From: Sacculina carcini
Taxonomy: Eukaryota; Arthropoda; Thecostraca; Sacculinidae
Assembly (NCBI GenBank): GCA_916048095.2
Contig: OU696589.1
Coordinates: 7,579,683-7,643,682 of the forward strand
Direction: 5' to 3'
DNA length: 64,000 nucleotides
How positions within the stretch are numbered: position 1 is the stretch's first letter; every line of letters begins with the position of its first letter. Shown here piece after piece: positions 1 to 64,000 of this stretch. Below the pieces are notes generated by a model. The model did no database searches, had not been told where the DNA came from, and saw only the letters and a list, made by a program, of their open reading frames with translations. The position numbers and the translations under genes are program-made.

Positions 1-637
1 AAAGGAGACGATAAAAGAAAGGTTAAAATGGTGATATGTGAAAGTGATGCTGAAAATTTATAAAACTATCATATGGTTTAAAGCTTTCACCGAGTTTCCT
101 CACAGTTTGTCGGCTATACCTGTTCGGAAAACAAAGTCAACGAGGTGTTTGAGAAGAGAGGGGTTGTTTTTTCCCAATAAACTCTCCTTGTTGAACGGTA
201 GGCTGCTACTGCGGCAATACCTGCGGAGAAAGCATACGAGGCCGGAAAGACTATCGTTGCAATTCTTACACCCAGACCTTCATATATTTTATGCACATTG
301 ATTGTATGCTACACAATTTAAGAGAAATCAATACAATACCAGGATATTTTTACTGTAGAAAATATTAGGTATGTTAAATCTAACGTTTTTCACTATTTAC
401 ACGCAATTTTTAAAGTACTAGGAATATCGAAAATTCACCGCTAAAGTTATTTGCAATGCTCGACAAGGTTACCCAGGAAGATTACTGTTTGCGGTTCTCG
501 TGCATGTTTTTGTCCTGTGTTTTCCATGGCATGTTATATTCTACTATTTTTGCGTAATGTGATGTTTAATTTTAATACATTTTATTCCTGTGCCTGGTAA
601 ACTTGATATATTCGTTCTTGATTGAGGGCAATGCAGT
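1..637. other. Unassigned left flank
   Basis: No convincing gene or repeat was recognised. Short open frames here lack domain motifs. The right part may contain the 5' UTR of the LINE that follows, but I could not place the element's 5' end. Confidence 0.4.
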
Positions 638-3600
638 ATGTACCAACTATCTAGAGGCGCGAGCGCCACAGTATGTACTCCGCCACCGAATAAAGAACAC
701 AAACAACACAGGCCAGCACCGATGCTGACAGTCGGACTATGCAGAATACTTAAGTTTCATAATTTACGGGATCAATCAAAGTATTCTATGTTGTTTAACT
801 GTTGGTACTGTAACGCGGATGTGTTAACGAACAAAATGGTTGAGTTGAGAACAAGAATCTCGAATGCTGATATTTCTCCAGATATCATAATGATCAATGA
901 AGTTAAACCTAAGACTCCAAGGTACATGCCAATGGAATCGGAACTGAAACTAATTGGATTCAGTATGTTTTCTAATCTGAATAAAAGCGGCCGGGGAATT
1001 GTGATTTATGCTAAAAACCATCTTCAAGCAGGAGAGGTTATTTTCAATAGTGTCTATTGTGAATCTGTCTGGATTGAGATTAGTCTAATGGGAAGCGATC
1101 TGCTGCTAGCTGGATGCATCTACCGAAGTCCTAACAGTGAAGCGGAAAATACTAGCGGGTTGAACAAATTGCTGCAGGAGGTGGATAAACACAAGGCATC
1201 ACATTTTTTGGTAGCAGGAGATTTCAACTTCCCGAAGATAGATTGGAAAGATTGGCACACAGAGGGTGATGAAACTAGCGAGGAGTTTTTATTTCTTGAA
1301 ACACTGAGAGAAAACTACTGGTATCAGAAAGTAACATTTCCGACTAGGGCTAGAGGAACGGATCATCCCACATTGCTTGATCTAATTCTAACGAATGAGG
1401 AAGATATGGTTGAAAATATGGAATATTGTTCTCCTCTTGGCAAGAGCGATCACGGAGTCATAGAAGTTACCTACAAAGCCTATAGAAGACGAGAACATAC
1501 GAAACAGAAAATTAGATTATATAATAGGGGGGATTACAATAGCATGAAATCCAATCTGACAAGTTGTTGGCGTGAAGAAATAAAAAATTATAAGAATATT
1601 GAGGACAAATGGGAATGTTTTAAAGGAAAAATATTACAATTGGAACGGGCACATATTCCAGAGAAGAACAGTAAAGGGCTTCACATTGAGCATAATGATC
1701 GAATGGCTCTGGATCCCAAGATACGAGCTGAAATCAACAAGAAACACAGGTGCTGGCAACGATATATTGAGACGAAGGATCCTGATAAGCATAAACTATA
1801 CTGTAGGCAGAGGAACAGGGTGAGGAAGATGACTCGAGAAATAGAAAGGTTTGAAGAACGTGAGGTAGCCAGACTGGCCAAATCTAACCCGAAAAAATTT
1901 TGGTCGCATGTGAAGCGGAAGTTGAAAACATCTGCTAGTATTGCAGATTTGAAAGTTGAAAAAAATGGAAGGACAGAAGTCGTTACAGGAAATATTGAAA
2001 AGGCTGAAGTATTGTCGGAACATTTTGCTCAAGTTTTCACGAAGGAGGACAATACTCACGAAAATTTCTCGGAAAAGACAGATGTTATAAGTGATTTGGT
2101 GATCACTCAGCAGCAGGTGATGGAACAACTGAATGGATTGAAAACGGACAAATCTCAGGGTCCTGATGGACTTCATCCCAGAGTGTTGAAGGAACTTAGA
2201 GAGGAAATATGCGAAGTCACTACAGATATTTTCAACACGACTCTTGTAACAGGAGAAATACCAACTGACTGGAAGTTGGCAAACATCAGCGCAATTTTCA
2301 AAAAAGGCAATAAATCGGACCCGAATAACTATCGACCGGTGAGTTTAACCAGTGTTGTTTGCAAGATCATGGAGAAAATAATCCGTACTCATATTCTAGA
2401 CCATGTGAAAACACTGGGAATGCTTTCCTCGGAACAGTATGGTTTCCTCACGAGAAGGTCAACGGTTATCCAGATGTTGAATGTTGTGGAAGAATGGACT
2501 GCAGCACTGGATGAGGGGTGTGAGACGGATGTTGTCTACATGGATTTCCAAAAAGCCTTCGATAAAGTACCGCATTATAGATTGCTACATAAACTGGAAG
2601 AATATGGTATAACTGGTCAAATATTGAAATGGATATCATCATTCTTGGTGGGAAGAAAACAAAGAGTGCACATAAAAGGGGAATATTCAGGATGGCATCA
2701 TGTGCAGAGTGGTGTGCCACAAGGCAGCGTATTGGGGCCAATTCTCTTCATCTTGTTCATCAACGATTTACCTTGTAATATTCAGTCGCGGATATATATG
2801 TTTGCGGACGATACAAAGATATTTAGGCGGGTTGATTCACAGCAAGATTGTACGATGCTCCAGGAAGATTTGAATCAACTTCAAAAATGGTCAGTAGAAA
2901 ATCAACTGCCTTTCCACCCTGACAAATGTAAACATTTGAAAATCCACAGCAAGTATCGTTCACATTTAGTGACAAGATATCACCTCGGAAATAGTGTGGA
3001 ACAAGCTGACATACAGCAAGTCAAAGTTGAAAAGGACCTGGGAATCGTGACTGATGAGCACCTTTCTTTCTCAGCCCATATCCAGAGTAAAGTCACTAAA
3101 GCGAACCAGATAATGGGTCTGATAAGACGAACGTTCAAACATCTGGACATTCCAACGTTCCGTCGACTTTTCAAAGCTGTAGTGAGGCCTCATCTGGAAT
3201 ACGGTCAGGCAGTTTGGTCTCCGTACCTGAAAAAGGATGTAACTGCCATTGAAAATGTCTTGAGGAGAGCATCTAAGAATATTCCCGGTTTACATGGTAT
3301 GACATACCAAGAAAGGTTACGATTGTTGCAGCTGCCTACCATGTTGTATAGGAGAATGAGAGGAGACATGATCGAGATGTACAAAATTATGAATAACAAA
3401 TATGACAAGGACGTGAATATGAGATTTGAGAAAAACGAAGGAGCGACTCGAGGAAATTGTATGAAGGTAATTATGCCTAGATGTCGAACTAGAAGGCGGC
3501 AAAAGTCTTTTTCCGTGAGGGTAGTGGATGTATGGAATAGTTTGCCGAATAATATTGTGGAGGCTCCAAATATTGTATCATTTGAAAGGCGACTAGATAA

Positions 3601-3709
3601 GTGGTGGAGTAAACAAGAAATTAGACATGATCCCCTGGGGAAATTTATTGCCGCCACTCGCCAACATGATTTGTATTGTGATGAAGATCTGGACATAGAG
3701 GCCGACTAG
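638..3709 (+). CDS. CR1-like non-LTR retrotransposon ORF2 (endonuclease-reverse transcriptase)
   Basis: This 1023-aa intact ORF would nick target DNA and reverse-transcribe the element's RNA. Residues about 50-280 are an AP-type endonuclease: an NKM motif near residue 64, INEVK near 87, YRSPN, GDFN near 194 and SDHG near 270. Residues about 480-780 are the reverse transcriptase: YRPVSLTS near 565, MDFQKAFDKV, GVPQGSVLGP and the catalytic FADD at 722-725. The C-terminal part ends in the usual LINE pattern VVDVWNSLPNN. The ATG at 638 was chosen as the first in frame; a later start near the endonuclease is possible. No stop or frameshift breaks the ORF, which is unusual for a LINE copy. No ORF1 was found upstream, so the copy may be 5'-truncated. 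A decayed relative lies at 59640-60450. The CR1/Jockey-group assignment rests on domain order and motif style. Confidence 0.9.
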   Translation: MYQLSRGASATVCTPPPNKEHKQHRPAPMLTVGLCRILKFHNLRDQSKYSMLFNCWYCNADVLTNKMVELRTRISNADISPDIIMINEVKPKTPRYMPMESELKLIGFSMFSNLNKSGRGIVIYAKNHLQAGEVIFNSVYCESVWIEISLMGSDLLLAGCIYRSPNSEAENTSGLNKLLQEVDKHKASHFLVAGDFNFPKIDWKDWHTEGDETSEEFLFLETLRENYWYQKVTFPTRARGTDHPTLLDLILTNEEDMVENMEYCSPLGKSDHGVIEVTYKAYRRREHTKQKIRLYNRGDYNSMKSNLTSCWREEIKNYKNIEDKWECFKGKILQLERAHIPEKNSKGLHIEHNDRMALDPKIRAEINKKHRCWQRYIETKDPDKHKLYCRQRNRVRKMTREIERFEEREVARLAKSNPKKFWSHVKRKLKTSASIADLKVEKNGRTEVVTGNIEKAEVLSEHFAQVFTKEDNTHENFSEKTDVISDLVITQQQVMEQLNGLKTDKSQGPDGLHPRVLKELREEICEVTTDIFNTTLVTGEIPTDWKLANISAIFKKGNKSDPNNYRPVSLTSVVCKIMEKIIRTHILDHVKTLGMLSSEQYGFLTRRSTVIQMLNVVEEWTAALDEGCETDVVYMDFQKAFDKVPHYRLLHKLEEYGITGQILKWISSFLVGRKQRVHIKGEYSGWHHVQSGVPQGSVLGPILFILFINDLPCNIQSRIYMFADDTKIFRRVDSQQDCTMLQEDLNQLQKWSVENQLPFHPDKCKHLKIHSKYRSHLVTRYHLGNSVEQADIQQVKVEKDLGIVTDEHLSFSAHIQSKVTKANQIMGLIRRTFKHLDIPTFRRLFKAVVRPHLEYGQAVWSPYLKKDVTAIENVLRRASKNIPGLHGMTYQERLRLLQLPTMLYRRMRGDMIEMYKIMNNKYDKDVNMRFEKNEGATRGNCMKVIMPRCRTRRRQKSFSVRVVDVWNSLPNNIVEAPNIVSFERRLDKWWSKQEIRHDPLGKFIAATRQHDLYCDEDLDIEAD

Positions 3710-3862
3710 GCCTGCGTCCAGTAACGCCGTAAGGTTACGTAAGGTAAGGTTAAGGGCTAATGTGGGCGACTTGTGGTTGGGGAACATTTTAACTATGCGA
3801 GGGGGTGCCGTATGGTCTGGCGGGCCGGTGCACCCCTTAAAAACCATTCATAATCATCATTA
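3710..3862 (+). mobile_element. 3' UTR and tail of the CR1-like LINE
   Basis: The stop codon is followed by a short GC-rich leader with repeated GTAAGG/TTAAGG blocks (3729-3757), a segment that can pair with itself (GGTGCCG...CGGTGCACC), and a terminal AATCATCATTAA. Short-repeat 3' tails without poly(A) are typical of CR1-group LINEs. The exact 3' end is a guess. Confidence 0.5.
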
Positions 3863-4419
3863 ACTATTCAAGCGTGCGGGAAGGGCTTCAAATAATTCTT
3901 GCCATATTCGCAACTGCAAGTCTTAAATCACATAGTTTTTTGCTGGACACCAGTCAGTTTTTACAATGAGATTCTGCAGGTAGGATGACAGCGAGGCATG
4001 CAGACATGACTCTCATTTGTGGGGAATCAGTGTTCAGCTCGTGCTCATGTGTCAAGATAGAGCGTGACTCATTGACTTGTTTCTGAGTGCTTGAGGCTCA
4101 GGTGTAATGTGGCTCTTCTAAGCAAAACGTCGTCTTTCTCGAATGACAAACAGTTTGATCAAGAGAATAGGCTGAAAACCATGTCTATGTTCTGTTGAAC
4201 GCTTATTTTACTGAAAAATCACAGTTGATGGTGGTTATTATAGAGCTAGATGATGAAGGACCATTTCGTATATTGTTTGCGAGCCAGCGTAATGTTTACG
4301 CCACCAGTTTTTGATAGTGGCAAGCGTATTGATAATGCCGTTATAGCAGGATGAACTCGCGTACTTGCAGCTACTCGTCAGTCGTCGCATATTGATATTT
4401 GAACATTTCAGACACAGCC
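3863..4419. other. Region upstream of the adenosine kinase gene
   Basis: No gene or clear repeat is visible. It should hold the promoter and 5' UTR of the downstream gene. A TTTCAG at 4406-4411 sits nine bases before the ATG and could be a 3' splice site for a leader intron, but no upstream exon was identified. Confidence 0.35.
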
Positions 4420-7400
4420 ATGACGCAGCACACGCGTCTGGTGTGCATCGGCAACCCCCTGCTAGACATGTCGGTACGTGTGGACTCCACACACCTGTTG
4501 GACAAGTACCAGCTCAAGTACGATGACGTCAGAGAAGCAGACTCGACACATTTGGCGCTGTTTGATGAAATTCTCAACAGGTGTTTCTCCACACTGCTGT
4601 CGCCTTGTTAATCACTGTGTTTCAGTTGGTATCGTGAAAACGCAGCCAATGTCGATGTTCTTGGCTGCATTATGCTAGAATATTGCCTGGTTCACAAATC
4701 AAGCGGTAAAATATCCAAATAGACCCGGTGATATTTTAGACCTACCACTAATCGCTCAGACTATTGCCCGTTTTTATGCTATTTCTTCATGCAGTCAGTT
4801 TAGAAAATTGGTATATTTAGGTGGAAGAAAAGTTTATTATCATTGTAAGCTTTTTTTCTCAAAAACAAAAAAATCACATGTATGAATGGTGTCGCGTTTT
4901 CTGTTGTTTGCCGAAGTTTCAACTATTCACAATCAAGTTATTAAGTTCCTGTTTACTGGTACAATTTTTGTCCTGTATTAAAAATACAACTGGCTTAAAT
5001 ATGTATTTTGTAATAACTGACTCTGCTCTTTTTAAATGGTATAATAAATGACGGACATGTTATTCACGCTACCAATGCTGATGTATAGTTGTATGTCACT
5101 GGCTTATTACGGTCAGGTCGCATGTCATTGTGTGCATGTTCCGCGCCGTGTGTCAGGTGCGATGTTTCATATTCGCCCGGCGGCGGCGCCCAGAATACGG
5201 CGCGAATATTCCGCTGGTGCATGTCTGCCGTGGCAGCGGAGAGTGCGTGCGATTGTGTGGCGTTTATGGGCGCGCTGGGTCGTGATACGTGCGGACAACT
5301 GCTTGAGAAACTGGTGCAGCGGGACGGAGTGATGACCAGGTGTTTTATCTCTTCTATGTCATGACTGTCAGCTTTTGCTTGCTCGTCTACTCGCACATTT
5401 GTCACGGCACAATTGTGTTGCTGTGTTTGCAGGTACATATACCACGAGACCACTGGCACTGGTCGTTCTGCCAATATCGTTCACGGTGCAGATCGTAGTT
5501 TGGTGGCGGATATTGGCGCGGCCGCCTCGTGTCCAGCCCGTCTGCTCCTTTCTGCCAGCAATGTCGAGCTTATCTCTCGAGCCCACTTCGTCTATATCGA
5601 GGCTTGTGTCTGCTTGCTCATCTCACTCTCTCTATCTCACTCTGTTTTCTGTGCTCAACTGGACGCGCACTTTCAAATGGGCTGTGTTCATTTAGAAATG
5701 AGCAGTTTGCGCGTCTTCCTGATCACGCATTTTATTATTCAGTGTGCTAATGTCATTGTTAATATAGATTTGTTTAGTAGAATAATTGTCCTAATTAATA
5801 ATTGGAATTGAACTACTGAATACAAATTGTCTCGCTTATCTGCTGTCCATTATCTCATTGCATATACTAGGCAATAACTGAATACACAATGAAAATTGAC
5901 TTAATCGAGGCCAGACACACACATGAACATAATTTCTACATGTACACAACCATGCTGGCGCTAGCCTGATAAATCTGCCTCGGTAGTCCAATTAGCGCAC
6001 ACATGTATCACCTCTACTGTTCATCTCTCTGTGTGTGTGTGTGTGTGTGTGTGTGTTGTGTGTGTGTGGTGTGCGTTTTGCCGTGTAGTCGTGTTGGTGT
6101 GAGGTGTGATGATGAATGCAGTGTGTTCGTGTGACAGGGTTTCTTGTTGACACACGATGCCGACACAGCGTTCAGTGTGGCGGATCTGTGCAGTCGCAAC
6201 GGTGTGGCCACACCTCGTCTCGTGCTCAGCTTGTCGGGCGTGTATGTGTGTCGCGAGCATTACACCAGCGTTGCGCGACTGATGTCTACGGCAGATTACT
6301 TGTTCTGTCACGTGACAGAGTTCACGGCGCTCGCTCAGGCGCTCGGACTGCCGGTTATTACGCTACACACGAGACACTGTTATACGTGAACTAGTACAGT
6401 CTAGTTTGTGTCCAACGTGACAGTGTTGTCTTACCGGGTGATTTTGTTTTGTAGAGTGACGTGGAGCCATCGTGCGAGGCCAGAATACAGTTACTAACTC
6501 GCGCCGCTCAACTTGCACATCAGCAGGGCGACAGTGACGTCAATACAGCGCACGACGCCGTCAATCACTCACTCTGGTCAGTCACTCACTCTGGTCAGTC
6601 AGTCACTCACTCTGGTCAGTCAGTCAGTCACTCTGGTTAGTCACTCACTCTGGTCAGTCACTCACTCACTCTGGTCACTCACTCTGGTCAGTCACTCTGG
6701 TCAGTCACTCTGGTCAGTCAGTCACTCTGGTCAGTCACTCACTCTGGTCAGTCAGTCACTCTGGTCAGTCACTCTGGTCAGTCGCTCTGGTCACTCACTC
6801 TGGTCAGTCACTCACTCTATTCAGTCAGTCACTCTGGTCAGTCACTCTGGTCAGTCGCTCTGGTCACTCACTCTGGTCAGTCACTCACTCTATTCAGTCA
6901 GTCACTCTGGTCAGTCACTCACTCTGGTCAGTCACTCACTCTGGTCAGTCACTCACTCTATTCAGTCACTCACTCTGGTCAGTCACTCACTCTGGTCAGT
7001 CAGTCACTCTGGTCAGTCACTCACTCTATTCAGTCACTCACTCTGGTCAGTCAGTCACTCTGGTCAGTCACTCACTCACTCTGGTCAGTCAGTCACTCAC
7101 TCTGGTCAGTCACTCACTCTGGTCAGTCACTCACTCTGGTCAGTCACTCTGGTCAGTCAGTCACTCACTCTGGTCAGTCACTCACTCTATTCAGTCAGTC
7201 ACTCTGGTCAGTCACTCACTCTGGTCAGTCAGTCACTCTGGTCAGTCACTCACTCTGGTCAGTCAGTCACTCACTCTGGTCAGTCAGTCACTCACTCTGG
7301 TCAGTCACTCACTCTGGTCAGTCACTCACTCTGGTCAGTCACTCACTCACTCTGGTCAGTCACTCACTCTGGTCAGTCAGTCACTCACTCTGTTCAGTCA

Positions 7401-8120
7401 GTCACTCTGGTCAGTCACTCACTCACTCTGGTCAGTCAGTCACTCTGGTCAGTCAGTCACTCACTCTGGTCAGTCACTCACTCTATTCAGTCAGTCACTC
7501 TGGTCAGTCACTCACTCTGGTCAGTCAGTCACTCTGGTCAGTCACTCACTCACTCTGGTCAGTCAGTCACTCTGGTCAGTCAGTCACTCTGGTCAGTCAC
7601 TCACTCACTCTGGTCAGTCAGTCACTCTGGTCAGTCAGTCACTCTGGTCAGTCCGTCCGTCAGCCAGCATGTGTTTGTGTTTGTGTGTTGAGTGGTGCGC
7701 TGGTGTGGTTGTTGTTTCAGTGTGGTGGTGACTCAGAGCGCGTCGCCCGTGCTTGTTATTGACCAGCACCGCACAATCAGCGTGCCTGTGCCTGTCCTTG
7801 AAGCGCCTCTCATCGCTGACACGACGGCCGCCGGGGATGCATTTGTGGCCGGCTTCCTCGCCGCTTCTCTACACAACCTGCCTCCGCCACTGGCCGCCAC
7901 GTGCGATAAACACTGCTCACACCTCTGTCTATCTGCCATGTGTGTGATAACTGCTCGCTTCTCACTGTCGCAATTATGTGAGGTGTGTGTGTGTGTGTAT
8001 GTGTATGTGTGTGTGCTTGTTGACAGCAGTTACGGTATGTCGATATCTCGCGAGTTGATACAACAGACCGGGTGCACATTGCCTGACCACGAGGCTCCAT
8101 TGCTGCCAGACCGCTGCTAG
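4420..8120 (+). CDS. ADK: Adenosine kinase, seven coding exons
   Basis: Adenosine kinase phosphorylates adenosine to AMP using ATP in purine salvage. Exons by phase-consistent splicing: 4420-4580, 5157-5339, 5433-5601, 6138-6353, 6455-6576, 7721-7900, 8027-8120. They total 1125 nt (374 aa), close to the usual 345-362 aa. Family marks are GNPLLD near the N-terminus, the sugar-kinase glycine patch GGGAQNT (62-68), VAFMGALGRD, VYIEGFLLT spanning the exon 3/4 join, and PfkB signature 2 DTTAAGDAFVAGF (317-329) with the putative catalytic Asp323. The C-terminus QQTGCTLP also fits. Odd points: the exon 3 donor is GC rather than GT; intron 5 (6577-7720) is a minisatellite that begins in the exon; and the signature reads TTAAGD where adenosine kinases usually have TNGAGD. 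All joins keep frame, so the gene looks functional. A different PfkB sugar kinase is less likely given the N-terminal GNPLLD. Confidence 0.88.
5602..6137 (+). other. Adenosine kinase intron 3 with GC donor
   Basis: The reading frame and family alignment (VYIE|GFLLT) place the exon end at 5601, immediately before GCTTGT. No GT donor in the right phase lies nearby. The acceptor is GTGTGACAG at 6129-6137. The intron also carries a (GT)n run at 6031-6067. Confidence 0.6.
6563..7660 (+). repeat. Minisatellite forming adenosine kinase intron 5
   Basis: About 65 tandem units of 13, 17 or 21 bp are built from TCAG, TCAC and TCTGG blocks, for example TCAGTCACTCTGG. The array begins inside exon 5, and the first unit supplies the in-phase donor CTG|GTCAGT at 6576/6577. 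Every later unit repeats that donor-like string. Rare variants replace CTGG with CTAT or CTGTT. The array ends about 60 nt before the acceptor TTTCAG at 7715-7720. Confidence 0.93.
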
Positions 8121-10027
8121 CAACCATTTGTCCGGGCAATGTCAACGTCCGTGCTCAATACGTCATCACACACACGCACACACACACACACACACACGTG
8201 TTGTTAATTGATGATGTGTTGAGTGTGATCAGCACTGCATCTAGTCTGCTGTTGTGAATATGGTCGTGTTTCTGGCGCTGTGTGTTTGTGTGTGTGTTGC
8301 TGGTTCTCTGTGTGTTGTTTGTGAGTGTATATGTGTTGTTTGTGTGTGTATATGTGTTGTTTGTGTGTGTGTGTGTAGGTTGTTTGTGTGTGCGTGTGTG
8401 TAAGTATGTTTGTGTTTGTGTGTGTAAGTATATATGTGTTTGTGTGTGTAAGTATATATGTGTTTGTGTGTGTAACTATGTGTTTGTGTGTGTAACTATG
8501 TGTTTGTGTGTGTAACTATGTGTGTGTGTGTGTGTGTGTGTTGATGACGGCTTAATGATGATCAGGTCGTGATGGTGTGTCACTGTGTGTCGTGCCAATG
8601 ATGGCGCGTTGACATTGCGTGCTTCAACTTGCTCGAGCGAAATACGAGCCGGCACAAACTTGCAAGCTATATATACGTGTGTGCGTGGTGTGCTCGTCAA
8701 TGCTGCCACACGCTATTGACATTTTCAACGGCTATATGTGTGTGTGTGCGTGTTTGTCATGTATGTGGGTGTATGTGCGTGTGTGTGGGTGTTTGTATGT
8801 GTTTGGGTGTTGCGTAGATTGCAGTTTTGTTTCTAGTCGCGTGTAATTGGTAATGTGTGGTGATTGTTGTGTTGGTTTGTTGTTAACTAGTTGTATTTCG
8901 AGTAGTAGTAGTTTGTGTTTCAACCGAGTGTGCAATTTATTCGGCGTCATATAGTTGTTGATTGAGCGCGGATAGTCAAAACGTCGGTGATTTGTATGCA
9001 CTGTCGTTCAGTCAGATCAGTCAGTCAATCAGGCACTCTAGTTACCAAAACTGCCGGCGCTTTCACAACGTTTCAGCTTGAATACTTTCAAGACTTTCGG
9101 TATGATGAATAGTCGATTCAGCGAGATCATGCGCTATGTCACTGCTCATTATAAACATCCTAGTTTTATTTGCTGCTTCACCTGATGTTTCAGAGCCATC
9201 AATGAATTTACTCTGATCAATGTGAGATCAATGTGATATCAACGTGGGACTTGTGAATTCACGCTGCGTGGTTTTCGCAAAAATTGCTGATTGTTTGTTT
9301 AATTGTGAGATTCGTGTCGTTGATGAGTAGGATAGGTGAGTTGAAGAGTTAATGATCTGATGGGGAAATAGACCAAGTGTGCGTAATTGGAGTGTGTTTT
9401 TGTTGACTTATTTCACGGTGCTAAACAGGACATGTCGGTTGAGGCAATTGGATAGTTAGTCATCTGTTGTATCCGTTGCTAGCTTGGTGTTTTCGCTGGG
9501 GAATATATAAATTATACTGACAAAATACTAACTACATACTAGTAGTCATTCATGTAGAGTTTCGAAACGCTTCAATTTCAGGTCTTCAAATATATATCAA
9601 CTTCACCTACTTACTCAGTACTATACCTTTACAAACTAGTTCATAATTTGCCAATGCGACTCATATTAATGTACTTTTTCACTTGAACTTCGTGCCATCT
9701 ACCGCCAGTCTACATGAACCGTCTGCACAATTTACAAGTCAGCATTAGGTTGTTTTACACCGTGTCTTATGATGGAGACAGTGAACTCGGAAACGTTACG
9801 CCAACACAACATCGGTCATTTGCTGACAACACTGGATACAAGCGACCAACAACTGGCAAGAAACATCGAGGCAACGATAATGATGATCATATATATATAT
9901 ATTGTATTGTATTATATTATTATATTTTCCTCCAAACACACGACTTAAAATTGATCGAACATTCGCAGTGGATAATATTTCTCGTTGACTCGATGTATCT
10001 TGCGAGTTTTTGGTCGCTTGTATCCAG

Positions 10028-10029
<2 letters not shown>
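8121..10029. other. Microsatellite-rich sequence downstream of adenosine kinase
   Basis: It contains (CA)n at 8168-8199, a long TG-rich stretch at 8281-8541 with TGTGTAAGTATATATG sub-repeats, and TG-rich sequence at 8725-8810. The rest (8850-10029) is ordinary AT-rich DNA. No exon was recognised. Part of it should be the adenosine kinase 3' UTR. Confidence 0.55.

Positions 10030-10072
<43 letters not shown>
10030..10072. repeat. (TA)n microsatellite at the edge of the Penelope cluster
   Basis: A pure TA run directly abuts the 3' end of the inverted Penelope-like copy. The other outer ends (18536-18552 and 52344-52409) also abut AT runs, so insertion into AT dinucleotides or slippage at the ends is likely. 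Confidence 0.9.
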
Positions 10073-10076
<4 letters not shown>

Positions 10077-10121
10077 TTATGTAAATGAATCACTTCATCG
10101 GGCACAATCAATATATTTTTT

Positions 10122-10159
10122 AGTACAAACGTTTTCGCCTAACGGCTTCTTCAGGTACT
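10122..10159 (-). ncRNA. Hammerhead-ribozyme-like motif, Penelope copy A
   Basis: On the minus strand it has the same layout as the motif at 12944-12981: stem I strands AGUAC and GUACU enclose CUGAAGA, a GCC/GGC stem II, GAA and the palindrome AACGUU. The cleavage-site base is U. Confidence 0.65.
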
Positions 10160-10292
10160 GAAATTAATTCAAATTAACGGCCAAATTGCACAATTATACA
10201 TCAGACAATAAAAAACACATGCATCATAACAATTGAGTGACTCTAGTAATTAAGTGCTGAAAAAGGAGAATAAATTGTCAATTGTGTTATCT

Positions 10293-12415
10293 TTAAAATT
10301 GACATTTTAAATATATTCCCTTGCAGCCGTTGATGAGCGATCCATCATCATGCTGCCGTATGTAGGCTGCTTCAGCGTACTTTCTTGTCGACTCATCTCT
10401 GATGCCACTGTGGATGATACACCAGCTGATTGATAATGGAGAGTTGGTGTGATGCTCATTGTTGTGTTCGAACATCACACCGTTCAGTTTTGGGCTAATA
10501 TGCTCCTGCACTCGTATTTTCACAGGTCGACAGGTTTCACCTATGTAGAATCTTCCACAGATCGTACAAGTTATCTTATAAATCACATTCTTCTGCCAAC
10601 ATTGTGACTTTTTCGTCGCACAGGAGCATGTAAAGCAACCGGACTCGCATGTCAGGCGCTCTTTGGGAGGTGCAAATATTCTTTTTAATGGGCGACCCGG
10701 GTCAAAGAAAATCCGCACTTTGTCTGCGAGACCCGTTCTTCTGAGCAGTGATTGACACTGTCGCTTGTTTGCCTCTCCCAAGTATGGCAACTTTACATAA
10801 TATTTGCGTTCGTCTTCTTTTTCTTCTCCATGTCCAGAATTGCCCGCATTCCTTAGTGCCCTATATTTTGTTTTTTCGATCACCTTCATGGGATAGCCAT
10901 TCACTTTCAGGCGATTTTCAACGGTTCTCAGCGATTTTCGTAGGTTCAGCTCATTGTTGGCTCTTCTTGACGCCCTCACAAACTCGCCGTATGCAATGGA
11001 ACATTTTGCTGATGTTGAGCCGTAGGATTGCCATGGCGTGAACGATCCACTGTGTACCGTTTTCACATGTAATGTGGTGTCGAATTTGCAACCGTCATGG
11101 CTGATGAGGCAGTCGAGATATGGCAAGCTGCCGTCCTTTGGCGTTTCGATGGTAAATTGGATGTGCGAGTTGATTGAGTTAACAATCCGCATCATATCAT
11201 CAATGTTTACGTCATCGTACCACGCAATGAAAATATCGTCAATGTACCGCTTATACTCCAGTGGCCATGGTAATTTTTCAATTATTTGGCGGTCCATGTA
11301 GTCGGCATAAATAATGGCCAGTTGCGGTGCCATAGAATTGCCCATTGAAAGGCCCTGTACTTGTGCATAGTGCATCTCACCTTGGACAATCACATCATTT
11401 GAAATGGCCAGATCAATGAGCACTACAACATCGTCCACATCCATCAAGGTGAATATTTCATCTCCATCTTTGTGCTGATGTAAAAAGTTTGTTACGACCT
11501 CCATCAAGCCCACATCGTTGTTGCTGGAGCTCCGCGGTATTGTGCCGTACAGGTTAACAATATCCAATGAAGCCATTCCTTTTATTCTATCTTTTGGTAT
11601 GTTTTCGAGCCATTTGAGAAATTCGTCCGTGCTTCTGATGTGTGCAGGAACATTATCCAGAAGATTATCTAATTTTTTTTTTTTTTTGGCCAGGTTCTTT
11701 GATAATTTTGTTGCTGGACCGTCCAGTGCAGCGACTATGGGCCTGCCTTTCAGTTCACCTGCCTTATGATCCTTTGGAAGAACGTATGTCGAATTCGGCA
11801 TTGGAAAACTACACTTCATTGCATTCAGATAGGATGTAATCTGTTTGTACTTCCTATATTTAGTGGACATTACATTCAGTACTGTGTTGAACTTTGCCTG
11901 TCTTGTTGACGGTAGTACGACCTGAATCTTTTTGAAATTTCCACTGTTGATGGTTGCTTCGGATAGCATCTTCTCGTATGCTTCACGGTTTATGGCCATT
12001 AGTCGGCCGGTTTTATCTGTTGTTGTGATGACTGTGCTTTTCTCATTTTTTATTTCATTGATCATTTTCATTTCATTTGATGTCTTCTTTGGCAGTAGTT
12101 TGTGGCAGTCTTTTAGAAGTTTGGTTATGCCACCCGAGAACTCCTGGATAGTTTCATGCTGTATACCGTCCTTGCTCATTTTTGCCACACATTTCTCGAT
12201 AGTAGCGCCACACTCTTTCGTTAAGCGCGAACTGTCTTTGATGCTGTATTGCTGTGGTACATATGATGGACCTTTGTTCAAAAGATCACAGTGAGGAACC
12301 CCGTCTGTCTTATCCACAAACGCCACGCACTTTTTGTTCGGCAAAATAGTTACTTCGTCCAAATGATTCTTCTCCAATTCTTTTGAGAATAAAGCATGAA
12401 ATTTCTTCTTCTTTT
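10293..12415 (-). pseudogene. Penelope-like RT/GIY-YIG ORF, truncated copy A
   Basis: The frame is open from the truncation point to the stop and carries the RT (YIDD) and GIY-YIG parts. The first residues of the longer open frame (upstream of 12415) are antisense readings of copy B and are not native. A poly-T run at 11671-11685 encodes extra lysines: 15 A against 6 in the other copies on the coding strand. That adds three codons without breaking the frame. Without its N-terminus the protein is probably not made. Confidence 0.85.
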
Positions 12416-13035
12416 TAAAAAGAATATTTGCACCTCCCAAAGAGCGCCTGACATGCGAGTCCGGTTGCTTTACATGCTCCTGTGCGACGAAAAAGTCACA
12501 ATGTTGGCAGAAGAATGTGATTTGTAAGATAACTTGTACGATCTGTGGAAGATTCTACATAGGTGAAACCTGTCGACCTGTGAAAATACGAGTGCAGGAG
12601 CATATTAGCCCAAAACTGAACGGTGTGATGTTCGAACACAACAATGAGCATCACACCAACTCTCCATTATCAATCAGCTGGTGTATCATCCACAGTGGCA
12701 TCAGAGATGAGTCGACAAGAAAGTACGCTGAAGCAGCCTACATACGGCAGCATGATGATGGATCGCTCATCAACGGCTGCAAGGGAATATATTTAAAATG
12801 TCAATTTTAAAGATAACACAATTGACAATTTATTCTCCTTTTTCAGCACTTAATTACTAGAGTCACTCAATTGTTATGATGCATGTGTTTTTTATTGTCT
12901 GATGTATAATTGTGCAATTTGGCCGTTAATTTGAATTAATTTCAGTACCTGAAGAAGCCGTTAGGCGAAAACGTTTGTACTAAAAAATATATTGATTGTG
13001 CCCGATGAAGTGATTCATTTACATAATATTTATAA
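12416..13035 (+). mobile_element. Penelope-like element copy B, 5'-truncated
   Basis: Only the last 116 codons (GIY-YIG region, stop at 12808-12810) and the 3' noncoding region remain. It starts abruptly at the head-to-head junction with copy A and runs straight into copy C without a spacer. One silent difference is visible from the full copies (TTGTAAG for TTATAAG at 12522-12528). Confidence 0.88.
12944..12981 (+). ncRNA. Hammerhead-ribozyme-like motif, B/C junction
   Basis: Stem I strands AGUAC and GUACU are perfectly complementary. Between them lie CUGAAGA, one extra A, stem-loop II (GCC, loop GUUA, GGC), GAA, then AACGUU and the cleavage-site base U. A stem III made of the palindrome AACGUU cannot close on itself but can pair between two molecules. 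Hammerhead variants with reduced stem III that act as dimers are known from Penelope-like elements. The extra A before stem II departs from the textbook CUGANGA core, so activity is unproven. Confidence 0.7.
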
Positions 13036-13113
13036 CTATACCGGGTGCGTGAGTGAACATCAATTTTGATATATTTATACAAATACTCATATACATTCAA
13101 GAACGGACCAAAC

Positions 13114-15543
13114 ATGCGAACAACCAACATCTTGTCAGCAAACTACTACCATGCAAAAAAGATCGAAAGATGCAGAAGCAATATTCAATTTTTACGTCTC
13201 TGTCGGAAGAATGACATAATTCCAAAAGGTCTGAGGGTGAAGAATATTCTGAAAAACACATTGCCTTCGGCCAAGGCAGAGGATTTAACAAGAAGACACT
13301 CAAAACAATGGCTACAACTGGCGCTGGACTGTGAGTATAACAAATTGAAGACACTGACATATGATATGTTCCCACTGACTGAACTAGAGCAAAACAAGCT
13401 GAATTCCTGCAGGGAGGAACTACAAGCAAAAAAGAAGAAGAAATTTCATGCTTTATTCTCAAAAGAATTGGAGAAGAATCATTTGGACGAAGTAACTATT
13501 TTGCCGAACAAAAAGTGCGTGGCGTTTGTGGATAAGACAGACGGGGTTCCTCACTGTGATCTTTTGAACAAAGGTCCATCATATGTACCACAGCAATACA
13601 GCATCAAAGACAGTTCGCGCTTAACGAAAGAGTGTGGCGCTACTATCGAGAAATGTGTGGCAAAAATGAGCAAGGACGGTATACAGCATGAAACTATCCA
13701 GGAGTTCTCGGGTGGCATAACCAAACTTCTAAAAGACTGCCACAAACTACTGCCAAAGAAGACATCAAATGAAATGAAAATGATCAATGAAATAAAAAAT
13801 GAGAAAAGCACAGTCATCACAACAACAGATAAAACCGGCCGACTAATGGCCATAAACCGTGAAGCATACGAGAAGATGCTATCCGAAGCAACCATCAACA
13901 GTGGAAATTTCAAAAAGATTCAGGTCGTACTACCGTCAACAAGACAGGCAAAGTTCAACACAGTACTGAATGTAATGTCCACTAAATATAGGAAGTACAA
14001 ACAGATTACATCCTATCTGAATGCAATGAAGTGTAGTTTTCCAATGCCGAATTCGACATACGTTCTTCCAAAGGATCATAAGGCAGGTGAACTGAAAGGC
14101 AGGCCCATAGTCGCTGCACTGGACGGTCCAGCAACAAAATTATCAAAGAACCTGGCCAAAAAATTAGATAATCTTCTGGATAATGTTCCTGCACACATCA
14201 GAAGCACGGACGAATTTCTCAAATGGCTCGAAAACATACCAAAAGATAGAATAAAAGGAATGGCTTCATTGGATATTGTTAACCTGTACGGCACAATACC
14301 GCGGAGCTCCAGCAACAACGATGTGGGCTTGATGGAGGTCGTAACAAACTTTTTACATCAGCACAAAGATGGAGATGAAATATTCACCTTGATGGATGTG
14401 GACGATGTTGTAGTGCTCATTGATCTGGCCATTTCAAATGATGTGATTGTCCAAGGTGAGATGCACTATGCACAAGTACAGGGCCTTTCAATGGGCAATT
14501 CTATGGCACCGCAACTGGCCATTATTTATGCCGACTACATGGACCGCCAAATAATTGAAAAATTACCATGGCCACTGGAGTATAAGCGGTACATTGACGA
14601 TATTTTCATTGCGTGGTACGATGACGTAAACATTGATGATATGATGCGGATTGTTAACTCAATCAACTCGCACATCCAATTTACCATCGAAACGCCAAAG
14701 GACGGCAGCTTGCCATATCTCGACTGCCTCATCAGCCATGACGGTTGCAAATTCGACACCACATTACATGTGAAAACGGTACACAGTGGATCGTTCACGC
14801 CATGGCAATCCTACGGCTCAACATCAGCAAAATGTTCCATTGCATACGGCGAGTTTGTGAGGGCGTCAAGAAGAGCCAACAATGAGCTGAACCTACGAAA
14901 ATCGCTGAGAACCGTTGAAAATCGCCTGAAAGTGAATGGCTATCCCATGAAGGTGATCGAAAAAACAAAATATAGGGCACTAAGGAATGCGGGCAATTCT
15001 GGACATGGAGAAGAAAAAGAAGACGAACGCAAATATTATGTAAAGTTGCCATACTTGGGAGAGGCAAACAAGCGACAGTGTCAATCACTGCTCAGAAGAA
15101 CGGGTCTCGCAGACAAAGTGCGGATTTTCTTTGACCCGGGTCGCCCATTAAAAAGAATATTTGCACCTCCCAAAGAGCGCCTGACATGCGAGTCCGGTTG
15201 CTTTACATGCTCCTGTGCGACGAAAAAGTCACAATGTTGGCAGAAGAATGTGATTTATAAGATAACTTGTACGATCTGTGGAAGATTCTACATAGGTGAA
15301 ACCTGTCGACCTGTGAAAATACGAGTGCAGGAGCATATTAGCCCAAAACTGAACGGTGTGATGTTCGAACACAACAATGAGCATCACACCAACTCTCCAT
15401 TATCAATCAGCTGGTGTATCATCCACAGTGGCATCAGAGATGAGTCGACAAGAAAGTACGCTGAAGCAGCCTACATACGGCAGCATGATGATGGATCGCT
15501 CATCAACGGCTGCAAGGGAATATATTTAAAATGTCAATTTTAA
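13114..15543 (+). CDS. Penelope-like retroelement protein (RT + GIY-YIG endonuclease), copy C
   Basis: This protein would copy the element RNA at a nicked chromosomal site. The start is the first ATG (809 aa); the frame is open a further 16 codons upstream, without ATG. The N-terminal part (1-110) is basic and ends in a lysine run. The central part is the reverse transcriptase, with SLDIVNLYGTIP, QGLSMGNSMAP and catalytic YIDD near residue 493. A cysteine-rich linker (CESGCFTCSC) precedes the GIY-YIG nuclease: VIYKITC near 714, FYIGET, and R, H and E residues further on. RT plus C-terminal GIY-YIG with a Cys linker is diagnostic of endonuclease-bearing Penelope-like elements. The frame is undamaged. 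Confidence 0.93.
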   Translation: MRTTNILSANYYHAKKIERCRSNIQFLRLCRKNDIIPKGLRVKNILKNTLPSAKAEDLTRRHSKQWLQLALDCEYNKLKTLTYDMFPLTELEQNKLNSCREELQAKKKKKFHALFSKELEKNHLDEVTILPNKKCVAFVDKTDGVPHCDLLNKGPSYVPQQYSIKDSSRLTKECGATIEKCVAKMSKDGIQHETIQEFSGGITKLLKDCHKLLPKKTSNEMKMINEIKNEKSTVITTTDKTGRLMAINREAYEKMLSEATINSGNFKKIQVVLPSTRQAKFNTVLNVMSTKYRKYKQITSYLNAMKCSFPMPNSTYVLPKDHKAGELKGRPIVAALDGPATKLSKNLAKKLDNLLDNVPAHIRSTDEFLKWLENIPKDRIKGMASLDIVNLYGTIPRSSSNNDVGLMEVVTNFLHQHKDGDEIFTLMDVDDVVVLIDLAISNDVIVQGEMHYAQVQGLSMGNSMAPQLAIIYADYMDRQIIEKLPWPLEYKRYIDDIFIAWYDDVNIDDMMRIVNSINSHIQFTIETPKDGSLPYLDCLISHDGCKFDTTLHVKTVHSGSFTPWQSYGSTSAKCSIAYGEFVRASRRANNELNLRKSLRTVENRLKVNGYPMKVIEKTKYRALRNAGNSGHGEEKEDERKYYVKLPYLGEANKRQCQSLLRRTGLADKVRIFFDPGRPLKRIFAPPKERLTCESGCFTCSCATKKSQCWQKNVIYKITCTICGRFYIGETCRPVKIRVQEHISPKLNGVMFEHNNEHHTNSPLSISWCIIHSGIRDESTRKYAEAAYIRQHDDGSLINGCKGIYLKCQF

Positions 15544-15676
15544 AGATAACACAATTGACAATTTATTCTCCTTTTTCAGCACTTAATTACTAGAGTCACT
15601 CAATTGTTATGATGCATGTGTTTTTTATTGTCTGATGTATAATTGTGCAATTTGGCCGTTAATTTGAATTAATTTC

Positions 15677-15714
15677 AGTACCTGAAGAAGCCGTTAGGCG
15701 AAAACGTTTGTACT
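15677..15714 (+). ncRNA. Hammerhead-ribozyme-like motif, C/D junction
   Basis: Identical to the motif at 12944-12981 and exactly 2733 nt downstream. Cleavage at both in a read-through transcript would release one unit-length RNA. Confidence 0.7.
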
Positions 15715-15846
15715 AAAAAATATATTGATTGTGCCCGATGAAGTGATTCATTTACATAATATTTATAACTATACCGGGTGCGTGAGTGAACATCAATTTT
15801 GATATATTTATACAAATACTCATATACATTCAAGAACGGACCAAAC

Positions 15847-18276
15847 ATGCGAACAACCAACATCTTGTCAGCAAACTACTACCATGCAAAAAAGATCGAA
15901 AGATGCAGAAGCAATATTCAATTTTTACGTCTCTGTCGGAAGAATGACATAATTCCAAAAGGTCTGAGGGTGAAGAATATTCTGAAAAACACATTGCCTT
16001 CGGCCAAGGCAGAGGATTTAACAAGAAGACACTCAAAACAATGGCTACAACTGGCGCTGGACTGTGAGTATAACAAATTGAAGACACTGACATATGATAT
16101 GTTCCCACTGACTGAACTAGAGCAAAACAAGCTGAATTCCTGCAGGGAGGAACTACAAGCAAAAAAGAAGAAGAAATTTCATGCTTTATTCTCAAAAGAA
16201 TTGGAGAAGAATCATTTGGACGAAGTAACTATTTTGCCGAACAAAAAGTGCGTGGCGTTTGTGGATAAGACAGACGGGGTTCCTCACTGTGATCTTTTGA
16301 ACAAAGGTCCATCATATGTACCACAGCAATACAGCATCAAAGACAGTTCGCGCTTAACGAAAGAGTGTGGCGCTACTATCGAGAAATGTGTGGCAAAAAT
16401 GAGCAAGGACGGTATACAGCATGAAACTATCCAGGAGTTCTCGGGTGGCATAACCAAACTTCTAAAAGACTGCCACAAACTACTGCCAAAGAAGACATCA
16501 AATGAAATGAAAATGATCAATGAAATAAAAAATGAGAAAAGCACAGTCATCACAACAACAGATAAAACCGGCCGACTAATGGCCATAAACCGTGAAGCAT
16601 ACGAGAAGATGCTATCCGAAGCAACCATCAACAGTGGAAATTTCAAAAAGATTCAGGTCGTACTACCGTCAACAAGACAGGCAAAGTTCAACACAGTACT
16701 GAATGTAATGTCCACTAAATATAGGAAGTACAAACAGATTACATCCTATCTGAATGCAATGAAGTGTAGTTTTCCAATGCCGAATTCGACATACGTTCTT
16801 CCAAAGGATCATAAGGCAGGTGAACTGAAAGGCAGGCCCATAGTCGCTGCACTGGACGGTCCAGCAACAAAATTATCAAAGAACCTGGCCAAAAAATTAG
16901 ATAATCTTCTGGATAATGTTCCTGCACACATCAGAAGCACGGACGAATTTCTCAAATGGCTCGAAAACATACCAAAAGATAGAATAAAAGGAATGGCTTC
17001 ATTGGATATTGTTAACCTGTACGGCACAATACCGCGGAGCTCCAGCAACAACGATGTGGGCTTGATGGAGGTCGTAACAAACTTTTTACATCAGCACAAA
17101 GATGGAGATGAAATATTCACCTTGATGGATGTGGACGATGTTGTAGTGCTCATTGATCTGGCCATTTCAAATGATGTGATTGTCCAAGGTGAGATGCACT
17201 ATGCACAAGTACAGGGCCTTTCAATGGGCAATTCTATGGCACCGCAACTGGCCATTATTTATGCCGACTACATGGACCGCCAAATAATTGAAAAATTACC
17301 ATGGCCACTGGAGTATAAGCGGTACATTGACGATATTTTCATTGCGTGGTACGATGACGTAAACATTGATGATATGATGCGGATTGTTAACTCAATCAAC
17401 TCGCACATCCAATTTACCATCGAAACGCCAAAGGACGGCAGCTTGCCATATCTCGACTGCCTCATCAGCCATGACGGTTGCAAATTCGACACCACATTAC
17501 ATGTGAAAACGGTACACAGTGGATCGTTCACGCCATGGCAATCCTACGGCTCAACATCAGCAAAATGTTCCATTGCATACGGCGAGTTTGTGAGGGCGTC
17601 AAGAAGAGCCAACAATGAGCTGAACCTACGAAAATCGCTGAGAACCGTTGAAAATCGCCTGAAAGTGAATGGCTATCCCATGAAGGTGATCGAAAAAACA
17701 AAATATAGGGCACTAAGGAATGCGGGCAATTCTGGACATGGAGAAGAAAAAGAAGACGAACGCAAATATTATGTAAAGTTGCCATACTTGGGAGAGGCAA
17801 ACAAGCGACAGTGTCAATCACTGCTCAGAAGAACGGGTCTCGCAGACAAAGTGCGGATTTTCTTTGACCCGGGTCGCCCATTAAAAAGAATATTTGCACC
17901 TCCCAAAGAGCGCCTGACATGCGAGTCCGGTTGCTTTACATGCTCCTGTGCGACGAAAAAGTCACAATGTTGGCAGAAGAATGTGATTTATAAGATAACT
18001 TGTACGATCTGTGGAAGATTCTACATAGGTGAAACCTGTCGACCTGTGAAAATACGAGTGCAGGAGCATATTAGCCCAAAACTGAACGGTGTGATGTTCG
18101 AACACAACAATGAGCATCACACCAACTCTCCATTATCAATCAGCTGGTGTATCATCCACAGTGGCATCAGAGATGAGTCGACAAGAAAGTACGCTGAAGC
18201 AGCCTACATACGGCAGCATGATGATGGATCGCTCATCAACGGCTGCAAGGGAATATATTTAAAATGTCAATTTTAA
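15847..18276 (+). CDS. Penelope-like retroelement protein (RT + GIY-YIG endonuclease), copy D
   Basis: An 809-aa protein with the same sequence as that of copy C: basic N-terminus, RT with YIDD, Cys-rich linker and GIY-YIG nuclease. The start is the ATG equivalent to 13114. The intact frame in two adjacent copies suggests a family that was recently active. Confidence 0.93.
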   Translation: MRTTNILSANYYHAKKIERCRSNIQFLRLCRKNDIIPKGLRVKNILKNTLPSAKAEDLTRRHSKQWLQLALDCEYNKLKTLTYDMFPLTELEQNKLNSCREELQAKKKKKFHALFSKELEKNHLDEVTILPNKKCVAFVDKTDGVPHCDLLNKGPSYVPQQYSIKDSSRLTKECGATIEKCVAKMSKDGIQHETIQEFSGGITKLLKDCHKLLPKKTSNEMKMINEIKNEKSTVITTTDKTGRLMAINREAYEKMLSEATINSGNFKKIQVVLPSTRQAKFNTVLNVMSTKYRKYKQITSYLNAMKCSFPMPNSTYVLPKDHKAGELKGRPIVAALDGPATKLSKNLAKKLDNLLDNVPAHIRSTDEFLKWLENIPKDRIKGMASLDIVNLYGTIPRSSSNNDVGLMEVVTNFLHQHKDGDEIFTLMDVDDVVVLIDLAISNDVIVQGEMHYAQVQGLSMGNSMAPQLAIIYADYMDRQIIEKLPWPLEYKRYIDDIFIAWYDDVNIDDMMRIVNSINSHIQFTIETPKDGSLPYLDCLISHDGCKFDTTLHVKTVHSGSFTPWQSYGSTSAKCSIAYGEFVRASRRANNELNLRKSLRTVENRLKVNGYPMKVIEKTKYRALRNAGNSGHGEEKEDERKYYVKLPYLGEANKRQCQSLLRRTGLADKVRIFFDPGRPLKRIFAPPKERLTCESGCFTCSCATKKSQCWQKNVIYKITCTICGRFYIGETCRPVKIRVQEHISPKLNGVMFEHNNEHHTNSPLSISWCIIHSGIRDESTRKYAEAAYIRQHDDGSLINGCKGIYLKCQF

Positions 18277-18409
18277 AGATAACACAATTGACAATTTATT
18301 CTCCTTTTTCAGCACTTAATTACTAGAGTCACTCAATTGTTATGATGCATGTGTTTTTTATTGTCTGATGTATAATTGTGCAATTTGGCCGTTAATTTGA
18401 ATTAATTTC

Positions 18410-18447
18410 AGTACCTGAAGAAGCCGTTAGGCGAAAACGTTTGTACT
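18410..18447 (+). ncRNA. Hammerhead-ribozyme-like motif, 3' end of copy D
   Basis: The third direct copy of the motif, again 2733 nt from the previous one, in the terminal noncoding region of the array. Confidence 0.7.
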
Positions 18448-18536
18448 AAAAAATATATTGATTGTGCCCGATGAAGTGATTCATTTACATAATATTTATA
18501 ACTATACCGGGTGCGTGAGTGAACATCAATTTTGAT

Positions 18537-18756
18537 ATATATATATATATATTCCCAGTGGGGTTTTGGCGTGGTGCGCTATTGAGCGGTACTATCTCGC
18601 GCACAAAACAAATGGTGCACGCACATACACATACAGACGAGTACACACACACACACACACAAATGGAAGCAGAGTTGTGTGTTATCAGCTGTGGCGGCGG
18701 CAAAAATGTATCTTGGCTGGCACACGCTCAAATACCGTGATTCGACAACTCGCCAC

Positions 18757-18789
<33 letters not shown>

Positions 18790-19832
18790 ACACACACACA
18801 CAGGTTTCCACTAGTGTGGTGCGCGTGCGGGTATTTAGACGCGTGCTGAGTCGTCGGCTGTTTGTGGGCAGGGTGACGTCGAGAGTTGTTAAGTTGATGG
18901 TACCTGCACGACCAACTGCATTCACCCCGTGCTCACTGTGTGTGCTTGTGTGTGTATGTGCTTGTGTGTGTATGTGTGTGTGTGTGTGTGTGTGTTAGTG
19001 TATGTGTGTGCAGCGTACTTCATGGCGGCGATGTCTGGGTTTATTTGTGTGTTTGATGGTTTAATTTGGCTCGAACAACTGGCAGTCAAGCGTGTCTTAC
19101 AAATTCATTGCAACGATGCGCGAGCATTGCACAACACGTCCACCTGTCTTTTACACGATAGGATGATAGTGAACTGCTTTGGTACATTGTGATAGCAAGC
19201 AGCAAAATTACTTATCTATAGTTTAAATGCGTGTTCCAGCCTATTTGTCTCGTATCTCTTTCTCGCCTGGTCTGCCATTTGCTTCACACCTTTCGTCTCC
19301 TCAACTCACATCAACCGTGTGTGTATGTGTGTGTGTCTGTGTGCGTATGTGTGTGTGCGTATGTGTGTGTGTGCCAGTATGTCGGTGGAGTGGCACGGTG
19401 TTCACAATCGTAAATTGTCCGATACGCACGAGCATTTGTCAGTGAGAGTGCGTGCACTCAATTCCATTTACTTAATGGAACACCAACAAGGCTGCCATTG
19501 TTGCATTGTCGGCTCGTTTTTGCCTTTGTCTCTGTATGCGTTTGTTTGGGTGGGTGTGTTCTGTTGTGTTAAATGGAATGTGCGATGCAAAATTACCACA
19601 TACACATTCATAATTGGTGCAATATTGATCGCATTAATAAGCCGGACCAAGATCACCATTCTTCCCTCGAATTTATGCGCAACACATATAATTGATAATA
19701 AGCGTCTTTTTCGGATACTACTCTAAATCAACCTTATTCTTGACGTTGATAATCACTTAGTGCAACTAGCCATATAACAATAATATGACCAAGATCAGTT
19801 TGATTGTCATTCGAAATGAGTAAATCTTTCCT
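18537..19832. other. Microsatellite-rich intergenic sequence
   Basis: (AT)n at 18536-18552, (CA)n at 18642-18661 and 18757-18801, and (GT)n at 18938-19010 and 19319-19375. No gene recognised. Confidence 0.6.
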
Positions 19833-19870
19833 TTTTGTGCCCCTGATCATCTATGATCAGGGGCACAAAA
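19833..19870. repeat. Perfect 38-bp inverted repeat
   Basis: Two 18-nt arms (TTTTGTGCCCCTGATCAT and its exact reverse complement) are separated by CT. No transcription unit is recognised beside it. It could be an RNA hairpin, a terminator-like structure, or the fused ends of a foldback transposon. Confidence 0.9.
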
Positions 19871-20052
19871 TACATCCATATATGTCACAATAACACGTGC
19901 TTCAGCTCCCTCCCAAAAATATTCCAAGCCCCACTAAGCCTCCCCAAAGATCATAATCATGGACATTACAATTTATTACCACTATAAATGAAGCTTTATT
20001 GTCTTAAATGCATGTCATTTCGTTTAAATTTAAAGGTGGTTCTATATTTATT

Positions 20053-20209
20053 ACAGTCTACCCCGGATATAAGAGAACCTCGGTTATAAGGGAGTATTTC
20101 TTCGGGCTCGTCCTCTATGCTTATCATGTACTTCTGCCCGTGTATAGAAGAACCCCGAATACAAGACACTTTCTCCAGTTCCGACAACTCTTACATCCGG
20201 GGTACCTAT
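20053..20209. mobile_element. Pogo/Tigger-like MITE
   Basis: The left end reads CAGTCTACCCCGGATATAAG. The right end, reverse-complemented, contains TACCCCGGATGTAAG. Both ends are flanked by TA. Terminal repeats of this style with TA duplication are typical of nonautonomous pogo-group elements. No coding sequence lies inside. Confidence 0.5.
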
Positions 20210-20846
20210 ATTCCCATTTGATTCCTACCTCCTACCTGTACTCCTATTTGATTGGCCCAGTTGCCTATTATAATATTATGTAGTCAGCGTTCGAGTGTAG
20301 CTCTTCATGTTTCGCCAGGGCCACTCAATTGTTTCCTTAGCCTCCCCTCCCCTCAACCCTCCCATCGGAAAAACCCTGGGGCCGCCACTGAGCCCAGGTA
20401 AGTGGGACGGCCATTTTAACTGTATCACAATAGCGTTTCTTGCCCATTGTGATTTCAGCAGTCGTTGCGTTCATGAGCGATTTGCACTTGCGAAATGTGC
20501 GTGCAATGTGCATGTCTTTCTGGACTTACTCGTGCAGTTGTATGTATGTCACGTGCGTGTGAGCGCTGGAGTTGCCATAGACTTTAATGCCGGCAATATA
20601 GTGTAATCTGACAACCTCCTCTCCTGAAACGATAATTGTCCAATTGAAAAACATATGAATAGATATTGTACACATATTGAATATATCGCCTCCAAAAGTA
20701 TTCATACAGCGGCACATTGAACATTTTCAAGATATGAAAAGTTGCGCTAGCTACATCCGGCATAAAAAACCAGAAGGCACATGCTGAATGACAGGTAATA
20801 TCACCTAACAATAATCCATTGAGACACGACAATGAGACAAAAACAC
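20210..20846. other. Intergenic sequence
   Basis: A GC-rich patch at 20308-20393 resembles one end of a CAGTGGCGG-type MITE, but no partner end was found. Otherwise nothing was recognised. Confidence 0.4.
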
Positions 20847-23150
20847 TCAAAAACACCCATTTCCCCAACAACCACACCAGGGTAAGTCACTGACATCCTG
20901 CGAATCCTGGGAATCATGTTCGGGTTCGTTTTGACTGCCTTGTTCGCTGGCACTGTCGCCTGGCCAAGCGTTGATCTCGCTGCTGCTGCGCTCAAACTGC
21001 AAAGCGTCTGCAATTCTCACCTGGCGAGGGCCAGTCACCTCCACAACACTGACTGGCTGTTGATGAGCGTGGCTGGACGAACTGGGCAGCGCAGCAACTT
21101 CACGATGTCGCAGCGGAGATGGCAGTGTCTGTGTCGATACCGTCGTCTGCACTGCGGGGTCGAGTACTGTACCGTCTACCGTCGGTGGTGTACCAGACTG
21201 CGATGAACGTGTACTCGTGGATACTCGTGGCAGTCTCATGCGTAGTTTGTGCAAGCGCCTTTTGTTTCCGCTCCTGATCTTTGAAGCAGCTCGTGATAAC
21301 CGCGGTGGCAACGTATCAGCATGCTCCATGCTTGGCTGTTGCATAGCCGTTTGTGAGCTGCTGAGGACCACCGTGAAGTTGTGTTTGTCATCACCGGAAC
21401 GTTTAGTCGCTCCATCGTCGAGATGATCGCTGGACGACGGCGCCAATACTTGACGCTGTGAAGCTGCCGCGGCGGCAGGCGGCTGTTCACCAGTGGATCG
21501 AATCGACGTCGTTTCACAGCGAACGTCGGGAGCCGACTTCGGTCTCAAATTGATTTCAAGACTGGACGTGAACACGTCTTTATCTACTGCAGTCGCCGTC
21601 AACGATGACAGGGAACACGTCGAGCCTGCGTTACTGCACGAGCTCGCGTGCAAGTAACTGCCAACACTGTGATGACGTCGTTGCAATGCGTGTTGCCGCC
21701 TCCAGCAGGTCGAGTTCACACGACTGTGATCAACTCGCATGCTGGCCAACTTTGCGACTGTGCTTGGATCGCATTCAGTGATCTCGGATGGTTGTACCTG
21801 TTGGACGGAAATGGTGGCGCCTCCTACAGTGACGGTGGACGGAGGGCGAGCCCCGGCGACACAGCGTAGCTTGAGTACGCGGTCGCCGGTGTCCACGCCG
21901 CGGTAGAAACGCCGCTCCACGGCTCCCAACACGACGCCGAACGCGCGCATCAGCAGTCGCATGCTTGCGTCGGTCACGTAGTGCGGCACTCCCGTCAACA
22001 GTAGCACGTGCACGTTGACGGCGGCGTCGCACGGCTCGAGCGGAACATCACACACCACCAGCCGTACGGCCAACAAAGCGTCCAGCGCGCGGCCTGATGT
22101 CATGCTAACGTAGACGGCACCTGCATCGACCCGTACTGCTCTGACGCCGCGCAGTTGACGGTCGAACTGTGCATGAAGCGCGTCAATGACACTTGTGACG
22201 GACGGAGTGAAATAGGCAGATGAAGAGCGATTTCGATGGCCGCGTCTTGCTGTGCAGAAGACAGCCGTGTGAGGCTCATGATGACACAAACGAGACAGAG
22301 TGGCTCGAGCCACCACACAACGCGCCCTTTCGATGCGTTCATCGGTGACGTCATCAGAGTGATTTCGAACACTCTTATAATTCCCCGTCTCAATGTCTGG
22401 TGTTGGTACGCCTGAAAAAGATGGTCCCGCCATTTCGAGCGGCTCATTGTGTGAGTCGGTCAGTGTATCTTGACAGTGCTTGGCTGATCTGCTGGTGATG
22501 AGTGCTGGGTGACTGGCGCTGTTCTCATGAGAGCCAGAGTGTCGACTGTCAAACACGCAGTGTTTGTGTCGGTCGGTGAAGAAACTGTGTACTATGTTGA
22601 CCAACTGGTCGACGTTCAGATGATCCGACGAGCATGCGACTGCTGCCGATGACGATTCAGGCACGACAGAGGGACTACGTTGCGCGGGAGCTGGCAGTCG
22701 CTCAGAACTCGAATATGAACGGTGACTTGGTGAATTTACGATCAATCTGCGAGCGACTGCGTCACATAAATCATGGCGGTCACAAGCGACGCGGTCGGTT
22801 CTCACACTGGCCGCGTCTGACGCATCGTTGCGTCGTCGGCTTCTGGCTGCCGTCGTCGTCGACGCCGGTGACGATGGCTGTCGTTGCGTGGACGCTGGCG
22901 AATGTTGTGCACGTGAATGACGCGCGCATGAGTGACTGCTGTCGTTTGCCGCAGCTAACGACAGTCGACAATGCCGAGCGCGTGCACGTTGGGGCGCAGC
23001 GGAGCGACTGGGAGGGCGGTTGCTGGCACATGGTGAGTGAACATCGACACTGACCGAACACTCGGACAGAGCTGATGAACAGCTGCTCGACGATGACAGT
23101 GCGCCTGAGTGGGCCGACGTGCCGGTCAGCGAGGCGACAGGCCGCGGCAT
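20847..23150 (-). CDS. Uncharacterised 767-aa protein with an RRM-like (ZCCHC3/gag-type) segment
   Basis: A single open frame of 767 codons, far longer than chance, with higher GC than its surroundings. An in-frame TGA lies three codons before the ATG, supporting this start. Residues 1-310 and 455-767 are Ser/Arg/His-rich and probably disordered. Residues about 320-450 form the only ordered-looking block: a predicted helix (VIDALHAQF), alternating strands, then VHVLLLTGVPHYVTDASMRLLMRAFGVVL and LKLRC...TVTVGGATISV. This order matches the RRM-like fold next to the zinc knuckles in ZCCHC3-type proteins and in gag-like ORFs of some retroelements. No CCHC knuckle follows. The last 16 residues may be intronic, because a GTCAGT donor-like site occurs at 20894-20889 on the minus strand. 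Function unknown; a domesticated gag-like gene is one reading. Confidence 0.6.
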   Translation of the reverse strand: MPRPVASLTGTSAHSGALSSSSSCSSALSECSVSVDVHSPCASNRPPSRSAAPQRARARHCRLSLAAANDSSHSCARHSRAQHSPASTQRQPSSPASTTTAARSRRRNDASDAASVRTDRVACDRHDLCDAVARRLIVNSPSHRSYSSSERLPAPAQRSPSVVPESSSAAVACSSDHLNVDQLVNIVHSFFTDRHKHCVFDSRHSGSHENSASHPALITSRSAKHCQDTLTDSHNEPLEMAGPSFSGVPTPDIETGNYKSVRNHSDDVTDERIERARCVVARATLSRLCHHEPHTAVFCTARRGHRNRSSSAYFTPSVTSVIDALHAQFDRQLRGVRAVRVDAGAVYVSMTSGRALDALLAVRLVVCDVPLEPCDAAVNVHVLLLTGVPHYVTDASMRLLMRAFGVVLGAVERRFYRGVDTGDRVLKLRCVAGARPPSTVTVGGATISVQQVQPSEITECDPSTVAKLASMRVDHSRVNSTCWRRQHALQRRHHSVGSYLHASSCSNAGSTCSLSSLTATAVDKDVFTSSLEINLRPKSAPDVRCETTSIRSTGEQPPAAAAASQRQVLAPSSSDHLDDGATKRSGDDKHNFTVVLSSSQTAMQQPSMEHADTLPPRLSRAASKIRSGNKRRLHKLRMRLPRVSTSTRSSQSGTPPTVDGTVLDPAVQTTVSTQTLPSPLRHREVAALPSSSSHAHQQPVSVVEVTGPRQVRIADALQFERSSSEINAWPGDSASEQGSQNEPEHDSQDSQDVSDLPWCGCWGNGCF

Positions 23151-23329
23151 GCATGCTCACGTGTTCACTGTGACACGTGCACGCACACACACACTCACTC
23201 ACTCACTCACTCACTCACTCTGTATGTGTGTGTCTGTATCAAGTGCGGCAGCGAGGGTGTATGTACACTGCCAACTGTCCTCTCATCAACTGTCTCACGG
23301 TACATCGACCTCTGAAATGGCAACCATCA

Positions 23330-23360
<31 letters not shown>

Positions 23361-24503
23361 TACACAAGGTTTGCAGTAACACTGTGTTGCATATCGGCTA
23401 CATCAATACGGCGTGACAGTGAGCTCGATACAGCTATTCAACTCTTCAAATGCACGAATATCACTCAAGCAAGAATATATCATTCTACCGATGATGCATG
23501 CTCATGAATAAGTAGTTCACACCGATGGCATTTCTAAAGCGGGAAAATATTTTTGAATAGACCAATACCGGTGTCCAAGACATCTCGAGTGTGCATGTAT
23601 TCTTACGTTCACGATAAATACATAACTTATGATTAACAATTCTTGACACAACAAAACGACATAGCAAAGTGTATCATTGCGATGTAATGATGAGCATGGT
23701 GTCACTGGCATGGCTGGGTTATAGGAAATTGCCCGTCTCTAGCAGTTAGAACAATTCAGCAAATTCCAACCCGATTCTAACCATGAAACACTTGTGAATA
23801 GTTTAAAAGCGCAACAATGCATCGAAGCAGCAATCTCGAGCCGGCATGATAAACAGTATATCCGCATTAAAATACGCGTTATTTTTTACATTTAAGAAAT
23901 ACGATTTTGACCATTTGCAGTTGAACAACCTTGATCACTATCATCATCATCATCATATATTCTGCCGTTCACAGTACAAGAAGATATGCGATAGACAATA
24001 AGGCAGGATATATCAAACTATGAGGCTTATGCTGCCCTGAAGAACACATAGATATATCGTAGAACAAAACTATATACATATGTATTTTAAGGTTATTGCA
24101 CAAGATGTTGGATAGTAAGTCAGCATGTGGCTTATTGATGAGTTTTGAAGTGTCGTGTATTCGAGGAGATTAGTATACAGACACGGGGGAAAAGATACGA
24201 TTACTATTGAAAAGTGAATGTTGTCATTGAGTCTCACCGTGCCCATAAAATACAAGAATTTTCACTAAATGTTGAATGTGCCAAAACTATAGGGTACAAT
24301 CCAAGGTGCAACCAGGAGTACAATGCGGTATAAGGTGCAACCGTATCGCAATATCAAGGCTGGCACAAGAAAACAAGTTGCTTGTCGGTTCTACTCGAGT
24401 TGGCTGGCTAGAACTGGCATCGTGTCAGTGTATGCTAACTAGCTAATCATTCAACTCACTTCTTGTCGCTGTCCATCAACAAGTCAACAGCGACACAAAC
24501 ACT

Positions 24504-24543
<40 letters not shown>

Positions 24544-24549
24544 CACACG

Positions 24550-24591
<42 letters not shown>

Positions 24592-25071
24592 AACACACAC
24601 ACACAAACACACAAACACGCACAAACACACAAACACACACACACACACACACATATACTCCCATGCATACAAGGCACATGCACAAATCGCGCATGGAGGA
24701 AAACACAATCGGTCAATACATCTGTATGTTAATGTATGTCAAAACACATCTGTCAAGACAATGTATCAATGAAGTCTTAATATATTAAACCTCAATAACC
24801 TAAAACAGTATAACCTCAATAACCTAACCTAGTAAAACACCTAATTTTGTGAGTGAGCGGAGCATTTCTACAGCTATTGTTCAATATACAATGCATTACG
24901 CATCGTCATCGATTGATTGATTCTAGCAAGCTTATATCCAAATATATTTCCTCAACCGATCGTAACTTTACTTCTGGAGTTTAGTTCATTTAGTTTGCAT
25001 TTCTCTCAGGCGAAATTTCGAAACTATATGTGTGTGTGGTTACATGACAATGTATGATTCTGCATAAAGTG
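23151..25071. other. Intergenic sequence with microsatellites
   Basis: (CACT)n at 23187-23221, (CA)n at 23329-23360 and an interrupted (CA)n array at 24500-24652. Long Cys/Val or Thr/His reading frames here come only from the dinucleotide repeats. No gene recognised. Confidence 0.6.
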
Positions 25072-25082
25072 CAGTTGTAGCA

Positions 25083-25285
25083 TTTTTTTTGTTTAGTTCG
25101 GGGGAGAAGGATAGGACAGAAGACAGCTGCATTAATCCAAGGGGGGCGCCAACCCTGTTGGATTATCACTCCCCCCTTGGTGTGGTAGTACAGGGAAGGA
25201 AGAAGCAGAGGGGTCCGCTTTTAGTCGCCTCTTACGACACGCAGCGTGTACGGCGGCAGTATTCTTATCCCCTGTCCGCAGGGTT
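25083..25285 (-). mobile_element. SINE-like retrocopy with target-site duplication
   Basis: On the minus strand a roughly 200-nt unit begins AACCCTGCGGACAGGGG, contains CGTGTCGTAAGAGGCGAC, and ends in eight A. It is flanked by a perfect 11-bp duplication CAGTTGTAGCA at 25072-25082 and 25286-25296. That is the signature of LINE-mediated retroposition. The inner GTCGTAAGAGGCGAC block resembles a sequence I have seen conserved in SINEs of distant animals, but I cannot name the family with certainty. Confidence 0.72.
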
Positions 25286-25296
25286 CAGTTGTAGCA

Positions 25297-26869
25297 CTTG
25301 AAATGAACATTAAACTAAAATAGCTCAACAGCAATGAAGAAATAATGAGGCATTTTAGAAGCGCTATAATTTGATAGAAATCACGGTCTCAATATGTTGG
25401 CACACCTGCCTGCAAATAATTCACCGATCGTCAGCTGGGTTCCAGTGGAAGTTTCAATTATCATTTCATTCGTTCGTCAAAAGTTGACTTGTTTCCAACT
25501 AGCAGCTGCCACGAAAATATCTGCCCCGGTGATTCACATGCTACAAGCTGCTTGAGACGGCGATCAAGCAGGGAGTAGGGGAACTGCATGCTAACAATGA
25601 ACATGACGGCACAACTAGGCCACATTTCGAACACTGAACGTTTATTTGTGCGTCGTTGACAGAAACACAGTGGCGCAGAGCCAGTGGTCACGTGACATTT
25701 GCTGGGTCGACAGGTCACGTGACCACATTTGTCATCTGTCGCGACAAACATCTCATGCATCATGATATCATGTCATCAGATGCACACAAACACACATACA
25801 CACATGCAAGCACAAGTACACAAACACACATACAAACAAACATACATACATACATACTCACACAAATACACACTCATAAGTGTCATAGGACACACGTAGA
25901 GAATTCTACAGGCAACCAGAAGTGAGAATAAATATTTTTAGCTAGATAATCCCTGGATGTCGGCCAACAAATGCACGTGCAATTGCCGTACATGAATATG
26001 AAACTCACATACACTTATTCACACACACACATACACACACACATATATATATCATCACATATACATCAGCATATTGTTGGTTGTTGTTATTTATTAAATA
26101 CTATTTGTATTTATTGTTGTTTGTTGTCACCTTATGAGCCATATTTATATTTGTCTGTTGAATGTTGTTTACTTACTTATTTATTAATATTTATTTTGAT
26201 TTATTCATATTTATTGTTGGTTATTATTTATTGAATAGGGGATATATTAATTTTTAATTGTTGTTGCTGTCACTTATTAAATACCACATTTATTTATTGT
26301 AAATAGTTATTTATTGAGAAGTGTGGGAGGAGTGATATTATGGAGTGTTATCGGATGGATTATTTATTTTTATTTATTAGTTTGTGTTCGAACTCTCTTC
26401 TCTCTAGAATTCTTTACTTTTTGATCTCTCTTCATTTCTACAACCTTTGGGCGCTTCGGGTACATGGGGCCACCTTAGGGTGGTAATAGTACACATGCAC
26501 TCTTCCCATGCTACTGGATTTTCCTGTAATTAATAACTACGTTACAAACTTTGACAGAGCAAGAAAAAAACGTGTCCATATCCATCAACAAGAATAATTA
26601 CACATCAATCAATGTCTTGGAATATATTTGGTGTTGGGACCAAATGCGACGCATTCACAATGAATGTTCGGAGTAAACTTGTATCAAGTACAAGTAAGTA
26701 CAAGAGTATGAGCTATATTATAATTTCGGTTCGCACTGACTGCGCATAAACGCCTCTTATACCCACACTCAACACTTACACACTGAACACATCACACACT
26801 AAGCCTACCGAACACAATGAACACACAAACTGCTGAACAAACAAGCTACTTAACACACGAATATCCTGA
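25297..26869. other. AT-rich sequence with microsatellites
   Basis: (CA)n-like runs at 25780-25875 and 26018-26042, then TTATT-rich DNA at 26080-26380. No gene recognised. Confidence 0.5.
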
Positions 26870-27630
26870 ACACACTGAATACACAACACTTAACACTCGA
26901 TGCACAACACACTTAACACTTGATACACAACACACTTGATACACAACACACTTAACACTTGATACACAACACACTTAGCGCTTGATACACAACACACTTA
27001 ACACTTGATACACAACACATTTAACACTTGATACACAACACACTTAACACTTGATACACAACACACTTAACACTTGATACACAACACACTTAACACTTGA
27101 TACACAACACACTTAACACTTGATACACAACACATTTAACAATCGATACACAACACATTTAACACTTGATACACAACACACTTAACACTTGATACACAAC
27201 ACACTTAACACATGATACACAACACACTTGATACGCAACACACTTGATACACAACACACTTAACACTTGATACACAACACATTTAACAATCGATACACAA
27301 CACATTTAACAATCGATACACAACACACTTGATACTTGATACACAACACACTTAACACTTGATACACAACACACTTGATACACAACACACTTAACACTTG
27401 ATACACAACACATTTAACAATCGATACACAACACATTTAACACTTGATACACAACACACTTAACACTTGATACACAACACACTTAACACTTGATACACAA
27501 TACACTTGATACACAACACACTTAACACTTGATACACAACACACTTAACACTTGATACACAACACACTTTATACACAACACACTTAACACTTGATACACA
27601 AGACACTTAGCACTTGATACACAATACATT
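26870..27630. repeat. 23-bp minisatellite
   Basis: About 33 imperfect units of ACACTTAACACTTGATACAC plus AAC, with shorter units lacking the TTAACAC part. It is not next to any exon that I can identify. Confidence 0.9.
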
Positions 27631-27702
27631 GAAGCCGCTAAATACGCAAGACTAAATACGCTGAATTCACTAATCACGCATAATACACTGAACGAACTTC
27701 AC

Positions 27703-27973
27703 CAGTGGCGGATCCAGAGTGCAATTTTGGGAAGAGCTAAATTAATTTTGGGAAGAGCTAAATTAATTTTGGGCGGGGGGAGCTGAACTTTGGACGCGAT
27801 CAGTCATGTACATGCATCATTATGCAGCGTCTTTGTGATAATGCTTATATGAACACATTTTACAAACATATTTTTTCTTGACCTCTTTTAGTTAAGCTCT
27901 TGGTTATGAGCAGTCGATGGAAACATTTTGATGGGGGGCTTCAGCCCACTGACCCAACTCTGAAACCGCCAGT
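27703..27973. mobile_element. hAT-like MITE, CACTGGCGG family, copy 1
   Basis: The ends CAGTGGCGGATCCAG and CTGAAACCGCCAGTG form imperfect terminal inverted repeats. Flanks share ACTTCAC (27696-27702 and 27975-27981). The interior has no ORF. Related copies lie at 46800-47041 and 57468-57744. Confidence 0.6.
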
Positions 27974-27981
27974 GCACTTCA

Positions 27982-28557
27982 CTTAATACACAAATCACTC
28001 TGAACACGCTGTACGCTGAATAAACTGAGAACAGTCTCTACATTTAGCATGGTATATCCCTACATGAAGCGCCAAGTAAAAGCTGAGCTTAAAGAGCGAA
28101 GTATTTGCCGAAGTTTAAGCCGATGTTGGCCTACCTGCTCCGGGATATGTTCTGGTGAATGAGGTGAGAACAGAAGCGGTAACAATTTACAATGCCAATT
28201 ATTATATGACACACTACAATTTAGCTAAGAATAATTATCCAGTACAAATGTTGACATTATTACCTGCATAAGCGCGCGTGTTGGATTCACCCGATATTGG
28301 CCATGTTATGGAAACGGTAACCATGGAGACGGCTGCGTGAACACCTCACACGAAACACCTTGTTAAACTTAACGATCGAGTTCTCGCGGCAGACAATGTC
28401 ACTCTTTGAAATAAGCTAGCAAGCACAAACACAAACGAGTGACGCTGGCAGAAAAAAACACGAGTGCAAAAGGACACCATTACACACAGCTTCGGTGTTG
28501 TGACTGACACCCTCAATACTGCTCATCCTTGTACACACAGGCTGCAACCGACTATCG

Positions 28558-28592
<35 letters not shown>

Positions 28593-29526
28593 CACACACA
28601 CACACACAAACATACATACGCACGATTTCATTACTATTTCATGCCGTTCCCTGCCATTACACCCTGTACTCTCTCAGGCCCATGAAACATGGTAAATTCT
28701 GCTCAATGAACCACCCAATTCAAAATTAGACATGTATGCCGCCCTTCGGACTGCAGGGAAGGCTCCGAAAATGCATGTCCAATGGTAGTTGGTGATTTTG
28801 TACGCGTTAAATGCGTAGTAGCGTAAAAATGTTGCTTATCTTCGATCAAAGCAGAAATGTCAGCTCTGTACTCCTCGATCCGCCAGTACACGCACATATT
28901 AGTCAGCCAATGCACAGACGTTCTCAATCACCAGTTTTTATTTGACACGTAGAATATTTTTCGCGCACGCGTATCTCTGACTAGATTCGACCTAAAAATA
29001 ACCGATGTTTTTTTATTTATAAAGAAACCGTTTTTTGCCAAAAAATAACCTCCACCAAAAAACAAGTTTTTTGTATTTTTTAAGAATCATGCAAATGATT
29101 CAAATTATAGAAATTATATATTTAGGATGGTATATGAATTTTTTTAACACATAAGTTATTCATGCTATTAGTGACCTTATCAAATTGAATTTTCATTAAA
29201 TATGCACAATATAATAGTTATAATGTGTCTGAAAGCCCTAATATCATTTTTTGCACGGTACTGTGCGGCACTTCTATGTACAGTAGAGCTTTGCATTCAA
29301 TTATTGAGTTAATCATTGTGTAAGAAAGCAGAGTTTGAGAACCGTTTTTTCTGCTAAAAACTGAAACTGTTTTAAAAAATCAACAACAGGTGGCATGATT
29401 TGTATTATTATATTACACATTACCCCTTTCCTCCCAGAAATGAACGTTGAATATAATAACTGTCATCATTTCATTCAACGGATCAATTATTTGCAAATAT
29501 ATATGTACAAGCACTGCAAATATTTA
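27982..29526. other. Intergenic sequence
   Basis: (CA)n with CGCA interruptions at 28558-28611 and AT-rich DNA with poly-A/T runs after 28960. No gene recognised. Confidence 0.45.
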
Positions 29527-29701
29527 CACAAAGACTACAAATATACACAAAGACTACAAATATACACAAAGACTACAAATATACACAAAGACTACAAATA
29601 TACACAAAGACTACAAATATACACAAAGACTACAAATATACACAAAGACTACAAATATACACAAAGACTACAAATATACACAAAGACTACAAATATACAC
29701 A
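29527..29701. repeat. 19-bp minisatellite
   Basis: About nine near-perfect units of TACACAAAGACTACAAATA. The open frame across it is a by-product of the repeat. Confidence 0.92.
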
Positions 29702-30784
29702 CAAACTTAGTGTCCCCAATGAGATTACGAATACAATCGGACAGCATTATTCAGAGTGGCAATCCTCACCAGAAAAACGGACAATATTTTCTTGTAGGAA
29801 AAAACGACTGAGGAAATACATTTAATGTACAAAAAGGTATTTGAACACAAATAACTACATCAAATAAGCCCTCATTTATAACACCAGTTCTAAAAACAGG
29901 TTATTAATAATAAAAACAATTAATTTGGTCCAATTTTCCTTGATCTGCCGCCATTTGTTTCCAAAATCTACATCTACGAGCAAAATTTTTCAAAAAATCG
30001 ATTTTGAAAAAACCATGGTTTAAAAAACAGTTTAAATCGAGTGCTTTAACCAACCGCTTATACCAGCGGGCTACTTGATATACAAAAGGTATTTGAACGT
30101 ACATCAATCAAATCTATCTTCCATAGAGACTGTTCTAGAAAGTATTGTTCCATTAAAAAGCGTTAGTTTAAATAAACGTTTGTCAAAAAAACACTTGACC
30201 AACCAATTAACTTGTTTTGTTCTGCTGTCAACATTATCTGAAATCTGTACATAAATAAAACGAATTTACAACGAGTTTTAAAAACATAATTACAACTTTT
30301 CATAAAAAAACATGGTTTCTTTGAAAAAACACGATTACTCAATGAATTTGTTTTGTTCTGCTGACAAATGACTTCAAATATCCACCTCATTAAAACCATT
30401 TTTAAAAAACATGGATTTTCTCAATGAAAAAATCTAAACCACCGGACCCGGATGTACTTTCAAACAGTCTCCTGGGATATTTATTGATAAGTAGTTTTGT
30501 TTTTTATACTATTATCAAATTATCTTTGAAATAAGACACGTAAATATGTACAAAACATCAATTAAACTAATTTCTATGCATTAAAATCCAACATCCGATG
30601 CCAATTGGGGCTAATTCTGAAAAAAATACATAAAAAACAAAAAATACCTAAAAATCATGTTTTTTTGCAGAAAACGCATAAAAAACGTTTTTTGCATCAC
30701 TATCTCTGATTCTCATTGAACAACACTCCGTATAGCATGAACACAACGAAACGGCAGAAATAAATATGCCGCTTTGTCCTTCGT
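29702..30784. other. AT-rich sequence with A/T homopolymer runs
   Basis: Many AAAAAAC/GTTTTTT blocks between 29880 and 30460 look like a decayed dispersed repeat. No gene recognised. Confidence 0.4.
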
Positions 30785-31440
30785 CTTCCCCCCAAGTCAC
30801 CCACATCCGCCCATATTCGTAAACTTGGCTGGTTGCCTGCTCTGTCCAGGATCCACCATAAGCTGTGCTGCATTGTCTATAAACTTTTCCATACTCCTTC
30901 TCCACCTTCTTACCTATATTCGCTTCTAACTCCCTCTGATCGTCCTTTATGTCGCCGTCCAGTGCCCCTCGTATGTCCTCCTGCTGACCACGAGTCTAAC
31001 TGGTCAGCCAAATCCTTCTACTTTTCTGCTCCCCGACTTTATAACTCTCTCCCTCATCACATTCTACAGAAAAAATCCTACTCTTCCTTTTCGGCTTCCC
31101 TCCATATATACTTACTATCTCTTCCGTCACCGCCCACTTACCCCTATAGAAATTGTTGATACTCTTTTTTGGCTTATCTCTCAACCCCAAAATTAAATAT
31201 TTTCTCTGTCAGCTACACTTCTCTGATCACATTCTTTTATTTTCTCTCTCCTCTGATCATGCACTGTGTATATTTTCTCGATTTTCTTGATTGTTGTATA
31301 TATTTCCTGCTCTTGACATTTTTTGTGCCTTGTCACTTCAGCTCATATAACTGTTCTTTTTGAGCCCCTATCACTTTTTATACCTCATTTTGCTCTATTT
31401 TGTACGTTTTCGCGCCTTTGCAAATTAGTGCGCTATAACA
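30785..31440 (+). mobile_element. L2-like LINE fragment (3' end)
   Basis: Translation gives the C-terminal LINE pattern: RIHHKLCCIVYKLFH, then P..YLYSLLTPS, then [11 protein letters not shown]. This matches the fragments at 38535-39075, 45117-45660 and 60995-61935. The tail contains GTGCGCTATAACAAATACAT, like L2-type 3' ends. It is 5'-truncated and lacks the RT core. Confidence 0.75.
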
Positions 31441-32480
31441 AATACATGGTTTGATGTTGTTAAAAAAACGCAATCAAGTGCTAATTTAACGCACTTCAAA
31501 CAATTGACGGTCAAATGACAACATAACCGTCGTCTGACACATAATAATACAAGACACAAACACGGCAGACAGTTAATTTATTAACCGAACGTGAAAATGC
31601 AGCAAAACAAATAAAAACTAATAAGAAACCATCACAAACAGCAAAATTCGTACAGCACGCATGGTAAAACGATTGTTATTGAAATGTCAGTCAGTAGTCA
31701 AACATGAAGGATAGTTTCTAAACGCAGAATCAGCCTCAAACCAGGAACACAGTTGGGAAAACAGCCTGAAATATGAACAGTATAAAACGAATAGCAAACA
31801 CGACAAGAGCATGGCATCGTACAACTACCATAAAACAGCAAATATCTGACTGAAACTCACACAAACACACACACAAACACAACCGAACCAATACAGGCAA
31901 TAACGGATAACGGAGACGAAATTAAATGCGAGGCAATATTGGGCAGAAAACGACTGGACTAGCGTAGTGGCAACACCGATGATAATCACAACAATCCATC
32001 ACATAACACGCACATACACGCACGCAGTACAGATACACCTGCTGTTGTGTAGCTAGAGAGAACATTTCCACGCATGCGCACGACATTAAAACTCGGTTTT
32101 TCGCTGCTCTCAAATAGCAACCAGTTTCAATCTCGTATGAGTACGTATACATAGACTCAAACGCACTATATGAAACAGTGTATATATACAATTACATATT
32201 GTGCGTAACAGCACGCACGACATCGACAATAGTGATAAAGCCGGTTTGTCGCAAGCAATATGATTTCCAATATACACTTGTACACACGAACACGTGCATA
32301 ATTACACTGGTCAAATATGAGTTAGAACACATTTTTACCCTGCAAATATTGCTACCCAACAAAAAAACCCATTGCTGTAAATAAAGGAAACACATAGAGA
32401 GGGAGAGAAAGCGAGGTGTGGCAGAAAAACGGCGGCACGTGAGGCAGTGAGTGTGCACAGTGGTGGATCAGCAGCCATTG
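31441..32480 (-). other. Probable 3' UTR of the ZIP transporter gene and flank
   Basis: No exon or repeat recognised. Read on the minus strand, it follows the transporter stop codon. An AATAAA-type hexamer lies at 31582-31577, a weak candidate poly(A) signal about 900 nt downstream of the stop. Confidence 0.35.
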
Positions 32481-35400
32481 CTAGATCACATCAAACATAG
32501 AGTGCAGTCTGTGCTCGTACAGCGCTATTGTCAGCATGATGGCAGCTCCACTCAACATGCCCAACACTTGCATCAGCAGGGACAAACACGCGTCTCGAGA
32601 CGAGGACGCAGAATCGGCGTCACTGCCGGACACCGACGACGGTTCCAGCGACAGCTCAGGAACCTGCCATACAAACACACCACGTTCACAACGCAACACC
32701 AGCCAACAACCATCACCCTTACTTTGCTACAACCAACGCCTCTGGCCTTCGTTGCAAGAAATACTACAGATAATGCGGAGAAATGACAGAATCATGGGAA
32801 AACTATCTGACATTAACAATTATAAAGCGTTTTGTAGAAACATAATGTTGACCGATATAGAGCCACGCTGAATGACCACCAGGCTGTGACGTGATAAGAG
32901 CCGAAATTATCAGTACAACACACTGACCATGTCCACGAGTGCAATGTAGAGAAACGAGCCTGCAGCGAAGGCAAAAACCCACGAGTTGAACGTGTGCATT
33001 GTGCCTGCCAGAATACCGACCACCATGCCGCACAAGCACAACACTGAGCTGATCATGTTGTAGAAGACGGCAGCGCGCACTGACATGCCTGCCTTCAACA
33101 GCACGGCGAAATCACCTGCACACACACACACACACTGTAATCGAGCACAGACACATGCTCAACAATGCTACAATAATCCATTGTTTACACTTAACACAGC
33201 TCATACTACACCGTCACCGTCACATTCAGAAGCACACGCATGCCAGTGGCGAGTTAACAAATATCAGTAAGTATATACGAGCAGCCCATTGACACACACA
33301 CACACATATAAATTAACAGGCGCAGTTACCGATTTCGTGCGGCAGTTCATGACAGAAGACGGCGATGCCGGTGGAGAGTCCGCTGGCGACTCCGCCGGAG
33401 GCAAACGCGGCGCCGATCGCCAGTCCGTCGGTGAAATTATGCAGGCCATCGCCGACAATCACCATAGCAGCGGCGGCCGGGGACTGCGCGCCTCCCGACC
33501 GATGCACGTGGCCGTGTGTGTGCGTGTGACCGTGGTGCCGGTGCTCATGCTCGTGAATGATCACGGTAAACGAGTCATGTCCGGCCGTCGGCGGCTGATC
33601 ACAGCGCGCGTGCGTTGTGAACTGGTGACAGGCGGGCGCACGAGGTGACGGCGGCGCAACCACATCGTTTTGCTACACACACACACACACACACACCATT
33701 TTGTCGCAGCGTGGATACAAGCACACATAAACGCGGCAGACGCTGGGTACAGCGACGAAATAACTGCCAGCAACCCCACACTAACCCGACCACTGATGTC
33801 ATCGTTGCAGACCGTGTCAGCAGCGTGAGACACAGTGGCGACGGTGGCTGTTGCAGTGGGCGGTGCAAGAGACGCGTGTGAGTGCTCCTCACAAGACTCG
33901 GCCGCAACGCCACCTTCAACCACTTCACCGTTGCTACACGTGCGCTCACAACCATTGACACCTGCCAAAACGCCCGCAACCGATGATTAGAACATTGGAG
34001 AACACCGTGCTCCCAGAGAAATCACATCACTGACAACATGATTATATATTCGTACAGCCGTGTACAATGCAGAATACGGTTTCGTAGCTACCTTGTAAAC
34101 GCATCTGAACAACTGCAAGTGTAGTGCATATATACTAGAAAAATGTTATTGTACTGAACTAGAGGAGCACACAACCACAAATTGCATGTACCGTTCCAAT
34201 AAAAATGTTTGCCAAAAAAACATCGCATACGCATGTACTATCAGACGCAGGACTATCTACATTGACATTACGCCTACACTGAAATAATGGCTTATGTGAG
34301 CCTAGCAAGCCATGCCTGACCGGCGCACGCTCAGATAGGGGAGAGCAGACAGCTTAACAACGTGTGTGTGTGTGTGTGTGTGAGCGTGCCAGTGAACGCA
34401 CTAACTGGCCAGAAAAGCGGCGGTGTCTTTGTGAGCGAGACAGCGACTAGCACCCGGGGTTTTGCCGTACACTTTTAACTTGCGCTCAATCAGCTGAGTC
34501 TGATCTCGACTCAAACCGCCAACGTCAGCCAAATGCTCATTGATATTCTGAACGACACACACACACACACACACACACGCAAACAGTGAACAAGTAGCGT
34601 ATTACAAGCACAATTTCGACTGAAGGCATTGTATGCATTGAGAAAAATCCTATTGGGATGAGGATATTGAGCAAAAAAGGAGCTAGTATAGAGCCTTGCG
34701 GAATAACACAAAAGTGCTAGTATCAATATATGAATCATTGGTGAAAAACACTAATTATGTGCGACCCATGTTGAATTATGTGTGAGCCATGTTGAATTAT
34801 GTGTGAGCATGTTGAATTATGTGTGAGCCATGTTGAATTATGTGTGAGCATGTTGAATTATGTGTGAGCCATGTTGAATTATGTGTGAGCCATGTTGAAT
34901 TATGTGTGAGCATGTTGAATTATGTGTGAGCAATGTTGAATTATGTGTGAGCCATGTTGAATTATGTGTGAGCATGTTGAATTATGTGTGAGTGATGTTG
35001 AATTATGTGTGAGCCATGTTGAATTATGTGTGAGCCATGTTGAATTATGTGTGAGTGATGTTGAATTATGTGTGAGCATGTTGAATTATGTGTGAGTCAT
35101 GTTGAATTATGTGTGAGCCATGTTGAATTATGTGTGAGCCATGTTGAATTATGTGTGAGCATGTTGAATTATGTGTGAGTGATGTTGAATTATGTGTGAG
35201 CATGTTGAATTATGTGTGAGTCATGTTGAATTATGTGTGAGCCATGTTGAATTATGTGTGAGTGATGTTGAATTATGTGTGAGCCATGTTGAATTATGTG
35301 TGAGCCACGTTGAATTATGTGTGAGTCATGTTGAATTATGTGTGAGCCACGTTGAATTATGTGTGAGTCATGTTGAATTATGTGTGAGCCATGTTGAATT

Positions 35401-38400
35401 ATGTGTGAGCCATGTTGAATTATGTGTGAGCCATGTTGAATTATGTGTGAGCCATGTTGAATTATGTGTGAGCCATGTTGAATTATGTGTGAGCCATGTT
35501 GAATTATGTGTGAGCCATGTTGAATTATGTGTGAGCCATGTTGAATAATGTGTGAGCCATGTTGAATTATGTGTGAGCCATGTTGAATTGTGTGTGAGCA
35601 TGTTGAATTGTGTGTGAGCATGTTGAATTGTGTGTGAGCCATGTTGAATTATGTGTGAGCATGTTGAATTGTGTGTGAGCCATGTTGAATTATGTGTGAG
35701 CCATGTTGAATTATGTGTGAGCCATGTTGAATAATGTGTGAGCCATGTTGAATTATGTGTGAGCCATGTTGAATTATGTGTGAGCCATGTTGAATTATGT
35801 GTGAGCCATGTTGAATTATGTGTGAGCCATGTTGAATTATGTGTGAGCCATGTTGAATTATGTGTGAGCCATGTTGAATAATGTGTGAGCCATGTTGAAT
35901 TATGTGTGAGCCATGTTGAATTGTGTGTGAGCATGTTGAATTGTGTGTGAGCATGTTGAATTGTGTGTGAGCCATGTTGAATTATGTGTGAGCATGTTGA
36001 ATTATGTGTGAGTGATGTTGAATTATGTGTGAGCATGTTGAATTGTGTGTGAGCCATGTTGAATTATGTGTGAGCATGTTGAATAATGTGTGAGCCATGT
36101 TGAATTATGTGTGAGCCATGTTGAATTGTGTGTGAGCATGTTGAATTGTGTGTGAGCATGTTGAATTGTGTGTGAGCCATGTTGAATTATGTGTGAGCAT
36201 GTTGAATTGTGTGTGAGCCATGTTGAATTATGTGTGAGCCATGTTGAATTATGTGTGAGCCATGTTGAATAATGTGTGAGCCATGTTGAATTGTGTGTGA
36301 GCCATGTTGAATTATGTGTGAGCTGTGTTGAATTGTGTGTGAGCTGTGTTGAATTATGTGTGAGTGATGTTGAATTATGTGTGAGCCATGTTGAATTATG
36401 TGTGAGCCATGTTGAATTATGTGTGAGCCATGTTGAATTATGTGTGAGCCATGTTGAATTATGTGTGAGCCATGTTGAATTATGTGTGAGCCATGTTGAA
36501 TTGTGTGTGAGCTGTGTTGAATTGTGTGTGAGCTGTGTTGAATTATGTGTGAGCCATGTTGAATAATGTGTGAGCCATGTTGAATTGTGTGTGAGCCATG
36601 TTGAATTATGTGTGAGCTGTGTTGAATTGTGTGTGAGCTGTGTTGAATTGTGTGTGAGCCATGTTGAGTTGTGTGTGAGCCATGTTGAATTATGTGTGAG
36701 CCATGTTGAATTATGTGTGAGTGATGTTGAATTGTGTGTGAGCCATGTTGAATTATGTGTGAGCCATGTTGAATTATGTGTGAGCCATGTTGAATTATGT
36801 GTGAGCCATGTTGAATTATGTGTGAGCCATGTTGAATTATGTGTGAGCCATGTTGAATTGTGTGTGAGCTGTGTTGAATTGTGTGTGAGCTGTGTTGAAT
36901 TATGTGTGAGTGATGTTGAATTATGTGTGAGTGATGTTGAATTATGTGTGAGTGATGTTGAATTATGTGTGAGCCACGTTGAATTATGTGTGAGCCATGT
37001 TGAATTGTGTGTGATCCATGTTGAATTATGTGTGAGCCATGTTGAATTATGTGTGAGCCATGTTGAATTATGTGTGAGCATGTTGAATTATGTGTGAGCC
37101 ATGTTGAATTATGTGTGAGCATGTTGAATTATGTGTGAGTGATGTTGAATTGTGTGAGTGATGCCTGGGTCCTCTGACGACTGCAGTACGATTGCAAAAC
37201 GGCCAACAGACGCTCAGATATGTAGAAGACGAGTAGAGCCAGCAATGCAGATGTTCCCTTCATCACGGCGTCGTGGTGCTGTTTGTCAATCTCATGATGA
37301 TCACTGTGATGACCAGCGCCATCATCATCCTGGTGATTGTGATGGGGGAGCAACGCCTGACACAAAACACAAACCAAGATGAACTAATAGTAATACTTGG
37401 AAATATACTTTATTGACCACGATGTAACATCACCTATATAGCATCATTGTGTAAAGAACGGCACATTGATTGATCTAGCATGAACGAGTAGTGAGTTGAA
37501 GCAGTGACGGGACAGAACAGTGTCACACTGACGTGTGGCAAGAGGTGCAGTAGCGCGTCGCCGGTCAGTGTGCCGACAGCCAGTGCCACGAGAAAGTGCA
37601 GCAGTCGCCGGTACACGAGTCGATCAATGATCGGTACCACCAGCACGCCCAACAGCCCGCACACGCTTATCACTAGCACCGACGCACTAGCATACAGCCA
37701 CACTGACACACACACACACAACCTCGCCTTGTCATAGCTGCTGTTAATTTTGCGTTTTACATTGAACTTGAACTCATAAAAATAAATAAATGAATGAATA
37801 AATAAATGAGCCCAGTATAGTCACTATTATAAATAAATGAGCCCAGTATAGTCACTATTATAAATAAATGAGCCCAGTATAGTCACTATTATAAATAAAT
37901 GAGCCCAGTATAGTCAATATTATTAATAAATGAGCCCAGTATAGTCACTATTATAAATAAATGAGCCCAGTAAAGTCACTATTATAAATAAATGAGCCCA
38001 GTATAGTCACTATTATAAATAAAGGAACCCAGTATAGTCACTATTATTAATAAGGAAACCCAGTATAGTCATTATTATAAATAAATGAGCCCAGTATAGT
38101 CACTATTATACATAAATGAGCCGAGTATTACGGCGCCATTTATCACCGGCATTTAGCAATACAACAATGTACGTTAGAATAAACGACACTATGAAGCATT
38201 GTCATATCACATTTGACTGAAGACGAAGTGAAGGCAGCAGCAGCAGCAGCATGAGAACGAGAATTGAGCGAGTTGTCCGCTAGATGGCAGTGGTGTCGGT
38301 TGCCGGCGTAATAAACCAGCGCTGGTGACAGACTGAGTATGTGTTGTTTGTTGATAGATGAAATGTTGTGACGCTGCGAGGCGGCCTCATTTTCGTCACC

Positions 38401-38456
38401 AGTTGTTAGCAGCGACAACAAGTGACCGGCGCTGACACACTGACACACACAAACAC

Positions 38457-38491
<35 letters not shown>

Positions 38492-41400
38492 CGGTGACAG
38501 GCAACACTCGAGTCGTCACATTATCAGGCATCAACAACGACAACAACAACGTGTATTTGCTATAGCGCCGGTAAAACACAAGCGCGAAAAACGGAAAACA
38601 TCAATTGAGATAAAACGACAATTGTAAAGAATATGGGAGAAAAGAGCAGGTGAAAGAGAGAGAAGTCACAAAACAACCAAAATGGGTAAATAGCAAGCAC
38701 AAGCACAAAGGGCACAGTTCCAAAAAATCAAGTGGTACGTTCGAACAATAAAATCGACAGAGAATTATTACAGAGAACATTCACAATAGAATAAATAAAA
38801 CAGCAAGGAAGGAAAGGAAGCAGTAACTGTGCTCAAGACAGGGAAAAATAAGTCAACAAGGAGAATTGAAACAATCATGAAACGGAGAAATATTTGAAAC
38901 AATATCACAGAGAGGCGAAGGGAGAGAGAGAGTGAGAGACGGGATCAAATGAAATGTCAAAAAGGTACAGGCGAAGCCGACGGCGGAATGACCAAAATGT
39001 AGAGGCGCGGGTGATATGAGAGGGAAGAGAATTATACAAGCGAGGGGCGTAAAAGAAGAACGATTTAGAGGACCAGGAAGACCATCATGCTTACTGCTGG
39101 AATGTATTTATTAGAAAAACACATACGAGTTATAGTTGGGTATTTATGTGTGTGGTGTACGCGTGTGTGGTGCACACACACACATACAAACAAGCCACGT
39201 ATACACTGAGACAGACATGTGACTAGACTCGCACACCTGTAGAAATTCAACCACACATACACGTACACACATACAAACATATATCAAGGAGAGAGATATT
39301 GTTGACGCGAGACAACAGGTGGTTGAATCACTTATTGACTGTCACGCTCAATTATCCGCCCACGAAATTAATAACTGGTCACACAAACCATAATTGACCG
39401 AACGAGAACAAAACAACACTATAGAAACGACCAATTAAAACGATTAAAGTAGAATCAATATTGCTACTGAAGCACAGCACAAAAACCAAGCTATCAAGAA
39501 AGACATAACTTTCTGAAATTAATCGTACTATAAAACTGACCTCAACAATGCTGTCCTCGTGCTCACCAGCCAGTCCTGGCAAAATGAAATGTCACATTAC
39601 TTGACGATACAACAATGATATTTTACTCAAGCATACTATAATGCCCGCTATTTCCATTTGAAAGCTTGCGTAAGTATGGAAAAATCAGTGAACGACGATA
39701 AAACGCCCCTATATATTCCAGTATTAACATCTATAATCACCATTTTCTGAACACCTGTACGTTTGATGTGCAAATGCAAATACTTTTTCTTGTTTTACTT
39801 ACTCCTTCTATCTCTTTCTTTTTGCTCAAAAACGTGTCAGATTGCTTTTGACTCGTGATTTGATTTCATTAATATTTTGGCTGGGTTTATATGTTGAGTG
39901 ACTTTTTGTGGTGCGTGACGCTCTTCGCGGAGTGAATTTAATACCTCATGGGATGTAATGCATGAATGAAAACCGGTGCTTTTGCTGACTTTCATGGAAG
40001 ATGTTGATAAATTGATTTCATGGTTAATTGACGTAAATAATTAATTTCAATTGCTGATTAAACGTCAAACCGAAAACGAAATACTCTCTTTAAGCAATTT
40101 TTTTACAACAATTTTACTCTTGTCGACCTTATAAATGCCCCCCCTTCCTGCTAAATTCAAGTATCATTCTGCAATTTCGAGCCCCACACCGTGATCAGAT
40201 GCATATACGGCGCTATTAAAACCTTTGTCGACGTCAGGACACACGAAGTGATAAAACCAACACAAAAATGGGTCCCAGCTGCCACCAGTGAACAAAAATA
40301 GGCCAAAAACGATAGTAATTAATGACAGAATCAACTGAGCACTGGCAAAATAAAGCGGCACAATTTGAGGGGGAAACTTTTTGGTGGGGGAGCTCTGCAC
40401 AAGTACTTGACACATTTCGAGAGGGGAGGTCTTCAACCCTCCTAGCCCCATTGGTGCTGCCACTGTAGTGCTGCCACTTTGGAATTTTGCTTCGAGGCGC
40501 AAATATCCTATGATTCCATTCTGCACGTACATCTGATATTTTTCGAGTGAGCAGGCGATTTGTTGTGTTGCTCGAGCTGCGACTTGTGACACGTTTTTCT
40601 CACACGCAACGTGAACACGCTCTTCATGTCAGACACGTTTCTCTGGAAAATTCGAGTTTACATTGAATTCCTAGAATCCATTTGAGAGTGACAATGCAGA
40701 CACCATTTGTGTTTGTCTTAGTACATGTATGTATGTATGATCCTACCTTCCGAAAAAATCAAAGGCACGTGTACCTAGCTTGGAGCGATTTTGTCTGCAT
40801 AGCGAGTTATTGCAGACCATATGAAACCCGTTGCAACGCTGTCACACCACTTAAGACACGCCCCCAGCCCATATGGTAGGAGTAAGGGTATGCTAAGGGT
40901 ATAAACCGTGCGACGCTTTTGATATCCGGACTTAAGGAGCTATCAGAAACGTTGTTATATTTCAATTGTTAACGTTGCTGGCGCTAATATTGTACTTTTA
41001 TGCATTGTTTGAGTGTATGATAACACGTTGACTCCGTTATTTGTGTAATAACAATTATCAACAGAATACATTAATTACAGGCGCAACCTGTATAATTATA
41101 CATTTGGACAATATTTCTCAGTGAAAATGGCACTTTATGTGAACAAATATTTTGTGTGTGATCATATAAAATTGCCAACTCTAGTAATGACACACATAAG
41201 AATCAGTTCTAGTAATGACACACATAAGAATCAACTCTAGTAATGACACACATAGGAATCAACTCTAGTACTGACACACATAAGAATCAACTCTAGTAAT
41301 GACACACATAAGAATCAACTCTAGTAATGACACACATAAGAATCAACTCTAGTAATGACACACATAAGAATCAACTCTAGTAATGACACACATAAGAATC

Positions 41401-43885
41401 AACTCTAGTAATGACACACATAAGAATCAACTCTAGTAATGACACACATAAGAATCAACTCTAGTAATGACACACATAAGAATCAACTCTAGTAATGACA
41501 CACATAAGAATCAACTCTAGTAATGACACACATAAGAATCAACTCTAGTAATGACACACATAAGAATCAACTCTAGTAATGACACACATAAGAATCAACT
41601 CTAGTAATGACACACATAAGAATCAACTCTAGTAATGACACACATAAGAATCAACTCTAGTAATGACACACATAAGAATCAACTCTAGTAATGACACACA
41701 TAAGAATCAACTCTAGTAATGACACACATAAGAATCAACTCTAGTAATGACACACATAAGAATCAACTCTAGTAATGACACACATAAGAATCAACTCTAG
41801 TAATGACACACATAAGAATCAACTCTAGTAATGACACACATAAGAATCAACTCTAGTAATGACACACATAAGAATCAACTCTAGTACTGACACACATAAG
41901 AATCAACTCTAGTAATGACACACATAAGAATCAACTCTAGTAATGACACACATAAGAATCAACTCTAGTAATGACACACATAAGAATCAACTCTAGTAAT
42001 GACACACATAAGAATCAACTCTAGTAATGACACACATAAGAATCAACTCTAGTAATGACACACATAAGAATCAACTCTAGTAATGACACACATAAGAATC
42101 AACTCTAGTAATGACACACATAAGAATCAACTCTAGTAATGACACACATAAGAATCAACTCTAGTAATGACACACATAAGAATCAACTCTAGTAATGACA
42201 CACATAAGAATCAACTCTAGTAATGACACACATAAGAATCAACTCTAGTAATGACACACATAAGAATCAACTCTAGTAATGACACACATAAGAATCAACT
42301 CTAGTAATGACACACATAAGAATCAACTCTAGTAATGACACACATAAGAATCAACTCTAGTAATGACACACATAAGAATCAACTCTAGTAATGACACACA
42401 TAAGAATCAACTCTAGTAATGACACACATAAGAATCAACTCTAGTAATGACACACATAAGAATCAACTCTAGTAATGACACACATAAGAATCAACTCTAG
42501 TAATGACACACATAAGAATCAACTCTAGTAATGACACACATAAGAATCAACTCTAGTAATGACACACATAAGAATCAACTCTAGTAATGACACACATAAG
42601 AATCAACTCTAGTAATGACACACATAAGAATCAACTCTAGTAATGACACACATAAGAATCAACTCTAGTAATGACACACATAAGAATCAACTCTAGTAAT
42701 GACACACATAAGAATCAACTCTAGTAATGACACACATAAGAATCAACTCTAGTAATGACACACATAAGAATCAACTCTAGTAATGACACACATAAGAATC
42801 AACTCTAGTAATGACACACATAAGAATCAACTCTAGTAATGACACACATAAGAATCAACTCTAGTAATGACACACATAAGAATCAACTCTAGTAATGACA
42901 CACATAAGAATCAACTCTAGTAATGACACACATAAGAATCAACTCTAGTAATGACACACATAAGAATCAACTCTAGTAATGACACACATAAGAATCAACT
43001 CTAGTAATGACACACATAAGAATCAACTCTAGTACTGACACATATAAGAATCAATTCTAGTACTGACACACATAAGAATCAACTCTAGTCATGACACACA
43101 TAAGAATCAACTCTAGTAATGACACACATAAGAATCAACTCTAGTAATGACACACATAATAATCAACTCCAGTAATGACACACATAAGAATCAAGTTGCT
43201 GACCTCTTACTGAGCGTTGTGCAGTTCGGGAGCCGTCCAGGAGAAGACTAGCAGGTGATGAGGGCTGCTGGAAACTGCTGGACTCGGTGTGATCGCAATT
43301 GAGACAAGATTCGTCCCTTCTTACTGACCGGCGCTGGTGATCATGAGTGCTGTGGTGCTGCGCGTGATTATCGGAAGAGTGATCGACCGTCTTATCATGA
43401 GAAGAACGTGGTGCAGTCGATTGAGAGTGATCGGATATATCGCCGTCGGAGCGACCAGGTGTTAATTGAATATTTGCCGAGTGATCAGCAACATTGTCTT
43501 TCTCTTCTGGATGATCATGAGATGAATGGTCTTGATGTGAATGCACGTGATTGTCACCTACACTCTCATCTGCATGTGTATGTACGTGATCATGCCTGTC
43601 ATTGAGCTTGCTTCTCGCGATCGGTTCAGACTCTGGAGCAATATCGCTACTGTATATGCCAAGAGACACGAGCAGTTCTTTAAGTTGATCCATCGACAGA
43701 GAAACACCGTCTCCATACTGATCGAGAATCTTCTGCACAAACACATGTGCAATAGGCGCGTGATCGGAGGCTGCGCTCGAGGGAAGTGAGCTTGTGGACT
43801 CGGTCACATTGACACAAGTCACCAGTGTACATAAAATCACGCTCCAAATGCACACAACGATCAGATATCCACACAGCCTGCTCAT
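32481..43885 (-). CDS. ZIP zinc transporter, LIV-1 subfamily (SLC39A6/10-like), nine coding exons
   Basis: It would import Zn2+ into the cytosol. Exons on the minus strand: 43885-43211, 38439-38211, 37702-37533, 37356-37165, 34547-34406, 33961-33786, 33672-33330, 33115-32928, 32663-32481. They sum to 2298 nt (765 aa). Exon 1 gives a signal peptide, the ZIP6/10-like [16 protein letters not shown], and a His-rich ectodomain. Exon 2 ([11 protein letters not shown]...SPALVYY) matches the PAL-motif region. Exon 3 holds TM1-2 ([21 protein letters not shown]). Exon 4 has a His-rich loop and TM3. Exon 7 carries HNFTDG (His606, Asp610) and HELPHE (636-641), the metal-binding TM4-TM5 motifs. The C-terminus IALYEHRL fits TM8. 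Only GC fits as the exon 4 donor. The exon 2 donor is the least certain. Introns 1, 2 and 4 hold minisatellites. Confidence 0.88.
34752..37162. repeat. 21-bp minisatellite filling ZIP intron 4
   Basis: About 115 units of ATGTTGAATTATGTGTGAGCC, with 20-bp variants and TGA, CTG or CAC substitutions that recur in blocks, suggesting higher-order duplication. It begins at intron position +3 of the exon 4 donor. Because 21 is a multiple of 3, both strands have long open frames that are not genes. Confidence 0.95.
37163..37164 (-). promoter_or_regulatory. Candidate GC 5' splice site of ZIP exon 4
   Basis: Exon 4 must end in phase 0 to join exon 5. The only phase-0 candidate before the repeat-encoded stop is CAG|GCATCA. 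GT dinucleotides at 37177-37186 are in the wrong phase. Confidence 0.5.
37798..38120. repeat. 31-bp minisatellite in ZIP intron 2
   Basis: About eleven units built on AAATGAGCCCAGTATAGTCA followed by CTATTATAAAT, lying between exons 2 and 3. Confidence 0.92.
38535..39075 (-). mobile_element. L2-like LINE fragment in ZIP intron 1
   Basis: The minus-strand translation gives [12 protein letters not shown] and, after a frame change, LYLFDISF, matching the fragment at 45117-45660. The tail GGCGCTATAGCAAATACACG is followed by (GTT)n at 38535-38551, as in L2 elements. It is 5'-truncated. Confidence 0.7.
39076..41173. other. ZIP intron 1, right of the LINE fragment
   Basis: A segment with C- and G-rich ends (about 40138-40460) resembles a nonautonomous DNA element but has no clear terminal repeats or duplication. 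The rest is unassigned. Confidence 0.4.
41174..43194. repeat. 28-bp minisatellite in ZIP intron 1
   Basis: About 72 units of TAATGACACACATAAGAATC plus AACTCTAG. The core is nearly invariant for about 60 units, with substitutions concentrated at the two ends. On the gene's strand it starts about 17 nt after the exon 1 donor GTAAGA. Confidence 0.96.
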
Positions 43886-44850
43886 CCTGGGGCCACACAA
43901 CCAACATATCAAGAATAGAAAGCATGTGGTAAATTTCGCCCGTATCTTATAAATGTTTTAATCAAGCATGCTACATATGAGCGCCACACTCATGCCCTCA
44001 GTGTACAAATAAGTTCATCGGATGCTAGAAAATTTCTTTCCATGATCTACTTATGCGCATTTTTGAATCCTATAAAAATAATACAACCAATCATACTCAA
44101 AATTGCACTAACATATTAACAGAGCACAAACGGCCAAATACTGTCAGAAGCGCACATAAATCCTAATTTGACTGCCGCCAGATGACGAGATTCACTGTGA
44201 TCACCTAAAACTGAAGGAAATTCAACCATAGACAAATTCAATGAAGCCTCTAGGCCACACGTAAAATTATTCAACGACTAAACAAATTTGGTATTGACTA
44301 AATCAACTGATTCTTCGTGAGAATCTTAGCGATTGTTCAAGTCGAGCCAAAATTAATAACTTGACACGTGCTAACTTATTTCCATATATGCACGTATATA
44401 TATATATATATACTCGTATCGACGAAACGCACGATGAAAAATTGCTCAGACTGTCTTTTGGCAGCATTTATCAACAATCAATCAACATATATTTGTAGAG
44501 CTCACAGATCAACACACGCGCGAATGAAGTAAAACAAATAGCAAATAATCAGCAATGAGTAAATAAACACCGCACACACATAAAATTCACTTACGTACAC
44601 ATATACATACGTACCCATATTCAAAACATATACAAACACATATACCTATGTACAAGCATACATCCATACATACACACATATATTCATAAATATACACACA
44701 TACACATGTACACATACATACATAGAAATAGTGGAAAATTATTGAAATGATATGTGCATCAAAGAGCTGCGGCTCGATGCACTTGTGCTACTTCTATGTT
44801 GAAATTGTTCTTGTTGTCTTATGATGCATGTTATTGTGGCAAAATATACT

Positions 44851-44932
<82 letters not shown>

Positions 44933-45116
44933 AAAATACATACACATATGGATACATATACCTACACACGCCACACACATCTATATCAATATAAAACAGA
45001 CACACACACATCCACAGATAGGCACATACACTTACACGAGCACAATATCGGAAACAAATCGGCATATCACAATAAGCATACAAACAAAATCTGAACAAAG
45101 ATTGTAAGGAACGGGC
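43886..45116. other. Upstream region of the ZIP gene
   Basis: It should contain the promoter and 5' UTR. AT microsatellites lie at 44396-44412 and 44865-44927, with CATA-rich sequence between. No other gene recognised. Confidence 0.45.
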
Positions 45117-45660
45117 TCAGAGCGCGGTATAGGGAGTAAGGTTATGCGAAGAATGATCGAACGATATGTCAAAAAGATGATTGCGAAGAGAAGTAGAAAA
45201 CGCAGCAAGAGATTCAGAGGAAGTCACGCTAAGAGGAAGGACGTTGTAGAGACGGGGAGCATAAAAGAAACAAGATTTGCTAGACCAAGAAGATTCACTG
45301 CAGACACGAGGACAGGAAAGAGGTGAAGGATGACGAGATAAGAGATCGCTAGAAGGTGTGAGGAGATTGGATAGGTAGATTTGTTGGCGAGGGTCATGTA
45401 GGATTTTGTAAATAAGGCAGCAGATTTGGAAGTGTATGCGAGGAATCTTTGAAAGCCACCGGAGTTTGAATAGAAATAAGGAAGTGTGAGCACAAGGAGT
45501 AGGAGATAACAAAACGACATGATTTATTTATTACAGACTGGATGATTTTTAGAGAAGAGCGAGGAACATGTAGATATAAAAAGTTACAATACTCAATTCT
45601 AGAGAAAATGAAAGCTGTCATTGAATCACTTAACATATTAATGCTCCAGCTCCTCCAAAA
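45117..45660 (-). mobile_element. L2-like LINE fragment
   Basis: The minus strand encodes SRIEYCNFLYLHVPRSSLKIIQSVINKSCRFV, then, after a frameshift, LRWLSKIPRIHFQICCLIYKILHD and [12 protein letters not shown]. This is the C-terminal half of the LINE reading frame, broken and 5'-truncated. Confidence 0.78.
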
Positions 45661-46419
45661 CACCTACCTGCGACCCCACCGCACCTCCACGTCCTCCAAA
45701 AAGACTTACCTCCTACACCACCTCCCACTCACGCCAATACTCAGACCACACTTCGTGAAGCATACCACGCCAACCATGAGATCAACTTGAAAAAACCCTA
45801 GAAGTTTAAGTACACGCGACTACATCTTCATCTAATTTTGAATGAATAATTTTGAGTCAGAAAAAAACAAAAAAGATCGAATTTAATAGGAAATGTTTTT
45901 GTGTGCTAATTTAAACATGAAATTTAAAAAGTGAGATCGAAACAAATACATATTTGAATTTTATTTAATTAAAACTTGGGTGAGGTCCTTTCGTCACCAA
46001 ATTTAGAGAGATTACTTAATGTTGCCGTTGTAGGAGACGCCGTGTATAATACACGAAGTCAGTCCACAAATGACCAGTTTTTTTTAGTTCAATCTCCCAG
46101 CGACTGCAACTTTTGGAGATTGGGAGACTTGCCGTTATAGATGGCCACAGTGAGGTGTGGAAATGTCAGCCTCAATTGTGACTGTTAGGTGACGTTGTCG
46201 TTTTTGATCAGGTGTGTTATGTAGAAGTGCTATGTGATGTGTAACACAAGGTTGTGCTGAGTTTTGAGCTGGTGTTTCAACTTGAGGGATTTGCTTCTGG
46301 GCTCAGTGTTTAATCGTCGCTTGCCTTGTTTGATTTGCTAGGCCTTTTTCAGTAAGAAGGGTGGTCTGCGGTGTGAAATGGCCGACACGCCAAATCCAAA
46401 CAACACAACAGGGTGGTCA
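45661..46419. other. Intergenic sequence
   Basis: No gene or repeat recognised apart from a short CCTCCAAAA-rich stretch at 45650-45740. Confidence 0.4.
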
Positions 46420-46426
46420 GTAGGCC

Positions 46427-46690
46427 CAGAGCCGTTGCAAGGAATTATGCCCCCCTCCCCCCCCGAAGGCAACACTTGGGGCCCCAATTATAAATAAATC
46501 ACCAAATAATGAATGTATTTATTATACATAATCACATATTACAAGCTCAGGTGAAAACATCTGAGCAAAAAGGTAAAGATTATACATAATAAATATGATA
46601 AATTTTAATCTCATATGTGGAGCAACGGGGCCCCTCAACATTCGGGCCCCCCCGGCCGGGGGGTACGGGGGGCGGTTGCTACGTCTCTGC
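46427..46690. mobile_element. hAT-like MITE, CAGAG family
   Basis: Terminal repeats CAGAGCCGTTGCAA (left) and CAGAGACGTAGCAA (right, reversed) differ at two positions. Flanks share GTAGGCC at 46420-46426 and 46691-46697. The interior is G/C-run-rich at both ends and AT-rich in the middle, with no ORF. Confidence 0.65.
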
Positions 46691-46799
46691 GTAGGCCATG
46701 CCTCTGGTTTAGTGTGGCCATCCCTCTGGTTTAGAATTTAGGTTGTCCTCAATCTGTATGCCTCCTAGAATTTCATACCCATTGTGCTGATATCTTGTC

Positions 46800-47041
46800 C
46801 ACTGGCGGATCCAGGGGGGCTCAGGGGGCCCGAATGTTTCCATCAACTACTTATAACCAAGAGATTCACTAAAAGTGGTCGAGGAAAAGTATCTTTTTGT
46901 AGAGTTTGTTGATATTTGGGTTATTGGAAAACACGTTCGCGTAGAATGCGTTTGTAAGTGTGCTTATATATAATTGAATATTTTTAGCCCCCAAAATAAT
47001 TGCCCCCCCCCCCCCCAATTGCACTCTGGATCCGCTGCTGG
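46800..47041. mobile_element. hAT-like MITE, CACTGGCGG family, copy 2
   Basis: It begins CACTGGCGGATCCAGG and ends CTGGATCCGCTGCTG, with flanking TCTTGTC at 46793-46799 and 47042-47048. It is inverted relative to copy 1. Confidence 0.68.
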
Positions 47042-47272
47042 TCTTGTCTGAGTAGTTATTGTAGGTGACAACACATCACATTGTAAATTATATGCTGGGT
47101 AGTTATGGAGCTATTTTGCATTCAAGCAATTGTAGAGTTCAATCAGCCATTCAAGCTCATGCGAGATTCAATATCCGATGGACACTGAACGTATTGTGGT
47201 CACGGTCACGCATGAGTTGTCTTCCTGTTCATATTGAGGTCATTCAAAATTTTGCCGGTTCGTTCTATCAGT

Positions 47273-49223
47273 ATGGAATCAACTGGTCATTTGCTGGTGT
47301 GTTTGACGGCCCGGCGTGTCGCACGCTTTTCCAACTGGTTCATGATAGCCTCGTGCATGCGTATACATCGCTGGTCCGTGTATGAGAGTGCGCGCTACAC
47401 TCACTCTCAAATTGTTAAGAGCCATCGCCTTTTCGGTTCTCGACACCGACATGGTACTGTTTCTGGGATGTCCGATGACGCCGATCTCGACACCGACGCT
47501 CCTGACGCCGGCCAGTTTGTCGAACCTAACCTGGACACATTGTGCCGTCATCTGAACATTGAAGGAGCGAGTGAGGCTCGCCGCCGGCTCCATTTGACCG
47601 TTCTGGAACGTACAAACCTGCGCCTCGCCAACAGTGTGGCAGTGCCGCGTCATGTGAACACGTGGCAATGGGCAGCGCTGATGAACATTGATTCTACCCA
47701 AGGTAGGGCTCGCTATTTTGCATGTTTAGCAGACAAAGAACGCAAGCGGGCGGCTCATAATGCAAGAGTGGCCCGCGATTTGAATGAATCTGAAGTGAGG
47801 AATCGCGAGAAAGTGCTGCGTGAAACTGGTGTGAACTACGGCGTCGCAGGTCGCAACACATTCGTTTGCAACTCTCATCGGCGCATTGTCAACTTGGCAG
47901 CATGTGTGCGTGTGTGTCGAGCCATGGTTTTTGGACCTCGAGTGGCGATCGACTTGAGTTGCGAACACCAGATGACTCGGGCTGAGGTGGAAGACGCGGC
48001 GCATCAGCTGGCCGAGGCTCATAAACTCAACACATCGGCCTCACATCCGTTTGATATGCATCTGTGCAACGTGTCTCCTAGCAGCCAGTGTATTCGCACA
48101 CTCGCGCAACTAGATGTGCACGTGTTTGATCGTTCGTGCCGCACTCACGCGCACCACGACAGTTACGCCAGGTTATTTGAGCGCGGACGTCTTGTCTATT
48201 TATCACGACACGCACCGCGCGTGCTGGAGCGTTTTTGCCAGCATGACGTGTATGTTGTTGGCCTGAGGGAGGACAGGAACCCTCAGCTGTCAGGGGCTCT
48301 TGAAGGTGCGCGGCGCAGTGGAGTCGTAACTGCTAGCTTCCCTGTGCACAAATATGTCAGGTAATTCAACAAGTGGCAGCTGTGTTGCTTTATCCAAATT
48401 CTCTATTGATGACTTGTTGTTGGATGACAGTTAAAAAAACTAGATATTTACATATTACTTGTCTATATGTGCGCACCTACATTAGTGTAATATTGGCTGA
48501 CAGCATAGTACATGTGCAATGCATTTTATTTCAACTGATCTGATAGAAATGCTGCACTGTGCGTACACATTGAGCTATATGCACTGGCATCCAGTGGTTT
48601 ATATGCTCCATTTCCACTTTACTTTACTTCAAGTTTGTTTGCGGCTTTATCGTTAGTAGTTGTTCAGGTCGTTGCGATTGTAAGTTTGGGCACAGAGAAA
48701 CGAGTCAGAAGCTAGTATGAGCTACACAGGAGCTACACTGAGCAAGACAGGAGTTATTATGCTTCTGAGAGTTTGTTTGTTTCGTTTTTCTGAAACCATG
48801 TGTCTCTGTATATCTTCATTGTTCGTGTCGTTGTTGCTTGTTATATGTATTCAGTCGAGAGAATGATTTGTGTTTGTTTGTCGAATTGGCTCAAGCTTAG
48901 CCGGAGATCCGTCAATTTCACGACCAGTTTATGTGCAGGTCGCACCGGAGCACTGTTTGTATGTACATGTTTGTGTACGTTGCAGTCTGGACGCTGGCAG
49001 CTCTACTACTCTCTCATTGGCAGCCACCATTCGTGTGCTGCTGTCACTGAACGCCGGCGCTGGCTGGCGCCGTGTGCTCTCGGACAACATGGTGAATGTG
49101 TTGTCACACGAGCGCCACCGTCGCCAGCAGGTAGCGCGTGCCATTCACAACCAGTCTCTTCGACTGAGTGCAGAGCGCAGATGGCGACAGTCAATTACCT
49201 CGCGGCCGCTTCCACTTTACTGA
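47273..49223 (+). CDS. TRMT10C/MRPP1-like tRNA (purine-9) methyltransferase, two exons
   Basis: TRMT10-family SPOUT enzymes methylate purine 9 of tRNA. The mitochondrial member (MRPP1) is also a subunit of RNase P, which trims tRNA 5' ends. Exons: 47273-48360 and 48986-49223, joined in phase through KYV|S, giving 441 aa (human about 403). The first 60 residues are basic and lack acidic residues apart from two, as expected of a mitochondrial presequence. Family blocks are AIDLSCEHQMT, RLVYLSRHAPRVLE, VYVVGLREDRN, SFPVHKYV and, in exon 2, LSLAATIRVLLSLN...GWRRVL. The last blocks resemble TRMT10C more than TRMT10A/B. The start is the first ATG in an open frame that extends upstream, so an earlier exon is possible. 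Confidence 0.75.
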
Positions 49224-49387
49224 CCACTCCCTGTTGTATTGTGTTTAATTGATGTGGTCATTGCCGTAATTTAGTATGTGGCTACCGTGTGTCTGTCTTC
49301 TGTAATATCACTTCGGATACTCGTAATAACTGCACCCATCAAGCTATGGTTAATTCATGATCATGCAAAATTAGTGCAATTAATGGG

Positions 49388-51720
49388 TTAACCCATTAAT
49401 GCCGAGTGGCAACTAGAGTTGCCACGAAAAACAAGCTCTCTATAATCTAAATCAAACATACATTTGTTTACCAACGACCACCGTTCGAAAGGGGAGAATC
49501 TCTTCTTTCTCTTACGATGAGATAAGACACGTTCTACGAAGCGAGCAATCCACACATGCGAGATTATTCAGTGTGTGTCCGACATGGCTGAACAGCGCAT
49601 TGATCAGAGGCATGTGATTTCCTACTAAATGCGAATTTATTTTTTTTGTCTCATCTTTTAGAGTGAAGCTTGATCTTTCCAAATATGTGCATATGTTTGC
49701 AATTTTTAATGTAATTAGATAATAAATCAGTGTTTTCGGAGAGTGGCAACTATAGTTGCCACGCGGCACTTCAGTGTACAAAATATTGTCGTATGGAAAG
49801 ATCTCAAGATTTAATAAAGATTTATCAGCTCTATGTTTCATTAATTGACGAGATATATTTGCCTTATGCTAACAATTGAAACATAGATGTTTCAAATAAA
49901 ATATTTATTCCAGATGTACTATGAATGAAGTTTTGGATAACTTGGATGATCCAGCTGATGCAGACGCCAGCAGCGACCACCTACATATACTAATTTTACA
50001 GCCTTCCAGTGAACTCCCAGATGCAGATACTGACCAAGATTCTGATGCCAGTGACGTAGAAGCGAATTCAGACCCAAATCATTTGCCTCGAAGGATTTTG
50101 GGTGCCCAGATGAATTGAGGACAGACAGAGATGACATGGAATCTTCATATGCAACGGCTTCAACGAGTCACTCTCAGCCTGACACGTCGACACAACGAAG
50201 ACCAAAAATACCAAGAAGGGACAAACAGCCAAAAAGATGGACAAACAACAGACGCAGACTTGGCCGGAAAATGCCTCAATTTTGTGACACAATGGCGCCC
50301 AAACCAATCGATGGTTAGAGAGGAAAAATCAAGACTCCATCTCAATGCTTGAATTTGTTCCTATCTGATGAGCTCATCGGCCATCTAGTTGAGCAAAGCA
50401 TTATATACTCCACTCAAAAGGTCTTGAAACATCCGTTATCACAGAAAGCAATATACGAGTAGCTTTGTCCATCATGATACTGTCTGGATATTCAAGTGTC
50501 CCAAATAGGAGGTTGTATTGGCGTCGATACGGTGATGTATTCAACGCTCTGGTGGCTCAAGGTATGCGAAGAGATGTATTTGAATGTCTAATACGAAGAT
50601 TATAGCTTGCAGACAATTCCAAATTAAGTGTGGACAAACCAGATCCCTATCACAAAGTTCGGCCGGTTTTTGAAATAACAAATAAAAACAACAAGCTCAT
50701 CTTACCTCCGGAGGAACTTTCTATTGATGAGTGTATGGTACTCTACTACGGCCACCATCCTACAAAACAATGCATCAGGAGCAAACCTGTGCGATTCGGC
50801 TTCAAACTGTGGAGCATATGTACGTCTGACGGTTTCATGCTTCACTCTGAACCTTTTTGTGGGTCAGCGACACAATTGGACACTTCCGGACTTGGACAAG
50901 CAGCAGATGTCGTGTTGGGACTCGCTTTGAAATGCCAACTGAATCCTGGTCACCATGTCACATTTGACAACTTCTTTTCTTCTGTGTGTCTTTTGGAGCA
51001 GCTTTCCACGATGGGCATTGGAGGGACAGGCACTATCAGAGAAAATCGAGTACCGAAAGATTCACCTTTGATGCCCAGCAGCATGGTGAATAAGGAGAAC
51101 CGAGGTTGTCACTTCAGTCTTTGTTGATGACTTCTCTTTAGTGAGATGGAAGGACAGCAAAGCTGTCACAGTTATCAGTAACAAGCACGGTGTAGAGCCG
51201 CTCCATAAGATAGGACGTTGGAGCAAGGATCACAGAGAGAAAATTATTTTCGATATTCCTGCTGCCGTAGCTACATACAACAAACACATGGGAGGAGTCG
51301 ACCTTCATGGCCAGTTTGTCGCCAACTATAGAGTTGGTATAAGATCTAAGAAGTGGTGGTGGTCTTTGTTCATATGGAACATAAATTCTTGTGTTGTCAA
51401 CGGATGGCTTCTTTACAGAAAACTGGGATATGATCTCCCACTCCTAGATTTCATGCGTCAATGTGTAATGGAAACAATAACCCACCATGGCACAGGCTCA
51501 TCACGGCCCGGTACTCGACCTCTACCAATGGTAGGCTCGGCGGCCGGAAGCAATGTACGCTGGGAAGCAACTGGACATTGACCAGAGAAAGCTAGCAACA
51601 AATATGGCCGCTGTCGTCGTTGTTCCAGGAGGTCGGCCTATATGTGTGTAAAATGTGAAGTTCCATTGCACCCAGAATGCATGCAAGAATACCACATCAG
51701 ATGATTTTGTAGAGCAAAGA
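49388..51720 (+). mobile_element. Decayed piggyBac transposon
   Basis: The left end is TTAA (49388-49391) followed by CCCATTAATGCC. Subterminal palindromes occur at 49406-49425 and 49743-49762 (GTGGCAACTATAGTTGCCAC). No matching right terminal repeat was found. The right limit is set at a TTAA near 51720. Confidence 0.75.
49921..51703 (+). pseudogene. piggyBac transposase, broken
   Basis: The protein would cut and paste DNA at TTAA. Pieces in order: an acidic N-terminus (49921-50118), a frameshift near 50105 into KIPRRDKQPKRW, LFLSDELIGHLVEQS near 50360, a piece with an in-frame stop near 50604, then LSIDECMVLYYG and RFGFKLW, VTFDNFFSS (DDE-region Asp), a break near 51125, then WKDSKAVTVIS and YNKHMGGVDLHGQF. 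A C-terminal Cys/His-rich finger (CRRCSRRSAYMCVKCEVPLH) is in yet another frame at 51610-51703. At least three breaks show that it is dead. Confidence 0.85.
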
Positions 51721-51870
51721 TTTAATTGATTACATATATATATATATGCTCTGTTAAATTCTACAGCATTTTTTGTGTTGTTTCTTTTGTATGTACATTT
51801 CTCTATACGTCTCACCAGCTTCTTCTGGTTCTCAGAGAGCTTTCCCAGTAGTACCGAAAAACTCATTTTT

Positions 51871-51914
51871 GCCCGAGGCACCTTTCGACATATATTAATG
51901 TCATCTTCAGGGGC
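51871..51914 (-). ncRNA. Hammerhead-ribozyme-like motif, left arm
   Basis: Stem I is GCCC/GGGC. The core CUGAAGA is followed by one extra U, stem II (GACAU, loop UAAUAU, AUGUC), GAA, a minimal stem III (AGG, UG, CCU) and cleavage-site C. The extra base falls at the same position as in the Penelope-like copies. Confidence 0.62.
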
Positions 51915-52020
51915 ATATATATACACATAACAATCGTAAATAAATATACACTAAACTGAAAATCAAATTTGAATGAGTGTTTAGTGTATATTTATTTACG
52001 ATTGTTATGTGTATATATAT

Positions 52021-52064
52021 GCCCCTGAAGATGACATTAATATATGTCGAAAGGTGCCTCGGGC
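52021..52064 (+). ncRNA. Hammerhead-ribozyme-like motif, right arm
   Basis: Identical layout and sequence to the left-arm motif, on the plus strand. Confidence 0.62.
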
Positions 52065-52340
52065 AAAAATGAGTTTTTCGGTAATACTGGGAAAGCTCTC
52101 TGGAAACCAGAAGAAGCTGGTGAGACGAATTGAGAAATGTACATACAAAAGAAACAACACAAAAAATGCTGTAGAATTTAACAGAGCATGCATTACAAAT
52201 GGCCTACTTCCAAGATATATATATATGTATAAATAACCATGAAATATGTTTTTGTTTGATGTTTGTTCAGTATATTTTTGTTGTTGGCTCTATACCGTGC
52301 TTATTACTCATGACTATGACGGCTTTGATGTCCTTCCATC

Positions 52341-52343
<3 letters not shown>

Positions 52344-52409
<66 letters not shown>
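52344..52409. repeat. (TA)n microsatellite
   Basis: A pure TA run next to the 3' end of Penelope-like copy E, as at the ends of the main cluster. Confidence 0.9.
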
Positions 52410-52411
<2 letters not shown>

Positions 52412-52498
52412 ATAAAAATTGATGTTCACTCACGCACCCGGTATAATGATGAATATTATGTAAATGAATCACTTCATCGGGTACAATCAATATATTTT

Positions 52499-52536
52499 AG
52501 TACGAACGTTTTCGCCTAACGGCTTCTTCAGGTACT
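52499..52536 (-). ncRNA. Hammerhead-ribozyme-like motif, Penelope copy E
   Basis: It matches the cluster motif except that the cleavage-site base is C instead of U. C is the usual base in active hammerheads. Stems I, II and the AACGUU palindrome are kept. Confidence 0.68.
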
Positions 52537-52672
52537 GAAATTCATTCAAATTAACGGCCAAATTGCACAATTATATAGCAGACAATATATAAAACACATG
52601 CATCATAACAATTGAGTAACTCACGTAATTAAGCGCTGAAAAAAGGAGAATTAATTGCCATTTGCGTTATCT

Positions 52673-53693
52673 TTAAAATTGACATTTTAAATATATTCCC
52701 TTGCAGCCGTTGATGAGCGATCCATCATCATGCTGTCGTATGTAGGCTGCTTCAGCGTACTTTCTTGTCGACTCATCTCTGATGCCACTGTGGATGATAC
52801 ACCAGCTGATGGATAATGGAGAGTTGGTGTGATGCTCATTGTTGTGTTCGAACATCACACCGTTCAGTTTTGGGCAAATATGCTCCTGCACTCGTATTTT
52901 CACAGGTCGACAGATTTCACCTATGTAGAATCTTCCACAGATCGTACAAGTTATCTTATAAATCACATTCTTCTGCCAACATTGTGACCTTTTCGTCGCA
53001 CAGGAGCATGTAAAGGAACCGGACTCGCATGTCAGGCGCTCTTTGGGAGGTGCAAATATTCTTTTTAGTGGGCGACCCGGGTCAAAGAAAATCCGCACTT
53101 TGTCTGCAAGACCCGTTCTTCTGAGCAGTGATTGACACTGTCGCTTGTTTGCCTCTCCCAAGTATGGCAACTTTACATAATATTTGCGTTCGTCTTCTTT
53201 TTCTTTTCCATGTCCAGTATTGCCAGCATTCCTTAGTGCCCTATATTTTGTTTTTTCGATCACATTCACGGGATAGCCATTCACTTTCAGGCAATTTTCA
53301 CGGGTTCTCAGCGATTTTCGTAGGTTCAGCTCATTGTTGGATCTTCTTGACGCCCTCACAAACTCACCGTATGCAATGGAACATTTTGCTGATGTTGAGC
53401 CGTAGGATTGCCATGGCGTGAACGATCCACTGTGTACAGTTTTCACATGTAATGTGGTGTAGAATTTGCCACCATCATGACTGATGAGGCAGTCGAGATA
53501 TGGCAAGCTGCCGTCCTTTGGCGTTTCGATGGTAAATTGGATGTGCGAGTGGATTGAGTTAACAATCCGCATCATATCATCAATGTTTACGTCATCGTAC
53601 CACGCAATGCAAATATCGTCAATGTACCGCTTATACTCCAGTGGCCATGGTAATTTTTCAATTATTTGACGGTCCATGTAGTCGGCATAAATT
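52673..53693 (-). pseudogene. Penelope-like RT/GIY-YIG fragment, copy E
   Basis: About 340 codons remain open, from ADYMDRQIIEK before YIDD to the stop. The first half of the RT is gone. At the break, a short duplicated GGCGGTATGTAGTCGGCATA sequence (53686-53717) leads straight into the Gypsy fragment. Confidence 0.85.
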
Positions 53694-53714
53694 TGGCGGT
53701 ATGTAGTCGGCATA

Positions 53715-55339
53715 AATTCTTATGCCGACGGCATCGCCACATCATCCTGCTAACCGACCACACGCCTCTGGTCGGAGCTTTTCACAGCTCCAAACCTGAT
53801 CGTCAGCAGCGCCATCTCTCCGTGTTGACAGAGTTTGTGACTGAAATTCAGCACGTGAGGGGCGCCGACAACGTCGTGGCGGATTGTCTGTCGCGACCAT
53901 CCGCCAGTGTCAGCGTCGACGTATGGGACCTTCTCGCTCTGGCAGCAGCGCAGAACACCGACGAAGAAACACAGGCGTTTTTGTCGCAGCTGAAACCATT
54001 CACTGTCAGCGGTGAGTATCCACTATATTGCGACACATCAACTGCACAACCTAGACCTTTTGTACCCGCGGCTCTGAGACATCACATTTTTCAGCATCTA
54101 CACAACCTTTCACATCCCGGTATGCAAGGCAGCATAAAACTGATAAAAGGACAATAATTCTGGCCTTCTCTGGAAAGAGATATCAAGTCCTGGGTCAGGT
54201 CGTGTCTCGGCTGTCAACAGGCCAAAGTGCATCGTCACACGAAACCACCACCATTGCCGTTCACTCCATCTGCAGGTCGGTTCGAAACGGTGCACCTCGA
54301 CCTCGTGGGCCCTCTACCGCCGAATACTATGCCGGGGCACCCTTTCACCAACCCGCTCCGTTATGTGCTGACCTGCATCGACCGCGCGTCCAAATGGGTC
54401 GAAGCTGTGCCTCTGGCCGACATCACCTCCGAAGCTGTATCGCGCGCTTTTATCGATTCATGGATTTCCCGATTCGGCGTTCCAATTCACGTTGTCACCG
54501 ACAGAGGACGCCAATTTGAAGCCGAACTCTTCGACCAGCTAGCCAAGGTGATTGGTTTTCACCGTCTTCGCACCGCCGCCTATCATCCGCTGTCAAACGG
54601 TATGCTCGAGCGTCGTCACCGAGTACTCAAAACTGCTATCATGGCGCGTCGACGGGACTGGTTAGCTGCTCTGCCTGTCATCCTACTGGGCATACGAATG
54701 CTACCAACTGAAACTGGTATTTTACCATTCAGTGCCGTGACGGGTGCTGAACTGCTGTGTCCGCGTGTCATCGCAGATCCCACTGCTTCTACCACGGGTG
54801 AACAGCAATTTGCTCGAGATCTTGCCCAGCGGATGACAGAAATCGATTTTCGACGTCTCTCTGAAGGATCAGCTCACTGCGAAACCAGCACGCATGTACC
54901 ACCGGAGCTCGACCAATGCACGCACGTTTGGGTGCGTGTAGATCGTGTGCGACACTCGCTGGAGGCTCCGTATCGCGACCCGTTTCGCGTGCTCCATCGC
55001 GGTCCTGCTGTCTTCACAATAGTGCTACCGACCGGCTCTACAGACACGGTGTCCATCTCTCGACTGAAGCCGGCTGTACTGCCCGAGTCACCGCCGCAAA
55101 CGACGGTAACACGGCGGCCTCCTCGATCAGCTGCCACCCACGCGCCGCCAGCTGACACTTCAACCGCTCCAAATCCTGCTGTTCGATTTCACCGGCACGT
55201 CAAGATCCGGGCGGTAGCAGACAGGCTTCACAGAATCACCGCAGTCTGCCTACCAAGACGCGCGCCGGCCGTACCGTCAAGGCGAAACCTGATTTTTACT
55301 ATTTCTGAGAAGAGCGGTGAAGAGCGGCAGAGCTGGTGA
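53715..55339 (+). pseudogene. Ty3/Gypsy pol, RNase H-integrase half
   Basis: The translated order is RNase H second half (LLTDHTPLVGAF, HVRGADNVVADCLSR, 53740-53910), an H2C2-like integrase N-terminus (HLHNLSHPGMQGSIKLI then, past a stop at 54156, CLGCQQAK), the integrase core (54290-54700) with DLVGP, VTDRGRQF and the Glu of MLERRHR, then the C-terminal domain ending in DTVSISRLKP. One in-frame stop separates the two frames. The element's RT half lies immediately downstream on the other strand. Confidence 0.85.
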
Positions 55340-56390
55340 AGAGCGGCACCTGCTGCACGCGAAGAGCAATCAGTCACCAAGTGAAATGTTGAACTGGAAG
55401 GCTCTTGCGCAGAAAGCAGGCAGGCGTCACACAGTGCGTTTTCAATGCGGCGAACGCGTCCTCTTCTGTTTGAGACCACGTTAATGTTGATTTTTTTGGA
55501 TGTCGTCGCAGCATCTCTATGAGTGGGAAAGCGATGTTCGCAAAGTGTGGCACCATTCGACGATAGAAACTGGTCATGCCGATGAATTGTTGTAATGCTG
55601 ATGTATCGTCGGGACGAGGAAATTCCTTGATGGACACCACACGTTCATGCGGCGGACCAATGCCTTGTGCGCTGATTTCATGACCGAGAAATTGAATTGA
55701 GCGCCGATAAAAGAGACACTTATCGAGCGCTATGCGGAGCCGGTGTTCACTGAGAACGCGGAAAACAGCTTCAAGATCAGAAGCATGCTGCTGGGCGTCT
55801 TCAGAGAAAATGAGAATGTCGTCTAGATAGACGAAAGCACAAGACGGATGCCGGAATATACCGTCCATGAAGCGCTGAAATGTGGCGCCACTGTTGCGAA
55901 GACCCATCGGCATGTAGAGATACTCGAACAGACCTAGTGGTGTAGTCACAGCCGTCTTTGGAATATCAGCTTCCGCCACCGGTATGTTGTAGTACGCGCG
56001 TACCAGGTCGATTTTGCTGAAGACGGTCTTCTGATGTAAGCGCGATGAAATGTCGTGAATATGGGGCTGCGGATACCTGTCGGGAAATGTTCTTGAGTTG
56101 AGTGCTCTCTAATTACCGGTGACTCGCCACTCACCTGATCGCTTTGGTACCAGATGAAGCGGCGATACCCACGGGGAAGATGAATAGCGTACCGCGCCTT
56201 GTTGGAGCAGCTGATCAAACACCTGCTTCTGAAGCAATGCACCTGCTTCTGAATGCACCACTTCTGAAGCAGCGTTGTATGACGCTGGTGCTGGGTCACT
56301 GAGTACTGGGGACGTTAAAACCGGATACTTGGACAGGAGCATTTGTACACCGGCGGGAACATCGGAAGCGTCGCTGTCACCAAATGCCAC
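55325..56390 (-). pseudogene. Ty3/Gypsy pol, reverse transcriptase half, inverted
   Basis: The minus strand reads protease-RT linker (VQMLLSKYPVL), WVSPLHLVPKRSGEWR, a frameshifted part with HDISSRLHQKTVFSKIDLVRAYYNIPVA, then GLFEYLYMPMGLRNSGATFQRFMD and the catalytic FVYLDD. It ends in the first part of RNase H (TFHLVTDCSSRAAGAALHQ). The second part of RNase H is the start of the plus-strand half, so the two halves make one pol reading. Confidence 0.83.
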
Positions 56391-57467
56391 ACTGGTGTCC
56401 CGAGTGAGGATGGTGTGATGCTGAGTGAAATTATTTCGACAATTCGTCTGCGCCTGATTTGTTGCATTTCGTCTGCCTGCGCATCGCCTATCCGTCTGTG
56501 TCGCAACCTTATGTGTTTCGCTAAGAGCGAGACACCATTAGTTGCTGACCAGACGCACCAGCATCACACCATCCAGGACCGACTCCGTCCGGTGCCCTAC
56601 TCCGTCAATTTTCTCCTACGGACGCCGAACGTAAAATCACAGACGAGCAAACGTCTGCGCAGCAAGAAGACAACACAAGAATATTGCCTCGTCTTCTTGC
56701 TGGATGCAGTTTCTGCAATCATCTCCGAAGTTCACTTGGCCTCGTGCTGCAGTGTAGTATGGCACGCCAGCATATTGCGCTGTCTACGACAATACCGCTC
56801 CGCTTCTGGTGGGGGAGCCGTGTGGTGCGACACAACTTCTGTCTCGCGCCACCTCGCGACCCTACCAGCTGTGTGTACGCCCGCTTGTCTGTATGTCCGT
56901 GTGTCATGTTTGTCCGTGTCATTGTGTATGTGTTGTAGGACCATGTGTGCGTGCGCTTGTTTGTACGTGTGTCCGATCGTCCTGTCCTGTTATGTCTGTA
57001 CTTGTAAATACAGTCGGTCCAAAGCACTCACGTTATGAATTTGTGTTGTTCCGTGGCAACCTAAACGCCACACACCTTCCACAGTTACAATTCAACAAAA
57101 ATACTTATAAATTGTGGGGAGTTAGCTCCCCTACGCCTTGATGAGTGCGCTCCTGCGCAGTTGAATATGACCCGGCTACACTGACTGTGTGTATGTGCTG
57201 ACATTGACATGTGTGTAGTGGTGTTCGAGTAGTATTGGTGTACGCTGCCTGTGACGTGTACTGTGCAATATCAGTGTGTACTTTTACTGGGTGTGTTTCT
57301 TGTGGGGCAAGGCTAAATCAAAACATAAATAAAGAATAATTAGCAATAATTATAGGTGAATATAACGTATGTTTATAAATAAATATATGGGTAAATTATT
57401 ATGAATAGAATGAATATGAATAAATGTACGGAATTGCTTTGTACAACAACCAATTGGAGCCATACAC
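56391..57467. mobile_element. Gypsy-associated noncoding sequence, possible leader/LTR
   Basis: 56395-56450 (CCCGAGTGAGGATGGTGTGATG) resembles 63315-63360, which precedes a Gypsy-type primer site, so both may belong to the same family. No pair of LTRs could be delimited. 57180-57467 is unassigned. Confidence 0.4.
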
Positions 57468-57744
57468 CAAGTGGCCGATCCAGAGTACAAATTTGGAACT
57501 GACTTAATTGAGGGGGGGCTGAATCTTGGGGGCAATCAGTCATGCACACGCATGACTGTGTAACGTGTGTGCGATAATACTTACGAGTACTCTTAAGTAC
57601 TTACACTACTTGTACTTACTCGTATAACAACAAAATCTACAGAAAACAATCCTTGACTTCTTTTAGTGTATCTCTTGGTTATGAGGAGTTGATGGAAACA
57701 TTTTGGGGGGCTTCAGCCCCCTGCCCCCTGGATCCGCCAGTGCA
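57468..57744. mobile_element. hAT-like MITE, CACTGGCGG family, copy 3
   Basis: The ends AAGTGGCCGATCCAG and CTGGATCCGCCAGTG match the other copies. The flanking duplication is imperfect (CATACAC/CATAGAC). The internal CGTGTG and TCTTGGTTATGAG blocks are shared with copy 1. Confidence 0.62.
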
Positions 57745-57808
57745 TAGACTGTTCATGCAGTCTGGATGCAAACCATGTGCGTATTGTTGCTAAAAATGTG
57801 TAAAAGAG

Positions 57809-57951
57809 AAACAGAAAACTAAAATTTATTACAGACAGGCACGTGGGGCAGTGATGCCCACGCGCGCCTACAAGACATCACTCGTCACATCACCACTCCC
57901 GACAACACCTCGAACACGACTACAGTAAACCATACACTCTCCAACGCGCTG
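57809..57951 (+). repeat. About 145-bp direct repeat, left copy
   Basis: It starts AGAGAAACAGAAAACTAAAA and continues through GGCACGTG...GCGCCTACAAGACATCAC to CTCCAACGCGC. The right copy is at 58664-58812 in the same orientation. Confidence 0.75.
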
Positions 57952-58663
57952 ACACACACTCCTCGCAATACATAATCAAACCACACCACCTGTTTTTAAG
58001 AAACAAATCAACTGAAGAACTTACAATTAAAAAAACGCGAACCAAGCAAACCAGGAAAAATGAACCAATAAAAAACCTAACTCAACGACGGCCTCCACCA
58101 GACGCACATACTTTGGCTGCGGTGAAGCACAACACGGCAGACCCCAGCGTCCACCACGGTCCCGCCTCACCCTTGCTCTTCAGTGCTCCGCCGCAGCCTG
58201 CCGTCCTCTTCATCACCGGCTGCCGCTGCCGTCCTCGTCATCACCGGCACCGACTCCAGTGCTCTTCCGCACCCTGTCGCAGACAGCCGTGACGCCGCCG
58301 CACATGCAGGCCACGCCGTCGTCGTCGATCGTTTCTTCCTCCGGCCTCAGCAGCACCTTTCTCTCACCCGCTCTCCAGCACCAGCAGAATCCACCAGCAA
58401 GCTTCCAGCTGCCCGGCGACGGGTCCAACACCAGTGCAGGCGGGACGACGAGCAACGCACGGCCACAGCTCTCCCACTGCCTCCTGCCGACACCTTGCTC
58501 TCCTGCCGTCCCCCTGCACACTAACCTGACACGCCGCCGAGCACCTCCACCACGTCCTCCAGGCCGCCGCTAAAACTGGAGGGCACTGTCTCCGCTGCTG
58601 AAGCCGGGTCGCAGACAAACAATACTTCGAAAACAAAAAAGTCCGAAATAGCTAGTAAGAGAC
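57952..58663. other. Sequence between the 145-bp direct repeats
   Basis: GC-rich and proline/serine-codable from 58080 to 58610, with overlapping open frames on both strands but no domain. It could be the body of a small retroelement bounded by the repeats, or unrelated DNA. Confidence 0.4.
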
Positions 58664-58812
58664 AAACAGAAAACTAAAATTTATTACAGATAGGCACGTG
58701 TGGGCATCAGTGTCCCACGTGCGCCTACAAGACATCACACGACTCTCGAACACAAACTTCACACCTCGAACACGACTACAGTAAATCATATACCAACCAT
58801 ACTCCAACGCGC
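58664..58812 (+). repeat. About 145-bp direct repeat, right copy
   Basis: About 85-90% similar by eye to 57809-57951, with small insertions in the middle. Confidence 0.75.
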
Positions 58813-59224
58813 ACACATATTGTTGGTATCGGTATACTCTGAGAATCGGTATCGGAAAGTGGTATCGATACAATTTGAGCCTCCATACTTGGCCCATCAC
58901 TATGCACATATGGACTTGCATCGCTTTGGTGAAATGGTCAACGTTGGCCGAAACGTCGAGCCCAGATCAACAAAACAGCATCGCTTTGTTTATTAGTAAG
59001 TGTTCGTATTTTCAATGTATTTATGTATAATAAAACTTCCAGTGCAAACGTAAGCAATAACTACGAGCGGTAGTCACGCGTATCAAGTTTGTTTTGGGTT
59101 AAAAGGTTAAATGCCTAAGCGGCAGCTGCTACACGGGAAGAAGCCGAAGCTTATGAACACACAGGTGTGCCCCGTGCAGCTCGCTGCCACCGCAGAACCG
59201 ACCATCTCCACGCTATGGCGCCAC
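58813..59224. other. Intergenic sequence with a possible decayed Penelope-type tail
   Basis: At 58929-58965, GGTGAAATGGTC...GGCCGAAACGTCGA resembles a mutated hammerhead-like core of the Penelope type. Nothing else recognised. Confidence 0.35.
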
Positions 59225-59430
59225 AAGGACGTAAGACGTATTAGAGAGGGCCACCTCCCCAGAATGCATGGCACAACTCATGACTGATATCTGGTACCAT
59301 CATTTTCTGCTGGGTGGACAGGGGCTGTGGGATTGTAGAATTCGCCCAATGAAATTCTGCTCCGCCAGGTTTCGAACCACGGACCTCCCGCTTGTGAGGC
59401 GGGTGTGCTAACAACTGCACCGCGGAGTCC
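59225..59430 (-). mobile_element. tRNA-Val-derived SINE
   Basis: On the minus strand, 59430-59359 folds as a decayed tRNA: D stem GTGC/GCAC, anticodon stem CCCGC/GCGGG with loop CTCACAA (anticodon CAC), and B box GGTTCGAAACC. The acceptor stem has a mismatch and the T stem is broken. The tail contains CCCCTGTCCACCCAGCAGAA, a string typical of animal tRNA-derived SINEs. The broken stems argue against a working tRNA gene. Confidence 0.68.
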
Positions 59431-59639
59431 ACGGGGTATAATCCTTTGGTGCTATAATCGTTTGGTGCTAGTGATGTTAAGTGTTCAGTTATTTTTATAT
59501 TGTGTATTTTGCTTCTGCCGGCTGATGACATTCCGTTTGGAATTACATGTTCTTTTCGTACGAGGTCTTTTGTTCACTCTCACAATACATAATCAAACCA
59601 CATAATGTAACTCACCAACTCACTAACGTAGAGTTTCAG

Positions 59640-60450
59640 CTTCAGCTGGTATCTCTCTCCTCATCGTTGAAGGTAGTTATGGCAGAATGTCTCGTCACAA
59701 CAGGTTCTCTATGATTCATGTAGAGCGTTGGTTCTTCCTTTCACCATCTGCCAAGTCGCTTCTTAAATTGATTGACAGTTTGACTATCTATCATTGCTTC
59801 AGGTAAACGTTTCTAATCTCTCACCACTCGCTGACTGAAAGTCACCTTCCTTGCCTCGCTCCTGCAGAACTTCTCTTGAAACTTTTGAATGTGTCTTCTT
59901 GTCCGTATCTCTGTCTATTGTTTTCACTATCCTAAATGCCTGCAAAACTGATGATCTTTTTCTTCTATATTCAAGTGATGGCAGCCTGAACCTTTCAAGT
60001 CTGAACCTTTCAGCCTGAACCTTCCAACATAATATTCTTCATCCCGCACAGTCTCAACCAATCGTGTGACTCTTCTTTGTACTTGTTCAATCTTGAAAAC
60101 ATCATAAATGGCTCAGCCCCCAGATGTTTGAACTTTTTAATAAGACTCAATCTGGCATTTCCTGAGGCGGCAGTGTTGCACGCATTATTGCTGAAGTTCA
60201 TCAGTGGGTCAAAGATTACTTCCACGCCTTTCTCCTCAGTCACCGCCTTAATCTTTGTCCCACCCAGCGTGTACTCAAACTCTGGATTTCTCCTCCCATA
60301 GTGCATAATCTTGCACTTATCATTATTTAAAGGCATTTGCCACCTCTTTGACCACTGCTCCAGTTTATCAATATTTTTTTGCAAAGATTTATGGTCATTC
60401 TCGTTCTGCACCACTCGGTACATCTTGGTATCATCAGCGAAGACAAGCAT
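59640..60450 (-). mobile_element. CR1-like LINE fragment, decayed
   Basis: The minus strand starts at the RT active site (FADDTKMYR), continues with LEQWSKRWQMPLNNDKCKIMHYG, then breaks down into several frames ending near VNQFKKRLGRW. It is the same style as the intact element at 638-3709, 5'-truncated. Confidence 0.78.
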
Positions 60451-60994
60451 AACAAGAGTTTTCCTTGCAATTTAAGCGCGCTATGAATTCAAACTCAAAA
60501 ACATTTATGAGTGACAATTATGGCTGTTCTGTGTTTTGGTATTTATCTCCAGGCTGACGGGTTGGTTGGCGTTTTTTCTGTTGTATGGCTGAGCGTTACA
60601 ATGATTACTAAAGGTATCATGGGCTTCCTCAGATATACAATACTCTTATTTCTTTATCACTGGAAAATTACTGAATTCAGGAGGCTTACGGCCGGTATGA
60701 AAATTTATAGTCGTGTATATAACGCTAAAACGTGTATCAAATTTTCTATATCTCTACACGAGATAACGATGTCAACAACAACAATATTTGTTTGGTATAG
60801 GGCATATCAAAAACACACGCGCTTTAAACAGCAAGATAAGCCAAAAATATTAAAAGAAAAACACAAAACATGAGCAAGCACAAGATTAACTGACAGAAGG
60901 AAACATAACTTATTTAAGATACATCACAAATACCAAGTATATAAAAAGGTCAGAGCAAGCGTAAGCAATCAGAGTGAAGCATACGAAGTAAGGG
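60451..60994. other. Intergenic sequence
   Basis: No gene recognised. The 120-codon open frame at 60511-60873 has no recognisable domain. Confidence 0.4.
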
Positions 60995-61935
60995 TAAGAG
61001 AAGTGGAATGAAATGATGATTCAATTAAGTATATACAGAGTGCAGAACGAAATGAGGAATAGGAAGTGACTAATATAACAGTACGAGGAAGCGAGTTATA
61101 CAGTCGGGGAGCAAAGAAAAAAGATATTTCGAAGACCAAGATGATTCGTTCAAGGCTCGAGGGCAGACAAGAGGTTGATGATGACGAGAAGGAGCAGTAG
61201 ACACAGCGAGGAGACCAGAAAGATAAGAGGGTTGACTAGGGTCGTGAATAAGCTTAAACATAATACAGTAAAGGCGAAAGTGAATACGGGGAATAATGGG
61301 GAGCCAACGAAACTGAAACCAAAATTGAGATGTATGACAACAGGGAGAGGACGACAGAACAAAACGACAAGATGAATTGATGACACGCTGGAGAATACGT
61401 AGAGAATATCGAGGAACATGAAAGTTCAAGGAACAGCAATAATTATTGCTGTATTAATTATCTCTAATTGATTATAATCAATCCGAGAAAATATAAGACA
61501 TAATACAAGTTTGATAGCAGACGGATGATCAAGAAAAGGGCGAATAAGATACAGTGAGCGAAGAATAAGACGGTAGGTCCTGGCAAGAAAGGAAATATCA
61601 GAGGCGAACGAAACAGAATAATCGAAAATTACACCAAGGTTACGCACAGATTCAGACACTGGAAATGGAAGAAGTAGAGGCGAAATTCTAGGAGGATGAA
61701 AGATTAAGAATTCAGACTTGGACCGATTCAGAAGACGTGGGGAAGAAGCCCAGCATTCAATATCAGCGATAACATCAGAAATAAACGAGGAAGATGGTAT
61801 GGGAAATGGAATGATAAATTTGATATCGTCAGCATATAAATGAAACCTAAGCGAGTAGCGTTCGAGGATAGGGCATAGAGATGACATATAGATGTTAAAT
61901 AGCAAGAGTGACAACTGATCCCTTTGGAACAACAG
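60995..61935 (-). mobile_element. L2-like LINE fragment with RT active site
   Basis: The minus strand encodes LLFNIYMSSL, YADDIKF (RT active site), ESVRNLGVIFD, FSRIDY, then an insertion and frame change, VPRYSLRILQRVINSSCRFV, RWLPIIPRIHFR and IHDPSQPSYLSGLL. It is the longest of the four L2-like fragments, broken and 5'-truncated. Confidence 0.82.
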
Positions 61936-62404
61936 ACAAAAGAGGAAGAGTAACCGAGGATGAGGAGCTGAAGCTAACAGAAAATGATCTACTCAAGAGG
62001 CAGGATTGGGTGAAGACATGTATCAAATATGAAATAAATATAGATATGTTAACGTATTTATCTGAAGTACTATTTTGTGTGTTTTAGTTGCTTTAGCGTT
62101 TGTGATTTGCCAATAGTATATTGCGGTCTATTTTTTGGAGTTTATAACAATGTTTTTCCATCCAAATAATATAAACTGGAAGAACGAAGCTCATGAATAT
62201 TCTGGGGGCATTAAACACATGAGGGTCTGGATTCACTTTCAGTTTCGGTTAGATATTCCGGTTAGTTCTTCAAGGTATATTTCGTAGTTCTGTTTTATCT
62301 CAATTGCTGTTTTAGGATGTAATTTCTCAACATTCAGATATATTTTGTAGTTACTTGCGTTATATCATTCCTGTTTTTGTTTCAGGCGCTCGAAGACATT
62401 AAAC
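61936..62404. other. Upstream region of the GALK2-like gene
   Basis: No repeat recognised. TTTTTGTTTCAG at 62374-62385 is a good 3' splice site, so part of this region may be a leader intron. Confidence 0.4.
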
Positions 62405-62538
62405 ATGCCCGAGTTTTTGAAGCCTGTTTCGTTATGTGACGCCGATGATTTTATGAAGAGCAGATGTGCTCGTTTGTCTCAGGTTTTTTCTAAATTATTC
62501 GGGGACAGTCCTGGTTTCTTCGTGAAGGCGCCTGGAAG
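62405..62538 (+). CDS. GALK2-like (N-acetylgalactosamine/galactokinase) first coding exon, partial gene
   Basis: GHMP sugar kinases of this type phosphorylate galactose or GalNAc at C1. The exon starts at ATG 62405 and encodes 44 residues ending in LFGDSPGFFVKAPGR, with the final Arg split by the donor AG|GTGAGT. It matches the N-terminal FG..P.F.V.APGR block that precedes the galactokinase signature in GALK2. The signature itself (VN.IGEH.DY) would be in the next exon, which I do not find before the window ends. Exon boundaries may extend upstream to 62386 as 5' UTR. Confidence 0.6.
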
Positions 62539-62620
62539 GTGAGTAACACTCAAAATAATTGCTAAATGTGCTAATAGTTAATAGTTAATAGCGGCGATTT
62601 CATTCTAAAACTGTGTACAT

Positions 62621-62659
62621 CATGGGCGTAGACCCTGGGGGCACGGGGTTTATATACCC

Positions 62660-62706
<47 letters not shown>

Positions 62707-62980
62707 TTGGCTGGGGCTATGAATATGCAATTATACCCCCCGATAATTCTGCTGAGCTCAGTTCTTTGGGTATATTATCATCAAAATCAGCATACAAGGA
62801 AAATGACAATGCACAAAAAATGTAAGAAATTATAAATATGTGAAGAATTATATGACGCAATATACTTTTAATTGAGGTATGTGTGCTGTAACTGACCCAA
62901 TTGGTCCACTGAGCCAAATTTGAACACTAATGCATGATGGCTGTCATCCCCCTGAACCTCTAGACAAATCTACGCCCATG
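62621..62980. mobile_element. hAT-like MITE, CATGGGCGTAGA family
   Basis: Perfect 12-bp terminal repeats CATGGGCGTAGA and TCTACGCCCATG, with a perfect 8-bp target duplication GTGTACAT at 62613-62620 and 62981-62988. It contains a (TA)n run at 62665-62701 and no ORF. An 8-bp duplication is typical of hAT insertions. It lies in intron 1 of the GALK2-like gene. Confidence 0.88.
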
Positions 62981-62988
62981 GTGTACAT

Positions 62989-63689
62989 CATTATTCTAGA
63001 ACACCAAAAAACGATGGATAGTGTATATATCGTGCTGTTTTCGTTGTTTAAATAGCTGCTTCCGACATTAGCAGTACGTGGATGAATGCACAGTGACACC
63101 TTCTAATAGAACGACATTTAACGGCGCTTCCAATTAAACGTCACTTTGCTCAATTATTCTCTTTGGGCAATAGCTATGACTGACTGATTTTCATTAGTGA
63201 AATTTTGATTATCAATAATCGCCATGTATTTGGGTTGTGGTGCGCCGCGTGCAACCACACCATGCACTGCTTCGCGGAACCCGCCAGGAGCATTTTTCAA
63301 CCGCCACCTGGGTGCCCCGAGTGAGGATGTTGTGATGCTGTGTTAGATCATTGCGGCGCCTAATCTGCGCGCCTTCGAAGTGTTTGGCAGTGTCTGGCCA
63401 TCTGTGGCGAACTCGTGATTATGCCCGTGTTCATTAATACACATATTGTGTTTGGTGGTGTTATTGGTTAGACCGGAGCCAAAAACCAATAACACTACAA
63501 GTGCTGACCCGAAGTGATCTGAACCCGACGTGATCCAACCAGATTCTTTTCACGAATAATACTTGTCGATGGACGTGTTCGTGTCGACATCACCGCGTCT
63601 CTGCTGCTGTCGCTGCTGCCTTATCGCCCACTATGCCCGATGTCATGTCGCCCGCACCGCCCTGTCGCTCTCTCCGTCCCCCTCGCAAC
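62989..63689 (+). mobile_element. Probable Gypsy LTR/leader fragment
   Basis: 63300-63480 resembles the sequence at 56391-56450. 63504-63541 holds GTGCTGACCCGAAGTGATC and CCCGACGTGATCC, similar to the tRNA-Trp-type primer site of CsRn1-like Gypsy elements. The ATG at 63570 with a short open frame could be the start of gag. Boundaries are unknown, and the first part of this interval (62989-63230) is unassigned. Confidence 0.45.
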
Positions 63690-64000
63690 ACACGACAACC
63701 TTTGCAACACGCGACAATCTTCGCAACACACGACAATCTTCGCAACACACGACAATCTTTGCAACACGCGACAATCTTCGCAACACGACAATCTTCGCAA
63801 CACACGACAATCTTCGCAACACACGACAATCTTCGCAACACACGACAATCTTTGCAACACGCGACAATCTTCGCAACACGACAACCTTCGCAACACACGA
63901 CAATCTTCGCAACACACGACAATCTTTGCAACACGCGACAATCTTCGCAACACACGACAATCTTCGCAACACACGACAATCTTTGCAACACACGACAATC
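63690..64000. repeat. 19-bp minisatellite, runs off the window
   Basis: About 16 units of ACACGACAATCTTCGCAAC, with CTTTG variants alternating in blocks. Long Cys-rich open frames on the minus strand are produced by the repeat. Confidence 0.93.

Follow-up and report, generated by a model that had tools for sequence, protein, structure and literature searches.

Whether a short motif that recurs at exact unit spacing in a tandem retroelement array is a self-cleaving hammerhead ribozyme, and what its cleavage might do for the element that carries it, is the question raised by this locus. In the 64,000-nucleotide stretch of the Sacculina carcini genome that was analysed (the window), the first-pass annotation had placed one 38-nt motif at 12944, 15677 and 18410, spaced 2733 bp apart. 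A pattern search agrees, recovering an exact match at 12944..12981 and identical copies at 15677..15714 and 18410..18447, all on the plus strand. The minus strand holds two more, one identical to the first in an inverted copy of the element (10122..10159), and one with a single change, T to C at position 17 (C for U in the RNA), at 52499..52536, within a separate 5'-truncated element copy that is about 96.5% identical to the 2733-bp unit.

Anatomy of the motif and its host element

Residues are numbered here by the standard hammerhead scheme, in which the core comprises C3 U4 G5 A6 N7 G8 A9, G12 A13 A14, the pair A15.1-U16.1 and a residue other than G at position 17. Read letter by letter, the earlier parsing stands. 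In copy 1, stem I (AGUAC/GUACU) occupies 12944-12948 and 12977-12981, the core CUGAAGA 12949-12955, an extra A 12956, stem II (GCC-GUUA-GGC) 12957-12959 and 12964-12966, GAA 12967-12969, the palindrome AACGUU 12970-12975 and U17 12976, with the predicted cut between 12976 and 12977. All five window copies carry every required core residue (CUGANGA...GAAA) and lack G at position 17. Stems I and II can form within every copy, and stem III only with a second copy. The motif was matched in none of 100 dinucleotide shuffles, and a search of the genome (264,436,087 bases, or 264.4 Mb, in 43 contigs) yielded 33 exact copies, 20 on the plus and 13 on the minus strand, with a reversed-pattern control of 0.

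The motif opens each unit of a Penelope-like element. Two full plus-strand units of 2733 bp (12944..15676 and 15677..18409) are identical, the 2733-bp periodicity spans 12525-18540, and each unit contains the same plus-strand ORF (13114..15543 and 15847..18276; start placed by eye at the first ATG of the open frame), with a weak match to RVT_1 followed by a very weak one to GIY-YIG. The Pfam RVT_1 match falls below the cut-off in the window family (family A) and in the related family B and above it in the related family C, and that to GIY-YIG falls below the cut-off in all three (E 0.052, 0.0019 and 0.043 in A, B and C, respectively). A reverse transcriptase (RT) followed by GIY-YIG in one ORF is the Penelope order, and the element occurs in tandem and inverted copies with pseudo-LTRs; the identical units and the weak matches in this order bear out the earlier call of a tandem Penelope array. 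A search for PDB relatives found none. The array forms part of a head-to-head inverted insertion (10063..18545), in which a minus-strand copy extends from 12416 to about 10063 and the plus-strand array from 12415 to about 18545, with TA repeats at the outer ends on both sides. If the array represents one copying event, as the identity of the units allows and does not prove, three uncut motifs would have been present on the template. Elsewhere in the window, the translations show by eye a long ORF of LINE-like type, with stretches resembling an endonuclease and an RT (638-3709), and Gypsy-like ORF pieces that resemble an integrase and an RT (53666-55979), and long tandem arrays lie at 34753-37156, 41176-43194, 26869-27628 and 6560-7657, with periods of 21, 28, about 23/46 and about 17/38 bp, respectively.

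That hammerheads with a reduced stem III are established in Penelope elements, as the first-pass annotation had stated, accords with the minimal dimeric forms reported for such elements (Cervera and de la Pena 2014; Lunse, Weinberg and Breaker 2017; as cited in the available text of PMC7761336, PMC6155905 and PMC6466107). Like these published forms, which are proposed or shown to be dimeric, the window motif is small, lies in a pseudo-LTR and has a reduced stem III; this stem is self-complementary, and the repeated region adjoins a Penelope ORF. Metazoan retrozymes with type I hammerheads are also tandem mobile repeats, some of them dimer-dependent, but as described in the available part of PMC7229834 they are non-coding, with RNAs of about 170-400 nt, whereas the window unit measures 2733 bp and encodes its own RT. 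The window motif is a genuine and rather unremarkable example of the Penelope minimal hammerheads, an already known sort, and probably a minimal, type-I-like hammerhead. The Rfam hammerhead models, suggested earlier as a check, gave no match for it, either at the gathering cut-off across the window or up to E = 10 in the 701 bases around copy 1, and none up to E = 10 in the genomic loci L067, L090, L095, L101 and L043:100-400.

Related motif types, their stems and the extra nucleotide

A protein search of the genome with the window ORF (1,062 first-look candidates, 56 scored) listed 57 matches belonging to at least three families, with identities to the window ORF of 86-100% in A, 56-58% in B and 53-54% in C; intact ORFs compared directly are 56% (A-B), 53% (A-C) and 51% (B-C) identical. 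The equivalent motif in B and C, located by a fixed and then a relaxed pattern over 53 loci, reads UUGAUAA-A-GCC-UUGUUGA-GGC-GAA-ACGU-C in B and UUGAUAA-A-GCC-GUAA-GGC-GAA-ACGU-U in C, as compared to CUGAAGA-A-GCC-GUUA-GGC-GAA-AACGUU-U/C in A. It lies upstream of the intact ORF in 6/6 copies of A, 11/11 of B and 9/14 of C (at the 25 loci examined). Similarity between the pseudo-LTRs of these families begins at the motif, only short matches (E of at least 0.16) being found upstream of it. Further types are D (loci L043, L021 and L022; extra nucleotide U; stem III AGGUACCU), which is without a link to a full ORF in this genome, and E (loci L015 and L145; extra nucleotide A). Type E and types F1, F2 and F3 occur among the 100 listed of 685 matches to a genome pattern combining a GG stem II with ACGU; by eye, all 100 of these have C at position 3, and two have A at position 8.

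The covariation of stems I and II that had been named as a check is seen as pair-preserving differences between families. Stem I pairs over 5 bp as AGUAC/GUACU in A and B, ACUGC/GUGGU (with two G-U pairs) in C and UUCUC/GAGGA in D, and the stem II variants GCC/GGC, GGCUA/UAGCC, GGUC/GACC and GGAG/CUCC all pair; stem I is weaker in F1, F2, F3 and E, where the one locus fetched for each type shows only 3, 3, 4 and 4 bp, respectively. Because a MAFFT alignment put type D in the wrong place, these pairs were read by hand rather than counted automatically. Stem III is a palindrome that varies in both length and sequence (AACGUU, ACGU and the form in type D), each version being its own reverse complement, and a non-palindromic AAAGTT stands in its place in two decayed A copies. 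Altogether, eight motif types, with about 1,290 matches, share the core positions with differing stems, and the reversed controls gave 0 or 1. This is hard to reconcile with a chance resemblance amplified by the copying of one element, which, even granting that Rfam is silent and that the identity of the units proves nothing by itself, we regard as highly improbable.

The palindromes fit pairing between dimers, as the first-pass annotation had proposed, but its claim that stem III must pair between two molecules goes too far, since two copies on one tandem transcript could also pair. The computed minimum-energy fold of the lone motif consists of stems I and II in B and C, and this fold lies within 0.2 kcal/mol of the minimum in A. 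The double hammerhead has computed energies of -17.5, -18.5 and -13.9 kcal/mol in A, B and C, and lower values were obtained for the best dimer folds (-20.1, -24.9 and -18.2 kcal/mol, respectively), so that competing folds exist.

The extra A before stem II had been singled out as unusual; an extra nucleotide at this point is the rule in this genome. GCC-stem patterns gave 604 matches in which a single nucleotide separates A9 from stem II (the four 3-8 classes added together) against 4, in unrelated sequences, without it (control 1), and GG-stem patterns gave 685 against 6, five of the latter being members of family E with an extra G that fit the first pattern too. This amounts to 1,289 matches with the nucleotide and about 5 (4 and 1) without. 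In F1, F2, F3 and D the residues A9, inserted U and G10.1 spell AUG, opening a reading frame inside the ribozyme motif, and this overlap of ribozyme and start codon is found in four motif types (L141-L144, L146, L043:212, L022 and L021). The F1 and D frames resemble Penelope N-termini by eye. In the window family the same place reads AAG, not AUG, and the frame closes after 17 codons. The predicted cut in F1-F3 lies 26 nt downstream of the AUG, which recalls the Poseidon element of Anolis carolinensis (PAc) as presented in the available text of PMC11167929; PAc also has a pseudo-LTR hammerhead near the ORF start and tandem units. Unlike that of PAc, the window-family ORF starts about 137 nt after the cut and not in the motif.

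The exchange at core pair 3-8

The sister families B and C differ from family A at core positions 3 and 8, where they carry U3-A8 in place of C3-G8. With the GCC/GGC-stem pattern, the genome holds 117 matches with C3-G8 (reversed control 1) and 475 with U3-A8 (reversed control 0), and mixed pairs are rare, with 5 of C3-A8 and 7 of U3-G8 (12 together), all these counts including a few chance matches of other sequence among the listed rows. Those copies of B and C with an intact ORF that retain the motif have U3-A8 in 20/20 cases (among the same 25 loci). The counts say that, to judge from present copies, the paired forms spread and the mixed forms did not. A matched exchange with so few mixed pairs supports the hammerhead fold; as copies within a family share descent, it represents one or two evolutionary exchanges, not hundreds, the number being left at one or two by the unplaced root of the ORF tree (in which the unrelated LINE ORF at 638 was included and ignored).

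Alternatively, conservation could act on the DNA itself, either because tandem and inverted copies homogenise one another or because the motifs serve as DNA-binding or recombination sites. The identity of the units would fit this, as would some junctions that fall on an AGTACT palindrome (L067, L071) and the frequency of head-to-head inverted motif pairs, of which 13 within 250 bp are found among the first 100 listed U3-A8 matches (for example, L090 at C1:7848350-7848650, L082, L139 and L140). Homogenisation within families leaves unexplained both the pair-preserving differences between families and the 3-8 exchange, and we consider conservation of this kind quite improbable.

To our knowledge, C3-G8 is near-universal in hammerheads, and the exchanged core position is the one whose 2'-OH is the proposed general acid. 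Crystal structures describe a pair C20/G25, mapped in this analysis to C3/G8, and replacing this pair by anything but G:C left a type III hammerhead with poor activity, according to the available portion of PMC9901934. This mutagenesis speaks against a readily active U3-A8 core, at any rate for a type III hammerhead free of protein. We put forward only tentatively that two large, recently active families may use a natural U3-A8 hammerhead, as a palindrome-paired dimer assisted by the element protein; if true, U3-A8 would be a compensatory exchange at the proposed general-acid position, kept in about 475 matches. A natural case of such an exchange was not found in the literature searched, namely search listings and the available text of PMC9901934, PMC2553840 and PMC10085705, with Cervera 2014 and Lunse 2017 outside this scope. 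The swap in two sister families may be the new part and worth following, its novelty not being established. Matches in viral contigs (two U3-A8 and five C3-G8 stretches) were taken as chance, having no fitting stem I by eye and several being mutually identical; no relative of the family B protein was confirmed in viral contigs, and no U3-A8 motif was found in a collection of genome contigs.

Genomic ends of copies and the role of cleavage

The first-pass annotation had self-cleavage produce unit-length templates, and the ends of genomic copies bear on this. By hand counts, copies of A, B and C meet TA repeats at two places, roughly 49-58 and 93-99 nt beyond the predicted cut. As these 3' ends lie downstream of the cut, the motif beside the point where copying begins cannot have been cut; cleavage there would have removed the end region from the template. 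Among the 100 listed A/B tails (of 267 in the genome), 84 hold the motif whole or with at most three changes; on C1-C4, 49 of the 67 listed tails keep it by coordinates (one as C3-A8) and 6 more with one change by sequence, and on C6-C8 it is kept in 29 of 33. These 84 copies would thus have had templates uncut at this point. A partial motif remains in 4 of the 100 (L038, L064, L068 and L074), and it is absent from 12. Four of the latter (L061, L067 minus, L119 and L130) start exactly after the cut, with a clean junction only in L061, since L067 coincides with the AGTACT palindrome and both L119 and L130 are rearranged; L072 is perhaps a diverged fifth start at the cut, and L114 looks like an internal loss. 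In family C, whose tails (172 in the genome, 100 listed, part fetched and partly picked for having no motif) yield no rate, L084 minus begins at the cut, and post-cut sequence was found at the start of 0/5 intact-ORF copies that lack the motif. Hence, uncut templates are the rule in A and B, with occasional cut templates possible. The proposal that cleavage makes the unit-length template has weak support, given that the genomic ends lie downstream of the cut and that just four of the 100 listed A/B tails begin exactly at it, one of them cleanly. A constant spacing from the cut to the RT start was considered and dropped, because the distance from the cut to the repeats is larger in types D and F1. 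In family C, several copies break off exactly where stem I begins on its 5' side (ACTGC), a pattern that would fit cDNA synthesis ending at this point.

Between the motif and the ORF lies a candidate paired element, recognised by eye (12997..13049, plus strand), with arms at 12997-13004 and 13042-13049 and an inner hairpin at 13005-13018. Its arms read TGTGCCCG/CGGGTGCG in A and B and TGTGTCTG/CAGACACG in C, and by eye their pairing persists in all three families through two two-sided and two one-sided changes. The motif and the downstream region folded jointly do no better than shuffles (z about -0.9), and we therefore claim no stable joint fold and treat the downstream element as a candidate only. 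At the end of its 3' arm, A, B and C share a 5' splice-site-like GTGAGT (window 13048-13054).

In PAc, too, there are two 3'-end or RT-start sites downstream of the hammerhead, along with an optional tail. Its hammerhead is inactive without protein and dispensable for insertion in vitro, RNA with a dead ribozyme inserts normally, 5' truncation to +20 leaves insertion active, and RNA-seq ends at the hammerhead cut were not found, as far as the available text of PMC11167929 goes. The normal insertion of dead-ribozyme RNA would suit a motif whose hammerhead fold persists chiefly for its structural role in a protein-binding, RT-start RNA module, with cleavage incidental or lost, most clearly so in the U3-A8 families. 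The poor activity of non-G:C exchanges at pair 3-8 (type III hammerhead; PMC9901934, available text) points the same way, as do the 3' ends inside or just past the candidate paired element and the retention of the motif in most listed A/B tails. Against this, insertion of the anole element proceeded even when its RNA lacked the ribozyme part, and a structural role alone does not predict a conserved core together with an open position 17, so we consider it rather unlikely, though the most serious of the alternatives.

The reading we favour, with reasonable though by no means full confidence, is that of a minimal hammerhead in the Penelope pseudo-LTR whose slow cleavage would at times trim multimeric transcripts. 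We infer catalysis, dimerisation and the role of cleavage as follows. Stems I and II and the core would form in each copy, and stem III as a duplex between two motifs, either on two transcripts or in two units of one tandem transcript. Slow cleavage after U17, probably assisted by dimer formation or protein, would then sometimes trim the 5' ends of multimeric transcripts. Since the start of copying lies beyond the ribozyme, on RNA that still has it intact there, cleavage would serve in this way rather than as an obligatory maker of templates. Weighing against this reading are the silence of Rfam, the joint fold that does not surpass shuffles, the lower energies of competing dimers in all three families, the short stem I of the E and F types, the behaviour of the anole hammerhead and the small number of listed A/B tails (4 of 100) that start exactly at the cut. 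The anatomy of the motif, its conservation across families, its pair-preserving changes and its position relative to the genomic ends, on which this reading builds, can be read directly from the genomic copies.

According to a review, what hammerheads do in Penelope elements is unknown (PMC7761336, available text). One genome here offers eight motif types, with the canonical pair in some, the swapped pair in two and a start-codon overlap in some, and a natural comparison of these types could show whether it is catalysis or structure that keeps them conserved.
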